Assembly: GCA_007859745.1 (NCBI GenBank)
Contig: SMLU01000001.1
Location: forward strand, 2,046,001-2,110,000
Length of the DNA: 64,000 bases
Source: Phycisphaerae bacterium RAS1
GTDB taxonomy: Bacteria; Planctomycetota; Phycisphaerae; UBA1845; Fen-1342
Reading direction: 5' to 3'
The notes below the pieces were generated by a model. It saw only the letters and a program-made list of their open reading frames with translations. It did no database searches and was not told the DNA's origin. A program made the position numbers and the translations under genes. Shown piece after piece: positions 1-64,000 of this stretch. Each line of letters begins with the position of its first letter. The stretch's first letter is position 1.

Positions 1-598
1 TTCCGTGCGACTCAGCCCGCCAGCCCGCCTCGCGCAGCGCCAGCTCGACCATCGCGCCGGGCAACGCATAGGCATCCCCCTCCAGCGTCCCACCGATCGC
101 CAGCGGCGCGTGCTCGCCCGGCGGCGGAATCATCCGCCGCAGCATCGCGATCACATCCAGGCACAGCTCGCACGCCCGCCTCTCCTGGTACACGCAGACC
201 TCGGACGCCTGCCAGCGCTCGCCGATCCGGTGCATCGCCGGCGTGAGCACGTCGTCGCAGATGCTGCACGCGCTATGCCCCGCCAGGAACAGCTCCGCGA
301 CGATCTGCCGGACGTGGTCCTCCTGCCCCCTGCACAGCGCGGTGAGCACATGCTTCGCCGAGCGCTCCGCCCCAAGCTCTCCATTTCCCGAGGCCGGCGG
401 CAGCCGCAGCAGCTCCGGATGCACCAGGGTGCGACGATGGCGACGAAGAAAATCCAGCACAGCGTCAACCGGCAACCGGCGGTGTCCCCCGGCGGTGCGG
501 ACACACGTGATGTGTCCCTTGTCGCACCAGCGTTTCAGGGAAGCCTCGCTGACGCCGATCGCCCGCGCCACCTGCCTGGGTGTGACCAACTCGCGCAT
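1..598 (-). CDS. MerR-type HTH / B12-binding-like regulator (C-terminus cut by window edge)
   Basis: Partial gene; the 3' end lies outside the window. Reading leftwards from ATG at 596-598, which follows an AGGAGCGGAAGCG ribosome site, the frame is open to base 1 (199 codons). Residues 1-50 form a MerR/excisionase-type winged helix (TPRQVARAIGVSEASLKRWC, then GGHRRLP). Residues 85-199 resemble the helical bundle and Rossmann part of cobalamin-binding regulators (a Trp followed by YQERR, then GGTLEGDAYALPG). In canonical B12 photoreceptor regulators the lower-ligand motif is DxHxxG and the bundle carries E-H. Here the equivalent positions read D-A-Y and E-R, so cobalamin binding is doubtful. 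The likely role is a DNA-binding regulator with an unknown ligand. The family call is good; the target genes are unknown. Confidence 0.75.
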   Translation of the reverse strand, partial: MRELVTPRQVARAIGVSEASLKRWCDKGHITCVRTAGGHRRLPVDAVLDFLRRHRRTLVHPELLRLPPASGNGELGAERSAKHVLTALCRGQEDHVRQIVAELFLAGHSACSICDDVLTPAMHRIGERWQASEVCVYQERRACELCLDVIAMLRRMIPPPGEHAPLAIGGTLEGDAYALPGAMVELALREAGWRAESHG

Positions 599-841
599 CG
601 CTTCCGCTCCTGAACGATATGCACGATTCTACCAAGCTAACCGGTAGTGTCACCGCTGCGGTTGGCGTGATTACCTCCGGTTTCCTGCGTTCATGTCGAA
701 ACTCCGGAGCCGTCGGACAGCGGCGCAGCCCGCGCCGCGATGCCCCGAGCGTCGCTCCGTAGGTGAGTGCAGGAATGCCCGGACGGGCCTTGGAAATAAC
801 CGGAGAAATGCGCGGCCGGGCGGCGAAATGTACTCGGACTG

Positions 842-1165
842 TCAGGTCGCCTGGTTGTCCGCGATCTCGTACAGGAACCAACGTCGCTTCGCCGAGCCGC
901 TTCGAGGTCCCTGCCGGATGAAGTAGACGGTCCATTCCCGCCCGTCGCTCATCCGCAGGCGATAGTAATGTCGCCGCAGATAGAGCTCTCCGCCGGCCCG
1001 AGCGCCCTCACGCGATGAGAATTTCCAGGTTTCGAGGCAGGCGCAGACGCCATAGCGGCTGCTGCGCCAGTGAAACGCGGGCGGCAATCCCGGCTCGCCG
1101 CGGGCCATGGCGGTGGCGTCGGGCGCTCCGGCGGGTTCGATCGGCTCGCTGATGAACTCGGGCAT
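842..1165 (-). CDS. DUF6504-like small protein
   Basis: A 107-residue soluble protein with no signal peptide or membrane segment. It has a basic, aromatic-rich core (FHWRSSRYGV, a Trp after CLET, HYYRLRMSDGREW, then RRWFLYEI at the end). This pattern resembles the small DUF6504 family, where a short beta-rich domain ends in WxLYxI; the match is from memory and is not certain. ATG at 1165 is preferred over an in-frame TTG at 1171. No biochemical function is known. It stands alone between a regulator and a PEP-CTERM gene. Confidence 0.5.
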   Translation of the reverse strand: MPEFISEPIEPAGAPDATAMARGEPGLPPAFHWRSSRYGVCACLETWKFSSREGARAGGELYLRRHYYRLRMSDGREWTVYFIRQGPRSGSAKRRWFLYEIADNQAT

Positions 1166-1190
1166 GCTCAACCGGAGTAGAAGCTACTCG

Positions 1191-1254
1191 TTCCGAGCCG
1201 CGACCGTGAGGGAGCGGGGGCTCAAAAACCGCTTGCTTACGCGCGCGGCTCGGA
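1191..1254. repeat. Palindromic intergenic repeat (GAGGGAGCGG family)
   Basis: Arms of 11 bases at 1192-1202 and 1244-1254 are exact inverted complements (TCCGAGCCGCG against CGCGGCTCGGA). The first 27 bases of this block (1191-1217) recur exactly at 62421-62447, inside an RHS coding region. It is therefore a dispersed element and not a local hairpin only. Confidence 0.75.
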
Positions 1255-1497
1255 TCGGAACGGCGGCTACGGGATAGTCGGCGCGCGAAAATCGACGCTC
1301 CGTCGGACACGACCCATAAGACCCCCTGCGTGCACGAACCGGGACCCATTTGATCGGTCCGAAACTCATCTTGTCACATCTCGTAAGTGCTTTTGTGGAA
1401 CGGAGTTGATTGTGGTCGCCCGCGAGCCATATCGTCAGGTGTTTCGCGCTATCAGCACGCACCAGCGTGTCGGCTTGTCACAAGAGGAGACTGGAAA

Positions 1498-2286
1498 ATG
1501 CGGCGATTCATCGGTGCGCTTGCGGCGTGTCTTACGAGTGGTTCTGCGATCGCGGGAATGGTCACACTGAATGCTCCGGCGAGTTCGTTTGACGCCAACG
1601 CGCCGATCCAGACGGCGGCGCTGGCGCGTTATCGAATCAGCAACTCCAACTGGGACCAGTTGATCTCGACCTCTACGAGCGTCAGCACGTCGACGATCGT
1701 CGGCACAAGCAATATCGCCACGCACAACACGCTGAACAACGCCCGCTGGAACTTCAATTTCAGCTTTGAGCCGGATGAGGGCTACACCTGGACGCTGCAG
1801 CACGTGAGCGGCGGCCGCGTGACGCCCGGAACGGTCAGCACCGTGACATGGAACGCGCCCATGGGGAATGCGAATCCGTTGACCTCCTTCAACGCAATCG
1901 AGCTGGCCGCCGAGGCCGGTCCGAGCATGCCCAACGGCGTCAGCTCAGCCTACGTTTCGGTCTCGAACCTGCACTTCTCGGTTTCAGGCTTGGACACGCA
2001 GGGAGCGCTGGGCAACATGCTGGACCAGTGGGCGGGCGTCGAGGCGGACAGCAGCCGGCAGTGGGTCGTCTCGAATTCGGACCTTTCTGAGCACGCCTGG
2101 TCGCTGAGCGGCACGGTCGTGGCCGGCTTCGCCGGGACGCCGATGGGCAACATCGACGAGCGGCTCAGGTTCGAGATGCGGACGGCCGCGGTGACGACCG
2201 TCCCGGCGCCGGCGGCCATCACGTTGGGGGCGATGGCGCTGGGCGGACTGGCGCACGTGCGACGTCGCAATCGACAGGGCCAGTAG
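1498..2286 (+). CDS. PEP-CTERM-type secreted protein
   Basis: A 262-residue protein starting at ATG 1498 behind AGGAGACTGGAAA. Residues 1-20 form a Sec signal peptide ending near GSAIAG. The body is Ser/Thr/Asn-rich, as is common in exported beta-structured proteins. The C-terminus has VPAPAAITLG, a hydrophobic stretch and RRRNR, which is the PEP-CTERM sorting signature with PAP in place of PEP. By family knowledge such proteins are cleaved and anchored by an exosortase during export. The specific role is unknown. It is followed by a strong hairpin terminator and converges on the thioesterase gene. Confidence 0.8.
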   Translation: MRRFIGALAACLTSGSAIAGMVTLNAPASSFDANAPIQTAALARYRISNSNWDQLISTSTSVSTSTIVGTSNIATHNTLNNARWNFNFSFEPDEGYTWTLQHVSGGRVTPGTVSTVTWNAPMGNANPLTSFNAIELAAEAGPSMPNGVSSAYVSVSNLHFSVSGLDTQGALGNMLDQWAGVEADSSRQWVVSNSDLSEHAWSLSGTVVAGFAGTPMGNIDERLRFEMRTAAVTTVPAPAAITLGAMALGGLAHVRRRNRQGQ

Positions 2287-2335
2287 CCCGCCGCGGCCGG
2301 GCCGCGGTCCAGACAATCCTCGGGCGACACTTGTG

Positions 2336-2368
2336 GCAGCCTTCGGCTCTATTGCAGTCGAAGGCTGC
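2336..2368. terminator. Hairpin terminator between convergent genes
   Basis: A perfect 10-bp stem (GCAGCCTTCG at 2336-2345, CGAAGGCTGC at 2359-2368) with a 13-base loop, followed by CTCTCTT. It lies between the PEP-CTERM gene (+) and the thioesterase gene (-), so it could end transcription from either side. Confidence 0.6.
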
Positions 2369-2393
2369 TCTCTTGCGTCGCCGCCATCGTGGT

Positions 2394-2783
2394 TCAGGCG
2401 GTCTCCATGCCAAGCGGCACCGGAATTCCGTGATCGTTGACCGCCACGTAGACGAGCGTGGCTTCAGTGACTGAAATCAGCGTGCGCGGGTCGGTGAAGC
2501 GCTCGGCCTCGACGCTGACGTGAATCGTCATGGACGTGCGGCCCACCTTCGTCAGCCTGGTGTTGAAGCTGAGCACGTCGCCGACGTAGACCGGTTTCTT
2601 GAACTCGACGCTGTTCATCGCCACCGTGACGAATTTGTGCGGCGTGTGCTTGCGGGCCTCGATGGCGCCGGCCTGGTCGATGTAGCTGAGGATGACGCCG
2701 CCGAAGATCGTGCCGTGAGCGTTGGTGTCGCGCGGCATCATCATGACACGGATGGCGGGGCAGCAGGCGTCTTGCGTGTCCAT
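2394..2783 (-). CDS. Acyl-CoA thioesterase, YciA-like hotdog fold
   Basis: A 129-residue protein in the single-hotdog-domain size range. The motif [19 protein letters not shown] (residues 21-39) matches the active-site helix of YciA/BACH-type thioesterases, with Asp as the likely catalytic acid. [13 protein letters not shown] follows, as expected of the family. It should hydrolyse acyl-CoA thioesters in the cytoplasm. ATG at 2783 follows a GAGGAGTTCGGC ribosome site. It is probably a single gene; a strong palindrome lies directly upstream. Confidence 0.88.
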
Positions 2784-2814
2784 GCCGAACTCCTCGCGTG
2801 GGACGGGCGTCTGT

Positions 2815-2870
2815 GGGTGGGACGGGCGTCTCGCCCGTCACCCGAAACGGGCGAGACGCCCGTCCCACCC
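2815..2870. repeat. Perfect palindromic repeat (GGGACGGGCGTCTCGCCCGT family)
   Basis: Arms of 24 bases at 2815-2838 and 2847-2870 are exact inverted complements around an 8-base loop. A shorter partial copy precedes it at 2799-2810. Members of the same family occur at about 6356, 16875 and 22100. It sits between the divergently spaced ends of the thioesterase and NrnA genes. Confidence 0.85.
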
Positions 2871-2880
2871 AATAACTACA

Positions 2881-3882
2881 CTAGCCAGGACCCATCGCCT
2901 CAACCGCCTCCGCCACCACCCGCGGCACAACCGCCTCCCACGTCCCGTTCAGCCGCGCCCCCGCCGCGCGGGCGTGCCCGCCGCCGCCGTAACGGCTGGC
3001 CAGCGCCGCCACGTCCAGCTCGCGCTTCGAGCGGAAGTTGACCCGGATCAGGTCGCCGGCCTCCTGCGTGAACAGCAGCGTGGCCTCCGTGTCGCGCAGC
3101 CGGGTGGCCTCGTTCACAAGGTCCTCCGTCATTGAGCGATCGGCGCCGGCCGCGACGAAATCATCCGGGCGAAGCGCCATCACGGCCAGCCGCCCGCCGG
3201 CATGCAGCTCCATCGACGCCAGCATGCGCGAGATGAGCCGCAGCTTCGGCGGCTGATCCTGCTGGTAGAGCCGGGCATGCAGCTCGTTGACCGATGCGCC
3301 CGCCTCCACCAGCCGCGCCGACGCCCGCAGCATCCGAGCGTCCGTGTTCGAAAAGCGGAACCAGCCGCAGTCCGTGCCGATGCCGGTGAGCAGCGCGCCC
3401 GCCATCAGCGGATCGATGGTCGCCCCCATCGACTCAAACCACTCCAGCAAGACCAGGCAGATCGCTCCGGCCGACTCGTCGAACAGCCGGAAATCGCCCG
3501 GCCGCGTGCCGAGCGCGTCGCGCGTGGCGTGGTGATCGATCACGAGCGTGGCGGGAGCGGAGGCCAGCCACTTCATCATCGGCTCGACTTGCGCCAGCGA
3601 GCAAGTGTCAACGACGATGACCGCGTCGCTGTCCGACATCAGCACCTCGCGCGAATCCTCCCACACGCACCACACGGCCGCATCGCGAAGAAATTCGTAC
3701 TTCACCGGCAGCGCGTCGAAGAGGGCGACGTACGGCGTAACGCCGCGCTGCCGCAGGACCAGCGACAGCGCGGCCAGGGCGCCGAGCGCATCGCCGTCGG
3801 GACGCTGATGCGAGACCAGAAGCGGCCGCCGCGTTTCCGTCAGCCACGCGGCGGCGTCTTGGAATTGAGTCGCGGTTAGCAT
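2881..3882 (-). CDS. nrnA: DHH/DHHA1 phosphoesterase, NrnA-like oligoribonuclease/pAp phosphatase
   Basis: A 333-residue protein when started at ATG 3882; an in-frame TTG at 3933 would overlap the HAD gene. The DHH domain shows HQRPDGDALGAL, VDTCS and DHHATRDALG, the metal-binding motifs. The C-terminal DHHA1 domain ends in GGGGHARAAGA. Length and motif order match bifunctional NrnA enzymes, which degrade nanoRNA and dephosphorylate pAp in the cytoplasm. It probably follows the HAD gene in one transcript, 34 bases downstream of its stop. Confidence 0.85.
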   Translation of the reverse strand: MLTATQFQDAAAWLTETRRPLLVSHQRPDGDALGALAALSLVLRQRGVTPYVALFDALPVKYEFLRDAAVWCVWEDSREVLMSDSDAVIVVDTCSLAQVEPMMKWLASAPATLVIDHHATRDALGTRPGDFRLFDESAGAICLVLLEWFESMGATIDPLMAGALLTGIGTDCGWFRFSNTDARMLRASARLVEAGASVNELHARLYQQDQPPKLRLISRMLASMELHAGGRLAVMALRPDDFVAAGADRSMTEDLVNEATRLRDTEATLLFTQEAGDLIRVNFRSKRELDVAALASRYGGGGHARAAGARLNGTWEAVVPRVVAEAVEAMGPG

Positions 3883-3916
3883 CGGCGGATTGTACAGCAC
3901 GCACCGCTCGCGAGGC

Positions 3917-4573
3917 TCAATCGCCGATGGCAAGCTCCGCCGGCACGTCGACGATCCACGCCGCGCCCGCCTCGCGAAGATCGGCGTCCGTACGGAATCC
4001 CCACGTCACGCCGACGCCCACGACGCCGGCGCGCCGCGCCGTCTCGATGTCCGTCGGCGTGTCGCCGATCAGCCACGTCTCCCGCGGCGAGACGCCGAAG
4101 CGCGCGCAGATGGACAAGAGCCGCGTTGGATCGGGCTTCCTGCCGGCCTCCTCGACGTAGCCCCACACTTCTTGAAATTCAGTCGGCCAGAACGCGCGCA
4201 CGATCCTGCCGGTCATGTCATGCGGCTTGTTCGAAAGCACGCCGAGCTTGATATCCGCGCGGCACAGTCGTCCGATAAGTTCATTGACCCCCGCGTACGG
4301 GCGAGTGTGCCGCAACAGGCGGGTGCGGTAGCGCGGGCGCGCCAGCTCGATCAGCCGTTCCACCAGGTGTGGATGGGCGTCGCCAATCGCCCGGCGGCAA
4401 AGCAGCGGGATTCCCTCCCCAACGAGATACCGGTATCGTTCGAGGACAATCGGCCCGATTCCCAGCAGTTCGAGGCATTCGTTGACCGACTCGCCGATGT
4501 CTCGTAATGAGTCGACCAGCGTGCCGTCGAGGTCGAAAACACACGCGGCTGGCGGCGTCGAAGGTGCGGGCAT
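3917..4573 (-). CDS. HAD-superfamily hydrolase, phosphoglycolate phosphatase-like
   Basis: A 218-residue protein. All four HAD motifs are visible: FDLDGTLVDS near the N-terminus (nucleophile Asp and acid Asp), VLSNKP (Thr/Ser motif), GRKPDP (Lys) and WLIGDTPTDIETARRAG (acidic pair). A helical cap sits between motifs I and II, typical of subfamily IA. Substrates in the family include phosphoglycolate and sugar phosphates; the exact substrate is not readable here. ATG at 4573 follows GGGAGAGCGA. The open frame extends further upstream but without protein-like content. Confidence 0.85.
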   Translation of the reverse strand: MPAPSTPPAACVFDLDGTLVDSLRDIGESVNECLELLGIGPIVLERYRYLVGEGIPLLCRRAIGDAHPHLVERLIELARPRYRTRLLRHTRPYAGVNELIGRLCRADIKLGVLSNKPHDMTGRIVRAFWPTEFQEVWGYVEEAGRKPDPTRLLSICARFGVSPRETWLIGDTPTDIETARRAGVVGVGVTWGFRTDADLREAGAAWIVDVPAELAIGD

Positions 4574-4736
4574 TCGCTCTCCCGGCAGCAGAAGGCACTT
4601 GCCGCAACCGCCGCTTGAATCGGACTTATAATAGGGATAGGCCGGAGACGGCTCAACGCGGCCGGACCCCGCGGGATGGCCGCCGCCGGAGAATCGCGCC
4701 GCCGCCAACCGCGCCGGCCAGATGGAGTGTTGTCTG

Positions 4737-5966
4737 ATGCTTGGCAAGATCCGGAACTCAATGTGGGCGATCGCAACGGTGGGCGTGCTGGCGTCAAGCG
4801 CTCCGGCCCAGGACTCGGGCGGCAAGGGCGCGCTGGCGGGGTTGATCAACGTCGACGCGCTGATCGACAACTACGCCCGCTTCCTGGCGCGCAAGTACGA
4901 CCTGAGCGAAGAGCAGGACGCCTTCACCCAGAAACTGCTGCACGAGAAAGCCTCGGCGTTCATGAAGCGTCACGAGGGCAACCTTTCGGGGCTGGTGGAA
5001 ACCATGTTCGCGGTCCGCGGCGGCGGTGACATGTCGCCGGATCAGCTCGTGGATTGGGGCAAGACCGCCCTGCCGATCTACCAGGAAGCGAAGGGCATCA
5101 TCGTCGACGGCAACAACGAATGGCGCGCGATCCTGACCGACGAGCAGCGCAAGATGCACGATCAGGACGTCAAGCTGATGTACGACAGCTTCACCAACAC
5201 CGAGGATCAACTGCAGAAGATCGTGTCGGGCGAGATGACCGTCGAGGAATTCCGAAACCCGCGCCGCGCGGCGAAGCGCCCCCCCGCCGCCCAGCCCCAG
5301 CCCCAGCCCCAGCCGGTGGGCGGAAACCCCGGCGTGCGCGTCAACAACCCGGGCACATCGCCACGCCCCGTTCCGGCTGACTCGCCGAACGCGAACCCGG
5401 GCGCTACTCCGCCGCCGCCGACCGACCCCGCGGCGCACGAGCAGCAGCAGGGCGCGGCGGAAACGGGCGAGATGCCTGCCGGCGCGCCGCCGCCGCAACC
5501 GAGCATGGCGAATGACACGCCCAAGGCGCATCGCACCGCGGGCGGTTCGCGCGCGCCGGCGAGCCCCGGCAATCCGGAGAACTTCGAGAGCGAATGGGCC
5601 GCCTACGTGCGCCAGTTCAGCGAGAAGTACAGCCTGAACGACGAGCAGTCGCAGAAGGCCCAGGCGATTCTGAAGGACTGCCAGGAGCAGGCCTCGCGCT
5701 ACATGCAGGCGCACAAGACCGAGATCCAGGACCTGAACAAGCAGGCCACCGACGGAACCGCCGACCCCAAGCAGCGCGCCGGCATTACGCAGCAGAAAGG
5801 CAAGCTGCTCGAACCGGTGACACAGATCTTCGAGAAGAGCCTCAAGCCGCGGCTGGAGAAGCTGCCGACGCGCTCCCAGCGGCGCGAGGCCGACGCGGGC
5901 GGCGCGAAAAGTGCGCCCAAGCCGGCGCCGGCGGCGCCCGCCAAACCGGCCCCCAAGGACAAGTAA
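4737..5966 (+). CDS. Secreted protein with LTxxQ-like helical repeats and a Pro-rich linker
   Basis: A 409-residue protein; ATG 4737 lies 9 bases after GGAG. A signal peptide (residues 1-25) ends near SAPAQ. Two alpha-helical domains (about residues 35-180 and 290-380) each contain an L(S/T/N)xEQ motif (LSEEQD, LTDEQR, LNDEQS), recalling Spy/CpxP-type LTxxQ periplasmic proteins. A Pro/Gln/Ala-rich linker with a PQPQPQP run lies between them. The C-terminus is Ala/Pro/Lys-rich. It is likely periplasmic. The function is not recognised; the LTxxQ comparison is an inference. Confidence 0.65.
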   Translation: MLGKIRNSMWAIATVGVLASSAPAQDSGGKGALAGLINVDALIDNYARFLARKYDLSEEQDAFTQKLLHEKASAFMKRHEGNLSGLVETMFAVRGGGDMSPDQLVDWGKTALPIYQEAKGIIVDGNNEWRAILTDEQRKMHDQDVKLMYDSFTNTEDQLQKIVSGEMTVEEFRNPRRAAKRPPAAQPQPQPQPVGGNPGVRVNNPGTSPRPVPADSPNANPGATPPPPTDPAAHEQQQGAAETGEMPAGAPPPQPSMANDTPKAHRTAGGSRAPASPGNPENFESEWAAYVRQFSEKYSLNDEQSQKAQAILKDCQEQASRYMQAHKTEIQDLNKQATDGTADPKQRAGITQQKGKLLEPVTQIFEKSLKPRLEKLPTRSQRREADAGGAKSAPKPAPAAPAKPAPKDK

Positions 5967-6092
5967 GCCGCGCAGCTTCCTGCCGCGCTGCTTGAGTCAG
6001 CGCATAGACCGTCCGATCAATATCACGGGCAATCGAGGCCGCCGTGTGCGGCGTCGTCTCGCTGCGCCCTGACTCTCGACTGGAGATCCGCC

Positions 6093-6329
6093 ATGCGCCG
6101 ATCGCGCAAACTCAGTTGGCTTGTCGCTGTCTCGATGGGCACGTCGTACCAAGCGCTTCAGGGCTGCGATCCGGCCGTTCGCGACACGGTGCTGACGGGC
6201 GTTGAGGGCGCCGCGACCGGGCTGGCCGGCACGTTCATCCAGGCCTTCTTCGAGTCGCTCACGGCCGACCAGACGAACAACGACGGCGCCGCCGGCAACG
6301 ATGCGCAAGGCGGGGGCGCGACGATCTAA
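6093..6329 (+). CDS. Small lipoprotein-like protein
   Basis: A 78-residue protein with ATG behind CTGGAGATCCGCC. The N-terminus is basic, then hydrophobic, and ends in a lipobox-like ALQGC around residue 25. An amphipathic helical stretch (GVEGAATGLAGTFIQAFFESL) and an Asn/Gly/Ala-rich tail follow. It may be a lipid-anchored envelope protein. No function is recognised. A palindromic repeat lies just after the stop. Confidence 0.55.
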   Translation: MRRSRKLSWLVAVSMGTSYQALQGCDPAVRDTVLTGVEGAATGLAGTFIQAFFESLTADQTNNDGAAGNDAQGGGATI

Positions 6330-6355
6330 TGGGTTCTTGAGGGGGCGGGCTTTTT

Positions 6356-6418
6356 GGGTGGGGTGGGCGTCTCGCCCGCCGCGCAGCCATGGGACGGGCG
6401 AGACGCCCGTCCCACCCA
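6356..6418. repeat. Palindromic repeat, GGGCGTCTCGCCC family
   Basis: An imperfect inverted repeat: left arm around 6356-6380, right arm around 6391-6418, same core as the element at 2815. The left arm is nearly identical to a stretch inside the RHS gene at about 51973-51996. It separates the lipoprotein gene from the 3' end of the respiratory operon and may help terminate it. Confidence 0.75.
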
Positions 6419-6479
6419 AGCTGCCGGAGGGAAGCACGCTCGCGCGCCCCAAGCAGGTTCTCTCGCCGCACTCCGCGCC

Positions 6480-7115
6480 TCAGATCGCCACGAACAGCAC
6501 CGCGAACAGCACGATCCACACCACGCCCAGAAAATGCCAGTACATCGCACAGTACCACACGCCGTGATGCCGACCGGCGGCGTAACGGCCGCGGTAGGAC
6601 TTCACGGTCACCCAAACCAGCGGCACGAGCCCGCCCAGCACGTGCACCGCATGCAGCGCCGTTAGGACGTAGAAGCCGAAGACGAACAGATCGGGCGCAT
6701 TGATCGGCACGCCGGCGCGGACGTAGCGCACCCAACTCAGCCACTGGCAACCAAGAAACGCGGCCGCCAGCGCCGTCGTGGCCGTGATCGCCACGCGCAG
6801 CAGAAGTCCGCGGCTGCGACGGGCGGCAGACAGGGCGGTCTGCATGGTCGCGCCGCTGACGAGCAGGATGCCGGTGCTGAGCCAGAGCGTCTGCGGCAGC
6901 GCGGGCAGATTCGTGGGCGGCCAGCGCGTGGCGGGAAGGCGCACCGCGATGATGAAAGCAGCCAGGCCGGCGACGAACAGCACGCCGGTCGAGATGAGAA
7001 AAACAATCATCCCCATCGCACGGGGCGGCAGCCCCCCGAAAACCGGATCGTCATCGGGGCCCTGCCGGCCGTCGCGATGGCCGCCGGGCGGAACGAGATA
7101 GAGCGGCCACAGCAT
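6480..7115 (-). CDS. Second heme-copper oxidase subunit III-like membrane protein
   Basis: A 211-residue protein with five predicted membrane helices. The last two contain LTALHAVHVLGGL and CAMYWHFLGVVWIVLF, the HxxHV and YWHFxxxVW signatures of cytochrome oxidase subunit III. It is the last gene of the minus-strand respiratory operon and has no CuA or heme ligands of its own. Two subunit III-type genes in one cluster is unusual but seen in some caa3 clusters. It probably assembles with CoxA in the cytoplasmic membrane. Confidence 0.8.
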   Translation of the reverse strand: MLWPLYLVPPGGHRDGRQGPDDDPVFGGLPPRAMGMIVFLISTGVLFVAGLAAFIIAVRLPATRWPPTNLPALPQTLWLSTGILLVSGATMQTALSAARRSRGLLLRVAITATTALAAAFLGCQWLSWVRYVRAGVPINAPDLFVFGFYVLTALHAVHVLGGLVPLVWVTVKSYRGRYAAGRHHGVWYCAMYWHFLGVVWIVLFAVLFVAI

Positions 7116-7132
7116 GCGTCACGTCGCTGGGC

Positions 7133-7486
7133 TCACTTGCGCAGCATGCCCGGCGCCTGCCCCCCATAGAGTGTCGGCGCATATTCCAGCGTGTCCATCA
7201 GGGCCAGCGTGATGAACAGCGCCAGGAAAGCGAGCGAGGCGATCAGGATGATCGCATTGAAGGGCCGATCCCAGCGCAGGTGCATGAAGTAGAGACACAC
7301 GAGAGCGCCCTTGATCGTGGCGATCAGCATGGCGATGCCGATGTTGAAGGACCCGAGCTTGACGCCCGAGAGGCCGACCGTCACGCCGGTCAGCACCAAA
7401 AGCGCGACAAGCGTGGCGCCCAGAAGCGAGGTCGGCACGACGTGTCCGACGCCGGGGTGAGCGTGAGATTCAGAGCTGTTCGACAT
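7133..7486 (-). CDS. coxD: Cytochrome c oxidase subunit IV, prokaryotic type
   Basis: A 117-residue protein started at ATG 7486 behind GAGGTTGACG. Three membrane helices are visible (LLGATLVALLVLTGVTVGL, NIGIAMLIATIKGALVCLYFMHL, AIILIASLAFLALFITLAL). KGALVCLYFMHLRW is diagnostic for the small oxidase subunit IV/CtaF-type family. It lies 14 bases after the coxC stop. It is a structural subunit of the caa3 oxidase. Confidence 0.85.
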   Translation of the reverse strand: MSNSSESHAHPGVGHVVPTSLLGATLVALLVLTGVTVGLSGVKLGSFNIGIAMLIATIKGALVCLYFMHLRWDRPFNAIILIASLAFLALFITLALMDTLEYAPTLYGGQAPGMLRK

Positions 7487-7500
7487 CGTCAACCTCGCGA

Positions 7501-8499
7501 CTAATCGATCAGATAGAGCAGTGGGAAGAGGTAAATCCAAATCAGGTCGACCAGGTGCCAGTACAGACCACCCAGGTCCACGGGATCAAAGTAAGCCGAC
7601 GAAAAATCACCGCGAACCGAACGCATCAGCAGCCAGGCAATGACGGTCATGCCCGCCAGCACGTGAATGCCATGCAGCCCCGTCAGACAGAAGTAAATGC
7701 TGAAGTACAGATGGACGTTCGGCGTATCCTCGCCGCCGTGGCCGGCGCCGGCCGGCTGTGCGGCCAGCCCGCCGGGCGCAACCGCGGCGGGCAGAATCTT
7801 GGGCGCATCGGCGCCGCCAGCCACAGCCGGCGGAGTGGCCGCGGGGGGCGGCGTGGCGGCGTGCTCTGAGCCGGCTGCTGCGGTTTGCGCGCCGGATGCG
7901 TGGCCGTCGGAGGCCGCGGCGGCCGGTGCGGGCGCATGTGCATCAGCGGCCGGTGCTGCCGCGTGGCCAGCCGCGGCGGCGGGGGTCGCGGCGTGGGCGG
8001 CATCATGCTTGGGTGCGTAGTACTTGCCAGGCCGATAGCCGTGGGCAATCTTCTCGCTGTACTCGAAGTACTTAATGCCCATGAAGCCGAAACCGCCCAG
8101 CAACGTGAGCGTCAGGCCGAGGATCAGGCCATTCCGATTCGACGTCTGGGCACAGCGCACCGCCCACGCCATCGTGAAGCTCGACAGCAGCAGAACCACC
8201 GTGTTGATCGCGCCCAGAGTCTTGTTCAAGTGCTGATGGCCGGCGTGGAAGATCTCCGGATGGTTGCCGCGCCAAATGGCATATGCGCAGAACAGCCCGC
8301 CGAACAGCAGGATTTCCGTGCCCAGGAACAACCACATGCCCAGCTTGCCCGAGTCGAACTGCTGGGACATGGTTTCAAAGTGGTGCGCCAGGAACGGATT
8401 GTGCCCGTGGCCGTGGGCGTCGCCGCCGCCGGCGCCGTGGCCCTGCGAGCCGTGGGCGGCGTCCGCCGGAGCGGTCTGCGGTGAAACTGCGTCTGCCAT
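7501..8499 (-). CDS. coxC: Cytochrome c oxidase subunit III with a long Ala/Pro/His-rich insert
   Basis: A 332-residue protein; ATG 8499 is preferred (AGAGGATCGAGGCG upstream) over the longer open frame. Helices 1-3 (WLFLGTEILLFGGLFCAYAIW onward) and 4-5 (LTGLHGIHVLAGM, YWHLVDLIWIYLFPLLYLI) match subunit III. An insert of about 110 residues rich in Ala, Pro and His separates helices 3 and 4 (about 7710-8030). Subunit III usually has only a short loop there. The N-terminal tail is also His-rich. It forms part of the membrane oxidase downstream of coxA. Confidence 0.9.
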   Translation of the reverse strand: MADAVSPQTAPADAAHGSQGHGAGGGDAHGHGHNPFLAHHFETMSQQFDSGKLGMWLFLGTEILLFGGLFCAYAIWRGNHPEIFHAGHQHLNKTLGAINTVVLLLSSFTMAWAVRCAQTSNRNGLILGLTLTLLGGFGFMGIKYFEYSEKIAHGYRPGKYYAPKHDAAHAATPAAAAGHAAAPAADAHAPAPAAAASDGHASGAQTAAAGSEHAATPPPAATPPAVAGGADAPKILPAAVAPGGLAAQPAGAGHGGEDTPNVHLYFSIYFCLTGLHGIHVLAGMTVIAWLLMRSVRGDFSSAYFDPVDLGGLYWHLVDLIWIYLFPLLYLID

Positions 8500-8618
8500 A
8501 TCGCCTCGATCCTCTATGTCGCCCGGCCGCCCTCGGCCGGAACACCACCAGGAGCGCTTCCGCCAGCACCGCAACGCACGGGCGGGCAAGCCGCCCGTGG
8601 CACCCGGTGCCGCCCTTC

Positions 8619-10310
<1,692 letters not shown>

Positions 10311-10331
10311 ATGTGCGACCTCCGCCCCGTG

Positions 10332-11462
10332 CTACTTTTTCGTCTCTTTTTCCGACAGCGACTTCAGCATGGCGATGATCATGTCGATCTCGCGGTCCTT
10401 GACGCGGCCCTGGTACGTGGGCATGACCGCGTCATAGCCCTTCGCCACGTTCTTGTTGGGATTCAGAATCGAGTCGCGGACGAAGTTCTCATCCACCAGG
10501 ATGCTCGAACCGTCGCGCAGCGGCTGCTGAATGCCCCAGACGCCTTTGAACGTCGGGCCGGTGTTCGTTGCGCCGTCCAGCGAATGACAGGTCTTGCAGC
10601 CCTTGCGGTCCCAGAGCTTGCGGCCCAGGGACGCGGGCGGCTCCAGCCCCTGCAGCTCGGGATGGCCCTTGATGAACTTGTCCGGGTTGGACTTGAACTC
10701 GGCCAGTTGCTCTTCAGTCAGCCGGCTGAGCGGATCGGCGTTGGCCAGCCAGACCGGGAAGTCTTCCTTCGGATGGACGATGACCTTGGCGTTCATGTCC
10801 GAGTGCTGCTTGCCGCAGTATTCGGCGCACAGCAGCATGTACTCGCCGGTCTTGTTGGCGTTGAACCACGTCTTGGTGTAGCGGCCGGGGACGACGTCCA
10901 TCTTCACGCGGAACGACGGCACGTAAAAGCTGTGCAGCACGTCGGCCGAATTCATGGTCAGCAGGATGTTCGTGTTGACCGGCACGTGCAGGTTGTTGTC
11001 CTCATGGCCGTTGGGATAGCCGAAGGACCAAGACCATTGCTGGGCGTTGACGTTGATCGCGTAGCCGTCCGCCGGCGACGTGCGCACGTCCAGGAAGACC
11101 GTGAAGCCCCACCAGAACATGATCACCAGCAGAAAGCCCGGCAGGATGCTCCAGGCCAGCTCCAGCGGCGTGTTGTGCGTCGCGTTGGAGAGCGCCCGCT
11201 GCTCGGGATGCCGTCGGCGGTAGACGCCCATGAAGTAGAACATGCAGCCGATGATGAGGACGAAGAAGAAGACGCACAGATACAGGATGAAGTGGAACAG
11301 GGCGTCGATCTGGTGCGCGGTGGTGGAGGCCTGCGAGGGCATCCAGACGGTGCCCTGGTTGTCGATGGGCAGGTTGGTGGACAGGTCCGTCACCGCCGGC
11401 GCAGTGGTCGTGGCGGCGGCCTGCGCCAGGTGAATCAGCAGAAACGCAAGAGACGTCATCAT
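10332..11462 (-). CDS. coxB: Cytochrome c oxidase subunit II with fused cytochrome c domain (caa3 type)
   Basis: A 376-residue protein. A signal-like N-terminus and two membrane helices (LFHFILYLCVFFFVLIIGCMF, WSILPGFLLVIMFWWGFTVF) precede the cupredoxin domain. The CuA site is CAEYCGKQHSDM. The C-terminal cytochrome c domain has CKTCHS for covalent heme. It takes electrons from ACIII and passes them through CuA to CoxA. The start is one base beyond the sco stop codon, suggesting translational coupling. Confidence 0.95.
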   Translation of the reverse strand: MMTSLAFLLIHLAQAAATTTAPAVTDLSTNLPIDNQGTVWMPSQASTTAHQIDALFHFILYLCVFFFVLIIGCMFYFMGVYRRRHPEQRALSNATHNTPLELAWSILPGFLLVIMFWWGFTVFLDVRTSPADGYAINVNAQQWSWSFGYPNGHEDNNLHVPVNTNILLTMNSADVLHSFYVPSFRVKMDVVPGRYTKTWFNANKTGEYMLLCAEYCGKQHSDMNAKVIVHPKEDFPVWLANADPLSRLTEEQLAEFKSNPDKFIKGHPELQGLEPPASLGRKLWDRKGCKTCHSLDGATNTGPTFKGVWGIQQPLRDGSSILVDENFVRDSILNPNKNVAKGYDAVMPTYQGRVKDREIDMIIAMLKSLSEKETKK

Positions 11463-11463
11463 T

Positions 11464-12378
11464 TCAACCTGCCAGCGCGGCCGCCATGCGACGACGACGC
11501 ATTTCGAAGAGCCAGAGCGAGAGCAAACCCAGGGCGATGGCCGCGACAGTCACGCCGCCGCCCAGGCGCATGATGTTCATCGCGACCGGGGCGTAGCTGT
11601 TGCGGTCGGGATCGTAGTGAAAGCACCAGAGGAACAGCGAATCGTAGAGCGTGCCGATTCGGCCTTCCGACGCCTCGACCAGCGACAGGCGCATCGTGCT
11701 CGCGTCGTTGTACAGCCCGCCCAGGTATCGCGAGATGCGGCCGCCGGGCGTCAGGATGATCGTCGCCGCCGAATGGGCCCACTGCATCTGGTCGGCGTTC
11801 CATTTGTACGTGAAGCCGACCGCCTGCGTCAGGGCCTCGATGCTGGGTTTGCGGCCGGTGAGAAAGTGCCAGCCGGCGGCGGCGCTCGGGTCGCCGAGTT
11901 CTCCCAGGTAAGCGTCCTTCTTCGCGCTGGCGAGCGTGGCGGTTTCGAGCGGGTCGAAGCTCACGGTGAGAATGTGAAACTTCGTCCCCGGCCGCCAGGA
12001 CATATCCTTGAGCGTGCGCAGCAGGCCGTTGAGCTGCTCGCCGCAGAGCGTGGGGCAGCCGTAGTAATTCAGCGTGAGAATGGCCGGCTTGCCGTCCATG
12101 AGTTTTCGAAGCGTTGTGGGGCGGCCGTTTTCGTCAAAGAACTCGAGGTCGAGCGGCGCCTGGGCGTCGAGCTTCTGCTCGATGCCGACGTTTTCCAGCT
12201 CCCTGGGGACGCGGTCGGCGATCTGGGCCTGCACGGAACCGGCGAACGTCAGCAGCATCGCAAGGGACAGAGGGATAAAGGGACAAAGGGCGCGCGGGAT
12301 GCCTGGCTTGGCGGCGAGGCTCGTCGCAGCCAGCGGCCGCCGCGCCCTTTGTGCCTTTAACCCTTTATCCCTTGCCAT
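11464..12378 (-). CDS. sco: SCO1/SenC/PrrC-family copper assembly protein
   Basis: A 304-residue protein; ATG 12378 follows AGGAATTGAG. The thioredoxin-fold copper site CPTLCGEQ (CxxxC) and the distal His in WAHSAATIIL are present. It has an N-terminal signal/anchor and a C-terminal membrane helix (VTVAAIALGLLSLWLFEM). By family knowledge it delivers copper to the CuA centre of CoxB, encoded next. The first 40 residues are encoded by an imperfect genomic inverted repeat (12260-12376), so the export signal looks recently remodelled. Confidence 0.9.
   Translation of the reverse strand: MARDKGLKAQRARRPLAATSLAAKPGIPRALCPFIPLSLAMLLTFAGSVQAQIADRVPRELENVGIEQKLDAQAPLDLEFFDENGRPTTLRKLMDGKPAILTLNYYGCPTLCGEQLNGLLRTLKDMSWRPGTKFHILTVSFDPLETATLASAKKDAYLGELGDPSAAAGWHFLTGRKPSIEALTQAVGFTYKWNADQMQWAHSAATIILTPGGRISRYLGGLYNDASTMRLSLVEASEGRIGTLYDSLFLWCFHYDPDRNSYAPVAMNIMRLGGGVTVAAIALGLLSLWLFEMRRRRMAAALAG
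12260..12376. repeat. Inverted repeat (AGGGATAAAGGGACAAAGGG family) inside the sco leader
   Basis: The left arm (12260-12294) and right arm (12341-12376) are imperfect inverted complements of about 35 bases, built of AGGGATAAAGGG / CCCTTTATCCCT units around a GC-rich centre. The element occupies the 5' end of the sco coding sequence. Confidence 0.7.
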
Positions 12379-12379
12379 C

Positions 12380-12796
12380 TCAATTCCTGCCCGAACCGCT
12401 CGGGGCCGTCGCTGTCGCGGGCGGCGCCGCCGGTAAGGCAATCGTATTCGGGTTCTTGCCCGCTTTCAGATCAGGGAGCACGAGTTCCATCGCCCGGTCC
12501 ACCGGGACGGCGACGATTCCGGCCTGCTTGTCGACCCAGCGGTAGCCGCCGGTCCCGGCCAGTTGCTCATTTTTCAGTTGCGTCCGCGTGGGAAAAGACG
12601 CCTGCACGGCGGCCGAGCCGGCGTGGTCGGATTCGACCGCGAAGTAAAGCGCCTGCAGGCCGATCACCGAGACGATCACGACGATGATACCGACCGCCAG
12701 CGCGAACGCCGTGGCGCTGGGTTTCGGATCGTCGTGCTGCTCGCGCTCGAGCTCCGCCGGATCGAGTTCTTCGTGCTGTGCGTGTCCGTGCGCCAT
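12380..12796 (-). CDS. Small membrane protein of the ACIII/caa3 operon
   Basis: A 138-residue protein with ATG 12796 behind GAGGAAAGGCCGC. The His/Glu/Asp-rich N-terminus (residues 1-28) faces a single membrane helix (ATAFALAVGIIVVIVSVIGLQALYF, about 29-53). A periplasmic tail with YRWVDKQAGIVAVPVDRAMELV follows; this motif recurs in proteins near act/cox clusters. The stop is one base before the sco start. The role is unknown; its place between actF and sco suggests an accessory or assembly function. Confidence 0.7.
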   Translation of the reverse strand: MAHGHAQHEELDPAELEREQHDDPKPSATAFALAVGIIVVIVSVIGLQALYFAVESDHAGSAAVQASFPTRTQLKNEQLAGTGGYRWVDKQAGIVAVPVDRAMELVLPDLKAGKNPNTIALPAAPPATATAPSGSGRN

Positions 12797-12807
12797 GCGG
12801 CCTTTCC

Positions 12808-14094
12808 TCAGAAGTTCTGAAACGCCAGCGACTCGGGCAGCCGCGGATCGCGCTCGGCCAGGAGCGAGGTGCGGCCCATGCGCAGCATGACGGCCCAGAC
12901 GAACAGGCCGGCGAGTCCGACCATGCCGGTGAGCGCCGTCAGCAGGTGCTCGGCGCCGTAGAGCGCGACGCCCGGCTCATCCGATTTCCAGGCGCCCGCC
13001 GAACCCGCCGCGCCGCCGGGAGCGACCAGCCAGAACATATCCACCCAGTGCATCAGCAGCATCCAGCAGGCGATCGGCACGAGCATCTGCGGGCGGCGCT
13101 TGGGAAAGCGCGAGACGAGCGCCACGAACGGCAGGACGAAATGCCCGAAGAGCAGCGTCAGCCCGACGCCGGCCCAGAAGGGCGTTGATTGCCGCGTGCG
13201 AATCCAGAAGGTCTCCTCCGGCACGTTGGCGTACCAGATGAGCATGTACTGCGAAAAGCCGATGTAGGCCCAGAAGACCGTAAACGCGAACATCAGCTTG
13301 CCGATGTCGTGGTAGTGCTCCTGCGTGATGACATGCGTCAGCCGGCCCTGCGACTGGAGCCAGTGGCACAGGATCGCCAGCAGCGCGAAGAAGCCGACCA
13401 TGCTTCCGGAGAAGTAGTACACGCCGAAAATCGTGCTGAAGAACTTGGGCGAAAGCGACATCAGCACGTCAAACGCGAAGAACGTCAGGCTCAGCGCATA
13501 GAGCATCACGGCCGGGCCGCTGAACCACTGCATCGAGTGCGTCAGGTTCACGTCGCCGGTGGCGTCCTGCTCGACCGACTTGCGCAGAAAGAAGCTCGCC
13601 AGCCAGGTCCACAGGCCGAAGTACGCGATGCAGCGGATCGCGAACCACGTCAGGTTCAGGTAGCTGACCTTGCGGGCGATCATGCCGCTTTCGTCGGCCT
13701 TGACGTAGTCCGGATTCGCCCAGGGATAGACGGTCTCATACTTCAGCGCGACCGCGGCGACCACCGGAATGAACAGCACCGCCAGGACGGGAATTGACGC
13801 GGCGATGAGTTCAGCCAGCCGGCGTACGACGACGCTCCAGCCCGCCTTGGTCACGTGCTGCAAGGCGACGAAGAAGAGCGCCCCCAGCGCAAAGCTCATC
13901 ACGTAACAGAAGTTCATCACGTAGGAGCGGAAAAAGAGCGTCAGCCCGCCCTGCATCAGCGACAGCCCCAGCGACGCGCCGACGCCGATCAGTCCGACCA
14001 CCAGCCCGGCGGCCGCGATCTTCGGCGCGACGTCGTCCAGCCGCCGGTTTTCGCGGAGCACGCTGGCCGGATCGAATGATGCGTGTTGAGCCAC
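12808..14094 (-). CDS. actF: Alternative complex III subunit ActF (NrfD-like integral membrane protein)
   Basis: A 428-residue protein with about ten membrane helices, e.g. IAAAGLVVGLIGVGASLGLSL near the N-terminus. GTG at 14092-14094 directly follows the TAA of actD/E. The motif HSMQWFSGPAVMLYAL and the helix pattern fit ActF, the shorter of the two NrfD-like subunits of ACIII. It holds no cofactor and is thought to line the membrane part of the quinol:electron acceptor oxidoreductase. Confidence 0.88.
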   Translation of the reverse strand: MAQHASFDPASVLRENRRLDDVAPKIAAAGLVVGLIGVGASLGLSLMQGGLTLFFRSYVMNFCYVMSFALGALFFVALQHVTKAGWSVVVRRLAELIAASIPVLAVLFIPVVAAVALKYETVYPWANPDYVKADESGMIARKVSYLNLTWFAIRCIAYFGLWTWLASFFLRKSVEQDATGDVNLTHSMQWFSGPAVMLYALSLTFFAFDVLMSLSPKFFSTIFGVYYFSGSMVGFFALLAILCHWLQSQGRLTHVITQEHYHDIGKLMFAFTVFWAYIGFSQYMLIWYANVPEETFWIRTRQSTPFWAGVGLTLLFGHFVLPFVALVSRFPKRRPQMLVPIACWMLLMHWVDMFWLVAPGGAAGSAGAWKSDEPGVALYGAEHLLTALTGMVGLAGLFVWAVMLRMGRTSLLAERDPRLPESLAFQNF

Positions 14095-15410
14095 TTATCT
14101 CTTCTCCAGCTCGGAGCGCTTGTCGGCCGGCACGTCGTCGATCGTGGTGGCGCCGCTGCGCTGCAGGGCGCGGACGTAGGCGACGATCGCCCAGCGGTCT
14201 TTCTCAGGAATCTGGTCGCCGTAGGCCGGCATGGTGCGGATGCCGTTCGTGATCGTGTTAAAGATGTGCCCGTTGGCCCGATCGCGGACGGTCTGATCAT
14301 TCACCGAAAGCGGCTTGACCCAGGTCCAGCCGGGCCGCTCGCCGCTGTTGCCCTTGTTGTTGACCGTGCCATTGCCCGTGCCGTCGTAGCCGTGGCACGG
14401 AGCGCAATAGATGTTGAAGCGCTGCTGTCCGCGGTGCAGCAGACCTTCATCGACCGTAATCTGCGGCGGAAAAGCTGTCGCCCAGTCGCCGCCCGCGCGG
14501 CCCTCGAAAAAGTGCGCGTCGGTCTTGAGCGAGATCGCATCGCCGCGGGCGACGGTGGTTCCCAGCGGCTGCTCGCGCGTCATGCCGACCGGGAAGCGCG
14601 GTCCGCGGCCGTCGGCAAACACCGGGCTGGCCCGCTGAGCCTTGATTTTCTCCTGATTGTCCATGTCCTGAATGATGTGGATCTTCGGCTCACGCGATTT
14701 GGAGACGCGGGCGCGGGCGATCACCATCAGCGGCAACAGCGACAGCGTCACCGCCACGATGCCGACGGTGAACAGCCAGCGCGGCGGCTGCTCGACGCGC
14801 GTCGGCTCCTCGATCCGCTCGACCTGCCCGCCCAGTTGCGAAAGCAGCGTCGCGGTCGAATGCGCGTTGAAACGCGGGTCCGCCGCCTCCACGTAGATGA
14901 AAAAGCGATCGGTCGTCGCCCGGCGAAAGCGCGGGCTGCGAAACACGGCGTTGTAGAAATTGGGAAGGCCGTTGAGCGCCAGCATGCCCAGCCCGGCCGT
15001 GAACGCCGCAAAGAGCACGGTCAGCTCAAACATGACCGGGATGAACGCGGGCAGGCTGACGTAGGGCTTTCCGCTGACCAGGAAGTTGTAGCCCTGCAGG
15101 TTGGTCGGCAGATTCTGGGGGGCGAACCACTCGCTGGCGTTGGCCCAGGTCGTCAGCCCCAGGCCGGTGAGCGTGCCGAGCATGCCGATGGCAAAGACCA
15201 GCAGCGGCAATCGCGTGGGCCGGATGCCGACCGCCTCGTCGATGCCGTGAACCGGGAAGGGACTATGCGCGTCCCAGCGGGTGAAGCCGGCGTCGCGCAC
15301 CCGGCGGCAAGCCTCCACCAGGTTGTGCTCTTCGTCGAACTCGACCAGCAGGCCGGCCAACCGCGCCGGCGCGGCCGGGGGCGTCATCGAGGTCGGGGCG
15401 GCGGCGGCGC

Positions 15411-15414
<4 letters not shown>
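14095..15414 (-). CDS. actDE: Fused ActD-ActE: DUF3341 membrane subunit plus monoheme cytochrome c
   Basis: A 439-residue protein. Residues 1-180 are the DUF3341/ActD domain with two helices ([39 protein letters not shown]). A further helix ([20 protein letters not shown], about 235-255) normally anchors ActE. The cytochrome c domain follows, with CAPCHGYDG near residue 337 and a probable Met ligand in IRTMPAYG. ActD and ActE are separate genes in well-studied ACIII operons, so this is a gene fusion, or a frameshift-free read-through of two ancestral genes. Its ATG overlaps the actC stop (ATGA). Confidence 0.88.
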
Positions 15415-16847
<1,433 letters not shown>

Positions 16848-16874
16848 GCGTCTGGTTCCAGTCAACTCTTTCCG

Positions 16875-16969
16875 CGGGTGGTGCGGGCGTCTCGCCCGCA
16901 CACAACGAGCACGAGACTCCGGCCCTACTCGGCCTCAGCGGGACGGGCGAGACGCCCGTCCCGCCCGGG
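16875..16969. repeat. Palindromic repeat between actB and actC
   Basis: The left half (GCGGGCGTCTCGCCCGC, about 16883-16899) and right half (GGGACGGGCGAGACGCCCGT, 16940-16959, then CCCGCCC) belong to the same family as 2815-2870. It interrupts an otherwise tightly packed operon and could attenuate transcription or mark an mRNA processing site between actB and actC. Confidence 0.8.
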
Positions 16970-16970
16970 C

Positions 16971-19900
16971 TTAGCCGTGGCCGGCGCCGTGCTCACCGTT
17001 CCCGGCGCCGCCGCCGAACGGGTTTCTCAGCCGCGCCAGGTAGTCCAGCCGCGGCTTCGTATTGATTTCAGCCAGGATCTGGTAAGAGCGGCCGTCGGCC
17101 CGCGACTGCGATACCTGGCTCTCGGGATCGTTCAGATCGCCGAACACGATCGCCTCCGCCGGGCAGGCCTGCGCACAGGCGGGCGCGATCGTGCCGTCGG
17201 CGATCGTGTATTGCTCGCCGCGCGTCGCCGGATCAGCCTGCACCCACGCATTGCGGGCGGCGATCTTGGCGGCGGCGATCTTGTGCTGGCAGAAGGTGCA
17301 CTTTTCCATCACGCCGCGGCTGCGCACGGTCACGTCCGGGTTGTGCACCATGATTTCGATCTGGTTCAGTTTCAGTTGCGGCATAGTGCCCGGATAAGGC
17401 GGCGTGCCGCCGGCTTGCGAGCGCGGGTGCTTGGGCCCGTGATGATTGTAGAACCAGTTGAACCGCCGCACCTTGTAGGGGCAGTTGTTGCTGCAATAGC
17501 GCGTGCCGATGCAGCGGTTGTAGACCATCACGTTGATGCCGTCGGCGTCGTGCGTGGTCGCCGCCACCGGGCAGACCTGCTCGCAGGGAGCGTTTTCGCA
17601 CTGGTGACAGGTCATCGGCTGCACCGCCAGCTCGGCGTGCTCAGGATGCTGGGGGCGGCTCTTGAAGTAGCGATCGATGCGGATCCAGTGCATCTCGCGT
17701 CCGCGGTTCACCTCGTCGCGCCCGACGACCGGAATATTGTTCTCCGCCTGGCAGGCGACGACGCAGGCGCTGCAGCCGGTGCAGCGCGTCAGGTCGATCG
17801 TCATGCCCCAGCGATGCGCCTGGAGCGACGCCGCCTTGGCCGGCAGCGGCTCGGTGAAAGGCGACTCGAGCGTCGGCAGGTGCACCACGTGCCCGGCGGC
17901 GTGCGGATTGGCCTTGTAGCCGTTGAGCGTCTGCTCGCGCACGAGTTCGGGAATGCGGCGCTGGGTCTCTTCGAGACCGGCGTCGCTCTCGATGCTGTGA
18001 TGGTCCTGCGTGGTCGCCAGCTCGTAATACGTGCCCGCGCCGGTCAGCTTGGCGCCGCCGGCAATCGCCATCGTCGCCGTCGTCCGCAGCGGATAGACAT
18101 CCACGCCGCTGCCGCGCGCCACCACGCCCGCCTGCCGCCGGCCGTAGCCGAGCGTGAGCGAAATCGTTCCTTCGGGATGACCGGGCAGGACATAGCAAGG
18201 CAGCTGCACCGACCCGCCGTTCACGTCGATCTTGACCACGTCGCCGCTGCGGAGCCGCTGCGCACGGGCATCCTGCACGGAGATGATGGCGACGTTATCC
18301 CACGTCAGCTTGGTGATCGGGTCGGGCAACTCCTGAAGCCAGCCGTTGTTTGCATACCGCCCGTCGTACAGTTTGTAGTCCGGCCGGAAGACCACTTCGA
18401 ACCCGTCGGACTTCGCGCCGGCGGCGAGCAAGCCGTCGACCCAGCCGATGCCGCTGACCTTGGCGGCGGCGGGGGCCGGAGCTGAGCTCTCGACAAAGCC
18501 GCGATGGAGCGTCTCAGCCCATTTCTTCTCGAAATCGGGGCCTTCGGGCGTCTTGAGCACCGCCGACGCAGTGCGGCGCGTCAGCTCGTATCCGCTCTGC
18601 TTCGGGTCGCCGGTCAGGAGCGCCAACAGCTCGATCGCACTCTTGCCGGCGTAGAGCGGCTCGATCAGCGGCTGCGTCAGCGTCACGGTGCCGTCGTAGG
18701 AGCGCGTGTCGCCCCAGGCCTCCAGATAGTGCGCCCGCGGGACATGCCACGTGCACAGGCGCGATGTTTCATCGTCGAACAGGCTCAGGTGAATCGCCGA
18801 CTTGGCTTTGGCCAGCGCGTCGGCGAAGCGCAGGTCGGCCGGCGCGTTGTGCACCGGATTGCCGCCGATGATCAGCAGCGTCTCAACGCCGCCGCCGGTC
18901 AGCTCCTTCGCCAGCGCCGCGATCGCCTCCGCGTGCGACGGCCGATCGGCGTCGCCCGCCGGAACGTAGCCAACGGTAGCCGGTACGTTTCCGAGCGCCT
19001 CATTCATCCAGCAGACCAGGGCGTGCACTTCGGCCGGCAGACTGGTCCCCGCCGTGATGAGGCTGCGGCCCTTGTGCGAGTTCAAATCGTCAATGATGTG
19101 CTTCAGATCGCCGGCGTCGAGCACCTTGGCCGCCGCGCCGCCCAGCCGCTCCGCCAACGCCGCCAGCGGGCCGGTGGCCAGCCCCTCTTTCGCCAGCTCC
19201 GCAGCGATCTGCACAGCCGCCGCAGCGATCTGCCCGGCCCGCATGCCGATGCGGTGATCCGCGACGCCGCCGGTGATAGTATGGGTGCTCTCGATCACGT
19301 AGAGCCGGTTCATCTTGCCGTCAATCGCCCGGCGATTCTTCGCCCAGCTTCGCGTGTTCTGCACGGCGGCGGGGTGCTTCATCAGGAAATCGTCGTCGAG
19401 GCTGACGATGATGTCGGCGTTTTCCAGCTTCCAGACCGGCCGCTGCGGCGTCCCGGTGGCGAGCTTTGTGCCCGTACGAATCGTGTCGCGCGAGATCGGC
19501 TCATATTCGAACCACTTCGCCTGCGGCAGCCCCGTCGCTACCTTCGCCCGCAGCTCCGCCACCGTGGGCGAGTCCGAGGCCTCGCTCAGTACGCACAGCC
19601 CCGCCCCCTTATTCTGGCGTGCTGCCTCGAACATCTTCCCCAGGTCCGCCCACGCCTGCGCCATGGGCGCCGCCGCCCGCTGCCCGCCGACGCTGATCAT
19701 CGGCTGCTTGCTGCGGTCCGGGTCGTACAACTCCAGGACCGACGCCTGCATGCGCGCGTCGCTGCGCCCGCCGCTCACGGGATGCAGATCGTTCCCGTCG
19801 ATCTTGATCGGCCGGCCGTCGAAGCTGGTCGCCAGCAGCGCCTGCCCGACGCCGCAGACTTCCATGGAGGTCGCGAACTTCACCGGTACTCCGGGGGTGC

Positions 19901-20147
19901 GATGCCCCGGCTGGCGGGCGAACGGCAGGATTTCCTCGCGCGGCCAGCGGCAACCGGTAAGTCCGGCCATCGCCAGCGACGCCCCCATGACTTTCAGGAA
20001 CTGCCGCCGCGAGGGATTGCTCAGCAGGTCCGACGCCAGGGCGGGAAACTCCTTCTCGACGAAGGCGCGGAACCTGGGAGTCTGCGCCAGCTCGTCCAGG
20101 CTGCGCCAGTAGAGCTTTCCGCCGGGCGGCTGCGTCATCGATGGCAT
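16971..20147 (-). CDS. actB: Alternative complex III subunit ActB: molybdopterin-like plus Fe-S fusion
   Basis: A 1058-residue protein from ATG 20147; an ATG at 20138 overlapping the actA stop is the alternative. Near residue 47 is a Tat-type RRQFLK, then LTGC, a possible lipobox. Residues 80-720 resemble a molybdopterin oxidoreductase fold that in ActB has lost the cofactor. The C-terminal part carries ferredoxin-like clusters: CTGCSACVVACQ, CHQCENAPCEQVCP, CSNNCP, CTFCQH and CAQACP. ActB relays electrons from quinol toward the ActA hemes on the outer face of the membrane. Confidence 0.95.
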   Translation of the reverse strand: MPSMTQPPGGKLYWRSLDELAQTPRFRAFVEKEFPALASDLLSNPSRRQFLKVMGASLAMAGLTGCRWPREEILPFARQPGHRTPGVPVKFATSMEVCGVGQALLATSFDGRPIKIDGNDLHPVSGGRSDARMQASVLELYDPDRSKQPMISVGGQRAAAPMAQAWADLGKMFEAARQNKGAGLCVLSEASDSPTVAELRAKVATGLPQAKWFEYEPISRDTIRTGTKLATGTPQRPVWKLENADIIVSLDDDFLMKHPAAVQNTRSWAKNRRAIDGKMNRLYVIESTHTITGGVADHRIGMRAGQIAAAAVQIAAELAKEGLATGPLAALAERLGGAAAKVLDAGDLKHIIDDLNSHKGRSLITAGTSLPAEVHALVCWMNEALGNVPATVGYVPAGDADRPSHAEAIAALAKELTGGGVETLLIIGGNPVHNAPADLRFADALAKAKSAIHLSLFDDETSRLCTWHVPRAHYLEAWGDTRSYDGTVTLTQPLIEPLYAGKSAIELLALLTGDPKQSGYELTRRTASAVLKTPEGPDFEKKWAETLHRGFVESSAPAPAAAKVSGIGWVDGLLAAGAKSDGFEVVFRPDYKLYDGRYANNGWLQELPDPITKLTWDNVAIISVQDARAQRLRSGDVVKIDVNGGSVQLPCYVLPGHPEGTISLTLGYGRRQAGVVARGSGVDVYPLRTTATMAIAGGAKLTGAGTYYELATTQDHHSIESDAGLEETQRRIPELVREQTLNGYKANPHAAGHVVHLPTLESPFTEPLPAKAASLQAHRWGMTIDLTRCTGCSACVVACQAENNIPVVGRDEVNRGREMHWIRIDRYFKSRPQHPEHAELAVQPMTCHQCENAPCEQVCPVAATTHDADGINVMVYNRCIGTRYCSNNCPYKVRRFNWFYNHHGPKHPRSQAGGTPPYPGTMPQLKLNQIEIMVHNPDVTVRSRGVMEKCTFCQHKIAAAKIAARNAWVQADPATRGEQYTIADGTIAPACAQACPAEAIVFGDLNDPESQVSQSRADGRSYQILAEINTKPRLDYLARLRNPFGGGAGNGEHGAGHG

Positions 20148-20851
20148 GTCGAGCAATCCGTTAGAGACCTGATGCCGTGCCGGGCCTTCAATTCCAGCCC
20201 GAGCTTGAGCTGTTCCGCGTCGGACCCCGCCGTCCATTCCATATCTGTAATCTTGTCGAGCGGGCGGAGGAACTTCTCCGGCTCACGGTGGCAGTCGAGG
20301 CACCACGACATGCTCAACCGGGCGAACTGATAGACCTCTTCCATCCGGTCGACCCGGCCGTGACAGGTTACGCAGCCGACGCCGCGGTTGATGTGAGCGC
20401 TATGGTTGAAATAGGCGTAGTCCGGCAGGTCATGGACCTTGACCCACGCGACCGGATTGCCGGTATTGTAGCTGTCCACCAGCGGCTGAAGCTTGAACTT
20501 CTGGGCGTCGCCGGCGTTGGGCTGGATGTTGGCGTGGCAGTTGTAACACGTTTGTGTGGCAGGGATTGCAGCGTGAGCCGCGGACTCCACCGTGGTGTGG
20601 CAATAGCGGCAATCCATGCCCAGTTCGCCGGCGTGCAGGGCGTGGCTGTAGCGGATCGGCTGCGCCGGCATGTAGCCGACGTCCAGCGCCGTCGGGGCGA
20701 AGCCGAAGGTCACGACGATGACCGCATAGAGCGCGCCGCCGACGATGCCGCCCAGCACCAGGTGCTTGAGCCCATTCGTCCATTTCGGAAAAAGGTAGGC
20801 GTCGATGGCCGGCTCCTTCCACTCAGCGTGTGGGCGGGAATCATAGGGCAC
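20135..20851 (-). CDS. actA: Alternative complex III subunit ActA, pentaheme cytochrome c
   Basis: Five CxxCH motifs are visible: CRYCH, CYNCH, CVTCH, CLDCH and CSTCH (at the C-terminus). One N-terminal membrane helix (LVLGGIVGGALYAVIVVTFGF) anchors it. The open frame begins at GTG 20851, but no ribosome site precedes it. An AAGGAG lies 6 bases before an in-frame ATC (20806), directly before the conserved FPKWTN start region, so the true N-terminus may be there. It is the first gene of the operon and hands electrons toward CoxB or ActE. Confidence 0.92.
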   Translation of the reverse strand: MPYDSRPHAEWKEPAIDAYLFPKWTNGLKHLVLGGIVGGALYAVIVVTFGFAPTALDVGYMPAQPIRYSHALHAGELGMDCRYCHTTVESAAHAAIPATQTCYNCHANIQPNAGDAQKFKLQPLVDSYNTGNPVAWVKVHDLPDYAYFNHSAHINRGVGCVTCHGRVDRMEEVYQFARLSMSWCLDCHREPEKFLRPLDKITDMEWTAGSDAEQLKLGLELKARHGIRSLTDCSTCHR

Positions 20852-20986
20852 TCGGATGCACGGTCAAGGGCTCAGGCGCTCCGATCCGCCGCCTGGCGCA
20901 TTTTGCGCGGAAATCCCCAATGCGTCGGTCATTTGCCCCACTCGCGCGCGCCCACTTACTGGGGAGTGCGGGCCTCTGGCCGTCGC

Positions 20987-21063
20987 GTTTGGGGGACCGG
21001 CCTCTGGCCGGTCTCGTTATTGCCAAAGAGCAAAGACCGGCCGGAGGCCGGTCCCCCCCAAAC
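20987..21063. repeat. Long inverted repeat (GACCGGCC...GGCCGGTC type)
   Basis: The left arm (20987-21014) and right arm (21034-21063) are near-perfect complements around a 19-base loop; the core is GGGACCGGCCTCTGGCCGGT. It occupies the divergent spacer between actA (-) and the gene at 21121 (+). No other recognisable element is seen in the 269-base spacer, which must also hold the operon promoter. Confidence 0.8.
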
Positions 21064-21120
21064 CGCGCGTCGCCGCACGGGATAGAATGAGCATGATGCC
21101 TCGACGACGGACGTAACCCC

Positions 21121-22005
21121 ATGCTCAACCGCTGGATCGGAATTCTCTCCGTCGCCGCCATGCTGTTCGCCAACGCCGCGCTGTTCACCCACGAAATCCT
21201 GCCCGAGTGGTTCTCCGGCGATCCGCCCGCCAATCCCAATCTGCAACTCGGACCGGACCAGCAGCGCCGCGTGCAAGTCGGCATCTTCGACAAGACCGGC
21301 CGAAACGTCGGCCGAAGCTGGACCACCGCCGGCCGCGCCGCCGCACTGACCGACGTCACCGTGCGGACGTTTCTCGACGTGCTGGCGCTGCCCGGCGGGC
21401 TGCGCACGCCCCAGGCACTCATTGAGATAAGCCTTCAATACCAGAATTCAGCCGGCGTCGTCGACGAGCTGCAGCTCGACGTGCTCGGACTCGGGATCCC
21501 CATTTCGCTGCACGGCGAAAGCATCCCGCCGGGGGAGTTCCCCTGCCGCTGGCGAATCGGCGACGAGCAGGGCACACTCTACCTCAGGGCTGACGCAACG
21601 CGGGCGCTCGGCGACGTGATCCGCCCGTTCGACGAGCTGCCCAATCTCTACGTCGGACGCACGTGGCGGCTGCGCCTCGTCAACCCGCTCTCTCAGTTGA
21701 CGCCCGGACTGACGGCCGACGCGCTGGCGGTCGAGTCCGTGCTGGTGAGGGTGCGGGGCCTCGAGCGGATCGAGCATGACGGGCGGTCGGTCGAGGCGTT
21801 CCGCGTCGAGGCGCCCGGGGCCGTGGCGTGGGTTCTGCCGGAGGGCCGCGTGGTGCGACAAGTCGTCCAGTTGCCCATCCTGGGCGAACTGACGCTGCGG
21901 GCCGAGGATTTCGACGAGGATGAAATGAACCGCGTCGCGGCGCGATTCGACCGCTCGACCGTGCACCGCGACAAGCCCGACAGCGTAAGATGGGGCGGAG
22001 ACTGA
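21121..22005 (+). CDS. Membrane-anchored hypothetical protein
   Basis: A 294-residue protein with one N-terminal membrane segment (residues 5-23, IGILSVAAMLFANAALF) and a large, probably periplasmic, beta-rich domain. VGIFDKTGRNVGRSWTT, several acidic loops and a C-terminal part with repeated VxVRGLxRIxxxGR-like strands are seen. It resembles no family I can name. The ABC ATPase follows 182 bases downstream in the same direction, so it could be the secreted partner of that transporter; this is an inference. Confidence 0.6.
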   Translation: MLNRWIGILSVAAMLFANAALFTHEILPEWFSGDPPANPNLQLGPDQQRRVQVGIFDKTGRNVGRSWTTAGRAAALTDVTVRTFLDVLALPGGLRTPQALIEISLQYQNSAGVVDELQLDVLGLGIPISLHGESIPPGEFPCRWRIGDEQGTLYLRADATRALGDVIRPFDELPNLYVGRTWRLRLVNPLSQLTPGLTADALAVESVLVRVRGLERIEHDGRSVEAFRVEAPGAVAWVLPEGRVVRQVVQLPILGELTLRAEDFDEDEMNRVAARFDRSTVHRDKPDSVRWGGD

Positions 22006-22015
22006 TTCTCGGGTC

Positions 22016-22170
22016 AGGTGGAGCGGGCGTCTGACCGCCGGGCCCGGGAGTGCGGCAGTCTGGGCCCGAGAGCGTCTTCGGGTGGAACGGGCATCTCCCC
22101 CCGTTCCTTCAGACCGCGGGGACGGGCGAGACGCCCGTCCCACCCAGGACCGAGACGCCCGCCCCACCCA
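22016..22170. repeat. Cluster of palindromic repeats upstream of the ABC ATPase
   Basis: Several copies of the GGGCGTCTCGCCC-type unit in both orientations, some degraded (GGAGCGGGCGTCTGACCGCC, GGAACGGGCATCTCCCCCCG, GGGACGGGCGAGACGCCCGT). The last units run directly into the 5' end of the ATPase gene and inflate its open reading frame. Confidence 0.75.
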
Positions 22171-22187
22171 GGACCGGAGCAGCCTGC

Positions 22188-22988
<801 letters not shown>

Positions 22989-23044
22989 GTCTGTCGAAGA
23001 CCGAATCGAAAACACCGCGCGCAAACTCGCATGAGCGGGTCGGG

Positions 23045-23173
23045 GATCCAGACGCCGCGGAGGCCGGCTACCGCGCGGGCTACGATGGCGCGTCGCACTT
23101 TAGCCGTGAATACAAGCGGCACTTTGGCGAACCCCCCGTGCGCGATGTCGAACGACGGCGCGAGCTGGCATGA
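23045..23173 (+). pseudogene. C-terminal remnant of an AraC-family regulator
   Basis: In the frame ending at TGA 23171-23173 the translation contains [20 protein letters not shown] and [16 protein letters not shown]. This is the second helix-turn-helix of AraC-type regulators (GYxSxSxFSREYKRxFGxxPxxDV). No start or N-terminal domain is present; about 40 residues remain. It lies next to the tRNA-Gly fragment, consistent with loss of the rest when a mobile element inserted or excised. Confidence 0.7.
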
Positions 23174-23195
23174 GGCATGACGCCTTGGTTAATAC

Positions 23196-23237
23196 AGCGG
23201 GCGATGGGATTCGAACCCACGACGTCCAGCTTGGAAG
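23196..23237 (-). other. 3' half of a tRNA-Gly(TCC) gene; candidate attachment site
   Basis: On the minus strand the sequence reads an anticodon loop CTTCCAA, a 3' anticodon stem, the T-arm GTGGGTTCGAATCCCAT and the acceptor end CGCCCGCT. The 5' half is missing: the bases before the loop do not pair with GCTGG and there is no D-arm. A tRNA 3' fragment of this kind is the usual trace of site-specific integration at a tRNA gene. Its orientation predicts the element lies to the right (higher coordinates), with the intact tRNA-Gly at the far end. Confidence 0.75.
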
Positions 23238-23669
23238 AATCCCTTGGATTCCGTGGCGGGATTCCCGAAAGTCCTTATCCTTCAGCAGATTAGCAACCTG
23301 ACCGGCGCTTCGCAAGGCCTCGCACGGCATCGCGTTTTTTCGCGTGGAAACGCGGTATCGAAAGCTAGAAACGGTATGAAACCGGTAGAAGATTCTGGGG
23401 CGGGGTTGCGGCTTCCCGCTACCCCCTATCCCGTCGTGCCCGTGGCATTTCGTAGATCATCCGCACGCAAAGCGAGCTGAGCGATTCTGCGCTCCCGTAT
23501 CGATCACAGTCATGGCGTCACCATGCAGAGCGCGCCGGTCTGAATAGGTGTGTTCCATCGAAGCCGATTTTATTGGACAATTCATGCCCCTGTCGAGGGA
23601 AAAGTGTTCCTCTATTCTGCGCCCCGCGATATCACGGCGTTAAATCAGAAAAGAACCCAGGCGTGCTGC
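23238..23669. other. Non-coding left end of the integrated element
   Basis: No convincing gene or RNA is seen in this 430-base stretch. A short open frame on the minus strand runs through the tRNA fragment and shows no family resemblance. No integrase or excisionase is encoded here, although this is where one would often lie. Confidence 0.4.
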
Positions 23670-23694
23670 CCCCGGCGGGTGCGAGCCGCCGGGG
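23670..23694 (-). terminator. Hairpin terminator after ardC
   Basis: A 9-bp perfect stem (CCCCGGCGG at 23670-23678, CCGCCGGGG at 23686-23694) with a 7-base loop. On the minus strand it follows the ardC stop by about 12 bases and is followed by a T-rich stretch (GGGTTCTTTTCTG). Confidence 0.65.
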
Positions 23695-23706
23695 ATTAGC
23701 GACGGA

Positions 23707-24531
23707 TCAGGCGGCGTGCGCCTGCTCCTCGGGCGCGTGGAGCGCCGCGATGATGTCGGCGGCGGTGTGCTGGATGCGGTCCAGCGACGCGGCCAGCGTG
23801 TCGGTCTTGCCGTCGTAGAGCTGAATGTAGTCGCGGGCAGCGGCGCCGGCGTCCAGGCCCACGGCCTGGGCGACGACGAACGCGACGGCCTCGGCTTCGG
23901 TCTCGCGGACGGTCTTGCTGGCCGGGCGGTCCTCGCCGCGATGCAGAAGCTCGTGCGCCAGTTCGTGCGCGATCACCGCGAATTCCTCGGCGGCAGGCAG
24001 ACCCGGCCGGATGCTGATGCGGCCGCCGCGTGACAGGCCAAGGGCGCTGCCGAGACCGATCTCGTAGTCGAGCGAAATACCGCGCGAGGCGACGACCGTC
24101 TTGATTCGGTCGAGGTGCTGGCCGGGATCGCCGTTGATGCCGGCCGGCTCGGGCAGCGGCTGGCCGTCGGTCTGCGACACGTCGAAGACGTACACGCCGC
24201 GGAAGCGCAGCACGGAGTCGTCGCGTTCGGCGGATTCGCCCGCGGCAGGCATGGCGTCGCGCTTGCGAAAGACCATCGGCGCGATGATGACGATGCCCTT
24301 CTCGCCCTGGCGGACGTAGCGGCCGACCTGCTTCCAGGTGTTGAAGCCGGCGACGTGCGTCGCGTCGGGCTTCTGCGACATGATCAGCATGACGTTTCCG
24401 AAGCTGTACTTGTGGAACTTCGCCAGCATCGAGAGGTAGCGGGTGAGTTCTTCGCTCTTGCCGGCGGCGAGCGCTTCGGCGAGTTGTTCGAGGGCCTGGT
24501 CGGCGACTTTCTTGGCTTGTTCGGCTTTCAT
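23707..24531 (-). CDS. ardC: ArdC-like antirestriction protein (ssDNA-binding domain plus zincin)
   Basis: A 274-residue protein; ATG 24531 follows AGGAGCAAAATC. The N-terminal domain (KYSFGNVMLIMSQKPDATHV, FNTWKQVGRYVRQGEKGI) is the DUF1738/ArdC single-strand DNA-binding region. The C-terminal metallopeptidase-like domain has HELAHELLH. In conjugative plasmids ArdC protects incoming DNA from restriction. It lies at the left end of the integrated element, upstream in transcription of nothing else, and ends at a strong terminator. Confidence 0.88.
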   Translation of the reverse strand: MKAEQAKKVADQALEQLAEALAAGKSEELTRYLSMLAKFHKYSFGNVMLIMSQKPDATHVAGFNTWKQVGRYVRQGEKGIVIIAPMVFRKRDAMPAAGESAERDDSVLRFRGVYVFDVSQTDGQPLPEPAGINGDPGQHLDRIKTVVASRGISLDYEIGLGSALGLSRGGRISIRPGLPAAEEFAVIAHELAHELLHRGEDRPASKTVRETEAEAVAFVVAQAVGLDAGAAARDYIQLYDGKTDTLAASLDRIQHTAADIIAALHAPEEQAHAA

Positions 24532-25020
24532 GATTTTGCTCCTTGTCGGGACCCGCGACGTGCGGTCCCTTCGCAAGGCACGAGGGACCCCGGCGGGGGT
24601 GAAAAGGGAGCGAGCGGCGGCAAGGCCGGCAGAACGCCGGAGAGTCCCGCGAAGCGGAGCAGGACGAATGACGGACCGGACCGGAAGGGCGCGAAGCGGG
24701 TCCGGCGTGAGGCGTGCAGACTTGATGGCGGGAAGCGAAGCGGTGCCGGCTGGACGCCGCGATTGAAAGCCGGCCATGCGGAAGTGCCGGCAGCCAAGAA
24801 CAAGGCTCATGCACGGGCCGGTTCGCTCGCCACGCAGCTGACAAGGCCGAAAGCCCGTATCACCGTTCGGATTCGCTGCAGCTCCCTTGCAGAACAGCGC
24901 ATCGTGCGTTACCTGTACAATGAAGGGACGCCGCAGTCGGTGGCGTACGGCGTGATCTAGGGCGCCGGTGGCTGTCAGCCAGCCGAACGCACACAATACT
25001 GCCGTCTGAAAGAGTGCCGT
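24532..25020. other. 489-base spacer between ardC and the kinase gene
   Basis: A divergent spacer with no supportable gene. A long plus-strand open frame covers it but is the GC-rich shadow of ardC extended into non-coding DNA. Composition drops from GC-rich to more balanced near 24900, at the border with the kinase/HD module. Confidence 0.4.
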
Positions 25021-26400
25021 GTGAGCAAGAAATCGTCACCGCGGGAAAAACCACCAGCCGAAGCAGCCTTCTCATCCGGCGCACATGCACTTTCAGCACT
25101 AGGCAAGCCATGCGAGGATGTTGTTCGCGAACTCCTTGTTCCCGCGACCAACCAGCCGTTGTTTTCGCCAGCACAGGATTCGCAACTCCAGCACTTGGCA
25201 CAGGCTCTTAACTTGTGGACAGATGAACAAGAAAGGGCGACTGTAATTAGGCACTATCTAGCTGCTGCAGCGGGAGGTCGCGTATTAGATACCAACACCG
25301 TTGCCCGATGGATTCGCGCGCATATCAATGACGCTTTTGCCGTTTGCGACTGCATGAACGTCGATCCGCCAGCGGAAGTGACGATCGTTCGGATGCTATC
25401 CCGCGCCGGGAGTCAAAAGATTGTCTTCCTGGCGAATTGGAATCTGACACAAAGGCAAGTAGTACTAAAGCGACTGTCTGGCCCTCCTGAAACTCGAGCC
25501 GCACGCATACAGCGCGAGATTCAGGCACATCCCTTGTCATGGGTACACGACAACATCATTGAAACCCATTTTCTTCGTAATCCGAAAGACGAGGTATTCC
25601 TACTCGAGGAGTACCTTCCAGACGTACTTCGTGATGATTATCCAGCACAGGGAATCCTCGAAGGCGCAAATCTGTTTTATGATATTTGCAATGCCTTGAC
25701 TTTCTTACATGAGCAAGCAGGCTTGGTACATGGCGATGTAAAACCCGACAATATTGGGAAGCGCGGCACGACGTATATTCTCTTGGATTTTGGAATCTGC
25801 CGACCGAAAGATGACTTTTCGATTGACACAACGGCAACGGGAAGCCTCCGGACACGCGCGCCAGAATTGTTAACAATGGACGCTTACGCTGCGCCAGAAA
25901 AGGCCGACGTATGGGCAATAGGCGCGACGATTTTTAACTATTTTGCTGGACGGTTTCCTCTCATCGAGAGAAGCGAGCGAATTCCTCGTGTAAGCAATCC
26001 CACAGATAGATCGTCATTCGAGCAAGCACTGGCTGACCGAGTGCGAACTCGCTGGGACGAACTTGTTGATTTATCGCTTGTGCCTGAGGCAATGCGCCCC
26101 CCACTTCGCCGCGCACTTGTGCGAGATCACGAGGCACGTCCCACTGCGAGAGAACTGACGGCTGAGATTGAGCATGAATTACCTGCATACTTGCGCAAGT
26201 ACAGCGAGTCAGGGCGGTTCTCTCCAATAGAGCAACTTCGACAGCTTTCTTCGCACCTCCCCGGCAAAGATACCCTCAAACTTCTTCCGCCAGGAGATCT
26301 TCAGTCGCTTCGGTCGCTTTTGCAGACGATCGAAAGCGCCCGTAGCCTCCCGACAGAGTGCAATGCTGAGATTACTTCGATTAGAGAGCGTATTGGGTGA
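25021..26400 (+). CDS. Ser/Thr protein kinase-like protein of a kinase/HD pair
   Basis: A 459-residue protein, GTG start. Residues 1-120 are of unknown fold. The kinase domain (about 125-385) has the essential residues: VVLK with Lys150, HGDVKPDN (Asp239, Lys241), DFG at 256-258, and an APE-like site. There is no membrane helix or PASTA-type sensor, so it acts in the cytoplasm. The next gene begins 3 bases after its stop. Base composition is clearly lower in GC than the neighbouring plasmid backbone, indicating separately acquired cargo. It may regulate or trigger the HD enzyme in defence against phage; this is an inference. Confidence 0.8.
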   Translation: MSKKSSPREKPPAEAAFSSGAHALSALGKPCEDVVRELLVPATNQPLFSPAQDSQLQHLAQALNLWTDEQERATVIRHYLAAAAGGRVLDTNTVARWIRAHINDAFAVCDCMNVDPPAEVTIVRMLSRAGSQKIVFLANWNLTQRQVVLKRLSGPPETRAARIQREIQAHPLSWVHDNIIETHFLRNPKDEVFLLEEYLPDVLRDDYPAQGILEGANLFYDICNALTFLHEQAGLVHGDVKPDNIGKRGTTYILLDFGICRPKDDFSIDTTATGSLRTRAPELLTMDAYAAPEKADVWAIGATIFNYFAGRFPLIERSERIPRVSNPTDRSSFEQALADRVRTRWDELVDLSLVPEAMRPPLRRALVRDHEARPTARELTAEIEHELPAYLRKYSESGRFSPIEQLRQLSSHLPGKDTLKLLPPGDLQSLRSLLQTIESARSLPTECNAEITSIRERIG

Positions 26401-26403
26401 AAA

Positions 26404-27804
26404 GTGCCACGTGGTCGCGTTCAGCGAGTTCAGGACTCTGTTCACGGGCTCATGGAGTTCCAGGGGATGGAGTGCGTAGTCTTGGATGTGCTTCGCACGC
26501 CTGAACTACAACGATTGAGACGAGTTAGACAGTTAGGTCTCGCCCATTTCGTCTTCCCTGGAGCCGAGCATTCGCGACTCGTTCACTCACTGGGATCAGC
26601 ACATCTTGCAATACGATTTGCAAAGCAACTATCTGCTGTTGGGGAGGACCAGTACATCCGGGCATTGCTTCCAGGCGACACGGCGATCCGAGACGTGGCC
26701 GTCGCTGCATTGTGCCACGACCTTGGTCATGGTCCACTCTCGCATGCATTTGAAAAGGAAGTCGTTGGAAGAGACTTCAATCGCGAGGCGTGGATAACCA
26801 CACTAGGTATCTCAGCGGAGCGCGAATTAATATCCGGCGCGAAGTGGCATGAAATGGTTGGACACGCACTTCTCGCATGGGAGGACGGACAGCTACATAA
26901 ACTCCTTGAGGAACGAGAACGCGGCCTGAGCCTCAGAATTCGCCATCTTCTCCGGGGTAAGTATCACCCCTACTACCTAGGTTCGCTGCTCCGTGGCGAG
27001 GTCGATGTCGATCGAGCGGACTTCATTCGAAGAGACGCGCACCAAACGGGTGTCGCCTATGGTCGTTATGATCTCGACTGGCTGATTTCCACATGCGGAA
27101 TTGGCGTTGACTCTAGCAACAAGTTAGTGGTGGGGTTTGACGAACGCAAGTCAATTCGTGTTGTCGAGCAATTCTTGATCGCCCGGCGTGCGCTGTACGA
27201 AACCGTGTACTATCACAAAACAGTACATTGTATTGAAGGAATGGTGGCACTGTTTCTCAGACGGCTCCGTGATGTCGTGCGTGCGGGTAGCGATCTTGGA
27301 AATGATCGGTTTGTAGCACCGTATGTGGCGGTCGCCGCTGGCGAGGCAGTGAGCCAAAAGGACTTGTTGGTGCTCGATGATTTTTCTTTGTGGGTGCTCA
27401 TCGATAGTGTCGCAAACGATCAACGAGCGGACGATACACTTCGCGATCTTGGGCGCCGAATTATCGCTCGCGATTTGTTCAAGCAGGTCTCTTGCGACGA
27501 TAGACGGTTGGCGGAGTTCCTCAAACGACCGACCTGGCAAAGCGAAGTATTGGAGGTAGTTCAACGTTTTTGTCCAGGGCCTCCCGAATATTACTTGGTT
27601 TATGATCCTATCGAAATTCGGTTCTTCGCAGAGGATCGCTCCGAGTGGGGCCATTTTCTTGACAGTGATCGACGGGCCAGCCCCTTTCGGGATCACCCGA
27701 GTCTTCATGCATACTCACCTAGACCCGAGGGTTGGGCTCGCCTATTTACGTTAAAAGAGGCGACGGAGGATGTCAGCAAGATGATTGCGGGAGATTGGCG
27801 ATAG
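26404..27804 (+). CDS. HD-domain dNTPase-like phosphohydrolase (SAMHD1/YwfO type)
   Basis: A 466-residue protein, GTG start 3 bases after the kinase stop. The N-terminus DSVHGLMEF, then HSLGSAHLA, CHDLGHGPLSHAFE (His105-Asp106 metal site) and DVDRADFIRRDAHQTGVAYG follow the motif order of SAMHD1-like nucleotide triphosphohydrolases. In that family the enzyme cleaves dNTPs or related nucleotides, and dNTP depletion is an established antiviral strategy. The lower GC content matches the kinase gene. Together they look like a two-gene operon inserted between ardC and the methylase-helicase. Confidence 0.82.
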   Translation: MPRGRVQRVQDSVHGLMEFQGMECVVLDVLRTPELQRLRRVRQLGLAHFVFPGAEHSRLVHSLGSAHLAIRFAKQLSAVGEDQYIRALLPGDTAIRDVAVAALCHDLGHGPLSHAFEKEVVGRDFNREAWITTLGISAERELISGAKWHEMVGHALLAWEDGQLHKLLEERERGLSLRIRHLLRGKYHPYYLGSLLRGEVDVDRADFIRRDAHQTGVAYGRYDLDWLISTCGIGVDSSNKLVVGFDERKSIRVVEQFLIARRALYETVYYHKTVHCIEGMVALFLRRLRDVVRAGSDLGNDRFVAPYVAVAAGEAVSQKDLLVLDDFSLWVLIDSVANDQRADDTLRDLGRRIIARDLFKQVSCDDRRLAEFLKRPTWQSEVLEVVQRFCPGPPEYYLVYDPIEIRFFAEDRSEWGHFLDSDRRASPFRDHPSLHAYSPRPEGWARLFTLKEATEDVSKMIAGDWR

Positions 27805-27826
27805 CGTAGAAAGGCGGCACCAATCC

Positions 27827-30800
27827 TCACAATCCCATCGCGGGGGAATGTGCCCTAGGTGTTGTTGGCAAGCTCGGTAGGGTGACAAGTGCTTCATTGT
27901 TGGCCGTCACGGATGCATCCGTTGCTAGCTGGCGACGAATGCGGGCCGTGACAGGTTCCTCGGCGTCGATTCGGCGGGTGGTGATGCGTTCGGGGGCGGC
28001 GTCAATGGTGTGCGCGGCCTTCAGCGCCTTGACACGGTCGGCCAGTTCGGCGGTCGAAGGAGGCGGTTCGTTGGCGGGATCGGGTGATTCGTCGCCGCTG
28101 GCGTTCGACGGAATGCCGGCGAGGCTTGTCTTGAGCCGATCACGAAGTTGCGTCAGTTCGGCCTGGTAAGTTTCGTGCGTGAACGACTTGCCGATGCGGG
28201 CCTGGTAGTCGCGGAGTTGCGACTCGGCGATGGATTGGTCCTGCTTCACCCCGGCAATCTCGTTGCCGTAGGCGTTGCACAACCGCTCCAGGGCGTTGAG
28301 CACGGCGCGCGGGCCGTGGCTGCCGCGAATCAGCCGCTCGTAGCGCGTCGTCGCGCCCTCGACGTACACGTCGGGCGGGAAATCTCGATGCAGCACGAGA
28401 CCGAAGCGCAGGCCGCGATACACGCCGAGCGCGGCGCGCTGCTCCTGCCGCACGTCGCGCGGCAGCTTGTCTAGTTGAGCGCCTAGCACCGCGATGGCTT
28501 CGTCCTTTGCATACTCGCGACCGTTGAGCGTGACCGGGTCAAGGGCGTGCGCGACGACGGTCGATTGATCGGCGGTGAGATTCGACAGGCGGTCGTTGAG
28601 CCGGGCGATTTTCTCGGGCAAGTCCCGCACGTTGCGGCGGGCGACGTACTGCTCATCGACGTGGTTCTTCTTGAGCAATGCCAGCCGCTGCAATTCGGCG
28701 TCGGCTTCGGCAAGCGTCAGCACGGCTGGATTGCCTGAGGCAATGGCCTTGACCTCGGCGTAGGACAATTCCTGACCGCCGACATCCTCGGCGCGGCGGG
28801 AGGCATTGTGGCCCGTGATGACCTGGCCGATGAATCGGGCCTTCGTTTCAAGGGCCTGCCACATGTAGGCGTCGAAGGAGCCTTCGGTGACGTAACGATA
28901 GACAGCGACTTCCTCGTTGGAGTTGCCCTGGCGGAGGATGCGTCCCTCGCGCTGCTCGACCTCAGCCGGTTTCCACGGGGCATCAAGATGATGCAGAGCC
29001 ACGAGCCGCTGCTGCACATTTGTGCCCGTGCCCATCTTCTGCGTGCTGCCGATCAGCACGCGCACTGAGCCGTTGCGGACTTTCTCGAAGAGGGCCTGTT
29101 TCTTCACGTCGGAGTCGGCGTCGCCAATGGCGGCGATCTGCGCGCGAGGGACGCCGCGGGCAACCAACTTCTCGATTACGTCGTCGTAGGCCGAGTATCC
29201 CCACGGGGTCGGATGAACACCCATGTCGCAGAAGATCATCTGCGCGCCGCGCGTGGCGGCGGACTTCTCCCATGTAGCGGCGACGTTCTCCACCAGGCGG
29301 TTGACCTTTGAGCCGGGATCGTCGGGAGCGGAGGCGGAGAGCATCCGTCCGTCGAGCGCCAGCTTGCGGCCGTCGGTCGTGATGTTGAGTGCGTTGTCCT
29401 CGCGCGGGTCCACCTTCTCCGTCCGCAGCCGCTCGTAACGCGCGACGAGTCCGTCCTGAAGGGCGTGCTGCTCGGCCGACATGGGACAGGCGACGACGAT
29501 CGGTTTGCCGCTTTCCAGCCGCGGCCGCGGCAGGTTGAGCATGTCGGCCGTTTGCACGTCGGAGAAAGCACGGAACATCTGCTGCAATTCCGGGAGGTTG
29601 GTGAACTTGGCGAACCGGCTTCGCGGCCGCAGTGATGCGCCGTCCGGCGAGATTTCCATTGTGTCGATTACTTCGCCGAACGTGGCCGCCCAGGCGTCAA
29701 AGTGTTCCAGTCCCCGGCTCTTGAGCCCCGCCGGGTCAAGGAAGCGCTGCATCGTGTACATCTCGACCATCGTGTTCGATACCGGCGTGCCGGTGGCAAA
29801 GGTGACGCCGTGGCCGGGGTGCTGTTCGCCGAGATAGCTCGCCTTCATGTACACGTCGAAGGCGCGTTCGCTGCCGCCGGTCTGGATGCCGGCGACGCGC
29901 TCCATCTTGGTCGGCGTCTCCAGGTTCTTGAAGAAATGGGCCTCGTCGATGAAGCAATGATCGACGCCGAGTTCATCGAACACGAGACCGTCGTCCTTCT
30001 TTTCCTCAGCGAGCAGATCCTTCAAGCGTTCGACGCGGGCCGCCTTCTGCTTCTCGATCTGCTTGATGATGTTCCGGTTCGATCCCTTGGCGCCGGCGTG
30101 CTCGCGCAGCAGCTCGTCGTACTCGGCGATCTGCTCGACAAGGAATTTCTGCTGATAATCCCGCGACATGCCTATTCGCTCGAACGAGGAATGCGTCACG
30201 AGAATTCCGTCCCATTCACCGCTGGCGATTTTGGCGGTCAGCAGCTTGCGGCGGTCGCGGCGCAGGTCCTCCTTGCCGGCGACCAGCAGCCTGGCGTTGG
30301 GATAAAGCTGCATGAACTCGCGGGAGAATTGCTCCAGCAGGTGATTGGGCACGACGTACATCGGCTTCTTGATGAGACCGGCCTGCTTCATCTTCATGCC
30401 GGTCGCGGCCATCGTGTAGGTCTTGCCCGCGCCGACGGCGTGCGCCAGCAGCGTGTTACCGGAACTCATCCCCCGCCATATCGCGTCGGCCTGGTGCGGC
30501 CGCAGGTGGATCGTCTGGTTCATGCCGGGGAAGTCGAGGTGCGAGCCGTCGAACAGGCGCGGCCGAAGATTGTTGTAATTGTCGTTATAGACTCGCACGA
30601 GGCGTTCCGTCCGCTCCGGATCGGCGAATACCCAGGCGCGGAAACGCTCCTTGATGAGCTTCTGCTTCTCTCGGGCAGCCAGCGTCTCATTCTGGTTGAC
30701 GACACGCTCCTCCTTGTCGCCGTGGTCGATGATGTCGTAGATCACCGGCGATTTCATATTCAAGGCAAGTTCCAGCAGCCACGCGCCGTTGGCGCGGGCG

Positions 30801-33388
30801 GTGCCGTAATCAGAGGTTGCAGCGACCGACGCCCGCGCGGCGTGGCCGGCTTCGAGACTCCACACCGCGTCTTTTTCAAGATGCGAAACGGGTACGGCTT
30901 CCGGCGGAACATGAAACAACTCGGCCGCGAACGCCTGGATGTCGCTCGCCGGAATCCACGGCGCGCCGAGATTGGCGTCGATGTCGCCGGGCAGCACGTC
31001 TTCGGGCTGCACGCGCCGCAGCGCCTCGGCGTTCTGCGCGTATGCCCGTCCCGCCTTCTCCGCAGCCGATAGCTTTGAGCGAACGTTGCCAGATAGGTAA
31101 TCGTCGGCGGTCTTCCACTGCTTCGACTCCGGATCGTGATAGATCAGGTCGCCCAGTTCGGTGACGACACGCTCCTCCGGCTTGCCGTACAGCTCGGCGA
31201 TGAAAGGCAGGTCCACCCTTCCCCGCTGATTGAGCGATACCAGCAACCCTTCCTCGGCGCTGCTGACCTGCGTGACGGGCGGGGTTCTGCCCACCACGTC
31301 CTTGCTCATGATGGTGGCTTTCGCGGCCTTTTCTGTAACCTCGTCGTAGTCTTCGAGCGACATCACCAGCATGGCGTCAGGATCTTCGATGAATTTGACG
31401 AGGTTGGGCCGGCGGCGGATGACGCTGCCGTCACGGCTCTCGCTGAAGCCGGTCTTGTTGATCGGGCGGTAGGCACGGCTGAATCGGTCGTAGGCATGAT
31501 TGAGTTCGCGCCGTGCTTCGTCTCGATGCTCTATCGGCCAGCCTTCGTTCTGTGATTGCAGCACGCGGCGGGCGCAGTCGCGCAGGCCGACCAATGCCGC
31601 GAGCCTTCGGCCAGTGAACGTCCCGTTGGCCTTCAGCGCCTTGCCGCCGTATTCGACGGGGACGCCCTGGCCGTTTATCAGCTGGCAAATGGCGTTGTCG
31701 TCCCGGACGAAGAAACTCCCCTCGTTGATGTGCTTTTCGGGCGGCGGCGGCGTGAACGTCGCGGCGGATTGCTCGGATTCACGGGACGCCGGCGCCGGTT
31801 GGAACTGCGGCAACTGCCGGACTGCATCCTTGAGCTTGGCCGCGAGATCGCCGTTGCCGCGAACGCTGTAGCCTTCCCCGCCGTAAAGCGTGTCCTGTCT
31901 CGTCCAGGTGCCCAGCACCATCTCTGGATGGTTGAGGAAGTAGCGATTGACCGGGACTTCGGTCCCTTCGATGGCAAGCGGAGCAATGCCGAGCCACTGC
32001 GGATCGGCATGATGGGCCGGCTCGCCGGGCGCGCGTCTGCGCAGGAACACGATGTCGGTGACGACGGCCGTCCCCTCGCGCTTGAAAGCATCGGACGGCA
32101 GTCGAATCGCGCCGACGAAGTCGGCCTTGTCGCCGAGATACTCGCGGATGGCGGCGTTCTGCTTGTCGAGTGTGAAATGCGACGTGACCACGGCCAGCAC
32201 GCCGCCGGGCTTCAGCGCATCGACCGACTTGGCGAGGAAGTAATCATGCAGCGCCAGCTTCTGCCCGTGATAATCGAGTTTGATGTCGGCGAAGGGCACG
32301 TTGCCGACGACGGCGTCGATGCGGTCCTCGGGCAGCTTGGTGTCGCGGAAGCTCTCAATACGGATGTCCTGATCGGGATGCAGCGCCCGCGCGATCCGGC
32401 CGGAGATTGAATCGAGTTCGACGCCGATGAAGCGGTGCCGGCTGCTACCCCGGCTCATGAAATTGCCGATGCCGCATCCCGGTTCCAGGATGGTGGCATC
32501 GTCGGGAACACCCAGCCGCGCGATGGCCACGTGAATTCCGGCGATGACAACGGGCGACGTGTAGAAGGCGTTGAACGTCGTGCGCTTGGCACTGCCGTAC
32601 TCGGCGGGGGTGAGCAGGGATTTCAATTCCTCGCCGAGCTTCTCCCAGCCGGCGTCCTTGTATCGCTGCGTCAACGGATCGGGAAAAATCGACAGGGCGA
32701 CCGGGCCGAAGCCGGCGAAGCGGGCGAGCGCCTGCCGCTCCTCCGGCGTCGCCGCTCGCTGTTCGCTTTCGACAATCTGAAGGGTGCGGATGGCGGCGAT
32801 GATGTCGCGGGCTTTTTCCTTCTCGCCGCTGGCGATCTGGACAGATGTCGTCGCTTCGGGTTTGTTGGAGGCTGACGCGGTTCGATCAGAGGACGGGCGG
32901 AATTCGGACGGCGCTGAAGGCGACAGCAGGTCGAACAGCGTCGGCTCGCCTGCCCATGTCAGGCGCGCGACGTGCGTTTGCGGGACCGCGCCTTTGCGGC
33001 GCCCGACGACGAGGGGTTCTTTTCGCCCGGCAGCGACGCGTTCCGCAAACGAGGCCTCACCTCGGCGAGCGCGATCTCCAGCGCCGCGCTGGCGAGCTGG
33101 ATCGAATCCATGTCCGGCCGGCTCATTGGCAGGGCCGCTTTCCAGTGTTCGTGGCGCGTCTTCAGTTCGCCGGCGTAGTGGTTCACGACCGCGAGCACCT
33201 TCCGTTTTCGGCGAAGCCGGCCGTGAAGCCAGGGCTGCTGTCGAAGCAGCTCGATGATGATCGTCTTGTACGGCATGGTGGCCTCCTGTTTGTGTATCGG
33301 GGGGTTCTTCGAGCGCGACCGGCGGATCGTCCGTATCGGACGAGAACGGCAGAGTGGGATGCTGAGGGGGACGTGTCCTGCGGCCCAT
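27827..33388 (-). CDS. Very large N6-adenine methylase / SNF2-type helicase fusion
   Basis: About 1850 residues. A methyltransferase domain has ILEPGCGIGNF (SAM motif I) and GNVPF (catalytic NPPF variant) in the first 375 residues. A superfamily 2 helicase has HAVGAGKTYTMA near 985, FIDEAHFF near 1150, GSTQKMGTGTNVQQR and QREGRILRQGN. A coiled-coil C-terminus follows. Such proteins occur in conjugative elements and phage (DarB-like) and are linked to protection of transferred DNA. The start is unresolved: in this frame no ATG, GTG or TTG occurs between the ATG at 33388 (or TTG 33400) and the methylase domain. That interval contains another gene with a strong ribosome site. Coordinates are the open frame. 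Confidence 0.85.
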   Translation of the reverse strand: MGRRTRPPQHPTLPFSSDTDDPPVALEEPPDTQTGGHHAVQDDHHRAASTAALASRPASPKTEGARGREPLRRRTEDAPRTLESGPANEPAGHGFDPARQRGAGDRARRGEASFAERVAAGRKEPLVVGRRKGAVPQTHVARLTWAGEPTLFDLLSPSAPSEFRPSSDRTASASNKPEATTSVQIASGEKEKARDIIAAIRTLQIVESEQRAATPEERQALARFAGFGPVALSIFPDPLTQRYKDAGWEKLGEELKSLLTPAEYGSAKRTTFNAFYTSPVVIAGIHVAIARLGVPDDATILEPGCGIGNFMSRGSSRHRFIGVELDSISGRIARALHPDQDIRIESFRDTKLPEDRIDAVVGNVPFADIKLDYHGQKLALHDYFLAKSVDALKPGGVLAVVTSHFTLDKQNAAIREYLGDKADFVGAIRLPSDAFKREGTAVVTDIVFLRRRAPGEPAHHADPQWLGIAPLAIEGTEVPVNRYFLNHPEMVLGTWTRQDTLYGGEGYSVRGNGDLAAKLKDAVRQLPQFQPAPASRESEQSAATFTPPPPEKHINEGSFFVRDDNAICQLINGQGVPVEYGGKALKANGTFTGRRLAALVGLRDCARRVLQSQNEGWPIEHRDEARRELNHAYDRFSRAYRPINKTGFSESRDGSVIRRRPNLVKFIEDPDAMLVMSLEDYDEVTEKAAKATIMSKDVVGRTPPVTQVSSAEEGLLVSLNQRGRVDLPFIAELYGKPEERVVTELGDLIYHDPESKQWKTADDYLSGNVRSKLSAAEKAGRAYAQNAEALRRVQPEDVLPGDIDANLGAPWIPASDIQAFAAELFHVPPEAVPVSHLEKDAVWSLEAGHAARASVAATSDYGTARANGAWLLELALNMKSPVIYDIIDHGDKEERVVNQNETLAAREKQKLIKERFRAWVFADPERTERLVRVYNDNYNNLRPRLFDGSHLDFPGMNQTIHLRPHQADAIWRGMSSGNTLLAHAVGAGKTYTMAATGMKMKQAGLIKKPMYVVPNHLLEQFSREFMQLYPNARLLVAGKEDLRRDRRKLLTAKIASGEWDGILVTHSSFERIGMSRDYQQKFLVEQIAEYDELLREHAGAKGSNRNIIKQIEKQKAARVERLKDLLAEEKKDDGLVFDELGVDHCFIDEAHFFKNLETPTKMERVAGIQTGGSERAFDVYMKASYLGEQHPGHGVTFATGTPVSNTMVEMYTMQRFLDPAGLKSRGLEHFDAWAATFGEVIDTMEISPDGASLRPRSRFAKFTNLPELQQMFRAFSDVQTADMLNLPRPRLESGKPIVVACPMSAEQHALQDGLVARYERLRTEKVDPREDNALNITTDGRKLALDGRMLSASAPDDPGSKVNRLVENVAATWEKSAATRGAQMIFCDMGVHPTPWGYSAYDDVIEKLVARGVPRAQIAAIGDADSDVKKQALFEKVRNGSVRVLIGSTQKMGTGTNVQQRLVALHHLDAPWKPAEVEQREGRILRQGNSNEEVAVYRYVTEGSFDAYMWQALETKARFIGQVITGHNASRRAEDVGGQELSYAEVKAIASGNPAVLTLAEADAELQRLALLKKNHVDEQYVARRNVRDLPEKIARLNDRLSNLTADQSTVVAHALDPVTLNGREYAKDEAIAVLGAQLDKLPRDVRQEQRAALGVYRGLRFGLVLHRDFPPDVYVEGATTRYERLIRGSHGPRAVLNALERLCNAYGNEIAGVKQDQSIAESQLRDYQARIGKSFTHETYQAELTQLRDRLKTSLAGIPSNASGDESPDPANEPPPSTAELADRVKALKAAHTIDAAPERITTRRIDAEEPVTARIRRQLATDASVTANNEALVTLPSLPTTPRAHSPAMGL
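32959..33276 (-). CDS. Small conserved element protein overlapping the methylase-helicase frame
   Basis: A 105-residue protein with ATG 33276 behind a near-perfect AGGAGGCCACC. It starts MPYKTIIIELLRQQPWLHGR, a helical, basic protein of a kind I associate with genes directly upstream of such methylase-helicases in mobile elements. The C-terminus is Arg/Lys/Ser-rich. It lies wholly inside the 5' open frame of the large gene, in another frame, and ends where the recognisable methylase sequence begins. Translation of the large protein may depend on it by coupling or frameshift. Confidence 0.65.
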   Translation of the reverse strand: MPYKTIIIELLRQQPWLHGRLRRKRKVLAVVNHYAGELKTRHEHWKAALPMSRPDMDSIQLASAALEIALAEVRPRLRNASLPGEKNPSSSGAAKARSRKRTSRA

Positions 33389-33400
33389 GCTCAGGAACAA

Positions 33401-33884
33401 TCAGGACGGCTGTGTTCCTGGGAGCCTAGTCGGATCGTGACCTGTCTCGATCCGGCTTTTAGAGGCGACAGATCGGCCGCGCCCGTCTTGGGCCTTGCAA
33501 GAGATTCAGTGTGGGACGTTCCGTCGGCCATGTTCCCGCGATGCGATGCTTCGCAGTTCGGATAGCACGCTCTGACGAATCGTTCAACCGGAAAGGCGGG
33601 ATCCTGGTTCGCGGAGGGGGTGACAAGGGTGCAAGCGGCGCGGACGGCGGCGGATTTTGCCCAAAAAACCCGAACCAGGGACGCCGACCCGACTCCAGAT
33701 TCTTCCCCGGTCGTCAAGCGCTTTTCTCACAACATGTGAAGCTGGGCAATTCGTGGCCGCCCGGGAGCGGTTGCGGGCGGTTGTGGGCGAGGTTCCAAGG
33801 GCGTTTACAGCAGTGAATGCGCGATGTAGGCTGCCCAATAACGACCGGGCTTCCTGACATTTCCTTGAGTTCGAGGAGTTGAAA
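33401..33884. other. Spacer between the methylase-helicase and a PEP-CTERM gene
   Basis: A divergent spacer of about 480 bases without a supportable gene. It should hold promoters in both directions. A ribosome site GAGGAG lies at its right end, 7 bases before ATG 33885. Confidence 0.4.
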
Positions 33885-34532
33885 ATGTGGAACGTCAGAC
33901 GCGTTGCCGTTGCGGTTTGTGCTGTGACGAGCGCCGCGGAATTTGCGTCGGCGCAATTCCTTCCTTTCGCCGGTGACGAGAGTGCGCATGTGCTATTTGA
34001 GAACGCCGCCGGCAGCGGTCTCGGATTGGAAGACTTCGATAGTTACTCGGATGGCGCAAACGTCGCGTCGTTGCCAGGGTTGCACGTTTCGTTCGATGAT
34101 CCTCTTCCGTTCGCTCAGGCGTACGAAGCGTCTCACATTTTTGCGCGAAGCGAGCCGAACCAACTCGCCAATCGCCCGCCGGATTCGGACGTTAATAACC
34201 CATATATCATTCGCCCTGAACCGGGACTTTTGATTTCGGCGCTCGGGCTTTGGGAGACATCCAGCACGCCAGCGGGAATCGATCAGCTACGGCTAACCGC
34301 GTTCGATGGGAATGGACTGATCCTCGGCAGCGTCGACACGCCCTTCGCGGGCGTTGCCTTCGCCGGGTTTGTCGTCTCCTCGGGTGCTTCGCGCGTTGAA
34401 ATATCAGTGCTCGGAAACGCAGATGGCCGAAATGGATTCGACGATCTGCAGATTGGTACAGTCCCGGAGCCGGCAACAGTCTCCTTGCTGGTGGTTGCCG
34501 CCGGAATAATTGCGCTGCGCCGGCGACGATAG
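33885..34532 (+). CDS. PEP-CTERM secreted protein on the mobile element
   Basis: A 215-residue protein; ATG 33885 is preferred over TTG 33879 by its spacing from GAGGAG. A signal peptide ends near ASAQF. The C-terminus has VPEPATVSLLVVAAGIIALR and RRR, a textbook PEP-CTERM sorting signal. The body has one likely beta-sandwich domain (FDSYSDGANV, ASRVEISVLG, GFDDLQIG), as in DUF-type PEP-CTERM proteins. Its presence beside replication and mobility genes is odd; it would rely on the host exosortase. Confidence 0.82.
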   Translation: MWNVRRVAVAVCAVTSAAEFASAQFLPFAGDESAHVLFENAAGSGLGLEDFDSYSDGANVASLPGLHVSFDDPLPFAQAYEASHIFARSEPNQLANRPPDSDVNNPYIIRPEPGLLISALGLWETSSTPAGIDQLRLTAFDGNGLILGSVDTPFAGVAFAGFVVSSGASRVEISVLGNADGRNGFDDLQIGTVPEPATVSLLVVAAGIIALRRRR

Positions 34533-34823
34533 CTCCATGAGCAGGTTGTTTCAGAGTGATGCCGACGACTGCGCGACGTGTGTGGGATATTTGTTCAACG
34601 AGCGATGTTGATCCATCAACAGGGTCTTTCCTGTCAGCACACTGTTACTCGTCTCCACGAGCTTCCTAATGAGAACGGGATGCCGTTTGGTAGGCTGAGC
34701 CTCCTCCTGAATGCCAAGCGGCCTTTCCGCAAGCTCGAAGCCACGGCTCTTGTGACCATTGCGCAACACCTGTCATATCGGTGTCGCCTTCTCGTTGCGA
34801 TTTTGAGTTGTTAATTCACTGAC

Positions 34824-35049
34824 TTATCCACAGCCCCGTCCCGTTTCGGGGCGGTTCTTGTCATGGTTGCAGCGGGCCGCCGCCGTCGCCAGCGCTTTGG
34901 GGGCGCGCGCCGTCGGCGGCTCATTCGCCCTATTTAGTAGTAAGAAAGAGCAAGGTCGCAAGTCGTTGATTTTCCTGAATCGGAAACGTCACGAATTGAC
35001 GGGCGACCGTCACGATCGGACGGTGAACCGTCAAAAAGCACTTGCGCTT
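34824..35049. other. Candidate plasmid origin: DnaA box plus three 21-bp iterons
   Basis: A perfect DnaA box TTATCCACA lies at 34824-34832. Three direct repeats follow at exactly 21-base spacing, starting at 34987, 35008 and 35029. The first two share CGTCACGA and ACGG 4 bases later; the third keeps CGTCA. A 21-base spacing keeps sites on one face of the helix, as in iteron origins. The array ends about 55 bases before the RepL-like gene. The layout is that of a replication origin controlled by its initiator. Confidence 0.65.
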
Positions 35050-35104
35050 GTGTCGCTCGTCTGCCAGTGTGTTGTCTGTTTACAGTCACAAATGGAGGTG
35101 GAAA

Positions 35105-35761
35105 ATGACGGAAGTGCGACAGATTGCGGCGATGCCGGAAAATCAGGTGAGCACCAAGCGCGGATTCCCGGTCTACCGGACGAATCCGAGCGTGCCGACT
35201 GCCAATGGCATCACGACTCGGACCAAGCGGTTTCAGGTGCCGGGCGGCCGAGGATCGGTCATCGTTGACAACAGCAGCGGCGAGATCAAAGGCATCGGCG
35301 GCATGGGCTTCTGGTGGGAAGAGGAAGTGGACAGCAGTCGATTCGTGAAGATGTTCCTCGATGGTATCAAGCAGGCGGCGGACCTGTCCAAGACTGGCTT
35401 GCAGGTGTTCGAGCTCGTCTACCACGAAATGCGCGCCAATCCGGGGTCTGATGAAATCAAGCTCAATCAGTACGTTGCCAAGGATCACGGTATCAGCGAC
35501 CGCACTTATCAGCGGGGTGTGCGGGAACTTCTTGAAAAGGAATTCCTGTACCGCAGCCCTTCCGACGGCGTGTTCTTCGTCAACATCCGGTTCATGTTCA
35601 ACGGCGATAGGCTTGCCTTCGTGCGGACGTATCACCTCAAGGGCGCCGGCCGGCAGCAGGAACTCCCGCTTGAATCGGTGGCCGCCGCGCCCTCGCGTGC
35701 TCCCAACATTCTGGAACCGGCCGGCATCGGAGTTGAAATCGACGGCGGTCAAGACAAGTAG
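35105..35761 (+). CDS. RepL-like replication initiator (winged helix)
   Basis: A 218-residue protein; ATG 35105 follows GGAGGTGGAAA. The central region (LQVFELVYHEMRANPGSDEI, ISDRTYQRGVRELLEKEFLYR, FFVNIRFMFNGDRLAFVRTY) matches the winged-helix pattern of RepL-type and related plasmid replication proteins. The iteron/DnaA-box region lies immediately upstream. Its 3' end overlaps the convergent ParB-like gene by 13 bases. It likely initiates replication of the excised circular form. Confidence 0.7.
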   Translation: MTEVRQIAAMPENQVSTKRGFPVYRTNPSVPTANGITTRTKRFQVPGGRGSVIVDNSSGEIKGIGGMGFWWEEEVDSSRFVKMFLDGIKQAADLSKTGLQVFELVYHEMRANPGSDEIKLNQYVAKDHGISDRTYQRGVRELLEKEFLYRSPSDGVFFVNIRFMFNGDRLAFVRTYHLKGAGRQQELPLESVAAAPSRAPNILEPAGIGVEIDGGQDK

Positions 35762-36063
35762 CCGTTGGCCTTGAGCCACGGCTCGATGGCTTCTTCAAGG
35801 ATGTCCTGGAGCGTGTTGGGCTCCCTGCCCTCAAGCTGCCGCTCAAGCGACGCTCGCTTCAGCGCCCGCGCGAAGTCGTCGCGGATGCGCGTGCTGATTG
35901 GCACTCGATTGAGTGCCGCCGTGGCAACGACAGGCGCGGCCGGCTTCGGCGGTTCCTTGTCGCCGAAGACAAACGCCCTCTCTTTCGCAATGTCGATTGT
36001 CGGCGGCGCGATGGCCGGCGGCGTAGCTTTCAGTCCTTCGGTGAGCGAGCGTCTTTCGGCCAT
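35749..36063 (-). CDS. ParB-like / ribbon-helix-helix partner of ParA
   Basis: A 104-residue protein; ATG 36063 lies 8 bases after GGGGAG. The C-terminal half (PISTRIRDDFARALKRASLE, NTLQDILEEAIEPWLKANG) is typical of small RHH-type DNA-binding partition proteins. The N-terminal half is Pro/Ala-rich and probably contacts ParA. It lies 13 bases downstream of the parA stop, in the same transcript. It should bind the centromere repeats upstream of parA. Confidence 0.65.
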   Translation of the reverse strand: MAERRSLTEGLKATPPAIAPPTIDIAKERAFVFGDKEPPKPAAPVVATAALNRVPISTRIRDDFARALKRASLERQLEGREPNTLQDILEEAIEPWLKANGYLS

Positions 36064-36076
36064 TGCGGGCACTCCC

Positions 36077-36742
36077 CTACCCTTTCACGGCCTGGCGTTC
36101 TTCGGCCGGCGCGACGGCGTCCGGCAGAATCTCGCGGAAGATCGCTTCAGCTTCTAGTGCCGCCTCGCGTGCGCGGGAGCCGAGATTCCAGACGGTGGAC
36201 CCCTGCCCCGGCGCGTCGGCGTAAATCTGCCGCAGACTCATCGCGGTTGACGCCATCGGCAGCGACAGCGCCGCCGCCGCGTCCTTCATGTCCTGGGTCA
36301 GCCGGTAATTCTTTCCGACCATGCTGAGGACGATAATGGCCTTCGGAATCCCGCCGCGGATGTCCTGGGCCTGCCGCAAAACCTCTGTTGCCTTGGCAAG
36401 CGCCCGGACCTCTAACATGCTGGCTTTGCAGGGAACAATGGCAAGATCGCCGCGCAAGAGCAGCGCGCGGCTCGTTTCGGTCTGGCTGCCCGGTCCGTCG
36501 GCGACGACGTAGTCGGCGTCTTGGGCGAGAATCGGCAGTTCATTCAAGATGATGTCGGAGTTATCGAGGCGGACGGCTTTGATCTCCGGTATCGCCTCGC
36601 GTATCCATTCGGAGGATGACTGCTGTGTGTCGCAGTCGGCGAGCGTCACCTTGTGGCCCTGCTCATGGAGCCACGCGGCCAGGTGGACGGCCAGCGTTGA
36701 CTTTCCGACGCCGCCCTTGGAGTTCGCCACGACGATAATCAT
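36077..36742 (-). CDS. parA: ParA partition ATPase
   Basis: A 221-residue protein started at ATG 36742 (MIIVVANSKGGVGKST). The deviant Walker A KGGVGKST, LADCDTQQSS (motif A') and VVADGPGSQ (Walker B) are all present. The small size and lack of an N-terminal HTH place it in the class Ib ParA group, which moves plasmid copies using a small RHH partner. It lies between the partner gene and a repeat-rich centromere candidate. Confidence 0.9.
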   Translation of the reverse strand: MIIVVANSKGGVGKSTLAVHLAAWLHEQGHKVTLADCDTQQSSSEWIREAIPEIKAVRLDNSDIILNELPILAQDADYVVADGPGSQTETSRALLLRGDLAIVPCKASMLEVRALAKATEVLRQAQDIRGGIPKAIIVLSMVGKNYRLTQDMKDAAAALSLPMASTAMSLRQIYADAPGQGSTVWNLGSRAREAALEAEAIFREILPDAVAPAEERQAVKG

Positions 36743-36755
36743 GAAAGATGGATAG

Positions 36756-36990
36756 CATGATTTCATGCAGGCTGGCAAGCACTATTTGTTGCAGGCATGA
36801 AAGCTCGCCGTCCTGCAAGCAATCTGTCAAGATTACCTGCCTGCAATCAGGCAAGCTGTCATGCCGCGCTGCTTGCAATCAAGCAATCTTGACAGATTGC
36901 TTTCCATCCGGCTTGCACGCCTGCCGTCCTTCCATCTGTCATGCAAGCATGATGGCAAGCTGACATGCTTTCATGCAGGCTTTCACGGTG
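36756..36990. repeat. Centromere-like repeat region upstream of parA
   Basis: An exact 18-bp inverted repeat occurs at 36817-36834 and 36885-36902 (AAGCAATCTGTCAAGATT and its complement). The region is bracketed by near-identical CATGATTTCATGCAGGCT (about 36760) and CATGCTTTCATGCAGGCT (about 36965). Between them are many GCAAGC, GCAGGC and CATG words in both orientations. This is what a parS/parC site for an RHH partner would look like. It also contains the parA promoter. Confidence 0.65.
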
Positions 36991-36998
36991 AAACTTGT

Positions 36999-37343
36999 CC
37001 TTAGCAGCGCTAAGGGGAGACGTCTGACAGCGCTATTTCGATGCGTGCTATTTCGTGTACCACGTTCCTTCGGTGTTGGAAACGCTCATGATTTGGGCGG
37101 GTTTTCAGGCGGTTGGTAGGCAGGGATTGCCGGGTGGTCGTTCCGTTTCGGAACATGGGGCAGGTCCGAATTGACTGCCGTTTAAGGCCGTCGCCGTCGG
37201 GTTCTCACCGGCGGCTGGGACCCGAGGCGACCGGCCGCGAGGCGAGGCGCCGGTCACGCCTTCGCCGCACCCATCTGCCGGCAAGGATCTGAGCCGGAGG
37301 GTTTCTCTTTGAATTTCAAAGGCAAGGGATGTGACAGACGTAA
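36999..37343. other. Spacer with a small perfect palindrome, no gene
   Basis: CCTTAGC/GCTAAGG (36999-37005 and 37009-37015) forms a 7-bp hairpin or operator-like palindrome. The rest, to the stop of the methyltransferase gene, shows GC-rich imperfect repeats but no supportable coding region. Confidence 0.45.
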
Positions 37344-38057
37344 TTACGGCGTCTTTGGTGCGGCTTCGATGCGCCGGCAGGCGTACTCGAAATAGACCGG
37401 GTCGCGCTCGATGCCGACAAAGCGCTTGCCGGTCTGTATGGCGGCGACGCCGGTCGTCCCGCTCCCAAGAAACGGGTCTAAAATGCTGTCCACATGATGC
37501 AAGTCGCAGAAGTAGCGCACCTGCGACAGCGGGCGAGGGCAGGGCACGGGGTTGTCGCCGCGATAGCCGTCCCAGGGCCGAAGGTCATCCATGTGCCAGT
37601 CGCGCGGCAGGTGGTCGCGCAACAGCGTGCGTCCGCTCCAGAAGATGACCGGGTCCCAGCTGAGGCAGGGCGTCCTGCCGCTTCGCTGCGGGTACACCTT
37701 GCAGGCCGCGACGATGCGATAGCCACTGGGGAAATACTTGTGCCAGCGCTCGGCCTTGAGCGGGCTTTGCCAGACGAAGCATGGGCCGTCGTTTGTCACA
37801 CGGACGAGCTGCGGCACAAGCCGGGCCATCATCGCGTCGTACTTTTCGGGGGCATCGTCGTAGGTGCGGTAGGCAAAGCCGATGCCGTACGGCGGATCGG
37901 TAATGACCGCGCCGATTTCGGAAAGGCTTGGTAGCACGTCGAAACAATCGGCACGGTAGAGCGTGGCGTTGCCGATGACGACCTTCTCGACAGGCGCAGC
38001 GGGAGCGGAGAGCGTGCGCCGCGCGCGGAAGAACGGATTGACAGCGGCGCGGGTCAT
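37344..38057 (-). CDS. Site-specific DNA methyltransferase (N4/N6 type)
   Basis: A 237-residue protein. The catalytic motif ITDPPYGIGF (DPPY) precedes the SAM-binding motif ILDPFLGSGTTGVAAI, an order typical of beta-class enzymes. The C-terminus GIERDPVYFEYACRRI is also characteristic. No restriction enzyme is next to it, so it is a solitary methylase, probably used by the element to escape host restriction. Its ATG overlaps the stop of the small upstream gene (ATGA). Confidence 0.9.
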   Translation of the reverse strand: MTRAAVNPFFRARRTLSAPAAPVEKVVIGNATLYRADCFDVLPSLSEIGAVITDPPYGIGFAYRTYDDAPEKYDAMMARLVPQLVRVTNDGPCFVWQSPLKAERWHKYFPSGYRIVAACKVYPQRSGRTPCLSWDPVIFWSGRTLLRDHLPRDWHMDDLRPWDGYRGDNPVPCPRPLSQVRYFCDLHHVDSILDPFLGSGTTGVAAIQTGKRFVGIERDPVYFEYACRRIEAAPKTP

Positions 38058-38302
38058 GGCTGCGCCTCCTCCGCAAGTTCCGCCTCGAAGTGGTCGCAGG
38101 CGAGCCTCACCACGTCATAGACGTTGAGCGCGTGCTGGTTTGCCAAGTGAAGCAGGTCGGCGATGATGTCGCAGAGGGCGCACTGAAGGTCGGTGCGCTG
38201 CATTTGCTCGGGATTGTTGTTGTCGAACATTTCGGCGGTATAGACCGACAATGCAGTCAAGGCGCGTGCTGCGCGGTCGGAGTTCTTGGGCTTTCGTGTC
38301 AT
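38054..38302 (-). CDS. Small helical protein upstream of the methyltransferase
   Basis: An 82-residue protein; ATG 38302 follows AAAGGAGAATTGCC. It is mostly helical (ALTALSVYTAEMFDNNN, LCDIIADLLHLANQHALNVY, ACDHFEAELAEEAQP) and acidic. No domain is recognised. Translational coupling to the methyltransferase suggests shared regulation. Confidence 0.65.
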   Translation of the reverse strand: MTRKPKNSDRAARALTALSVYTAEMFDNNNPEQMQRTDLQCALCDIIADLLHLANQHALNVYDVVRLACDHFEAELAEEAQP

Positions 38303-38363
38303 GGCAATTCTCCTTTCTCGAAAAAGGGGGCGGGCCGCAAAGCACGCCCCGGTTGAACAGCGG

Positions 38364-38576
38364 TTAGTCCTTGTTTTCCGAAACGACGCGCAGCGTGATG
38401 CGTCCGTCGAGCGGCACGGCCTCGATCTGAAGGTTGAAGCCCTTGCCGTCGGCGTGCGCCCAGGCGGCGCCGATGCGGGTCCAGATCGCCTTTGCGCCTT
38501 CGCGGTCGCGCACCTGGTACGCAACGTGCGTCGGGGTCTTGGACGGTTGTCCGGAAGTGTTCTTGGCGTCAGTCAT
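38364..38576 (-). CDS. Small conserved protein of mobilisable elements
   Basis: A 70-residue protein; ATG 38576 follows AAAAGGAGACGAATC. The sequence THVAYQVRDREGAKAIWTRI, AHADGKGFNLQIEAVPLDGR resembles short proteins often found near relaxase genes (a beta-hairpin protein with GKGF and LPLDG motifs), from memory. It is transcribed away from the relaxase gene. Function unknown. Confidence 0.65.
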   Translation of the reverse strand: MTDAKNTSGQPSKTPTHVAYQVRDREGAKAIWTRIGAAWAHADGKGFNLQIEAVPLDGRITLRVVSENKD

Positions 38577-39106
38577 GATTCGTCTCCTTTTCAAAAGTGT
38601 CCGGCCGCGCCCATCGCGGCCTGATGGCACTGCAAAAGAAGCCGCTACAGCCGGGGGCCTTTGCCAAGCGCAGCGCACCGGTCACAGCGGAAAATGGTGG
38701 GTCCCTTCAGGGGAAACGATTTTCTGCTTGACCGGCCCGGCGGCGGCTTTAGGTGCCCATCAGCAAGGCCGCGCGGCGTGGCTGGCACGAAAAGGAAGAG
38801 ACGAAGCCCTGACGACAAGGCACGACGGCAGGTCCAAGCGAAGCCCGATGCACTCGCAAGGTGCATTGCGAATGACAGGCGTCTGGATGCGCTCGCGGTG
38901 AGCCATGCGTCCCGCGCAGGCAGGGGTTGCAACCGGCGCAGACCCGTGCATCAACGCATTACGGACGCGCGCTGCGCGTCAATGGAAAACGATGGCTGTT
39001 CACCGTGGGCGGTAGCGGCCTGCTTCCCGCGTGAAAGCCGTGAAAGAAACACGCGAGTCGCGCAGGAAGTAACTAATTCTCAACCATTGCGAAGTAGAAT
39101 TGAGAC
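38577..39106. other. Divergent spacer upstream of the relaxase; candidate oriT
   Basis: About 530 bases with no supportable gene, between the small gene (-) and the MobF relaxase (+). It holds two small inverted repeats: ATGCAC/GTGCAT at 38848-38866 with a 7-base loop, and GACGCGC/GCGCGTC at 38964-38980 with a 3-base loop. MobF transfer origins lie next to the relaxase gene and contain such hairpins near the nick site. The nick itself cannot be identified by eye. Confidence 0.45.
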
Positions 39107-41749
39107 ATGCTTCGCATCAATCAGAACACCGCGCCCGAAGGCGCAAAGAGCTACTATTCGACCGCCGACTATTACTCGGAAGGTCAGGAGCTTACCGGCC
39201 GCTGGCGCGGAGACGGGGCCACGCGACTCGGGCTATCGGGCGCAGTCGGGCAGAAGGACTGGGACGCGCTCTGCGACAACATCGACCCGAACACGGGCAA
39301 CGCGCTGACGCCGCGGCAGAATACCGGGCGTCGCGTCGGCTACGACTTCAACTTCCACGTGCCAAAAAGTGTGTCAGTGCTCTACGGCCTCACCAAGGAC
39401 GAGCGAATCCTGGAAGCGTTCCGCGAGTCGGTTGATGCGACGATGCAGGACATCGAAGCGGAAATGAAAACCCGCGTCAGGCTCGCCGGCAAGAATGAGG
39501 ACCGCACGACGGGCAATATGGTGTGGGGCGAGTTTATCCACACGACGGCGCGTCCGGTGGACGGGATTCCCGATCCGCACCTGCACGCCCACTGCTTCGT
39601 GTTCAACACGACCTGGGACGGCATCGAAGAACGGTGGAAGGCGGGCCAGTTCGCGGGCCTCAAGCACGACGCGCCGTTCTTCGAGGCGGTGTTTCATTCG
39701 CGGCTGGCGCGGCGCATGGAGGAACTGGGCCTGGCGGTGCAGCGGACGCGGCACGGGTGGGAGCTGGCCGGCGTGCCGAAGGCGGCGCTGGCGAGGTTCT
39801 CGCGGCGAACGGCGCTGATCGAAGACAAGGCGCGGGAGAGGGGCATCACCGATGCCGAGACGAAGGGCGACCTGGGAGCGAAGACGCGCGAGCGCAAGCG
39901 CAAGGATCTGACGTTCGATGAACTCGGCCGCGAATGGAGGTCGCGGCTCTCGCCGGAGGAACTGGCGGCGCTCAACGGCATCAAGTCGCGGCTGGGCATG
40001 GACAGCATCGCGGAGGATGACCGCGCCGCCGGCGACGCCGTCGCCAAGGCAATCAAGCACTCGTTCGAGCGCAGCTCGGTGCTGGCGGAGCGCAAGCTGG
40101 TGACGGCGGCGCTCAAGCGTTCTTACGGCGCGGCCTCGGCGAAAACGATAATGCAGAAGCTCGGCGACGCGAACCTGGTGCGCGGCGAGCGCGACGGGGA
40201 GCAGCTCGTCACGACCGGCGACGTGGTCGCCGAAGAGCGGCGCATCATCGACTTCGCGCGTCAGGGCAGGGGCACCTGCCGGAAGCTCGGCGACGGCGAG
40301 CACGCCTTCACGCGCGAATGGCTCAACGCCGATCAACGGAGCGCCGTGCTGCACGTTCTTCACTCGCCCGACCGGGTCATGCTGATTCGCGGCGGAGCCG
40401 GCACGGGCAAGACCTCAATGATGTCGGAAGCCGTTGAGGCGATTGAGAAAAGCGGGAAACACGTTTTCACCTTCGCGCCCTCGGCCGACGCCAGCCGCGG
40501 CGTGCTGCGCGATCAGGGCTTCGCCGATGCGGAGACGGTGGCGCGGCTGCTGGTCGATGGCGAGTTGCAGCAAGAGGCGAGGGGGCAGGTGCTGTGGATC
40601 GACGAAGCCGGGCTGCTCGGCACGAAGACGATGGGGCATGTGTTTGACCTGGCGGAGCAAATCGACGCCCGTGTCATTCTCTCCGGCGACCGGCGCCAGC
40701 ATGGAAGCGTTGAACGAGGGGCGGCACTGCGGCTGCTCGAAGAGCAGGCCGGCACGGTGCCGGCGGAAATCCGCGAAATTCAGCGGCAGAGCGGCGCGTA
40801 CAAGGAAGCGGTCAAGGCGCTGTCGCAGGGCCGGACGGAAGAGGGGCTTCAGGCGCTCGACCGGCTGGGCTGGGTGCGCGAAGTCACGGAGACCGATCGC
40901 TACAAGTTGATGGCGGAGGATTACGTCGCCAGCCTGGAGGAAGGGAAGACGGCGCTGGTGGTGAGTCCCACACACCGCGAGGGCGACTGGATCACCGATG
41001 AAATCCGCGCCAAGCTCAAGCAATCCAAGCGGCTTGCCGGACGCGAGCGGCACGTGCTGATGCTCCACAACACGCATTACACCGAAGCCGAGCGTAGCGA
41101 CCCCATCAACTTCGAAGCCGGCGACGTGCTGGAGTTCCACCAGAACGCGAAGGGCTACGGCAAGAACGAGCGCGTTGTGGTCGGCGACGAGGCGCCACCG
41201 GTCGAACACGCGGCGAAGTACACGTTCTTCAAGCCCGGCCTGCTGCCGATCGCGCCGGGCGAACTGATCCGCATAACACGCAACGGCAAGACCGCCGACG
41301 GCCTGCACCGGCTCAACAACGGCGCAACCTTCTCGGTGAAGGGCTTCGACGGCAACGGGAACATCATCCTCGCGAACGGCTGGACGGTTGCGAAGGACTA
41401 CGGGCATCTGACGCACGGGTACGTCGTCACAAGCCATGCGAGCCAGGGCCGCACAGTCCAGCGCGTGCTGATCGGCGAATCGGCACAGAGCTTCCCGGCG
41501 GCGTCGCGCGAACAGTTCTACGTCTCCGTCTCACGCGGCCGCGAGCGGGCGACGATCTACACCGACGACAAGGCGGCGCTCAAGGCGGCGGTCAGTCGCT
41601 CCGACTCGCGCATGTCGGCAACCGAACTTGTGAACGGCCGTCACCTGCGCGAGCGCGCGATGACGATGGAACGGCTGGAACAACTGCATCCGGCCGTCGC
41701 CGTTAGCGAAGCGCAGTGGCAGCAAGAAAGGAACGATTATGAACGGTAG
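39107..41749 (+). CDS. MobF relaxase/helicase, TrwC/TraI type
   Basis: An 880-residue protein. The N-terminal relaxase domain has paired tyrosines (SYYSTADYYSEGQE, residues 15-28) and the metal-binding triad PDPHLHAHCFVFN (about 157-169). The C-terminal superfamily 1 helicase has GGAGTGKTS (about 430), WIDEAGLLG and SHASQGRTV. This is the classic MobF architecture for nicking and unwinding oriT DNA during conjugation. No coupling protein or pilus genes lie in the window, so transfer machinery is either further right or supplied in trans. Confidence 0.95.
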   Translation: MLRINQNTAPEGAKSYYSTADYYSEGQELTGRWRGDGATRLGLSGAVGQKDWDALCDNIDPNTGNALTPRQNTGRRVGYDFNFHVPKSVSVLYGLTKDERILEAFRESVDATMQDIEAEMKTRVRLAGKNEDRTTGNMVWGEFIHTTARPVDGIPDPHLHAHCFVFNTTWDGIEERWKAGQFAGLKHDAPFFEAVFHSRLARRMEELGLAVQRTRHGWELAGVPKAALARFSRRTALIEDKARERGITDAETKGDLGAKTRERKRKDLTFDELGREWRSRLSPEELAALNGIKSRLGMDSIAEDDRAAGDAVAKAIKHSFERSSVLAERKLVTAALKRSYGAASAKTIMQKLGDANLVRGERDGEQLVTTGDVVAEERRIIDFARQGRGTCRKLGDGEHAFTREWLNADQRSAVLHVLHSPDRVMLIRGGAGTGKTSMMSEAVEAIEKSGKHVFTFAPSADASRGVLRDQGFADAETVARLLVDGELQQEARGQVLWIDEAGLLGTKTMGHVFDLAEQIDARVILSGDRRQHGSVERGAALRLLEEQAGTVPAEIREIQRQSGAYKEAVKALSQGRTEEGLQALDRLGWVREVTETDRYKLMAEDYVASLEEGKTALVVSPTHREGDWITDEIRAKLKQSKRLAGRERHVLMLHNTHYTEAERSDPINFEAGDVLEFHQNAKGYGKNERVVVGDEAPPVEHAAKYTFFKPGLLPIAPGELIRITRNGKTADGLHRLNNGATFSVKGFDGNGNIILANGWTVAKDYGHLTHGYVVTSHASQGRTVQRVLIGESAQSFPAASREQFYVSVSRGRERATIYTDDKAALKAAVSRSDSRMSATELVNGRHLRERAMTMERLEQLHPAVAVSEAQWQQERNDYER

Positions 41750-42149
41750 GCTTCTGGAGAAATACGTCGGCCGCAGCAACGGCAACGGTGAAGTGGCGTT
41801 GTCACCCGACGAACCAGAAATCGACGACCTGGGCTGTTTCGGCTGGCTCAGGGGCATCCGCGACCGCGCCGTAGCCGTCGAGCTTCGACAGGCCAACGGC
41901 AACATCGTTGCCATTCCCTATCACGGTATCGAGCGTTTCGCATTCGACCCTTCGGAAGGCATCGTGCTGACGGTCTCCGGCGGCAAAGTGGTGCTCAAGG
42001 GTCGCAACCTCAACGCCGAAATGCAGCCGACGATCCGCCTGTTCGAGGGCCTCGCCCGTCACCGCGTGCCGTGGATACGCGAGGTGCAGGGCGGCGAAAG
42101 CCTCTCGGCGGCTGGCAATGCGACGGTCGTCGATTCGATTCAGTGGTAA
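41739..42149 (+). CDS. Small protein coupled to the relaxase
   Basis: A 136-residue protein whose ATG lies 11 bases inside the relaxase 3' end. It is beta-rich (RDRAVAVELRQANGNIVAIP, GIVLTVSGGKVVLKGRNL) with a C-terminal segment VPWIREV. No family is recognised. Overlap with the relaxase gene suggests a role in DNA transfer, possibly as an accessory factor. Confidence 0.65.
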   Translation: MNGRLLEKYVGRSNGNGEVALSPDEPEIDDLGCFGWLRGIRDRAVAVELRQANGNIVAIPYHGIERFAFDPSEGIVLTVSGGKVVLKGRNLNAEMQPTIRLFEGLARHRVPWIREVQGGESLSAAGNATVVDSIQW

Positions 42150-42186
42150 CCGTTCTCAGCGGCCCCGGTCGGGATTGAATTGTCGA

Positions 42187-43686
42187 TTATGAGTGCCAGG
42201 CACGTTCTTTCGCACTCCATGCCCGGCACACCATCGCAAGCAGCAACGGCACCGCCGACACAAAGATGGCATACATGAAATAAATGAGATCGACCGCCGT
42301 ATGGATTCGCGTCCAGGCGATGATGTGCGGCACGAGCGCGCACAGGAAATAGCCCGCATGCAGCACCGTAACGGTCAGTGCGTCGCGCCAGACATCCCGG
42401 CGTAGTTGCGCCACAACAAGCGCCATGCAGGCGATGGCCTGCAACAGGATGTAGTAGGGAATCCGATCGCGCGGGACTTCGACGTCGATGTTCAATGCCT
42501 CTTTCAAGGTAGGGATAATATGTTGCGGCTTGTAGTAGAAGAATGCCTCACACGTCTCCTTCGGAAACTCTCTTACGACATAGAAGAACGCGTTGCGTAA
42601 CTGCCGCTCATATTCGGCGTGGAACAGCTCCCTTCCCGCTTCATGTTCCGAGCGGTTTCTGTTTTGAGGCAGGCTGACCCAGACGCAATGGCCGTTGCGG
42701 TCGCCGCCGTGCTGGTGAAGGCCTTCCTTGAACAGGTGCGTACAGTCGTATTGCTCGGCAAGGCCGGGGTAGACCCATTTGGGATGCGCACTCTGGCTGA
42801 TGAACACGCGATGCCAGAATCCGCCGTTGAGCTGTCCGGTCCTGACATAGCTGAAGGGCATAAGAGCCACCCAGAAAAGCTTGGATGCGACATATAGCCC
42901 GACGATCACGGCGCCGAAGCGGAACACCAAGCGTTTCCGGACAGCGTCCCTAGGGTTGGCCCACGACACGAGCACGAGGCCGCACCACACGGGCCAGAGC
43001 AGATATGCCGGCGTGCCTCGCACATATATGGCAAGCACCAGAATCAGCATTTGAAGCCCTGCCAGCATGATGGCGCGGCCGCCGGTGGTTCGCCGTTTCC
43101 AGAAGTAGAGCAGCTCATGAAAGAGGTGGATGCCCGGGATGATGCCGATTACGAAGAAGTAGCGAAGCCCCCCGATCGACACCTGCCCCACGACGCTATC
43201 CGATGAGGTAAGCGGCGTCAGCAACATGATCGTGAGCGCAATCTGGGAAAGCTGGATGGCGATCAACTGCCGGCCCGGAAACCGCAGCGCAAACGCAAGC
43301 GTGGAAAGCCCCACTAAGAACAGCATGCCGTAATTCAGCGACTTGAGGTCGACCCCGAACAAGGCGAAGGAAAGGCTGGCAAAGATCGGGCAGCCGATGC
43401 CGTTGCCGTCCGTCGTGGTCGGCAACACGTCGCCAGCCGGCAGCTTATCTTCCAGAATCTGGCGTATTGCATCTTGTGGCTTGGAACCGGGCGTACGGAG
43501 CATGCCGTAGGGGGTGCCGTTCACCCTCCCCATTCGCGTGCCGTAGTGCGCAAACGATATGCCGGCCGCGATGCAATCTGTTTCCGGGTAGAACGGTGCA
43601 TGCTCATGTTGCTCCAGTGAAAGCACGGAAAGGCAGTAGCCCATAAACACGAGAAAGGTGGTGAGGTAAGCGAGTTTGTGTGTCAT
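42187..43686 (-). CDS. Multi-pass membrane protein of unknown function
   Basis: A 499-residue protein with a signal-like first helix (LTTFLVFMGYCLSVLSL) and about nine further membrane helices. The loop after helix 1 contains YPETDCIAAGISFAHYGTR, and later YFWKRR and FFYYKPQHIIP. The topology (large extracytoplasmic loops, acidic residue after the first helix) recalls GT-C-type glycosyltransferases, but no diagnostic motif is seen. It may be cargo of the element or the first chromosomal gene beyond it. Confidence 0.65.
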   Translation of the reverse strand: MTHKLAYLTTFLVFMGYCLSVLSLEQHEHAPFYPETDCIAAGISFAHYGTRMGRVNGTPYGMLRTPGSKPQDAIRQILEDKLPAGDVLPTTTDGNGIGCPIFASLSFALFGVDLKSLNYGMLFLVGLSTLAFALRFPGRQLIAIQLSQIALTIMLLTPLTSSDSVVGQVSIGGLRYFFVIGIIPGIHLFHELLYFWKRRTTGGRAIMLAGLQMLILVLAIYVRGTPAYLLWPVWCGLVLVSWANPRDAVRKRLVFRFGAVIVGLYVASKLFWVALMPFSYVRTGQLNGGFWHRVFISQSAHPKWVYPGLAEQYDCTHLFKEGLHQHGGDRNGHCVWVSLPQNRNRSEHEAGRELFHAEYERQLRNAFFYVVREFPKETCEAFFYYKPQHIIPTLKEALNIDVEVPRDRIPYYILLQAIACMALVVAQLRRDVWRDALTVTVLHAGYFLCALVPHIIAWTRIHTAVDLIYFMYAIFVSAVPLLLAMVCRAWSAKERAWHS

Positions 43687-44488
43687 ACGCCCGGTCGTTA
43701 ACAGTGTCGCCTTGGAGCGCCTTTAAGGGTGGTTCACGCGGCCTCCCGGCGTGTGGGTTGTTCGTGAGACTGTCAGTCTGCTCCGACACCCGCACCATCC
43801 TCACTTCGCTGACGACCCGTACATACTTACCAAACGCGGACACTATGCGCAATCGAAAGCCGAAGTGTCGGCCGTCAGTGCCCCGATTCCATGATGACGC
43901 GCTGTGGGTTCGGCGGACGCGATAGCTGCGGCGCTCGCGTCAGTCAGACGGAGTCTCAGTCCCTCCGATTCGGGCATTCGCGAATGCGATGCGGGGGCGG
44001 CCGCGCGTTCGTCTTCAGTGGAGGTCCGACGTACGCGCAGGTATCGAGTGTGATTCCGGGGAGCGGGCGACGATCCGGCTTCTGAAGCGCTCGTTCATCG
44101 CCGTGTGACACGTACCCCCAAAACCGGGGGACGCACGAGCCTTTCGACAGCAGGAGCCGAAGAATTGTGGATTCCGTGCTACAAGACGGCGTTGTTCTAG
44201 TCGCCAGCAGTGATCCAGAAAAACTATCATCAACGATGCTATTATAGGACGCACAAGGCTCGGTAATGCTGTGGTGGTCCTGACCAAGTAATCGTGCTCC
44301 GTTGCAAACATTGGATTGACCTGACGCTCGCTCGCTCGGTAGGATTTCGGCCGCAACGAGTTTCTCGGTTCCTCGATTCGATTGGAAAGGCCGGCGGTTA
44401 CGCCGGTGGGTTCGCGCGATACAGAATCGCGCGAGGGTTTTCCGTCGCTCCGACTTCCTATCTCTTTGAATCGAAACTGGAGTAGGCC
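43687..44488. other. 800-base non-coding stretch before the RHS locus
   Basis: No open frame here looks protein-like. A weak CCCCC/GGGGG hairpin occurs at 44115-44130. The right end has the ribosome site CTGGAGTAGGCC before the RHS start. The promoter of the RHS gene should lie here. Confidence 0.4.
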
Positions 44489-47400
44489 ATGGTGCGGACA
44501 GCGCTTGTCGCTACGGTGCTGGCGTACGCGGGTGTGATTGCAGAAGCAAACAACAATTTCCACGTGTCAAACGTGAACCCCTGTCCAGGGGAAGATTTTC
44601 AAGTGCTGCTTGAAGTGTGTCCGGCGCAGGTTGGGACGTTCACCGGGGGACCAACGTTCAATCTCGAACCTGAGGCGGTGCCCGGAGAGCTTGAGGCCAG
44701 TTTGGAGGAGATCGGGGTTCTTTACGAGGTCGGCAACCGCAAGATCTGGCATCTTCGTGCTGGTCATAACCCTGGACTGGTGAAGCTGACAGCGACTGCA
44801 ACCGTCGATCAGGATCCGGACTACACACTCACCTACACCGCGATCATCCGCGTCGGCGCGTCGCCGGGCTCTTCATGTTCGTCATGCGCATCAACTGAGA
44901 ATGAACGGATTGCGATCGACGACGGGCCGGAGTTTGAGTTCCCGCTGGGACATCAACGGCTCCCGGACAACGATGAAGTAGTCGATGCGAACATGCCTCC
45001 CATTCCGGTAAGCCTCATCATGCCGCGAGGGACCGCGGAGAACTTGCTGACCGATCCAAACGAACTCATCCTTATGCATCCCTACCCGCAGTTCACAGAT
45101 ACCGGGGGAAACCCACAGCATAACGTATTCCGCTGCCCAGGCGCGGCAGTGAACGGGTGCTCACTTGTAGTGTACTTGGGCAACTACTTCGGTGAAAGCG
45201 GGCGACGCATTCGCCGCGCGGCCATTGTGACGCGCCTGGAAGCGGGTTACAGAATATCGCTGATTGAGACATCCGGAGCGGATGACTATCAAGGCTGCTG
45301 CCCAACATGGCTTGACCAGCCGGAGCCGTTCTTAGAGTGGGTTGTCGAAGAAACCGACGAGCACGAAGTAACCGTTACCCGTTTTGTGAATGGGGAGGAC
45401 GACCACGTCACGCGGCTGAACTACGCGGCATGCGCCGGTGGGGGCGACGAATGGATCATGAAGAGCGGAGAAAACACGAGCAATTTCGTGCGACAGGAGA
45501 GTGTCTGCTGGAAGAATGAGGGCGATTGGCTGCGGACGCGGAAGATCGAGCTTGTGCATGCGTCGAATTGGTACACGGCGGAGAGTTCGTACACTATTCA
45601 TGAGGAACGCGGCGGGCCGTGGAGTACGCGCGTGGCGGACCCGGATGGGGACGATCCGCAGGTGACGGAGCGAGCGTACCACGGAAACGGCGAGTTGAAG
45701 TACGAAATCTCGCCGGACGGCAATTGGCGCTGGCATGAATACGGCGAAGACGAGAACGACAACGAAGTAATCACAACGTACTTCGGCTGGATGGACGACG
45801 CCAAGCCGTCGAGTATCGAGGAATGGACGAGCTATCGAAAAACCACGATGGGCGATGCTTACGCACCAACTGGCATCCGGCGCCTGCCCGCTGTCGAGGA
45901 AACGTACGTCGATGGCAACTTGTTTGCAAAGACTGGCCGAGCTGTCAGCGGGTCGAATCCCTATACGGAGACGCGCGAGACGTTTTTCAATTCAACCGAT
46001 GGGCTGACGACGGTCACGAGCGGGATCGAGGTTCCTGACGATCAGGCGATCCCGCTATCGGCTCTCAAGTGGACGGGCCGCGCTTCGCCGGATGCGCGTT
46101 CGACGACTTGGACGGGCGAGTGGCTCCAAACGGGGTTTTCTTTCACCGGCCTCACGCCCGCGCTGGGATTGGGAACGACGCACGTCTACCGCGAAAGCGT
46201 CGAGAGCGCCACGGGTGGCCAGAGCATCACCGTAACGGAAGTTAACGATTGGGAGGGCCGCAACGTATTCAGACGGCGTGAGCTGGGCGTCGGCGAGAAT
46301 CGGGAGCTGATCGAGTGGACAGCGCACGATTTCGACCTGCTCGGCCGCCCAATCCTGACGGTGAACTCGAACGGCACCTGGGTGGCGACGCAATACTATG
46401 ATTGTTGCCATAAGCGCGCGATCACGTCGTCCGATGGCTCGATCGTTCAGCAAGTGTTCGACGCAGCAGGCCGGCCGGTGTCGGTGGCCCGCAGCGCCAA
46501 CGGCGTGCGGCTCATCACCAAGTACACCTACCAGTCATTCTCATACGGCGGCGGCACGCTGCCGGGCGTGATCGTCGAAAGCGGATTCGATGAGGAAGAG
46601 CCGGGCGAGGCGGTCGGCTCAATTACCGTCCAGGAGCGCACGCGAACGATTTACGACTTGGCGGGCCGCGTCGTATCCGAAGCGCGGCTGGACGGCTCGT
46701 CCGTCGAACTCGAGACGACCTACGCTTATTCGCACACGGGACAGGGCGGCCGAGTCGTGACGATGACGCGGCCGGACAGCGAGACCGAAATCCGGTCCTA
46801 CTACTGCGACGGGCGGCTCAAGAGCGTCACCGGAACGGGCGTCGTCCAGACGACCTACGATTACAGCGTCGACGAGCACGTCGAAGGCGCCGAGAACGCC
46901 GTTCTGACGGTCATCCGGCAGACCGGTTCCGAAAGCCCGCGCGAGACGCGCGAGTCGTACGACATGATGAACCGGCTGGTCGGCGAGTCGCGCGCCGGCT
47001 GGGCGGCGGAAGGCAGCGTGGAAATCCGCACGTTGCATGCCTACGTCGGCGACGGTGTTGCAGGCGCGGGGCAAGTGGCATCAATCGAGGAGTTCGCCGA
47101 TTCAGAGCCGACGCGCGGCGCGACGCGCTTCGAATATGCCCGCGCCGACGGGGAGGAGATTATTCGGCGCGGCATCAAGCTGTCAGGGTCGGGCAGCCTC
47201 GACGAGGAAATCGACCGTTACACTGAAACCCGCGCGTCCTATCAGGAAGTCCTCGACGGCCTCGCTCACGTTACGGAAGAACGTGCAACCGACGGCGAGG
47301 GGCTCGTGCTCGTGCGCACCACGCAGCGAGCGGTCGGCGACACGGTTCACGAACCTCCGGACGGCACCGGCGAGCACGTGAGAAGCTGGGTACGCGTGAT

Positions 47401-50400
47401 CGGAGAGGACGCAGACGACATTTCCGATTCCGTGCAGTCCGAAGGGCCAGACGCCAACCAGTATTCATCGACGCGCGTGAATCCCGATGTGAATTGGGCC
47501 ACGACTGCCTCCAACGCCGGCCGCGTCGTATCGCGAATTTCCGCCAGCGAGGTGGAAACAACCTACGTTTACGACGGGATGCGTTTGCAGCAAGTTGAGC
47601 ACGCCGGCCGCAAGACTGAGTACGAATATGACCTGCTCGGCCGCATGACCGAGCAGCGCGAAGGCGACCCGCTGGGCACTCCCTCGGTCACTCAGTACGA
47701 CTACTACGACCAAAACGAACCCGGCGGGGGCCAGGTCAAGTGGATCAAGAACCACGACGACAAGTACACCCGCTACGCTTACGACGAATTCGGCCGGCAG
47801 ACGCACACCTGGGGCGACGTGCCGCAGCCGACCTGGAGCGAGTATGACCAGTTCGGCCAGCGCACTAAGCTGCACACCTACCGAACCGGCGACTTCACCG
47901 GCTCTTCCTGGCCCGGCGGAGCCGGCGATGGCGACGTGACGCAGTGGGTCTATCACGGTCCGACCGGCCTGCTCAGCAGCAAGGTCTACGCCGACGACAA
48001 ATCGACCGACTACGAGTACAAGCCCGACGGCCGGCTCTGGAAGCGGATTTGGGTGCGCGAGATCGATTCGGCCCGCGTGACCACAACGTACGGTTATCAC
48101 GAGACGACCGGCGACCTCGAAACCGTCGATTACAGCGACGACACGCCGGATGTGGCGTACACGTATGACCGCCGCGGGCGGATCGACACCGTCACGCAGG
48201 GCGACGACTGGCTGATTCACGACCTGGACCACGACGGCGCGGCCAGCACGGAGTCTGAAGCGGTCTCGGGCGACATTCTGGAGTACGCGCTCACGCGGAC
48301 GATGGCCCCGGAGTTCGGCGGGCCGGTCTCGGCGGTCGAAGTCGAAGCCGACAGCAGCCCGATCTACGCCGCCGCATATGCCTATGACACGGAAACGGAC
48401 ACGGCGCGCCTGACGCGCGTCACCGGCCCGGGCCTGCCGACCGGCGGCGGCAGCACGCATGGCGTGTTCTACGGCTACGCGAGCGATACCGACCTGGTCG
48501 GCACGATCGAGGTGCGGGCGGACGGCGGCGGCGTGAAGCTGCGGACAACGAGGGCGTACGACGCCGACCGCGAGCTGATCGATTCCATCGAAAACACCTG
48601 GGACCCCGACGGCACGCCGGCGGTGATCTCAAAGTACGACTATTCGAACGACAGCCTCGCCCGCCGCTCGGCCGTCGTAAACACCGGCATCGCCTTCGCC
48701 GCGTCGGCGTATAATCGTTACGGCTACAATGACCGAAGCGAACTGACCGCGGCCCGCCGTTATTTCGGCGAAGACCCGGGCGAATGGGAAACCAGCGATC
48801 CCGTGGACAACGAGCACTTCACGTACGCCTACGACCCGATCGGCAACCGCACCGACGCGTCGCGCGGGCAGGAGAAGCCGGTCGAGGTGATCTACGACGG
48901 CAACCAGCTGAACCAGTACGACCAGACGCGCTCGGACGAGGCCGTGTTTTCGACCAACCTGACGTACGACGAGGACGGCAACCTGACGGGCGAATGGCTC
49001 GACGGCGACTGCAACTGCGATGGGCAGGTGAACGTCGGCGACATCAACGCCTTCAACCTGGCGCTCTCCGACGCTTCTGAGTACGAGATGACCTATCCCG
49101 GCTGCACACTGGTCACTGCCGACGCGAACAACGACGGCGACGTGGATGTCCTGGACATCAACCCGTTCGTCGATCTGCTGCTGGGCGGCGGCTCGGGCGG
49201 ACGGCGGCTGGTCTGGGACGCGGAGAATCGTTTGGCTGCGGTTCGCCCGGCGGTCGAAGATGAGGATTTGCCGGACGAGGCGCTGCGGAGCGAGTTTGCG
49301 TATGATTATCTGAATCGCCGGGTGATGAAGCGGGTATACGAGTGGGACACGGGCGAGGACGAATGGACGCTCGTGCTTGACCGGCGCTACGTGTATGACG
49401 GCTGGCGCGTGCTGCTGGAGCTGGACGGCTTGAACTCGAACGCCATCATCCGCAAGTACACGTGGGGGCTGGACCTGGCGGGGTTGGGTGGTGCGGTCAA
49501 CGACCGCGTTTCAGCCGGCGGCATCGGCGGGTTGCTGGCGGTCTACGACACGAACGGGACGACGACAGGCGCAAATCCCGAGGCCGACGACCTGAAGTAC
49601 GTCTACACCTATGACGCCAATGGCAACGTCGGGCAGCTCATCGACCCGGCGGCGGGCAGCGCGGCTTCATCGATCAAGGCCCATTACGAATACGATCCGT
49701 ACGGCGGTGTTGTTGCCTCCTCCGGCACGTATGCCGCGACGAACACGTACCGCTTCAGCACGAAGCTATGGGACGATGAGACCGGCTTGGGGTATTGGGG
49801 CTATCGATACAACGATCCGCGGTTGGGACGGTGGATCAGCCGGGATCCGATTGGAGAGGCCGGTGGCGTCAATCTGTTCGCGTATGTAGAAAACGAGTGC
49901 GTAACGCAAGTCGACGCACTTGGGCTGTTTATTCTTCTTTCGGGCTGCCGGGCGAAGGAAGACACTCCAGCGGGCCCGATGCCGCGTGACTCCGCAGAAT
50001 GCTGCGCCGACGCCAAGGCTGCCGGCTTGGATAGGTTGAACGCTGGCGGCGTGATTTGTTGCGACGGTAAGAAGGTAGCGTGTGCTTGGTACAGCAGCAG
50101 TGGAAACCCAGCCGAGGACTTTGTAACCGACATCCTCATCAGATGCACAACGGAGCATGAGCAGACGCACTTTGACGACATCCCTGACTGCCCCGATCAA
50201 GTGCCTCACCTGGATCGACCAGACTTCAGAGAGGGAGTCGATGAAGACAAGGAAGAGTGTATAGGCTACAAGAAGGCACGCGAGTGCTTGAGCCGAGAAA
50301 TGAGAACGTGCGACAAGGCCCCCGACCCAAAGTCATGTCGGTCACGTATCGAAGCGAAGCTAAAGTCTATCGAAGAGCAGATCAAGAGGCACTGCGGCGG

Positions 50401-50404
50401 GTAA
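44489..50404 (+). CDS. Full-length secreted RHS-repeat protein with embedded dockerin and HExxH tip
   Basis: A 1971-residue protein; ATG 44489 follows CTGGAG. The signal peptide is about residues 1-21. A beta-rich N-terminal region is followed by many RHS/YD repeats (YDxxGR, YxYD) from about 500 to 1790. At 1508-1570 a dockerin-like pair of calcium loops (CDGQVNVGDINAF, NNDGDVDVLDINPF) sits inside the core. The core ends with YWGYRYNDPRLGRWISRDPI, the RHS junction after which tips vary. The tip (about 1795-1971) is Cys-rich and contains HEQTH at 1890-1894 followed by EECIGY, a zincin-like metallopeptidase signature. It is probably an exported polymorphic toxin; the gene after it may encode immunity. 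Confidence 0.88.
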   Translation: MVRTALVATVLAYAGVIAEANNNFHVSNVNPCPGEDFQVLLEVCPAQVGTFTGGPTFNLEPEAVPGELEASLEEIGVLYEVGNRKIWHLRAGHNPGLVKLTATATVDQDPDYTLTYTAIIRVGASPGSSCSSCASTENERIAIDDGPEFEFPLGHQRLPDNDEVVDANMPPIPVSLIMPRGTAENLLTDPNELILMHPYPQFTDTGGNPQHNVFRCPGAAVNGCSLVVYLGNYFGESGRRIRRAAIVTRLEAGYRISLIETSGADDYQGCCPTWLDQPEPFLEWVVEETDEHEVTVTRFVNGEDDHVTRLNYAACAGGGDEWIMKSGENTSNFVRQESVCWKNEGDWLRTRKIELVHASNWYTAESSYTIHEERGGPWSTRVADPDGDDPQVTERAYHGNGELKYEISPDGNWRWHEYGEDENDNEVITTYFGWMDDAKPSSIEEWTSYRKTTMGDAYAPTGIRRLPAVEETYVDGNLFAKTGRAVSGSNPYTETRETFFNSTDGLTTVTSGIEVPDDQAIPLSALKWTGRASPDARSTTWTGEWLQTGFSFTGLTPALGLGTTHVYRESVESATGGQSITVTEVNDWEGRNVFRRRELGVGENRELIEWTAHDFDLLGRPILTVNSNGTWVATQYYDCCHKRAITSSDGSIVQQVFDAAGRPVSVARSANGVRLITKYTYQSFSYGGGTLPGVIVESGFDEEEPGEAVGSITVQERTRTIYDLAGRVVSEARLDGSSVELETTYAYSHTGQGGRVVTMTRPDSETEIRSYYCDGRLKSVTGTGVVQTTYDYSVDEHVEGAENAVLTVIRQTGSESPRETRESYDMMNRLVGESRAGWAAEGSVEIRTLHAYVGDGVAGAGQVASIEEFADSEPTRGATRFEYARADGEEIIRRGIKLSGSGSLDEEIDRYTETRASYQEVLDGLAHVTEERATDGEGLVLVRTTQRAVGDTVHEPPDGTGEHVRSWVRVIGEDADDISDSVQSEGPDANQYSSTRVNPDVNWATTASNAGRVVSRISASEVETTYVYDGMRLQQVEHAGRKTEYEYDLLGRMTEQREGDPLGTPSVTQYDYYDQNEPGGGQVKWIKNHDDKYTRYAYDEFGRQTHTWGDVPQPTWSEYDQFGQRTKLHTYRTGDFTGSSWPGGAGDGDVTQWVYHGPTGLLSSKVYADDKSTDYEYKPDGRLWKRIWVREIDSARVTTTYGYHETTGDLETVDYSDDTPDVAYTYDRRGRIDTVTQGDDWLIHDLDHDGAASTESEAVSGDILEYALTRTMAPEFGGPVSAVEVEADSSPIYAAAYAYDTETDTARLTRVTGPGLPTGGGSTHGVFYGYASDTDLVGTIEVRADGGGVKLRTTRAYDADRELIDSIENTWDPDGTPAVISKYDYSNDSLARRSAVVNTGIAFAASAYNRYGYNDRSELTAARRYFGEDPGEWETSDPVDNEHFTYAYDPIGNRTDASRGQEKPVEVIYDGNQLNQYDQTRSDEAVFSTNLTYDEDGNLTGEWLDGDCNCDGQVNVGDINAFNLALSDASEYEMTYPGCTLVTADANNDGDVDVLDINPFVDLLLGGGSGGRRLVWDAENRLAAVRPAVEDEDLPDEALRSEFAYDYLNRRVMKRVYEWDTGEDEWTLVLDRRYVYDGWRVLLELDGLNSNAIIRKYTWGLDLAGLGGAVNDRVSAGGIGGLLAVYDTNGTTTGANPEADDLKYVYTYDANGNVGQLIDPAAGSAASSIKAHYEYDPYGGVVASSGTYAATNTYRFSTKLWDDETGLGYWGYRYNDPRLGRWISRDPIGEAGGVNLFAYVENECVTQVDALGLFILLSGCRAKEDTPAGPMPRDSAECCADAKAAGLDRLNAGGVICCDGKKVACAWYSSSGNPAEDFVTDILIRCTTEHEQTHFDDIPDCPDQVPHLDRPDFREGVDEDKEECIGYKKARECLSREMRTCDKAPDPKSCRSRIEAKLKSIEEQIKRHCGG
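49493..49507. repeat. Short palindrome in RHS copy 0 variable loop
   Basis: GCGGTC AAC GACCGC encodes part of GGAVNDRVSAGG. It occupies the same position, between GLDLAGL and GGIGGLLAVYD, as different palindromes in the other five copies. Confidence 0.7.
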
Positions 50405-50490
50405 TATGGTTAGTCGGCGAGACTGCTCGAGCAGTCCAGGAGTGTGTTTCGAGATAGCTTGAGCCATCACTGATGTGAGGTACACAGTCA

Positions 50491-51210
50491 ATGGTATCCC
50501 GAATGTCCGCCATTAGCGCCTGGAAGGCCTTGAACGCTCGGAACACGATTACAGTTGTGGTTTGTGCGATAAGCTGTGCATGCGAGCCACAACGTTCGTA
50601 CGATGGCGGTGCGGCACGTCCGACGAAGGAACAGCTGATTGTCGACCTGCCTTTTCGTGATTCCGAAGTAACGATACCTGTTTTTGCGATCTACCGGCAG
50701 CCGGATGGGTTGGACACTGGGCGAGCGCGAGACGTTGACGTCGCCATCGCCATCTATAGCAATGGACAGATAGTTTACTCCAATAAGCCAATTGAAGGTG
50801 GTCCTCCGTATGGTGTGACGAATGTGGGCGAGGAGAATGTCGCACACTTTGTCGCGACTCTCGACAAACAAGGAGCTTTTTCGAATCCTGTATTCCGGGC
50901 GTCCCATTTTGGGCCAGATAGCGTTGTTACCACGATCGCTTGCCGAGTCGATGATCGAGGATTCGCAATGCGATCATGGCATGAGTACATTGAGGCCGAC
51001 TCCCGCCTTGTAGCGACGGATCGCGGCGCGGAACCTCTCCGCGAGAGGTCGCGAGCGATCGTCCTCGGGACGGCTAAGCCGGAATACCAGGAGTTTCGGC
51101 GCATGTGGGAGCTGGTAAGGAGTGCGGCAACGGATCTGCTTACGCAGCGGGAACCGGGTACGAGCAGATTTCAGTTCAAGTTGGTGCGGAGGAGTCTTGA
51201 TAAGAAGTGA
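50491..51210 (+). CDS. Putative lipoprotein downstream of the RHS gene (candidate immunity protein)
   Basis: A 239-residue protein. The N-terminal hydrophobic stretch TITVVVCAISCAC has a lipobox-like ISC, so it may be lipid-anchored in the envelope. The rest is a soluble, mixed alpha/beta domain with no recognised family. It lies 86 bases after the RHS stop and is lower in GC than the RHS core. Position directly after the tip is that of immunity genes in polymorphic toxin systems; the assignment is by position only. Confidence 0.6.
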   Translation: MVSRMSAISAWKALNARNTITVVVCAISCACEPQRSYDGGAARPTKEQLIVDLPFRDSEVTIPVFAIYRQPDGLDTGRARDVDVAIAIYSNGQIVYSNKPIEGGPPYGVTNVGEENVAHFVATLDKQGAFSNPVFRASHFGPDSVVTTIACRVDDRGFAMRSWHEYIEADSRLVATDRGAEPLRERSRAIVLGTAKPEYQEFRRMWELVRSAATDLLTQREPGTSRFQFKLVRRSLDKK

Positions 51211-52989
51211 GTGTGTGCGCTATTTGACTATACGAGCGTTACGAGGGCACGGACCCCTAGAACAGGGAATCTGACGATTCCGGTGGACCAGGAACACTTC
51301 ACGTACGCCTACGACCCGATCGGCAACCGCACGGATGCCGCGCGCGGGCAGGAGAAGCCGGTCGAGGCGCTCTACGACCGCAACGCGCTGAACCAGTACG
51401 ACCAGGTGCGTTCGGATGAGGCGGCGTTTTCGACCAACCTGACGTACGACGCTGACGGCAACCTGAGCGGCGAGTGGCTCGACGGCGACTGCAACTGCGA
51501 CGGGCAGGTGAACGTCGGCGACATCAACGCCTTCAACCTGGCGCTCTCCGACGCTTCTGAGTATGAGATGACCTATCCCGGCTGCACGCTCGTGACCGCC
51601 GACGCGAACAACGACGGCGACGTGGACGTGCTGGACATCAACCCGTTCGTCGATCTGCTGCTGGGCGGCGGCTCGGGCGGGCGGCGGCTGGTGTGGGACG
51701 CCGAGAATCGGCTGATCGGCGTGCGGCCGGCGATGGACGATGAGGATTTGCCGGACGAGGCGCTGCGGAGCGAGTTTGCGTATGATTATCTGAATCGCCG
51801 GGTGATGAAGCGGGTATACGAGTGGGACACGGGCGAGGACGAATGGACGCTCGTGCTTGACCGGCGCTACGTGTATGACGGCTGGCGCGTGCTGCTGGAG
51901 CTGGACGGCTTGAACTCGAACGCCATCATCCGCAAGTACACGTGGGGGTTGGACCTGGCTGGACTGAGCGGGGGTGGGGTGGGCGTCCCGCCCGCCAATC
52001 TGGACGGTGCCGGCGGCATCGGCGGGTTGCTGGCGGTCTATGACACCAACGGCACGACGACCGGCGAGAATCCCGAATCCGACGATCTCAAATACGTCTA
52101 CACATACGACGCCAACGGCAACGTCGGACAACTGATTGACGTGGCAGAATCGACAGCATCGGCGTCGATCAAGGCGCATTACGAATACGATCCCTACGGC
52201 GGCGTTATCGCCTCTTCCGGCACGTACGCCGACACGAACACGTACCGCTTCAGCACCAAGCCGTGGGATGATGAGACGGGATTGGGGTATTGGGGGGAGC
52301 GGTACTATGACGCGCGAATGGGGAGGTGGATAAGTCGAGATCCGATCGCCGAAGCCGGCGGCGTGAACGTGTATGAATATGTTTCAAATGCGCCAATAGC
52401 GCGCGTGGATTACCACGGCACATGTCCTGCTGATCCTCCTCACGGCGGACCGTTGCCAAGTACACCGCCGCCGCCACTATGGGGCCCGATCGTTCCGTGC
52501 CCAGGCGGCGGAAAGGGCATTTGCAGACGTGTACCTTGCCCGCAAGGATTCGACCTGGACAACATATGTCGCCAGAGCTGCTGGGGAAAAGGCGGCGTAC
52601 CTGGCCCTGGTAGATTTTGCTACATTCGAACCCAGAACGTCAACGCAGGACTTCAGCAAGTCGAACACTTCGCCATCCAGGTTCACTGCGACTGCCAGTC
52701 GCCGCGAACGGATTGTAAGGACCTTTACGATAGGTACAAGACAGTATGCGATGAACGAAGGAGCTGCACTCCGAATATGTCGTGCAGTGAACTTGCAAGG
52801 CAAGTTGCGTTACATGGTCAATGTGCCACGCTCCGTACCATTCACTTATACCAGTGCGTCCACGATAAGAAGTTCGACTGGCAAGGTCATGAGACCGAAA
52901 TCGCCGAGGCGTGGGCCGGTGCGACAAACTGTGGGACAATTTATCGCAACACCTGTTTTGTTCCCGGAGTCCCTCCTTTTGGTTTTTAG
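51211..52989 (+). CDS. Orphan RHS C-terminal cassette 1
   Basis: A 592-residue RHS fragment without a signal peptide or N-terminal repeats. GTG 51211 follows the previous stop directly. RHS homology starts near 51236 with a degraded piece: a stop and a one-base shift relative to the copy at 56658. It is continuous from VDQEHFTYAYDPIGNR. It holds the dockerin-like insert, the conserved core and RDPIAEAGG, then a new tip of about 200 residues. The tip is Cys-rich and ends with a helical pattern (CxxLxxR, LRTIHLYQCVHDKKFDWQGH, ETEIAEA) recalling small RHS-tip toxin domains, possibly Novel toxin 16; the family is not certain. Probably silent unless recombined onto the full gene. Confidence 0.75.
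   Translation: MCALFDYTSVTRARTPRTGNLTIPVDQEHFTYAYDPIGNRTDAARGQEKPVEALYDRNALNQYDQVRSDEAAFSTNLTYDADGNLSGEWLDGDCNCDGQVNVGDINAFNLALSDASEYEMTYPGCTLVTADANNDGDVDVLDINPFVDLLLGGGSGGRRLVWDAENRLIGVRPAMDDEDLPDEALRSEFAYDYLNRRVMKRVYEWDTGEDEWTLVLDRRYVYDGWRVLLELDGLNSNAIIRKYTWGLDLAGLSGGGVGVPPANLDGAGGIGGLLAVYDTNGTTTGENPESDDLKYVYTYDANGNVGQLIDVAESTASASIKAHYEYDPYGGVIASSGTYADTNTYRFSTKPWDDETGLGYWGERYYDARMGRWISRDPIAEAGGVNVYEYVSNAPIARVDYHGTCPADPPHGGPLPSTPPPPLWGPIVPCPGGGKGICRRVPCPQGFDLDNICRQSCWGKGGVPGPGRFCYIRTQNVNAGLQQVEHFAIQVHCDCQSPRTDCKDLYDRYKTVCDERRSCTPNMSCSELARQVALHGQCATLRTIHLYQCVHDKKFDWQGHETEIAEAWAGATNCGTIYRNTCFVPGVPPFGF
51970..52000. repeat. Dispersed palindrome piece inside RHS cassette 1
   Basis: GGTGGGGTGGGCGTCCCGCC here matches the left arm of the intergenic element at 6357-6380 except for one base. 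It is translated in frame as GGGVGVPPAN, in the loop where other copies read NGAVNDRES. Confidence 0.75.
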
Positions 52990-53001
52990 GCTAACCCAAC
53001 C

Positions 53002-53676
53002 ATGAACCCAGATGCACTCATTAGGTTAGTCAGTGCGCATACGACATCACAGTGTAAGGAACTCGCACAGTTGGTCGATGGTCAGCATTTGGAGTCATTG
53101 AAGTTGTTTGGCCGCAAGGTCGTCCCATCGCTGTATTCGGACGCACCACATTGCCCGGCGCTGGCTCGCAATGAACGCAGTGATATCTTGGAAGACATGC
53201 GCCCGGTGATGTTGGGTCACGCTCCAAGTGGTAAGACCCCCGATGCAGTAGTGCTTCTATGCATGCTAATGCTCCATTACTATCGCGGCGGAGACATCTA
53301 CCCAGCTTTCGAGGACCGTGCAATTGCACGACTGGTAGAGCACGCCGTCAGTCTGGGAAACGAATGGGTAGTCGCGACATATGAGTTTCTGCGGTGGTTG
53401 CAGCAAGACGGCACTTCTGAACCTGGCACTATTGCGTTTCGCGCAGCCGGCTGCGCAATGTGCCTAGTGGCCATGTTGAGCGACGAGTATCGTATATTCG
53501 TCGCCCACGCACCGACGACGCTGCATGGACACGCCACGTGCCTTGACGATCTTCCTGCTGAAATCGACGGCGATCGGCCTTGGCGGGGAGCGTGGCAAGC
53601 CATGAGCGAATATGCGAACGCAGGGCGTCATGACATACAGCAGGAACTGGAGGCTTTGGTGATCGGCAAAGTGTGA
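53002..53676 (+). CDS. Candidate immunity protein for cassette 1
   Basis: A 224-residue soluble protein, ATG 53002, starting 12 bases after cassette 1. It is mostly helical with Cys and His scattered (VVLLCMLMLHYYRGGDIYPA, ARLVEHAVSLGNEWVVATYE). There is no signal peptide or membrane segment, unlike the partners in the other cassettes. No family is recognised. The function is inferred from its position only. Confidence 0.55.
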   Translation: MNPDALIRLVSAHTTSQCKELAQLVDGQHLESLKLFGRKVVPSLYSDAPHCPALARNERSDILEDMRPVMLGHAPSGKTPDAVVLLCMLMLHYYRGGDIYPAFEDRAIARLVEHAVSLGNEWVVATYEFLRWLQQDGTSEPGTIAFRAAGCAMCLVAMLSDEYRIFVAHAPTTLHGHATCLDDLPAEIDGDRPWRGAWQAMSEYANAGRHDIQQELEALVIGKV

Positions 53677-53716
53677 CTCAGCGCGGCATCGGCGATATCA
53701 CGCCTTCACGCTGGCC

Positions 53717-55201
53717 TTGAACGACCCGCAGGAGTATGAGACGACTTACCCCGGCTGCACGCTCGTGACCGCCGACGCGACCAACGACGGAGAGGTGGAC
53801 GTGCTGGACATCAACCCGTTCGTCGCGCTGCTCGGCGCCGGCGGCGCCGGCGGGCGGACGCTGCGCTGGGACGCGGAGAATCGACTTGCGGAGGTCCGCC
53901 CGGCGGTGGATGATGAGGACTTGCCGGACGAGTCGCTGCGCAGCGAATATGCGTACGATTACCTGAATCGCCGCGTGATGAAACGCGTGTACACGTGGGA
54001 TGATGGGGAAGACGAGTGGAACCTGACGCTCGATCGGCGCTACGTCTACGACGGCTGGCGCGTGCTGCTGGAGCTGGACGGCATGAACTCGAACGCCATC
54101 ATCCGCAAGTACACGTGGGGCCTCGACCTGGCTGGCTTGAACGGCGCGGTCAATGACCGCGAGTCCGCCGGCGGCATCGGCGGCATGCTGGCGGTCTACG
54201 ACACGAACGGCACGACGACCGGCGAAACGCCCGAGGCCGACGATCTGAAGTACGTCTACACGTACGACGCGAACGGCAACGTCGGCCAGCTCATCGATCT
54301 CGCCGCCGGCAGCGCCGCATCGTCCATCAAGGCGCATTACGAGTACGACCCGTACGGCGGCGTTGTTGCGTCATCCGGCACATACGCCGAGACGAATACG
54401 TATCGCTTCAGCACCAAGCCGTGGGATGATGAGACGGGATTGGGGTATTGGGGGTACAGGTACTACGATGCCCGGTTGGGGAGGTGGATAGCAAGAGACC
54501 CGCTGGGAGAGGTTGGTCGAGGACACCTTTACTGTTACATGTGGAACAACCCGCATAATGGAGTCGATGGCCTCGGGCGAATGCCGTTGGCGCACAACGT
54601 AACAAGGCGCGCTGAGGCGCCTCGCCATGACGATGATTCGGGCCACCCTTGCGACTCGTATTGCGCTGGATACTATGGGACCGCGTCGCTTGCGTGCAGA
54701 ACGGGTTGCCTGGGTGGCCGCGCCGGCGTCGATTGTGACGTTGCCTGTTCCCGTGTTGGCCTCGTCCCAGGTGGAGAGGTGCCCGGCCTTGTGCGCATTT
54801 GCCTCGCGGCGTGTCGTAGCCAGTTGCCGATGCCAACACCGCCCCGGCCTGATCCCACGCCGCCACTTCCCGCACCCCCACTAACGCCAGCGCCGGCTCC
54901 GGAACCGAAATCGGGATGCACCAGTCCACCGAACGGATGCACTGGAGTTGGGCCCGGACCCTATGATTTCACACAGTGTTGCAATGGACATGACAAGTGC
55001 TATTGTACATGCGGAACACCTCGACATGAGTGCGACAACGACTTTCTTGACTGCATGGTTGAGCACTGTCGGTCGTCATGGCCCAACGTTGATGATCAGC
55101 GAAGGTGCCTGTTCATGGCCGGGCTTTACTATCGTGGAGTGCGCATGTTCGGTTCGCCCTTTTACGATAGTGCCCAGGACGATGCTTGCAAATGTAAGTA
55201 G
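53717..55201 (+). CDS. Orphan RHS cassette 2 with phospholipase A2-like tip
   Basis: A 494-residue fragment. RHS homology begins near 53690, inside the first dockerin loop; one base is missing near 53702, so the frame is restored at TTG 53717. The second calcium loop, core and RDPLGE junction follow. The tip is Pro-rich, then ends with the Cys-rich segment CTGVGPGPYDFTQCCNGHDK followed by CYCTCG. CCxxHDxCY at residues 421-429 is the phospholipase A2 active-site helix (His425-Asp426), with a preceding Gly-rich calcium loop. The likely activity is membrane phospholipid hydrolysis. Confidence 0.78.
   Translation: MNDPQEYETTYPGCTLVTADATNDGEVDVLDINPFVALLGAGGAGGRTLRWDAENRLAEVRPAVDDEDLPDESLRSEYAYDYLNRRVMKRVYTWDDGEDEWNLTLDRRYVYDGWRVLLELDGMNSNAIIRKYTWGLDLAGLNGAVNDRESAGGIGGMLAVYDTNGTTTGETPEADDLKYVYTYDANGNVGQLIDLAAGSAASSIKAHYEYDPYGGVVASSGTYAETNTYRFSTKPWDDETGLGYWGYRYYDARLGRWIARDPLGEVGRGHLYCYMWNNPHNGVDGLGRMPLAHNVTRRAEAPRHDDDSGHPCDSYCAGYYGTASLACRTGCLGGRAGVDCDVACSRVGLVPGGEVPGLVRICLAACRSQLPMPTPPRPDPTPPLPAPPLTPAPAPEPKSGCTSPPNGCTGVGPGPYDFTQCCNGHDKCYCTCGTPRHECDNDFLDCMVEHCRSSWPNVDDQRRCLFMAGLYYRGVRMFGSPFYDSAQDDACKCK
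54145..54161. repeat. Perfect palindrome in RHS cassette 2 variable loop
   Basis: CGCGGTCA A TGACCGCG: 8-bp arms around one base, encoding part of NGAVNDRESAGG. The same element is in cassette 4 at 59940-59956. Confidence 0.75.
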
Positions 55202-55221
55202 GAGCGCGCGGGTAACAGCAG

Positions 55222-55620
55222 ATGCCACATCCAATGAACTCACGGACTGTGTACTATGCTTGTTGCGCGGCGGCGTGCATAGCAGGGGTTGCGTTGGTGT
55301 GCGCGTGGCACGAAGTGATTGTCTGCATGGGCATCCACACGGACGCGCAGGCTGCTCTGCTGTTTGGTCTGGGCACGCTGTTCTGTCCAGTTGCACCGGT
55401 TGCGGTACTGGCTTGGCGGGACAAGTGCGTCCGCCGGCTGTATTCCTACAGCGCCTGTGTGACTGTCGGATGCATCGTGCCTCCACTGGCTATGAGCGCG
55501 TCCGAGTTGCCGGAACGTTCCCTGTCGCTGTTGGCACTTCTGCCGGTATTGTGGATAATCGGCGTCGCCTCTGGAGTTGTTTCGATGTGCGTGAAAAATA
55601 GCGTGCAGCGTCGGCGCTGA
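55222..55620 (+). CDS. Small multi-pass membrane protein, candidate immunity for the PLA2-like tip
   Basis: A 132-residue protein with about four membrane helices (ACCAAACIAGVALVCAWHEV, ALLFGLGTLFCPVAPVAVLA, ACVTVGCIVPPLAMSA, LLALLPVLWIIGVASGVVSM). It starts 20 bases after cassette 2. A membrane-embedded protector would suit a tip that attacks phospholipids; this pairing is an inference. Its stop at 55618 is in the same frame as cassette 3. Confidence 0.6.
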   Translation: MPHPMNSRTVYYACCAAACIAGVALVCAWHEVIVCMGIHTDAQAALLFGLGTLFCPVAPVAVLAWRDKCVRRLYSYSACVTVGCIVPPLAMSASELPERSLSLLALLPVLWIIGVASGVVSMCVKNSVQRRR

Positions 55621-55725
55621 TCGGTAGGCACGCGGCGCGCACTGTGGAGGGCGCGTGTCGACGAAAACAAGTACACCCGCTACGCCTACGACGAGCTCGG
55701 CCGGCAGACGAAGACCTGGGGCGAC

Positions 55726-58467
55726 GTGCCGCAGCCGACGTGGACCGAGTATGACCAGTTCGGCCAGCGCACCAAGCTGCACACCTACCGAACCGGCGAC
55801 TTCACCGACTCTTCGTGGCCCGGCGGGGCCGGCGATGGCGACGTGACCGAGTGGGTCTATCACGGCCCGACCGGCCTGCTGAACAGCAAGGTCTACGCCG
55901 ACGAAAAATCGACCGACTACGAATACAAACCAGACGGCCGGCTCTGGAAGCGGATTTGGGCGCGCGAGGTCGATTCGGCCCGCGTGACCACGACGTACGG
56001 TTATCTCGAGACGACCGGCGACCTTGAATCCGTCGATTACAGCGACGACACGCCGGACGTGGTGTACACGTATGACCGCCGCGGGCGGATCGACACCGTG
56101 ACGCAGGGCGACGACTGGTTGATTCATGACCTGGACCATGACGGCGCTGCCAGCACCGAGTCCGAAGCCGTCTCCGGCGACATCCTGGAGTACACGCTGG
56201 CGCGCACGATGGCCCCGCTCGTCGGCGGGCCAGTGTCGGCGATCGAGGTCGAGGCCGACAGCAGCACGATCTACGCCGCCGCGTACGCCTATACTCAGCA
56301 GACCGGCCGGCTGGACCGCGTCACCGGCCCGGGCCTGCCGACCGGCGGCGGCGGAACGCATGGCGTGTTCTACGGCTACGCCACGAACACCGATCTGGTC
56401 GGCACGATCGAGGTGCGGGCCGACGGCGGCGGCGTGAAGCTGCGGACGACGCGGGCGTATGACGCCGACCGGGAGTTGATCGACTCCATCGAAAACACCT
56501 GGGACCCCGGCGGCACGCCTTCGGTGATCTCGAAGTACGACTATTCGAACGACGGCCTCGGCCGCCGGTCGGCGGTCGTGAATACTGGCATTGCCTTCAG
56601 CGACGACGCGTATAATCGCTACGGCTACAACGGCCGCAACGAGCTGACCGCGGCTGAGCGTTACGAGGGCACGGACCCGGAAAACTGGGAAGAAGACGAC
56701 CCCGTGGACGGCCAGCATTTCACCTACACGTACGATCCGATCGGCAGCCGCACGGAGGCCACGCGCGGGCATGACACGCCGGTGGAGGCGCTGTACGACG
56801 CCAACAGCCTGAACCAGTACGCGCAGACGCGCTCGGACGAGGCCGCGTTCGCGACCAATCTGACGTACGACGAGGATGGCAACCTGAGCGGCGAGTGGCT
56901 CGACGGCGACTGCAACTGCGACGGCAACGTGGACGTCGGCGACATCAACGCCTTCACGCTGGCCCTAAACGACCCGCAGGAGTACGAGACGACTTACCCC
57001 GGCTGCACGCTGGTCACCGCCGACGCGAACAACGACGGCGATGTGGACGTGCTGGACATCAACCCGTTCGTCGATCTGCTGCTGGGCGGCGGCTCGGGCG
57101 GGCGGCGGCTGGTGTGGGACGCCGAGAACCGGCTGGTCGGCGTCCGCCCGGCGGTTGAGGATGAGGATTTGCCCGACGAGGCGCTGCGGAGCGAGTATGC
57201 GTATGATTATCTGAATCGCCGGGTGATGAAGCGCGTGTATGAGTGGGACGAGGGCGAGGAGGAATGGATGCTCGTGCTCGACCGCCGCTATGTGTACGAC
57301 GGCTGGCGGGTGCTGCTGGAGCTTGACGGCTTGAACTCGAACGCCATCATCCGCAAGTACACCTGGGGCCTTGACCTGGCCGGCCTGAATGGCTCTGTGG
57401 GACCGGTTTCCAACCGGTCAGCCGACGACGGCCGCTCTTCCGCCGGCGGCATTGGCGGTCTGCTGGCGGTGTACGACACGAACGGCACGACGACCGGCGA
57501 GACGCCCGAAGCCGATGATCTTAAATACGTCTACACGTACGACGCCAACGGCAACGTCGGGCAGCTTATCGACGTCGCCGCAGGCAGTGCGGCGTCTTCC
57601 ATCAAGGCGCATTACGAATACGATCCCTACGGCAACGTCGTCGCGTCATCCGGGACGTACGCCGAGACGAATACGTATCGCTTCAGCACGAAGCCGTGGG
57701 ATGATGAGACGGGGCTGGGGTATTGGGGGTACCGGTACTACGATCCGCGACTGGGGAGGTGGATTAGTCGGGATCCGATTGGAGAGCTCGCAGACCGCAA
57801 CCTGCTGGCATTTGTGAGAAACAGACCCACAAATTCATCCGATTCGATTGGGCTACACGATATCTGCACGCAGCCTTATCTGAGCAGCTCGTGCCCACTG
57901 CCCAGCCCTGCGGTATGGGGAAACTGCACTGATTGCGGTGCAACCTGTGACTCGCCGGCGGCTCAAGCAATGGCCACGCCCGGGTCGATCGGGTTTGTGA
58001 TTTGTCGTCCAGACGGCTGCAGGTGTGCATGCACCACCAAGGACGGTATTATAGCAACGGCGAGCGATACGGCGGCGCGGCGAATTATCTCTGCGTGCAC
58101 GCTTCAGCACGAAGAGTGTCACGTGTCGCAGACGCTAGATTCGACCCATCCAGGATTCACGGAATGTCCCCCGGGGAATTGCGGTCCCCTCATCGCCGGA
58201 CCCCGCGGAAAGTCGGCACCGAAGGGCTCCAGGGGGAATCCCGCGATGGAATGCCCGTGCTATGGAATTGGGCTTCAGTGCCTCGACGCCGGCCGACGCG
58301 GGTGTGGCGGAAACCAGGCGTGTCTTGATGAGGTCGATGCGGCCATCGACACCGTAATCCGCAACATGTGCCAAATTCGCAACTGTCGGATCAGTTCATA
58401 TGTGGGCTCCTTGTCCGAACGCGTCAAGGACCGGGTCAAGGAGCTCTGCCCGGTCGCCAAGCGTTAG
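55726..58467 (+). CDS. Orphan RHS cassette 3 (longest core) with HExxH tip
   Basis: A 913-residue fragment from GTG 55726. In-frame RHS homology extends upstream to about 55660 (DENKYTRYAYDE), where no start codon exists, so the 5' end is a recombination scar. It matches the full gene from about 47756 onward: YD repeats, dockerin insert, core and RDPIGE. The Cys-rich tip contains LQHEECH (His795, Glu796, His799) and then ECPCYGIGL, the same HExxH plus downstream E-C-x-x-Y layout as the full-length protein but otherwise diverged. It is a likely zinc metallopeptidase-type toxin tip. Confidence 0.78.
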   Translation: MPQPTWTEYDQFGQRTKLHTYRTGDFTDSSWPGGAGDGDVTEWVYHGPTGLLNSKVYADEKSTDYEYKPDGRLWKRIWAREVDSARVTTTYGYLETTGDLESVDYSDDTPDVVYTYDRRGRIDTVTQGDDWLIHDLDHDGAASTESEAVSGDILEYTLARTMAPLVGGPVSAIEVEADSSTIYAAAYAYTQQTGRLDRVTGPGLPTGGGGTHGVFYGYATNTDLVGTIEVRADGGGVKLRTTRAYDADRELIDSIENTWDPGGTPSVISKYDYSNDGLGRRSAVVNTGIAFSDDAYNRYGYNGRNELTAAERYEGTDPENWEEDDPVDGQHFTYTYDPIGSRTEATRGHDTPVEALYDANSLNQYAQTRSDEAAFATNLTYDEDGNLSGEWLDGDCNCDGNVDVGDINAFTLALNDPQEYETTYPGCTLVTADANNDGDVDVLDINPFVDLLLGGGSGGRRLVWDAENRLVGVRPAVEDEDLPDEALRSEYAYDYLNRRVMKRVYEWDEGEEEWMLVLDRRYVYDGWRVLLELDGLNSNAIIRKYTWGLDLAGLNGSVGPVSNRSADDGRSSAGGIGGLLAVYDTNGTTTGETPEADDLKYVYTYDANGNVGQLIDVAAGSAASSIKAHYEYDPYGNVVASSGTYAETNTYRFSTKPWDDETGLGYWGYRYYDPRLGRWISRDPIGELADRNLLAFVRNRPTNSSDSIGLHDICTQPYLSSSCPLPSPAVWGNCTDCGATCDSPAAQAMATPGSIGFVICRPDGCRCACTTKDGIIATASDTAARRIISACTLQHEECHVSQTLDSTHPGFTECPPGNCGPLIAGPRGKSAPKGSRGNPAMECPCYGIGLQCLDAGRRGCGGNQACLDEVDAAIDTVIRNMCQIRNCRISSYVGSLSERVKDRVKELCPVAKR
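57401..57419. repeat. Palindrome in RHS cassette 3 variable loop
   Basis: GACCGGTT TCC AACCGGTC: 8-bp perfect arms, encoding part of GPVSNRSADDG. It is preceded by GTGG and recalls the GGGACCGG arm of the intergenic element at 20987-21063. Confidence 0.7.
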
Positions 58468-58475
58468 ACGCTCCC

Positions 58476-59168
58476 ATGACACGCTATTGCCAGAATTGCG
58501 GATACGTCCTCGACGGCCTGCCGGAGAATCGCTGCCCAGAATGCGGCCGCGCATTCGATCCGGCGAGTGATCGCACATTCCGTGTCGCCCGGCCGCTCCC
58601 GCGATGGATAGGTCGGCTGGTGAAGTGGTTCTTGGCCGCTGTCATTGTACTTGCGTTGATCACTTTTGCGAGGAGTGCCGTACGGTCATTCAGAGCAGTG
58701 CTAGTAACCGAGGTCAACGTCGCGGATGCGTCCGTGCGAACGTGTGCCGAGTACTATGTGTGGGACATCCGTCTGCGGCGAGACTCGGGCCAGGCTGCCG
58801 CGACCTGCTTGACGCCGTTTCTACTCAGTCACGGAGTTACTCAGAAGAGTAAATGGGTGCGTGGTGGACATGTCGCCTACGACTATTGGGGATTCAGGCG
58901 CGACTACTACATGCCGCATGGAATAGCTCAGGTGACTGACGGTAGGACTCTCGCGGCAGAGAGTCTGCCGCACGCATGGAGGTCGGTTCCTGATTTGGGA
59001 AGGATGATCCAAGTGGACATCTTGGATCAAGAAAGCCCTGGCATGTCATCCGCACTGATGTATGTTCTCCGCGAGATGTGCAAGAATCCCACCGAGGAAA
59101 ATATCAGAATCCAGTTGGCGAAGTGGGAGTGGACAAAGCGCCATCCCGCAAGTTGTTGGCCTGATTAG
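58476..59168 (+). CDS. Zinc-ribbon membrane protein, candidate immunity for cassette 3
   Basis: A 230-residue protein; ATG 58476 is 8 bases after the cassette 3 stop. The N-terminal zinc ribbon (CQNCGYVLDGLPENRCPECG) is followed by one membrane helix (WFLAAVIVLALITFA, about 48-62). A domain outside the cytoplasm of about 165 residues then shows VRTCAEYYVWDIRLRRDSG. It would place its C-terminal domain where an exported toxin tip could meet it. Its TAG lies in a short motif (taggcacg..gcgcgca) also present after the cassette 2 partner gene. Confidence 0.65.
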   Translation: MTRYCQNCGYVLDGLPENRCPECGRAFDPASDRTFRVARPLPRWIGRLVKWFLAAVIVLALITFARSAVRSFRAVLVTEVNVADASVRTCAEYYVWDIRLRRDSGQAAATCLTPFLLSHGVTQKSKWVRGGHVAYDYWGFRRDYYMPHGIAQVTDGRTLAAESLPHAWRSVPDLGRMIQVDILDQESPGMSSALMYVLREMCKNPTEENIRIQLAKWEWTKRHPASCWPD

Positions 59169-59232
59169 GCACGGAGCGCGCAGGGTACGTCGCGGCCATG
59201 TACGATACGCTGTCTTGAGGGTTAATGCCCCC

Positions 59233-61005
59233 GTGAACAACCTGCACTTTACCTATGCCTACGAGCCGATCGGCAACCGCACCGACGCCTCGTGCGGGCA
59301 GGAGAAGCCGGTCGAGGCGCTCTACGACCGCAACGCGCTGAACCAGTACGACCAGGTGCGTTCGGACGAGGCAGTGTTTTCGACCAATCTGACGTACGAC
59401 GCCGACGGCAACCTGACGGGCGAGTGGCTGGACGGCGACTGCAACTGCGACGGGCAGGTAAACATAACCGACATCGGCGCGTTCAACCTGGCGGTGAGCG
59501 ATCCGGAGGAATACGCGGCCACGTATCCCGAGTGTACGCTTGTCACCGCCGACGCGAACAACGACGGCGACGTGGACGTGCTGGACATCAACCCGTTCGT
59601 CGCGCTGCTCGGCGCCGGCGGCGCCGGCGGGCGGACGCTGCGCTGGGACGCGGAAAACCGGCTGATCGAGGTCTGCCCGACCGGCGGCTGCGGCGGCGGG
59701 ACGCCGGCGGCGGATGAAGTCAGCCAGACGCGGAGCGTGTTCGATTATGATTACCAGAATCGGCGGGTGCGCAAGCGGGTCTATGCGTGGACGCCCGGCT
59801 CGCCGGGTTCGTGGTCGCTGACGAAGGACGTGCGATTCGTGTACGACGGTTGGCGGGTACTGCTGGAGCTGGACGGCTTGAACTCGAACGCCATCATCCG
59901 CAAGTACACGTGGGGCTTGGATTTGGCCGGCTTGAACGGCGCGGTCAATGACCGCGAGTCAGCCGGCGGAATCGGCGGGTTGCTGGCGGTCTATGACACG
60001 AACGGCACGACGACCGGCGAGAATCCCGAAGCCGACGACCTGAAGTACGTCTATCTGTACGACGCCAATGGAAATGTCGGGCAATTGATCGACGTGACAG
60101 AATCGACCGCGGCGTCATCCATCAAAGCACGCTACGAGTACGATCCCTACGGCAACGTCGTCGCGTCATCCGGGACGTACGCCGAGACGAACACCTACCG
60201 CTTCAGCACAAAGCCGTGGGATGATGAGACGGGGTTGGGGTATTGGGGAGAGCGCTATTACGATCCCCGACTGGGCAGATGGATCAGCCGGGATCCGATT
60301 GGGGAAGCTGGCGGGGACAGTTTGGTCTCGTACTGCCAGAACCAGCCGAGCACTCTCTTTGATCCAATCGGCCTTGACATCTGGGCAGTTGACCCTCCAC
60401 CACGTGATCCCAAGGCCAATCAGTACTGTAGCAAGCGATACGGTGACTGCTCCACCATAGCGGCCGGTGGGTGGCGTCTGTTTACAACAAAAAAGGGCCG
60501 TGTTGTTTGCATATGTGGAGGTTACAAGTATACGCCATTAGGAGGATTTGCGAAGAAGCGGGGCATTTCTTGGCCAGCATGCTGTGCCGCAGCCTTCGGA
60601 AGCTGCGTAGCGCGCGGCGGAGCTGCCGCAACGGAGTGTTCCCAGATACTCAATCGCTGCATGGACAGCCTAGAAGATAATCCCTGCCATGAGGGCAATG
60701 AAATAAATCGCTGGTGTTGGCACTTCACGTTTGCGAAAGATTGTGATCGTCCAGAGAGCTGTTTCTTGCCGCTGTTCTCCTTGTGCGACACACCCGCTGG
60801 TCGATTTCTGAACATCTGCGGATTTGAACCGACAAAAGCCTGCAAAGACAAGTCAATCTGCGCTTCCGCTACGTGTGAACAGGCGTGTCGGGAGTATGCG
60901 AAGTCGGCACATTGCAGACGGAATTGTGGTGCTTCCCAATGCAATCCGAATGATTGCCCAAGGCTCTGCCGAGAGGGACCAGCCGATTGTGAGTCGCGCA
61001 AGTGA
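59233..61005 (+). CDS. Orphan RHS cassette 4 with long Cys-rich tip
   Basis: A 590-residue fragment; GTG 59233 starts at the first RHS-homologous codons (VNNLHFTYAYEPIGNR), and TTG 59215 is possible. The dockerin insert differs from the others (CDGQVNITDIGAF; NPFVALLGAGGAGG). The segment after WDAENR is also divergent (EVCPTGGCGGG...FDYDYQNRRVRKRVYAW). The core ends in RDPIGEAGG. The tip of about 225 residues has more than 25 cysteines and no recognised domain. It overlaps the next gene by GTGA. Confidence 0.72.
   Translation: MNNLHFTYAYEPIGNRTDASCGQEKPVEALYDRNALNQYDQVRSDEAVFSTNLTYDADGNLTGEWLDGDCNCDGQVNITDIGAFNLAVSDPEEYAATYPECTLVTADANNDGDVDVLDINPFVALLGAGGAGGRTLRWDAENRLIEVCPTGGCGGGTPAADEVSQTRSVFDYDYQNRRVRKRVYAWTPGSPGSWSLTKDVRFVYDGWRVLLELDGLNSNAIIRKYTWGLDLAGLNGAVNDRESAGGIGGLLAVYDTNGTTTGENPEADDLKYVYLYDANGNVGQLIDVTESTAASSIKARYEYDPYGNVVASSGTYAETNTYRFSTKPWDDETGLGYWGERYYDPRLGRWISRDPIGEAGGDSLVSYCQNQPSTLFDPIGLDIWAVDPPPRDPKANQYCSKRYGDCSTIAAGGWRLFTTKKGRVVCICGGYKYTPLGGFAKKRGISWPACCAAAFGSCVARGGAAATECSQILNRCMDSLEDNPCHEGNEINRWCWHFTFAKDCDRPESCFLPLFSLCDTPAGRFLNICGFEPTKACKDKSICASATCEQACREYAKSAHCRRNCGASQCNPNDCPRLCREGPADCESRK
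59940..59956. repeat. Perfect palindrome in RHS cassette 4 variable loop
   Basis: The same 17-base palindrome CGCGGTCAATGACCGCG as in cassette 2, at the same codon position. Confidence 0.75.
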
Positions 61006-61625
61006 GCAGAGCGTGCGGCAGCATCTCGTCGCGGTTGCGAAACTGCACCATTGTCGGCGGTTGTGCCGCACTGTTGTTGACAGTAATTGCATGGGTGATC
61101 GGTACACAGGGTGCCACATTGTTGACAGGGCGACGTGAGAATCCAGCATGGAACGGTATTGGCGCGGTTCATCGAGAAACGTGGGAGTGCCTAAGGCACG
61201 CAGGGGCGATTCTTGAGCAGGGACAACCGTACCAATCCGTATGGCATCCGACATTGGTGCGCGGCCCGATGAACTACCCAATGCTTGTTGTGGGGCCGAC
61301 CGGTATTGGCGTCGCCTCGTTTGATTGGGATACGCTCGGTATGCGATCGCGGGGCATTATCCCGTTCTGGGTGCTGTTTCTGGTAGTGTGGCCTATGGGT
61401 GGTACTTCTGTATTTATGTGCTCGTCGATCTATGTAACAGTCTGTGGAGTGTGTCACACGTGGCGCGGCAAGCTGCGCATGGCAAGTGGGATGTGTGGCG
61501 ATTGCGGCTACAGCATGCGCGGTGGTGAGCTCCGGTGCCCCGAATGTGGGCTGTCGTGGAATCGCCTGGTTGCTGACCTGGCGGGTGAACACGATACCGT
61601 GAGCCCGACGGCACGCCGGCCGTGA
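61002..61625 (+). CDS. Membrane protein with C-terminal zinc ribbon, candidate immunity for cassette 4
   Basis: A 207-residue protein; GTG 61002 overlaps the cassette 4 stop, implying coupled translation. A membrane helix (CAALLLTVIAWVIG) precedes an extracytoplasmic domain (VWHPTLVRGPMNYPMLVVGP). A second hydrophobic segment (IIPFWVLFLVVWPMGGTSVF) and a C-terminal zinc ribbon (CGDCGYSMRGGELRCPECG) follow. The domain order is the reverse of the partner at 58476. The last six residues (PTARRP) are encoded by RHS-homologous DNA of cassette 5 in another frame. Confidence 0.65.
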   Translation: MSRACGSISSRLRNCTIVGGCAALLLTVIAWVIGTQGATLLTGRRENPAWNGIGAVHRETWECLRHAGAILEQGQPYQSVWHPTLVRGPMNYPMLVVGPTGIGVASFDWDTLGMRSRGIIPFWVLFLVVWPMGGTSVFMCSSIYVTVCGVCHTWRGKLRMASGMCGDCGYSMRGGELRCPECGLSWNRLVADLAGEHDTVSPTARRP

Positions 61626-63499
61626 TCTCAGAATACGACTACACCAACGACGGCGTGGGCCGGCGCTATTTCGGCGAACCCCCGGGCGGCTGGGAATTGG
61701 ACGATCCCGTGGACCAGGAGCACTTCACGTACGATTACGACCCGATCGGCAACCGCACGGAGGCCTCGCGCGGGCAGGAGAAGCCGGTCGAGGTGATCTA
61801 CGACGGCAACCGGCTGAATCAGTACGACCAGACGCGCTCGGACGAGGCGGTATTCTCGACCAACTTGACCTACGACGAGGATGGAAACCTGACGGGCGAG
61901 TGGCTCGACGGCGACTGCAACTGCGACGGGCAAGTGAACGTCCTCGACATCGGCGCGTTCAACCTGGCGCTGAGCGATCCGGCGGAGTACGAGACGACTT
62001 ATCCCGGCTGCACGTTGGTCACCGCCGACGCGAACAACGACGGCAACGTGGACGTGCTGGACATCAACCCGTTCGTCGATCTGCTGCTGGGCGGCGGCTC
62101 GGGCGGGCGGCGGCTGGTGTGGGACGCCGAGAACCGGCTGGTCGGCGTCCGCCCGGCGGTCGATGATGAGGATTTGCCGGACGAGGCGCTGCGGAGCGAG
62201 TTTGCGTATGATTATCGGAATCGCCGGGTGATGAAGCGCGTGTATGAATGGGACAACGGTGAGGATGAATGGACGCTCGTGCTGGACCGGCGCTATGTTT
62301 ATGACGGCTGGCGCGTGCTGCTGGAGCTGGACGGCTTGAACTCGAACGCCATTCTCCGAAAATACACGTGGGGGCTGGACCTGGCCGGCCTGAACGGTGC
62401 CGGCGCGGGCGGCGGCGCTTTTCCGAGCCGCGACCGTGAGGGAGCGGTTCTTCCCGGCCGCGACGGTGAGGGAGCGGTTCTTCCCGGCCGCGACGGTGCC
62501 GGCGGCATCGGCGGGCTGCTGGCCGTGTACGACACAAACGGCACGACGACCGGCGAGACGCCTGAATCCGACGACCTAAAGTATGTCTACACATACGACG
62601 CCAACGGTAACGTCGGGCAGCTTATCGACGTCGCCGCAGGCAGTGCGGCGTCTTCCATCAAGGCGCATTACGAATACGACCCCTACGGTAGCGTCGTAGC
62701 GTCGTCCGGCACGTACGCCGAGACGAATACGTATCGCTTCAGCACCAAGCCGTGGGATGAGGAGACGGGTTTGGGGTATTGGGGATATCGGTACTACGAT
62801 CCGCGGTTGGGACGTTGGATCAGCCGGGATCCGATTGGAGAAGCAGGTGGGGCCAATCTTACTGAATTCGTAAGGAATGGTCCGCCCAACAACTCTGATG
62901 CCATCGGCAACCATCCTGACGCGGGAGCCGCTTGCCGAGAGTATTGCAAGAAATACTCGTACGATTCGGGGCTGATGTTGGCCTGCCAGAGCGGTTGCGA
63001 AGCGGGTTGGCGGGTGCACACCGGCAAGTGGGACCTCTATAAGCACTGCCGGGATGCTTGCTGGCATCTGCGACATTTCAGAGGTGCCGCATCCGCTGAA
63101 TCTGAAGCATGCGAGGCGGGGTGTCGCTCCGGCTCGCCGAACCTGGGTGGAGGCGGACCGGGTTGCATCTCGCACTATGACATTGTCGGGCACGGTGCAT
63201 GTGGGCTTGACCCGGTGACTGATGGAGGCGACACGGTTGACAAGGAATACATAGCCAAGGTGATCTGCCCGAAGTTGTGCTGGGGTGCTACAATTACATT
63301 TTGGACTTGCAGCACGGGGGGCAACACAACACACGTTGCGGACTTGATTAGCGCATGCCCGAAGATCAAGAGCGCAACGGCGTGCACCGGAATCGTGACA
63401 ACGGGGCCCGGTGGCCTGATTTGGTGGTGGTGGTGTAGTGGCGGTTGGGTCAGTGTGCCGAACGCCACGAGTGCAACGCCCGGTTGTCCGGCGGAGTAA
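61622..63499 (+). CDS. Orphan RHS cassette 5 with unknown Cys-rich tip
   Basis: A 625-residue fragment; GTG 61622 overlaps the preceding stop (GTGA). RHS homology begins about 20 bases earlier. Relative to the full gene, about 45 codons are deleted between VGRR and YFGE. The dockerin insert (CDGQVNVLDIGAF, NNDGNVDVLDINPF), core and RDPIGEAGG follow. The tip has Cys-rich helical repeats (CREYCKKY, CQSGCEAGW, CRDACWHL), then a hydrophobic-core domain with HYDIVGHGACG and ATITFWTCSTGGNTTHVADL. That order loosely recalls caspase-like or C80-type peptidases; this is weak. Confidence 0.73.
   Translation: MISEYDYTNDGVGRRYFGEPPGGWELDDPVDQEHFTYDYDPIGNRTEASRGQEKPVEVIYDGNRLNQYDQTRSDEAVFSTNLTYDEDGNLTGEWLDGDCNCDGQVNVLDIGAFNLALSDPAEYETTYPGCTLVTADANNDGNVDVLDINPFVDLLLGGGSGGRRLVWDAENRLVGVRPAVDDEDLPDEALRSEFAYDYRNRRVMKRVYEWDNGEDEWTLVLDRRYVYDGWRVLLELDGLNSNAILRKYTWGLDLAGLNGAGAGGGAFPSRDREGAVLPGRDGEGAVLPGRDGAGGIGGLLAVYDTNGTTTGETPESDDLKYVYTYDANGNVGQLIDVAAGSAASSIKAHYEYDPYGSVVASSGTYAETNTYRFSTKPWDEETGLGYWGYRYYDPRLGRWISRDPIGEAGGANLTEFVRNGPPNNSDAIGNHPDAGAACREYCKKYSYDSGLMLACQSGCEAGWRVHTGKWDLYKHCRDACWHLRHFRGAASAESEACEAGCRSGSPNLGGGGPGCISHYDIVGHGACGLDPVTDGGDTVDKEYIAKVICPKLCWGATITFWTCSTGGNTTHVADLISACPKIKSATACTGIVTTGPGGLIWWWWCSGGWVSVPNATSATPGCPAE
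62421..62502. repeat. Tandem copies of a dispersed GAGGGAGCGG repeat inside RHS cassette 5
   Basis: Two full 30-base units (62427-62456, 62457-62486) and a partial third are translated in frame as RDREGAVLPG / RDGEGAVLPG / RDGAGG. Bases 62421-62447 equal 1191-1217 exactly. Because 30 is a multiple of 3, the frame is kept. Confidence 0.85.
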
Positions 63500-63506
63500 G
63501 CACAAC

Positions 63507-63971
63507 ATGTCGTTGTACAGTCGGCTGTTCTTGCTCTCTGTCGCGGCGATCGTTGGTCTTGTGGTATTATTCATACTAGGACGACTGGGCCGTGCGACAT
63601 CCCTTGATGGTCTCGCGGTGCGCCTGCACGGCACGGCTACCGCCGAGACTATTACGATGCAAGTAACACTAAGAGGTGGTACGCGCGTTCCAGAAGTGAC
63701 GCTTCGTAGTTCAACGTGCCCACGCGTAACAGTCGTTGCACATGTGTCAGATATGCGCATGATGTATGATGAGAGCACCGCTCCCACTGCCATTACTCTG
63801 GAAGCACTTCACCAATGGACCAACAAGTGCGGTGTGGGGGCTGACGGCAATGTACTGGCAGAAGCGGCGTTGCAGATACTAACGGCGATGCACGATGGCG
63901 CACTGTTGGACGTATGGAAGGGAAGCGAGAGCGTATCAGCTGCGCGCGTGGAGCGCATCACATTCAGATAG
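63507..63971 (+). CDS. Membrane-anchored small protein, candidate immunity for cassette 5
   Basis: A 154-residue protein; ATG 63507 lies 7 bases after the cassette 5 stop. One N-terminal membrane helix (FLLSVAAIVGLVVLFILG) anchors an extracytoplasmic domain with beta strands (ETITMQVTLRGGTRVPEVTL) and a helical end (LAEAALQILTAMHDGALLDV). No family is recognised. It ends 29 bases before the window edge, where the sequence GGTCGCGGCCAT recurs from the cassette 3/4 boundary (about 59190), suggesting that another cassette follows. Confidence 0.6.
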   Translation: MSLYSRLFLLSVAAIVGLVVLFILGRLGRATSLDGLAVRLHGTATAETITMQVTLRGGTRVPEVTLRSSTCPRVTVVAHVSDMRMMYDESTAPTAITLEALHQWTNKCGVGADGNVLAEAALQILTAMHDGALLDVWKGSESVSAARVERITFR

Positions 63972-64000
63972 TAACGTAGGACGGGTCGCGGCCATTTGCG

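Follow-up and report, generated by a model that had tools for sequence, protein, structure and literature searches.

A kinase gene and an HD phosphohydrolase gene of foreign composition

The window, that is, the whole stretch of 64,000 nucleotides from Phycisphaerae bacterium RAS1 that was analyzed, carries a mobile element that is integrated in the chromosome (on a 3.4-Mb contig), with COX1 and a ferredoxin-type protein on its left. Within this element, a kinase gene and a gene for an HD-domain protein lie between an ArdC-like gene and the gene of a large helicase. The relevant features are the following:

23707..24531, minus strand: ArdC-like anti-restriction gene, left border of the cargo slot (ArdcN, 2.6e-11; homologues in sister elements)
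24776..27930, no strand: exchangeable cargo slot, borders approximate (blastn breakpoints and junctions)
25021..26400, plus strand: Hanks-type Ser/Thr kinase, 459 aa, GTG start (ORF, translation, Pfam)
25021..25407, plus strand: N-terminal part of the kinase, about 129 residues, no family match (Pfam and contig scan both null)
26404..27804, plus strand: SAMHD1/EF1143-like HD phosphohydrolase, candidate dNTPase, 466 aa, GTG start
27827..33400, minus strand: helicase of 1857 aa with a methyltransferase-like N-terminal part, right border of the slot (Pfam)
36077..36778, minus strand: ParA-like partition ATPase of the element (NCBIfam ParA_partition, 155.4 bits, below the cut-off of 180)
39107..41749, plus strand: TrwC-type relaxase of the element (Pfam TrwC, 1.5e-68)

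A first-pass annotation of this DNA had described an intact kinase and HD pair, 3 bases apart at 25021-27804 and lower in GC than the backbone. ORF calls and translations bear this out. Both genes lie on the plus strand, the stop of the kinase gene is separated from the start of the HD gene by 3 bases, and both ORFs are intact and keep their core catalytic motifs. The GC content of the pair is 0.52-0.55 (three 1-kb bins) versus 0.66 and 0.65 in the two adjoining bins, and GC3 is 0.49 for the kinase gene and 0.52 for the HD gene versus 0.78-0.89 for the genes of the element (ArdC 0.89, helicase 0.78, ParA-like 0.78, TrwC 0.84); the flanking COX1 gene has a GC3 of 0.91. By composition, the DNA of the pair is foreign. 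The short spacing together with the matching composition suggests that the two genes travelled together. Chance ORFs are ruled out, since both genes match curated Pfam families above cut-off, and so is a duplicate of a host gene, since the host genome holds no other copy of the HD family at E <= 1e-3.

The pair had also been placed between two anti-restriction genes. For ArdC, which likely starts at 24531 behind an AAGGAG motif (read by eye), this is supported by the ArdcN match. The helicase is present as the other neighbor, with Pfam matches to ResIII and Helicase_C and weak methyltransferase matches; its anti-restriction role is one that we presume, taking the protein to be DarB-like.

The exchangeable slot and its contents in sister copies

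An order-wide search with a 600-aa piece of the helicase found copies that are 88-97% identical in 10 of 114 genomes. Counting that of the window there are 16 copies, and two of the 15 others lie in the window's own genome (one copy, G487:C26, came out as two pieces). The slot was assessed in 14 of these 15 sister copies; L170, which ends at a contig edge, was left out. Eight copies retain the upstream side of ArdC, and in these the nucleotide similarity to the window breaks off on the left at 24,771-24,797 (blastn). On the right, it resumes at 27,918-27,946, about 35 codons before the stop of the helicase gene, in the copies that reach this point. Between these breakpoints, blastn aligned no stretch of the window of 60 bases or more with any sister copy, and both the kinase and the HD protein are missing from the fetched stretches of the sister elements. 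In their place, the following contents were found:

L154 (G482): DUF2130 gene with GajA (2e-197) and GajB (3e-185), a Gabija system
L157 (G436): DUF2130 gene with GajA (8e-194) and GajB (1e-175), another Gabija type
L161 (G487): kelch protein, DUF2130 gene and OLD (4e-87)
L155 (the window's own genome): DUF2130 gene and a PDC-S06-like ATPase (1e-46)
L168 (G628): type III CBASS with TRIP13 (6e-131), HORMA (7e-51), cyclase (1e-124) and NucC (2e-88) (PADLOC)
L159 and L164: chromate transporter and PadR, with 3400 bases of cargo that are 100% identical
L156 and L160: HlyD/AcrB-type efflux genes, without mutual blastn similarity
L166: ABC transporter with radical SAM genes
L158: RHS/dockerin protein (ORFs scanned with Pfam only)
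L162: genes for kelch, phosphorylase-like and P-loop proteins
L167: DUF642-type and unassigned proteins
L169: next to nothing, the borders being about 250 bp apart

ArdC was confirmed on the far side of the slot by protein comparison in seven copies (L154, L155, L157, L159, L161, L164 and L167), and remnants of it were found in L162 (protein comparison) and L169 (nucleotide level). Four of these nine copies carry defence or candidate defence genes. An intact ArdC homologue was not found on the far side in the other five of the 14 (L156, L158, L160, L166 and L168), for which the far border is not established; L166 retains a 76-base stretch, and an IrrE-type protein occupies this place in L168. 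That the pair is cargo in an exchangeable slot of a mobile element, as the first reading of the sequence had proposed, is strongly supported: at this position, the sister copies carry different genes or next to nothing.

The tally of the 14 assessed slots, taken from part of their ORFs and with L164 assigned through its identity to L159, comprises five with known or candidate anti-phage genes, four with metal or chromate efflux and five with other genes or almost nothing. Anti-phage genes (5/14) and efflux genes (4/14) are the commonest recognized contents. A slot was scored as known or candidate anti-phage when PADLOC gave a match at E <= 1e-40, a threshold set after the matches were seen, and 5/14 is a raw count, not a measure of enrichment. 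The radical SAM protein (pVip, 2e-16) and the ABC ATPase (mad3, 9e-26) of L166 as well as the P-loop protein of L162 (PDC-M51B, 1e-5) fell below this threshold and were not counted, and two distant helicase relatives from the class search, L163 (40% identical) and L165 (on a short contig), stand outside the tally. The GajA proteins of L154 and L157 are 35% identical to each other. Of the five defence-type slots, four contain a DUF2130 gene, which is missing from the slot of the window. Since no defence gene was counted in nine of the 14 sister slots, position alone is weak evidence for defence. The defence role that had been suggested for the pair finds support only in this position, shared with five slots that carry known or candidate anti-phage genes.

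Properties of the two proteins and recurrence of the pair

With Pfam, the HD protein matched HD (29.4 bits, cut-off 22) and HD_assoc_2 (27.3 bits, cut-off 23.1). Its nearest PDB sequences are BT4208 (2q14) and EF1143 (2o6i), followed by SAMHD1-type chains, and the match to human SAMHD1 in the PDB sequence search spans residues 8-363 of the HD protein. Residues H61, H105-D106 and D203 align with SAMHD1 and EF1143. We take these to be the metal ligands of the HD domain and H149-E150 to be the HE dyad; all of them are invariant in two alignments (9/9 and 23/23 sequences). F207 sits at a column where Tyr predominates (at least 90% of the 23 sequences), and Phe occurs there also in two of the eight relatives in the 9-sequence alignment. 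The Tyr at this column presumably corresponds to the sugar-contacting Y315 of SAMHD1, a usual, not strictly defining, residue, and the substrate of the HD protein may therefore differ. The predicted model (pLDDT 90.3) matched EF1143 (4lrl) with a Foldseek E-value of 5e-23 and superimposed on it with a Z-score of 38.4 and an rmsd of 2.5 Å over 411 of 466 residues (24% identity over aligned residues); human SAMHD1 ranks after EF1143 (Z 32.0). Sequence, residues and predicted fold thus agree with the earlier description of the protein as dNTPase-like, and a candidate dNTPase is its natural reading. The family is frequent, being found in at least 152 of 392 genomes of the phylum at E <= 1e-12, with the best four candidates scored per genome. 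At one locus, L004, an HD-superfamily protein is set among ordinary genes.

The partner protein is a Hanks-type protein kinase, as indicated by a Pkinase match above cut-off (84.3 bits versus 31.7, 1.2e-23, residues 130-380) together with the catalytic Lys, Asp and DFG. Its translation contains the catalytic loop HGDVKPDN, DFG and APE, and in an alignment with Snf1 its Lys and Glu fall on their counterparts. The kinase is non-RD, with HGD for HRD, and its glycine loop is poor. Its top PADLOC matches are defence kinases (mad6, 2e-24; PD-T4-6, 3e-19), covering the generic kinase domain only. The kinase model, built without an alignment, reached a pLDDT of 39.8.

The N-terminal part of the kinase had been flagged as lacking an assignment, and so it does: the Pkinase match begins only at residue 130, and for the part in front of it (residues 1-129) Pfam lists no family even at E up to 1. 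Searching genome contigs with six 8-residue patterns from residues 1-160, an approach that reaches close relatives, gave 111 pattern matches, none of which was confirmed. No counterpart of the N-terminus was found in 198 genomes of the class (best eight candidates scored per genome) or in 392 genomes of the phylum (best four); none of the phylum matches listed, the gene itself aside, starts before residue 78, and the best of them has an E-value of 1.7e-17. Tblastn with the kinase returned one partial match each among plasmids (E <= 1e-10) and phages (E <= 1e-8), both to the kinase domain and neither to the N-terminus. Viral contigs were scanned with either protein, and no relative was confirmed there (the kinase pattern scan reaches close relatives).

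A conserved association of kinase and HD protein, which the first-pass annotation had named as a check, was not borne out in the loci searched. An adjacent kinase was present at none of about 149 HD loci, as judged by phmmer with this kinase and by a catalytic-motif pattern, a test that would miss a degenerate kinase. The loci comprise 39 from the phylum, 3 from plasmids, 80 from genome contigs and 28 viral ones, which makes 150, counted as about 149 because L069 and L037 represent one locus (their sequences agree fully over the 400 bases that were compared). Among the 39 phylum loci, 29 were seen with flanks of about 1.5 kb or less (L005-L033) and 20 with longer ones, 10 being in both sets; many other loci end at contig edges. 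The 80 genome-contig loci are the best 80 of at least 469 confirmed among at least 590 stretches, and the phylum and class searches scored the best four or eight candidates per genome, of up to 783. At L059, a kinase lies more than 4 kb from the HD gene on the opposite strand. HD matches were also found in 21 plasmid records, three of which had their surroundings examined, and in six phage records. Conversely, none of 17 kinase loci (L055, L056, L137 and L174-L187) held an HD gene within the fetched DNA, and no other full-length relative of the kinase was among the matches listed in the 198 class and 392 phylum genomes. The plasmid, phage, viral and genome-contig searches yielded no second pair among the loci examined, and no kinase-dNTPase defence pair turned up among the open-licence PubMed Central papers listed, as judged by titles and the openings of abstracts. 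So far the pair is a single known occurrence, and a rare second one is possible.

A possible two-gene defence module and its relation to known systems

We tentatively read the pair as a two-gene cargo module against phages or other elements, whose genes act together, and put the probability of this reading at about 45%. In such a module, the HD protein would hydrolyze dNTPs, whereupon phage DNA synthesis would stop. The kinase, translated just before the HD protein, would sense infection through its N-terminus or be restrained by it, and, by phosphorylating the HD enzyme, would turn it on or off. We infer the dNTPase activity, the anti-phage role, the direction of the switch and that the HD protein is acted on by the kinase, a step for which the only basis is the adjacency of the genes. 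Restraint of the HD enzyme by the kinase in uninfected cells seems slightly likelier than activation, because a free dNTPase would be toxic. The foreign composition, the type of enzyme and the position in the slot favor defence. Against it count the nine of 14 sister slots without a defence gene, the missing DUF2130 gene, the five of 14 copies (L168 among them) without an intact ArdC on the far side, and the failure to find a second pair at about 149 HD loci or at 17 kinase loci. As far as profile matches can tell, it also counts against a defence module that neither gene passes a curated defence-family cut-off. The most specific version, a kinase-gated SAMHD1-like module in which a new N-terminal domain would sense infection and a non-RD kinase would phospho-switch the dNTPase, we regard as doubtful.

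The same observations allow other readings. Stk2 is an anti-phage defence kinase, and the kinase of the pair might likewise be an anti-phage effector or sensor by itself, as Stk2 or PD-T4-6, with the HD enzyme being an accessory hydrolase or a stray neighbor. The PADLOC matches of the kinase to defence kinases, generic as they are, and the failure to find a recurring pair in the loci examined would fit such separate cargo, whereas the 3-base spacing and the matching composition suggest that the genes travelled together; we consider it unlikely. Rather improbable, in our view, is a role outside defence, in which the pair would regulate nucleotide pools or stress signaling to the benefit of element or host, comparable to the efflux and transporter cargo of the slot. 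The nine of 14 sister slots without a counted defence gene (part of the ORFs scanned) and the HD-superfamily protein of L004 among ordinary genes speak for this role, yet neither gene of the pair resembles transport or metal-resistance cargo, and anti-phage genes (5/14) are among the two commonest recognized contents of the slot.

Improbable, too, is an addiction or stability module, in which the HD enzyme would be a dNTP-depleting toxin and the kinase its antidote by phosphorylation, cells that lose the element would die, and any anti-phage effect would be a by-product. The tight two-gene layout, and the presence of a ParA-like ATPase and a relaxase on the element, are consistent with such a module. 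However, the sister elements lack both genes in the fetched stretches, and can thus do without the pair for their maintenance, and typical toxin-antitoxin genes are much shorter than the kinase and HD genes. The toxicity of reduced nucleotide availability, reported in the available text of the Clover paper (PMC12265719), would suit the addiction module.

New here is the place of the pair in an exchangeable ArdC-helicase slot that some sister elements use for known defence systems. Within this bacterial order, further defence and resistance cargo can be searched for at this defined, testable site. If the two genes indeed form a defence module, dNTP depletion and protein kinases, each already known from immunity, would be joined in one bacterial operon. 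The pair would offer a genetic system for how phosphorylation checks a dNTPase, as compared with T592 of SAMHD1 (PMC4980677, in its available text), and a bacterial parallel to the phospho-control of the human enzyme. It would also represent a second way to keep a dNTPase safe, beside the nucleotide signal of Clover.

Among known defence families, MAD6, PD-T4-6 and BREX PglW have models that match the Hanks-type kinase domain, and the likeness stops there. An identity of the kinase with MAD6 (48.9 bits versus an NCBIfam cut-off of 460) or with BREX PglW (24.3 versus 990) is ruled out. The PADLOC model of PD-T4-6, for which no cut-off is given, reached 67.7 bits over most of its 292 positions, on residues 130-383 of the kinase only. 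With the anti-phage dGTPase (NCBIfam NF041026, PADLOC dGTPase) the HD protein shares the HD superfamily and the proposed effect, but the match covers only about 60 residues around the HD motif, and at 21.7 bits versus a cut-off of 400 the HD protein is not this curated dGTPase.

EF1143, a dNTPase of Enterococcus faecalis (PDB 2o6i/3irh/4lrl), and SAMHD1 have the fold, the HD and HE motifs and D203 in common with the HD protein, which differs from them in F207 for the usual Tyr and in its adjacent kinase. SAMHD1 has a SAM domain, whereas the HD protein is without one. Enzymes of the EF1143/SAMHD1 type feature dNTP triphosphohydrolase activity and a nucleotide-driven tetramer; the HD protein is known from its sequence and a model. 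The restriction ability of SAMHD1 is regulated at T592, according to the available text of PMC4980677.

Clover combines the dNTPase CloA with the nucleotidyltransferase CloB, whose product restrains CloA (PMC12265719, available text, in which no word starting with "kinase" was found); its dGTPase is activated by dTTP. The pair itself is not Clover: the neighbors are kinase, ArdC and helicase, and no nucleotidyltransferase stands beside the HD gene. Among the PDB sequence and fold matches listed, no chain named CloA or Clover occurred, which is not proof of unrelatedness. The two systems are likened here by gene arrangement. Both consist of two genes, an HD-type dNTPase effector and a controlling enzyme, as shown for Clover and proposed here, but the partner is a protein kinase in our pair and a nucleotidyltransferase in Clover. 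The pair is a plausible immune module of predicted function, and by analogy it resembles a regulated dNTPase module that would work with a kinase in place of Clover's nucleotidyltransferase.

DUF2130 protein in the sister elements

Four sister copies of the element carry a DUF2130 gene:
L154:8015-9286, DUF2130 gene
L155:8541-9797, DUF2130 gene
L157:8735-10012, DUF2130 gene
L161:10977-12266, DUF2130 gene

The encoded proteins are 93-94% identical. The adjoining ATPases are divergent, as the two GajA proteins and the one OLD protein share 26-35% identity among themselves and the PDC-S06-like ATPase of L155 aligns to the others over short stretches only, the ATPase in each case lying next to the DUF2130 gene. 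The DUF2130 protein may be a constant partner of exchangeable OLD/SMC-type defence ATPases.

Possible left end of the element, and ORFs right of the relaxase

Similarity to the sister copies L157, L159, L161, L162, L166 and L167 ends at window position 23670, give or take a base or two, just beyond the hairpin that comes after ArdC. The element's left end may lie here. Right of the relaxase, at window 44489-63499, large ORFs follow one another; they match RHS-repeat, dockerin and, weakly, DUF3836.

HD and kinase genes on plasmids

An E. coli plasmid record (L137:1771-3899) contains a tandem pair of Ser/Thr kinase genes, adjoining P2-type phage genes. A four-gene run was found on two further plasmids:
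L002:3622-7407, Sinorhizobium plasmid, four-gene run ending in HD gene
L003:267-3886, Roseibium plasmid, four-gene run ending in HD gene

Its order is radical SAM, 3'-5' exonuclease, AAA ATPase and HD, the last protein belonging to the same superfamily as the HD protein of the window. The Sinorhizobium run (L002) has Shedu-like, HEPN/Toprim and 7-cyano-7-deazaguanine synthase genes in its vicinity. Possibly, the run constitutes a separate defence operon.
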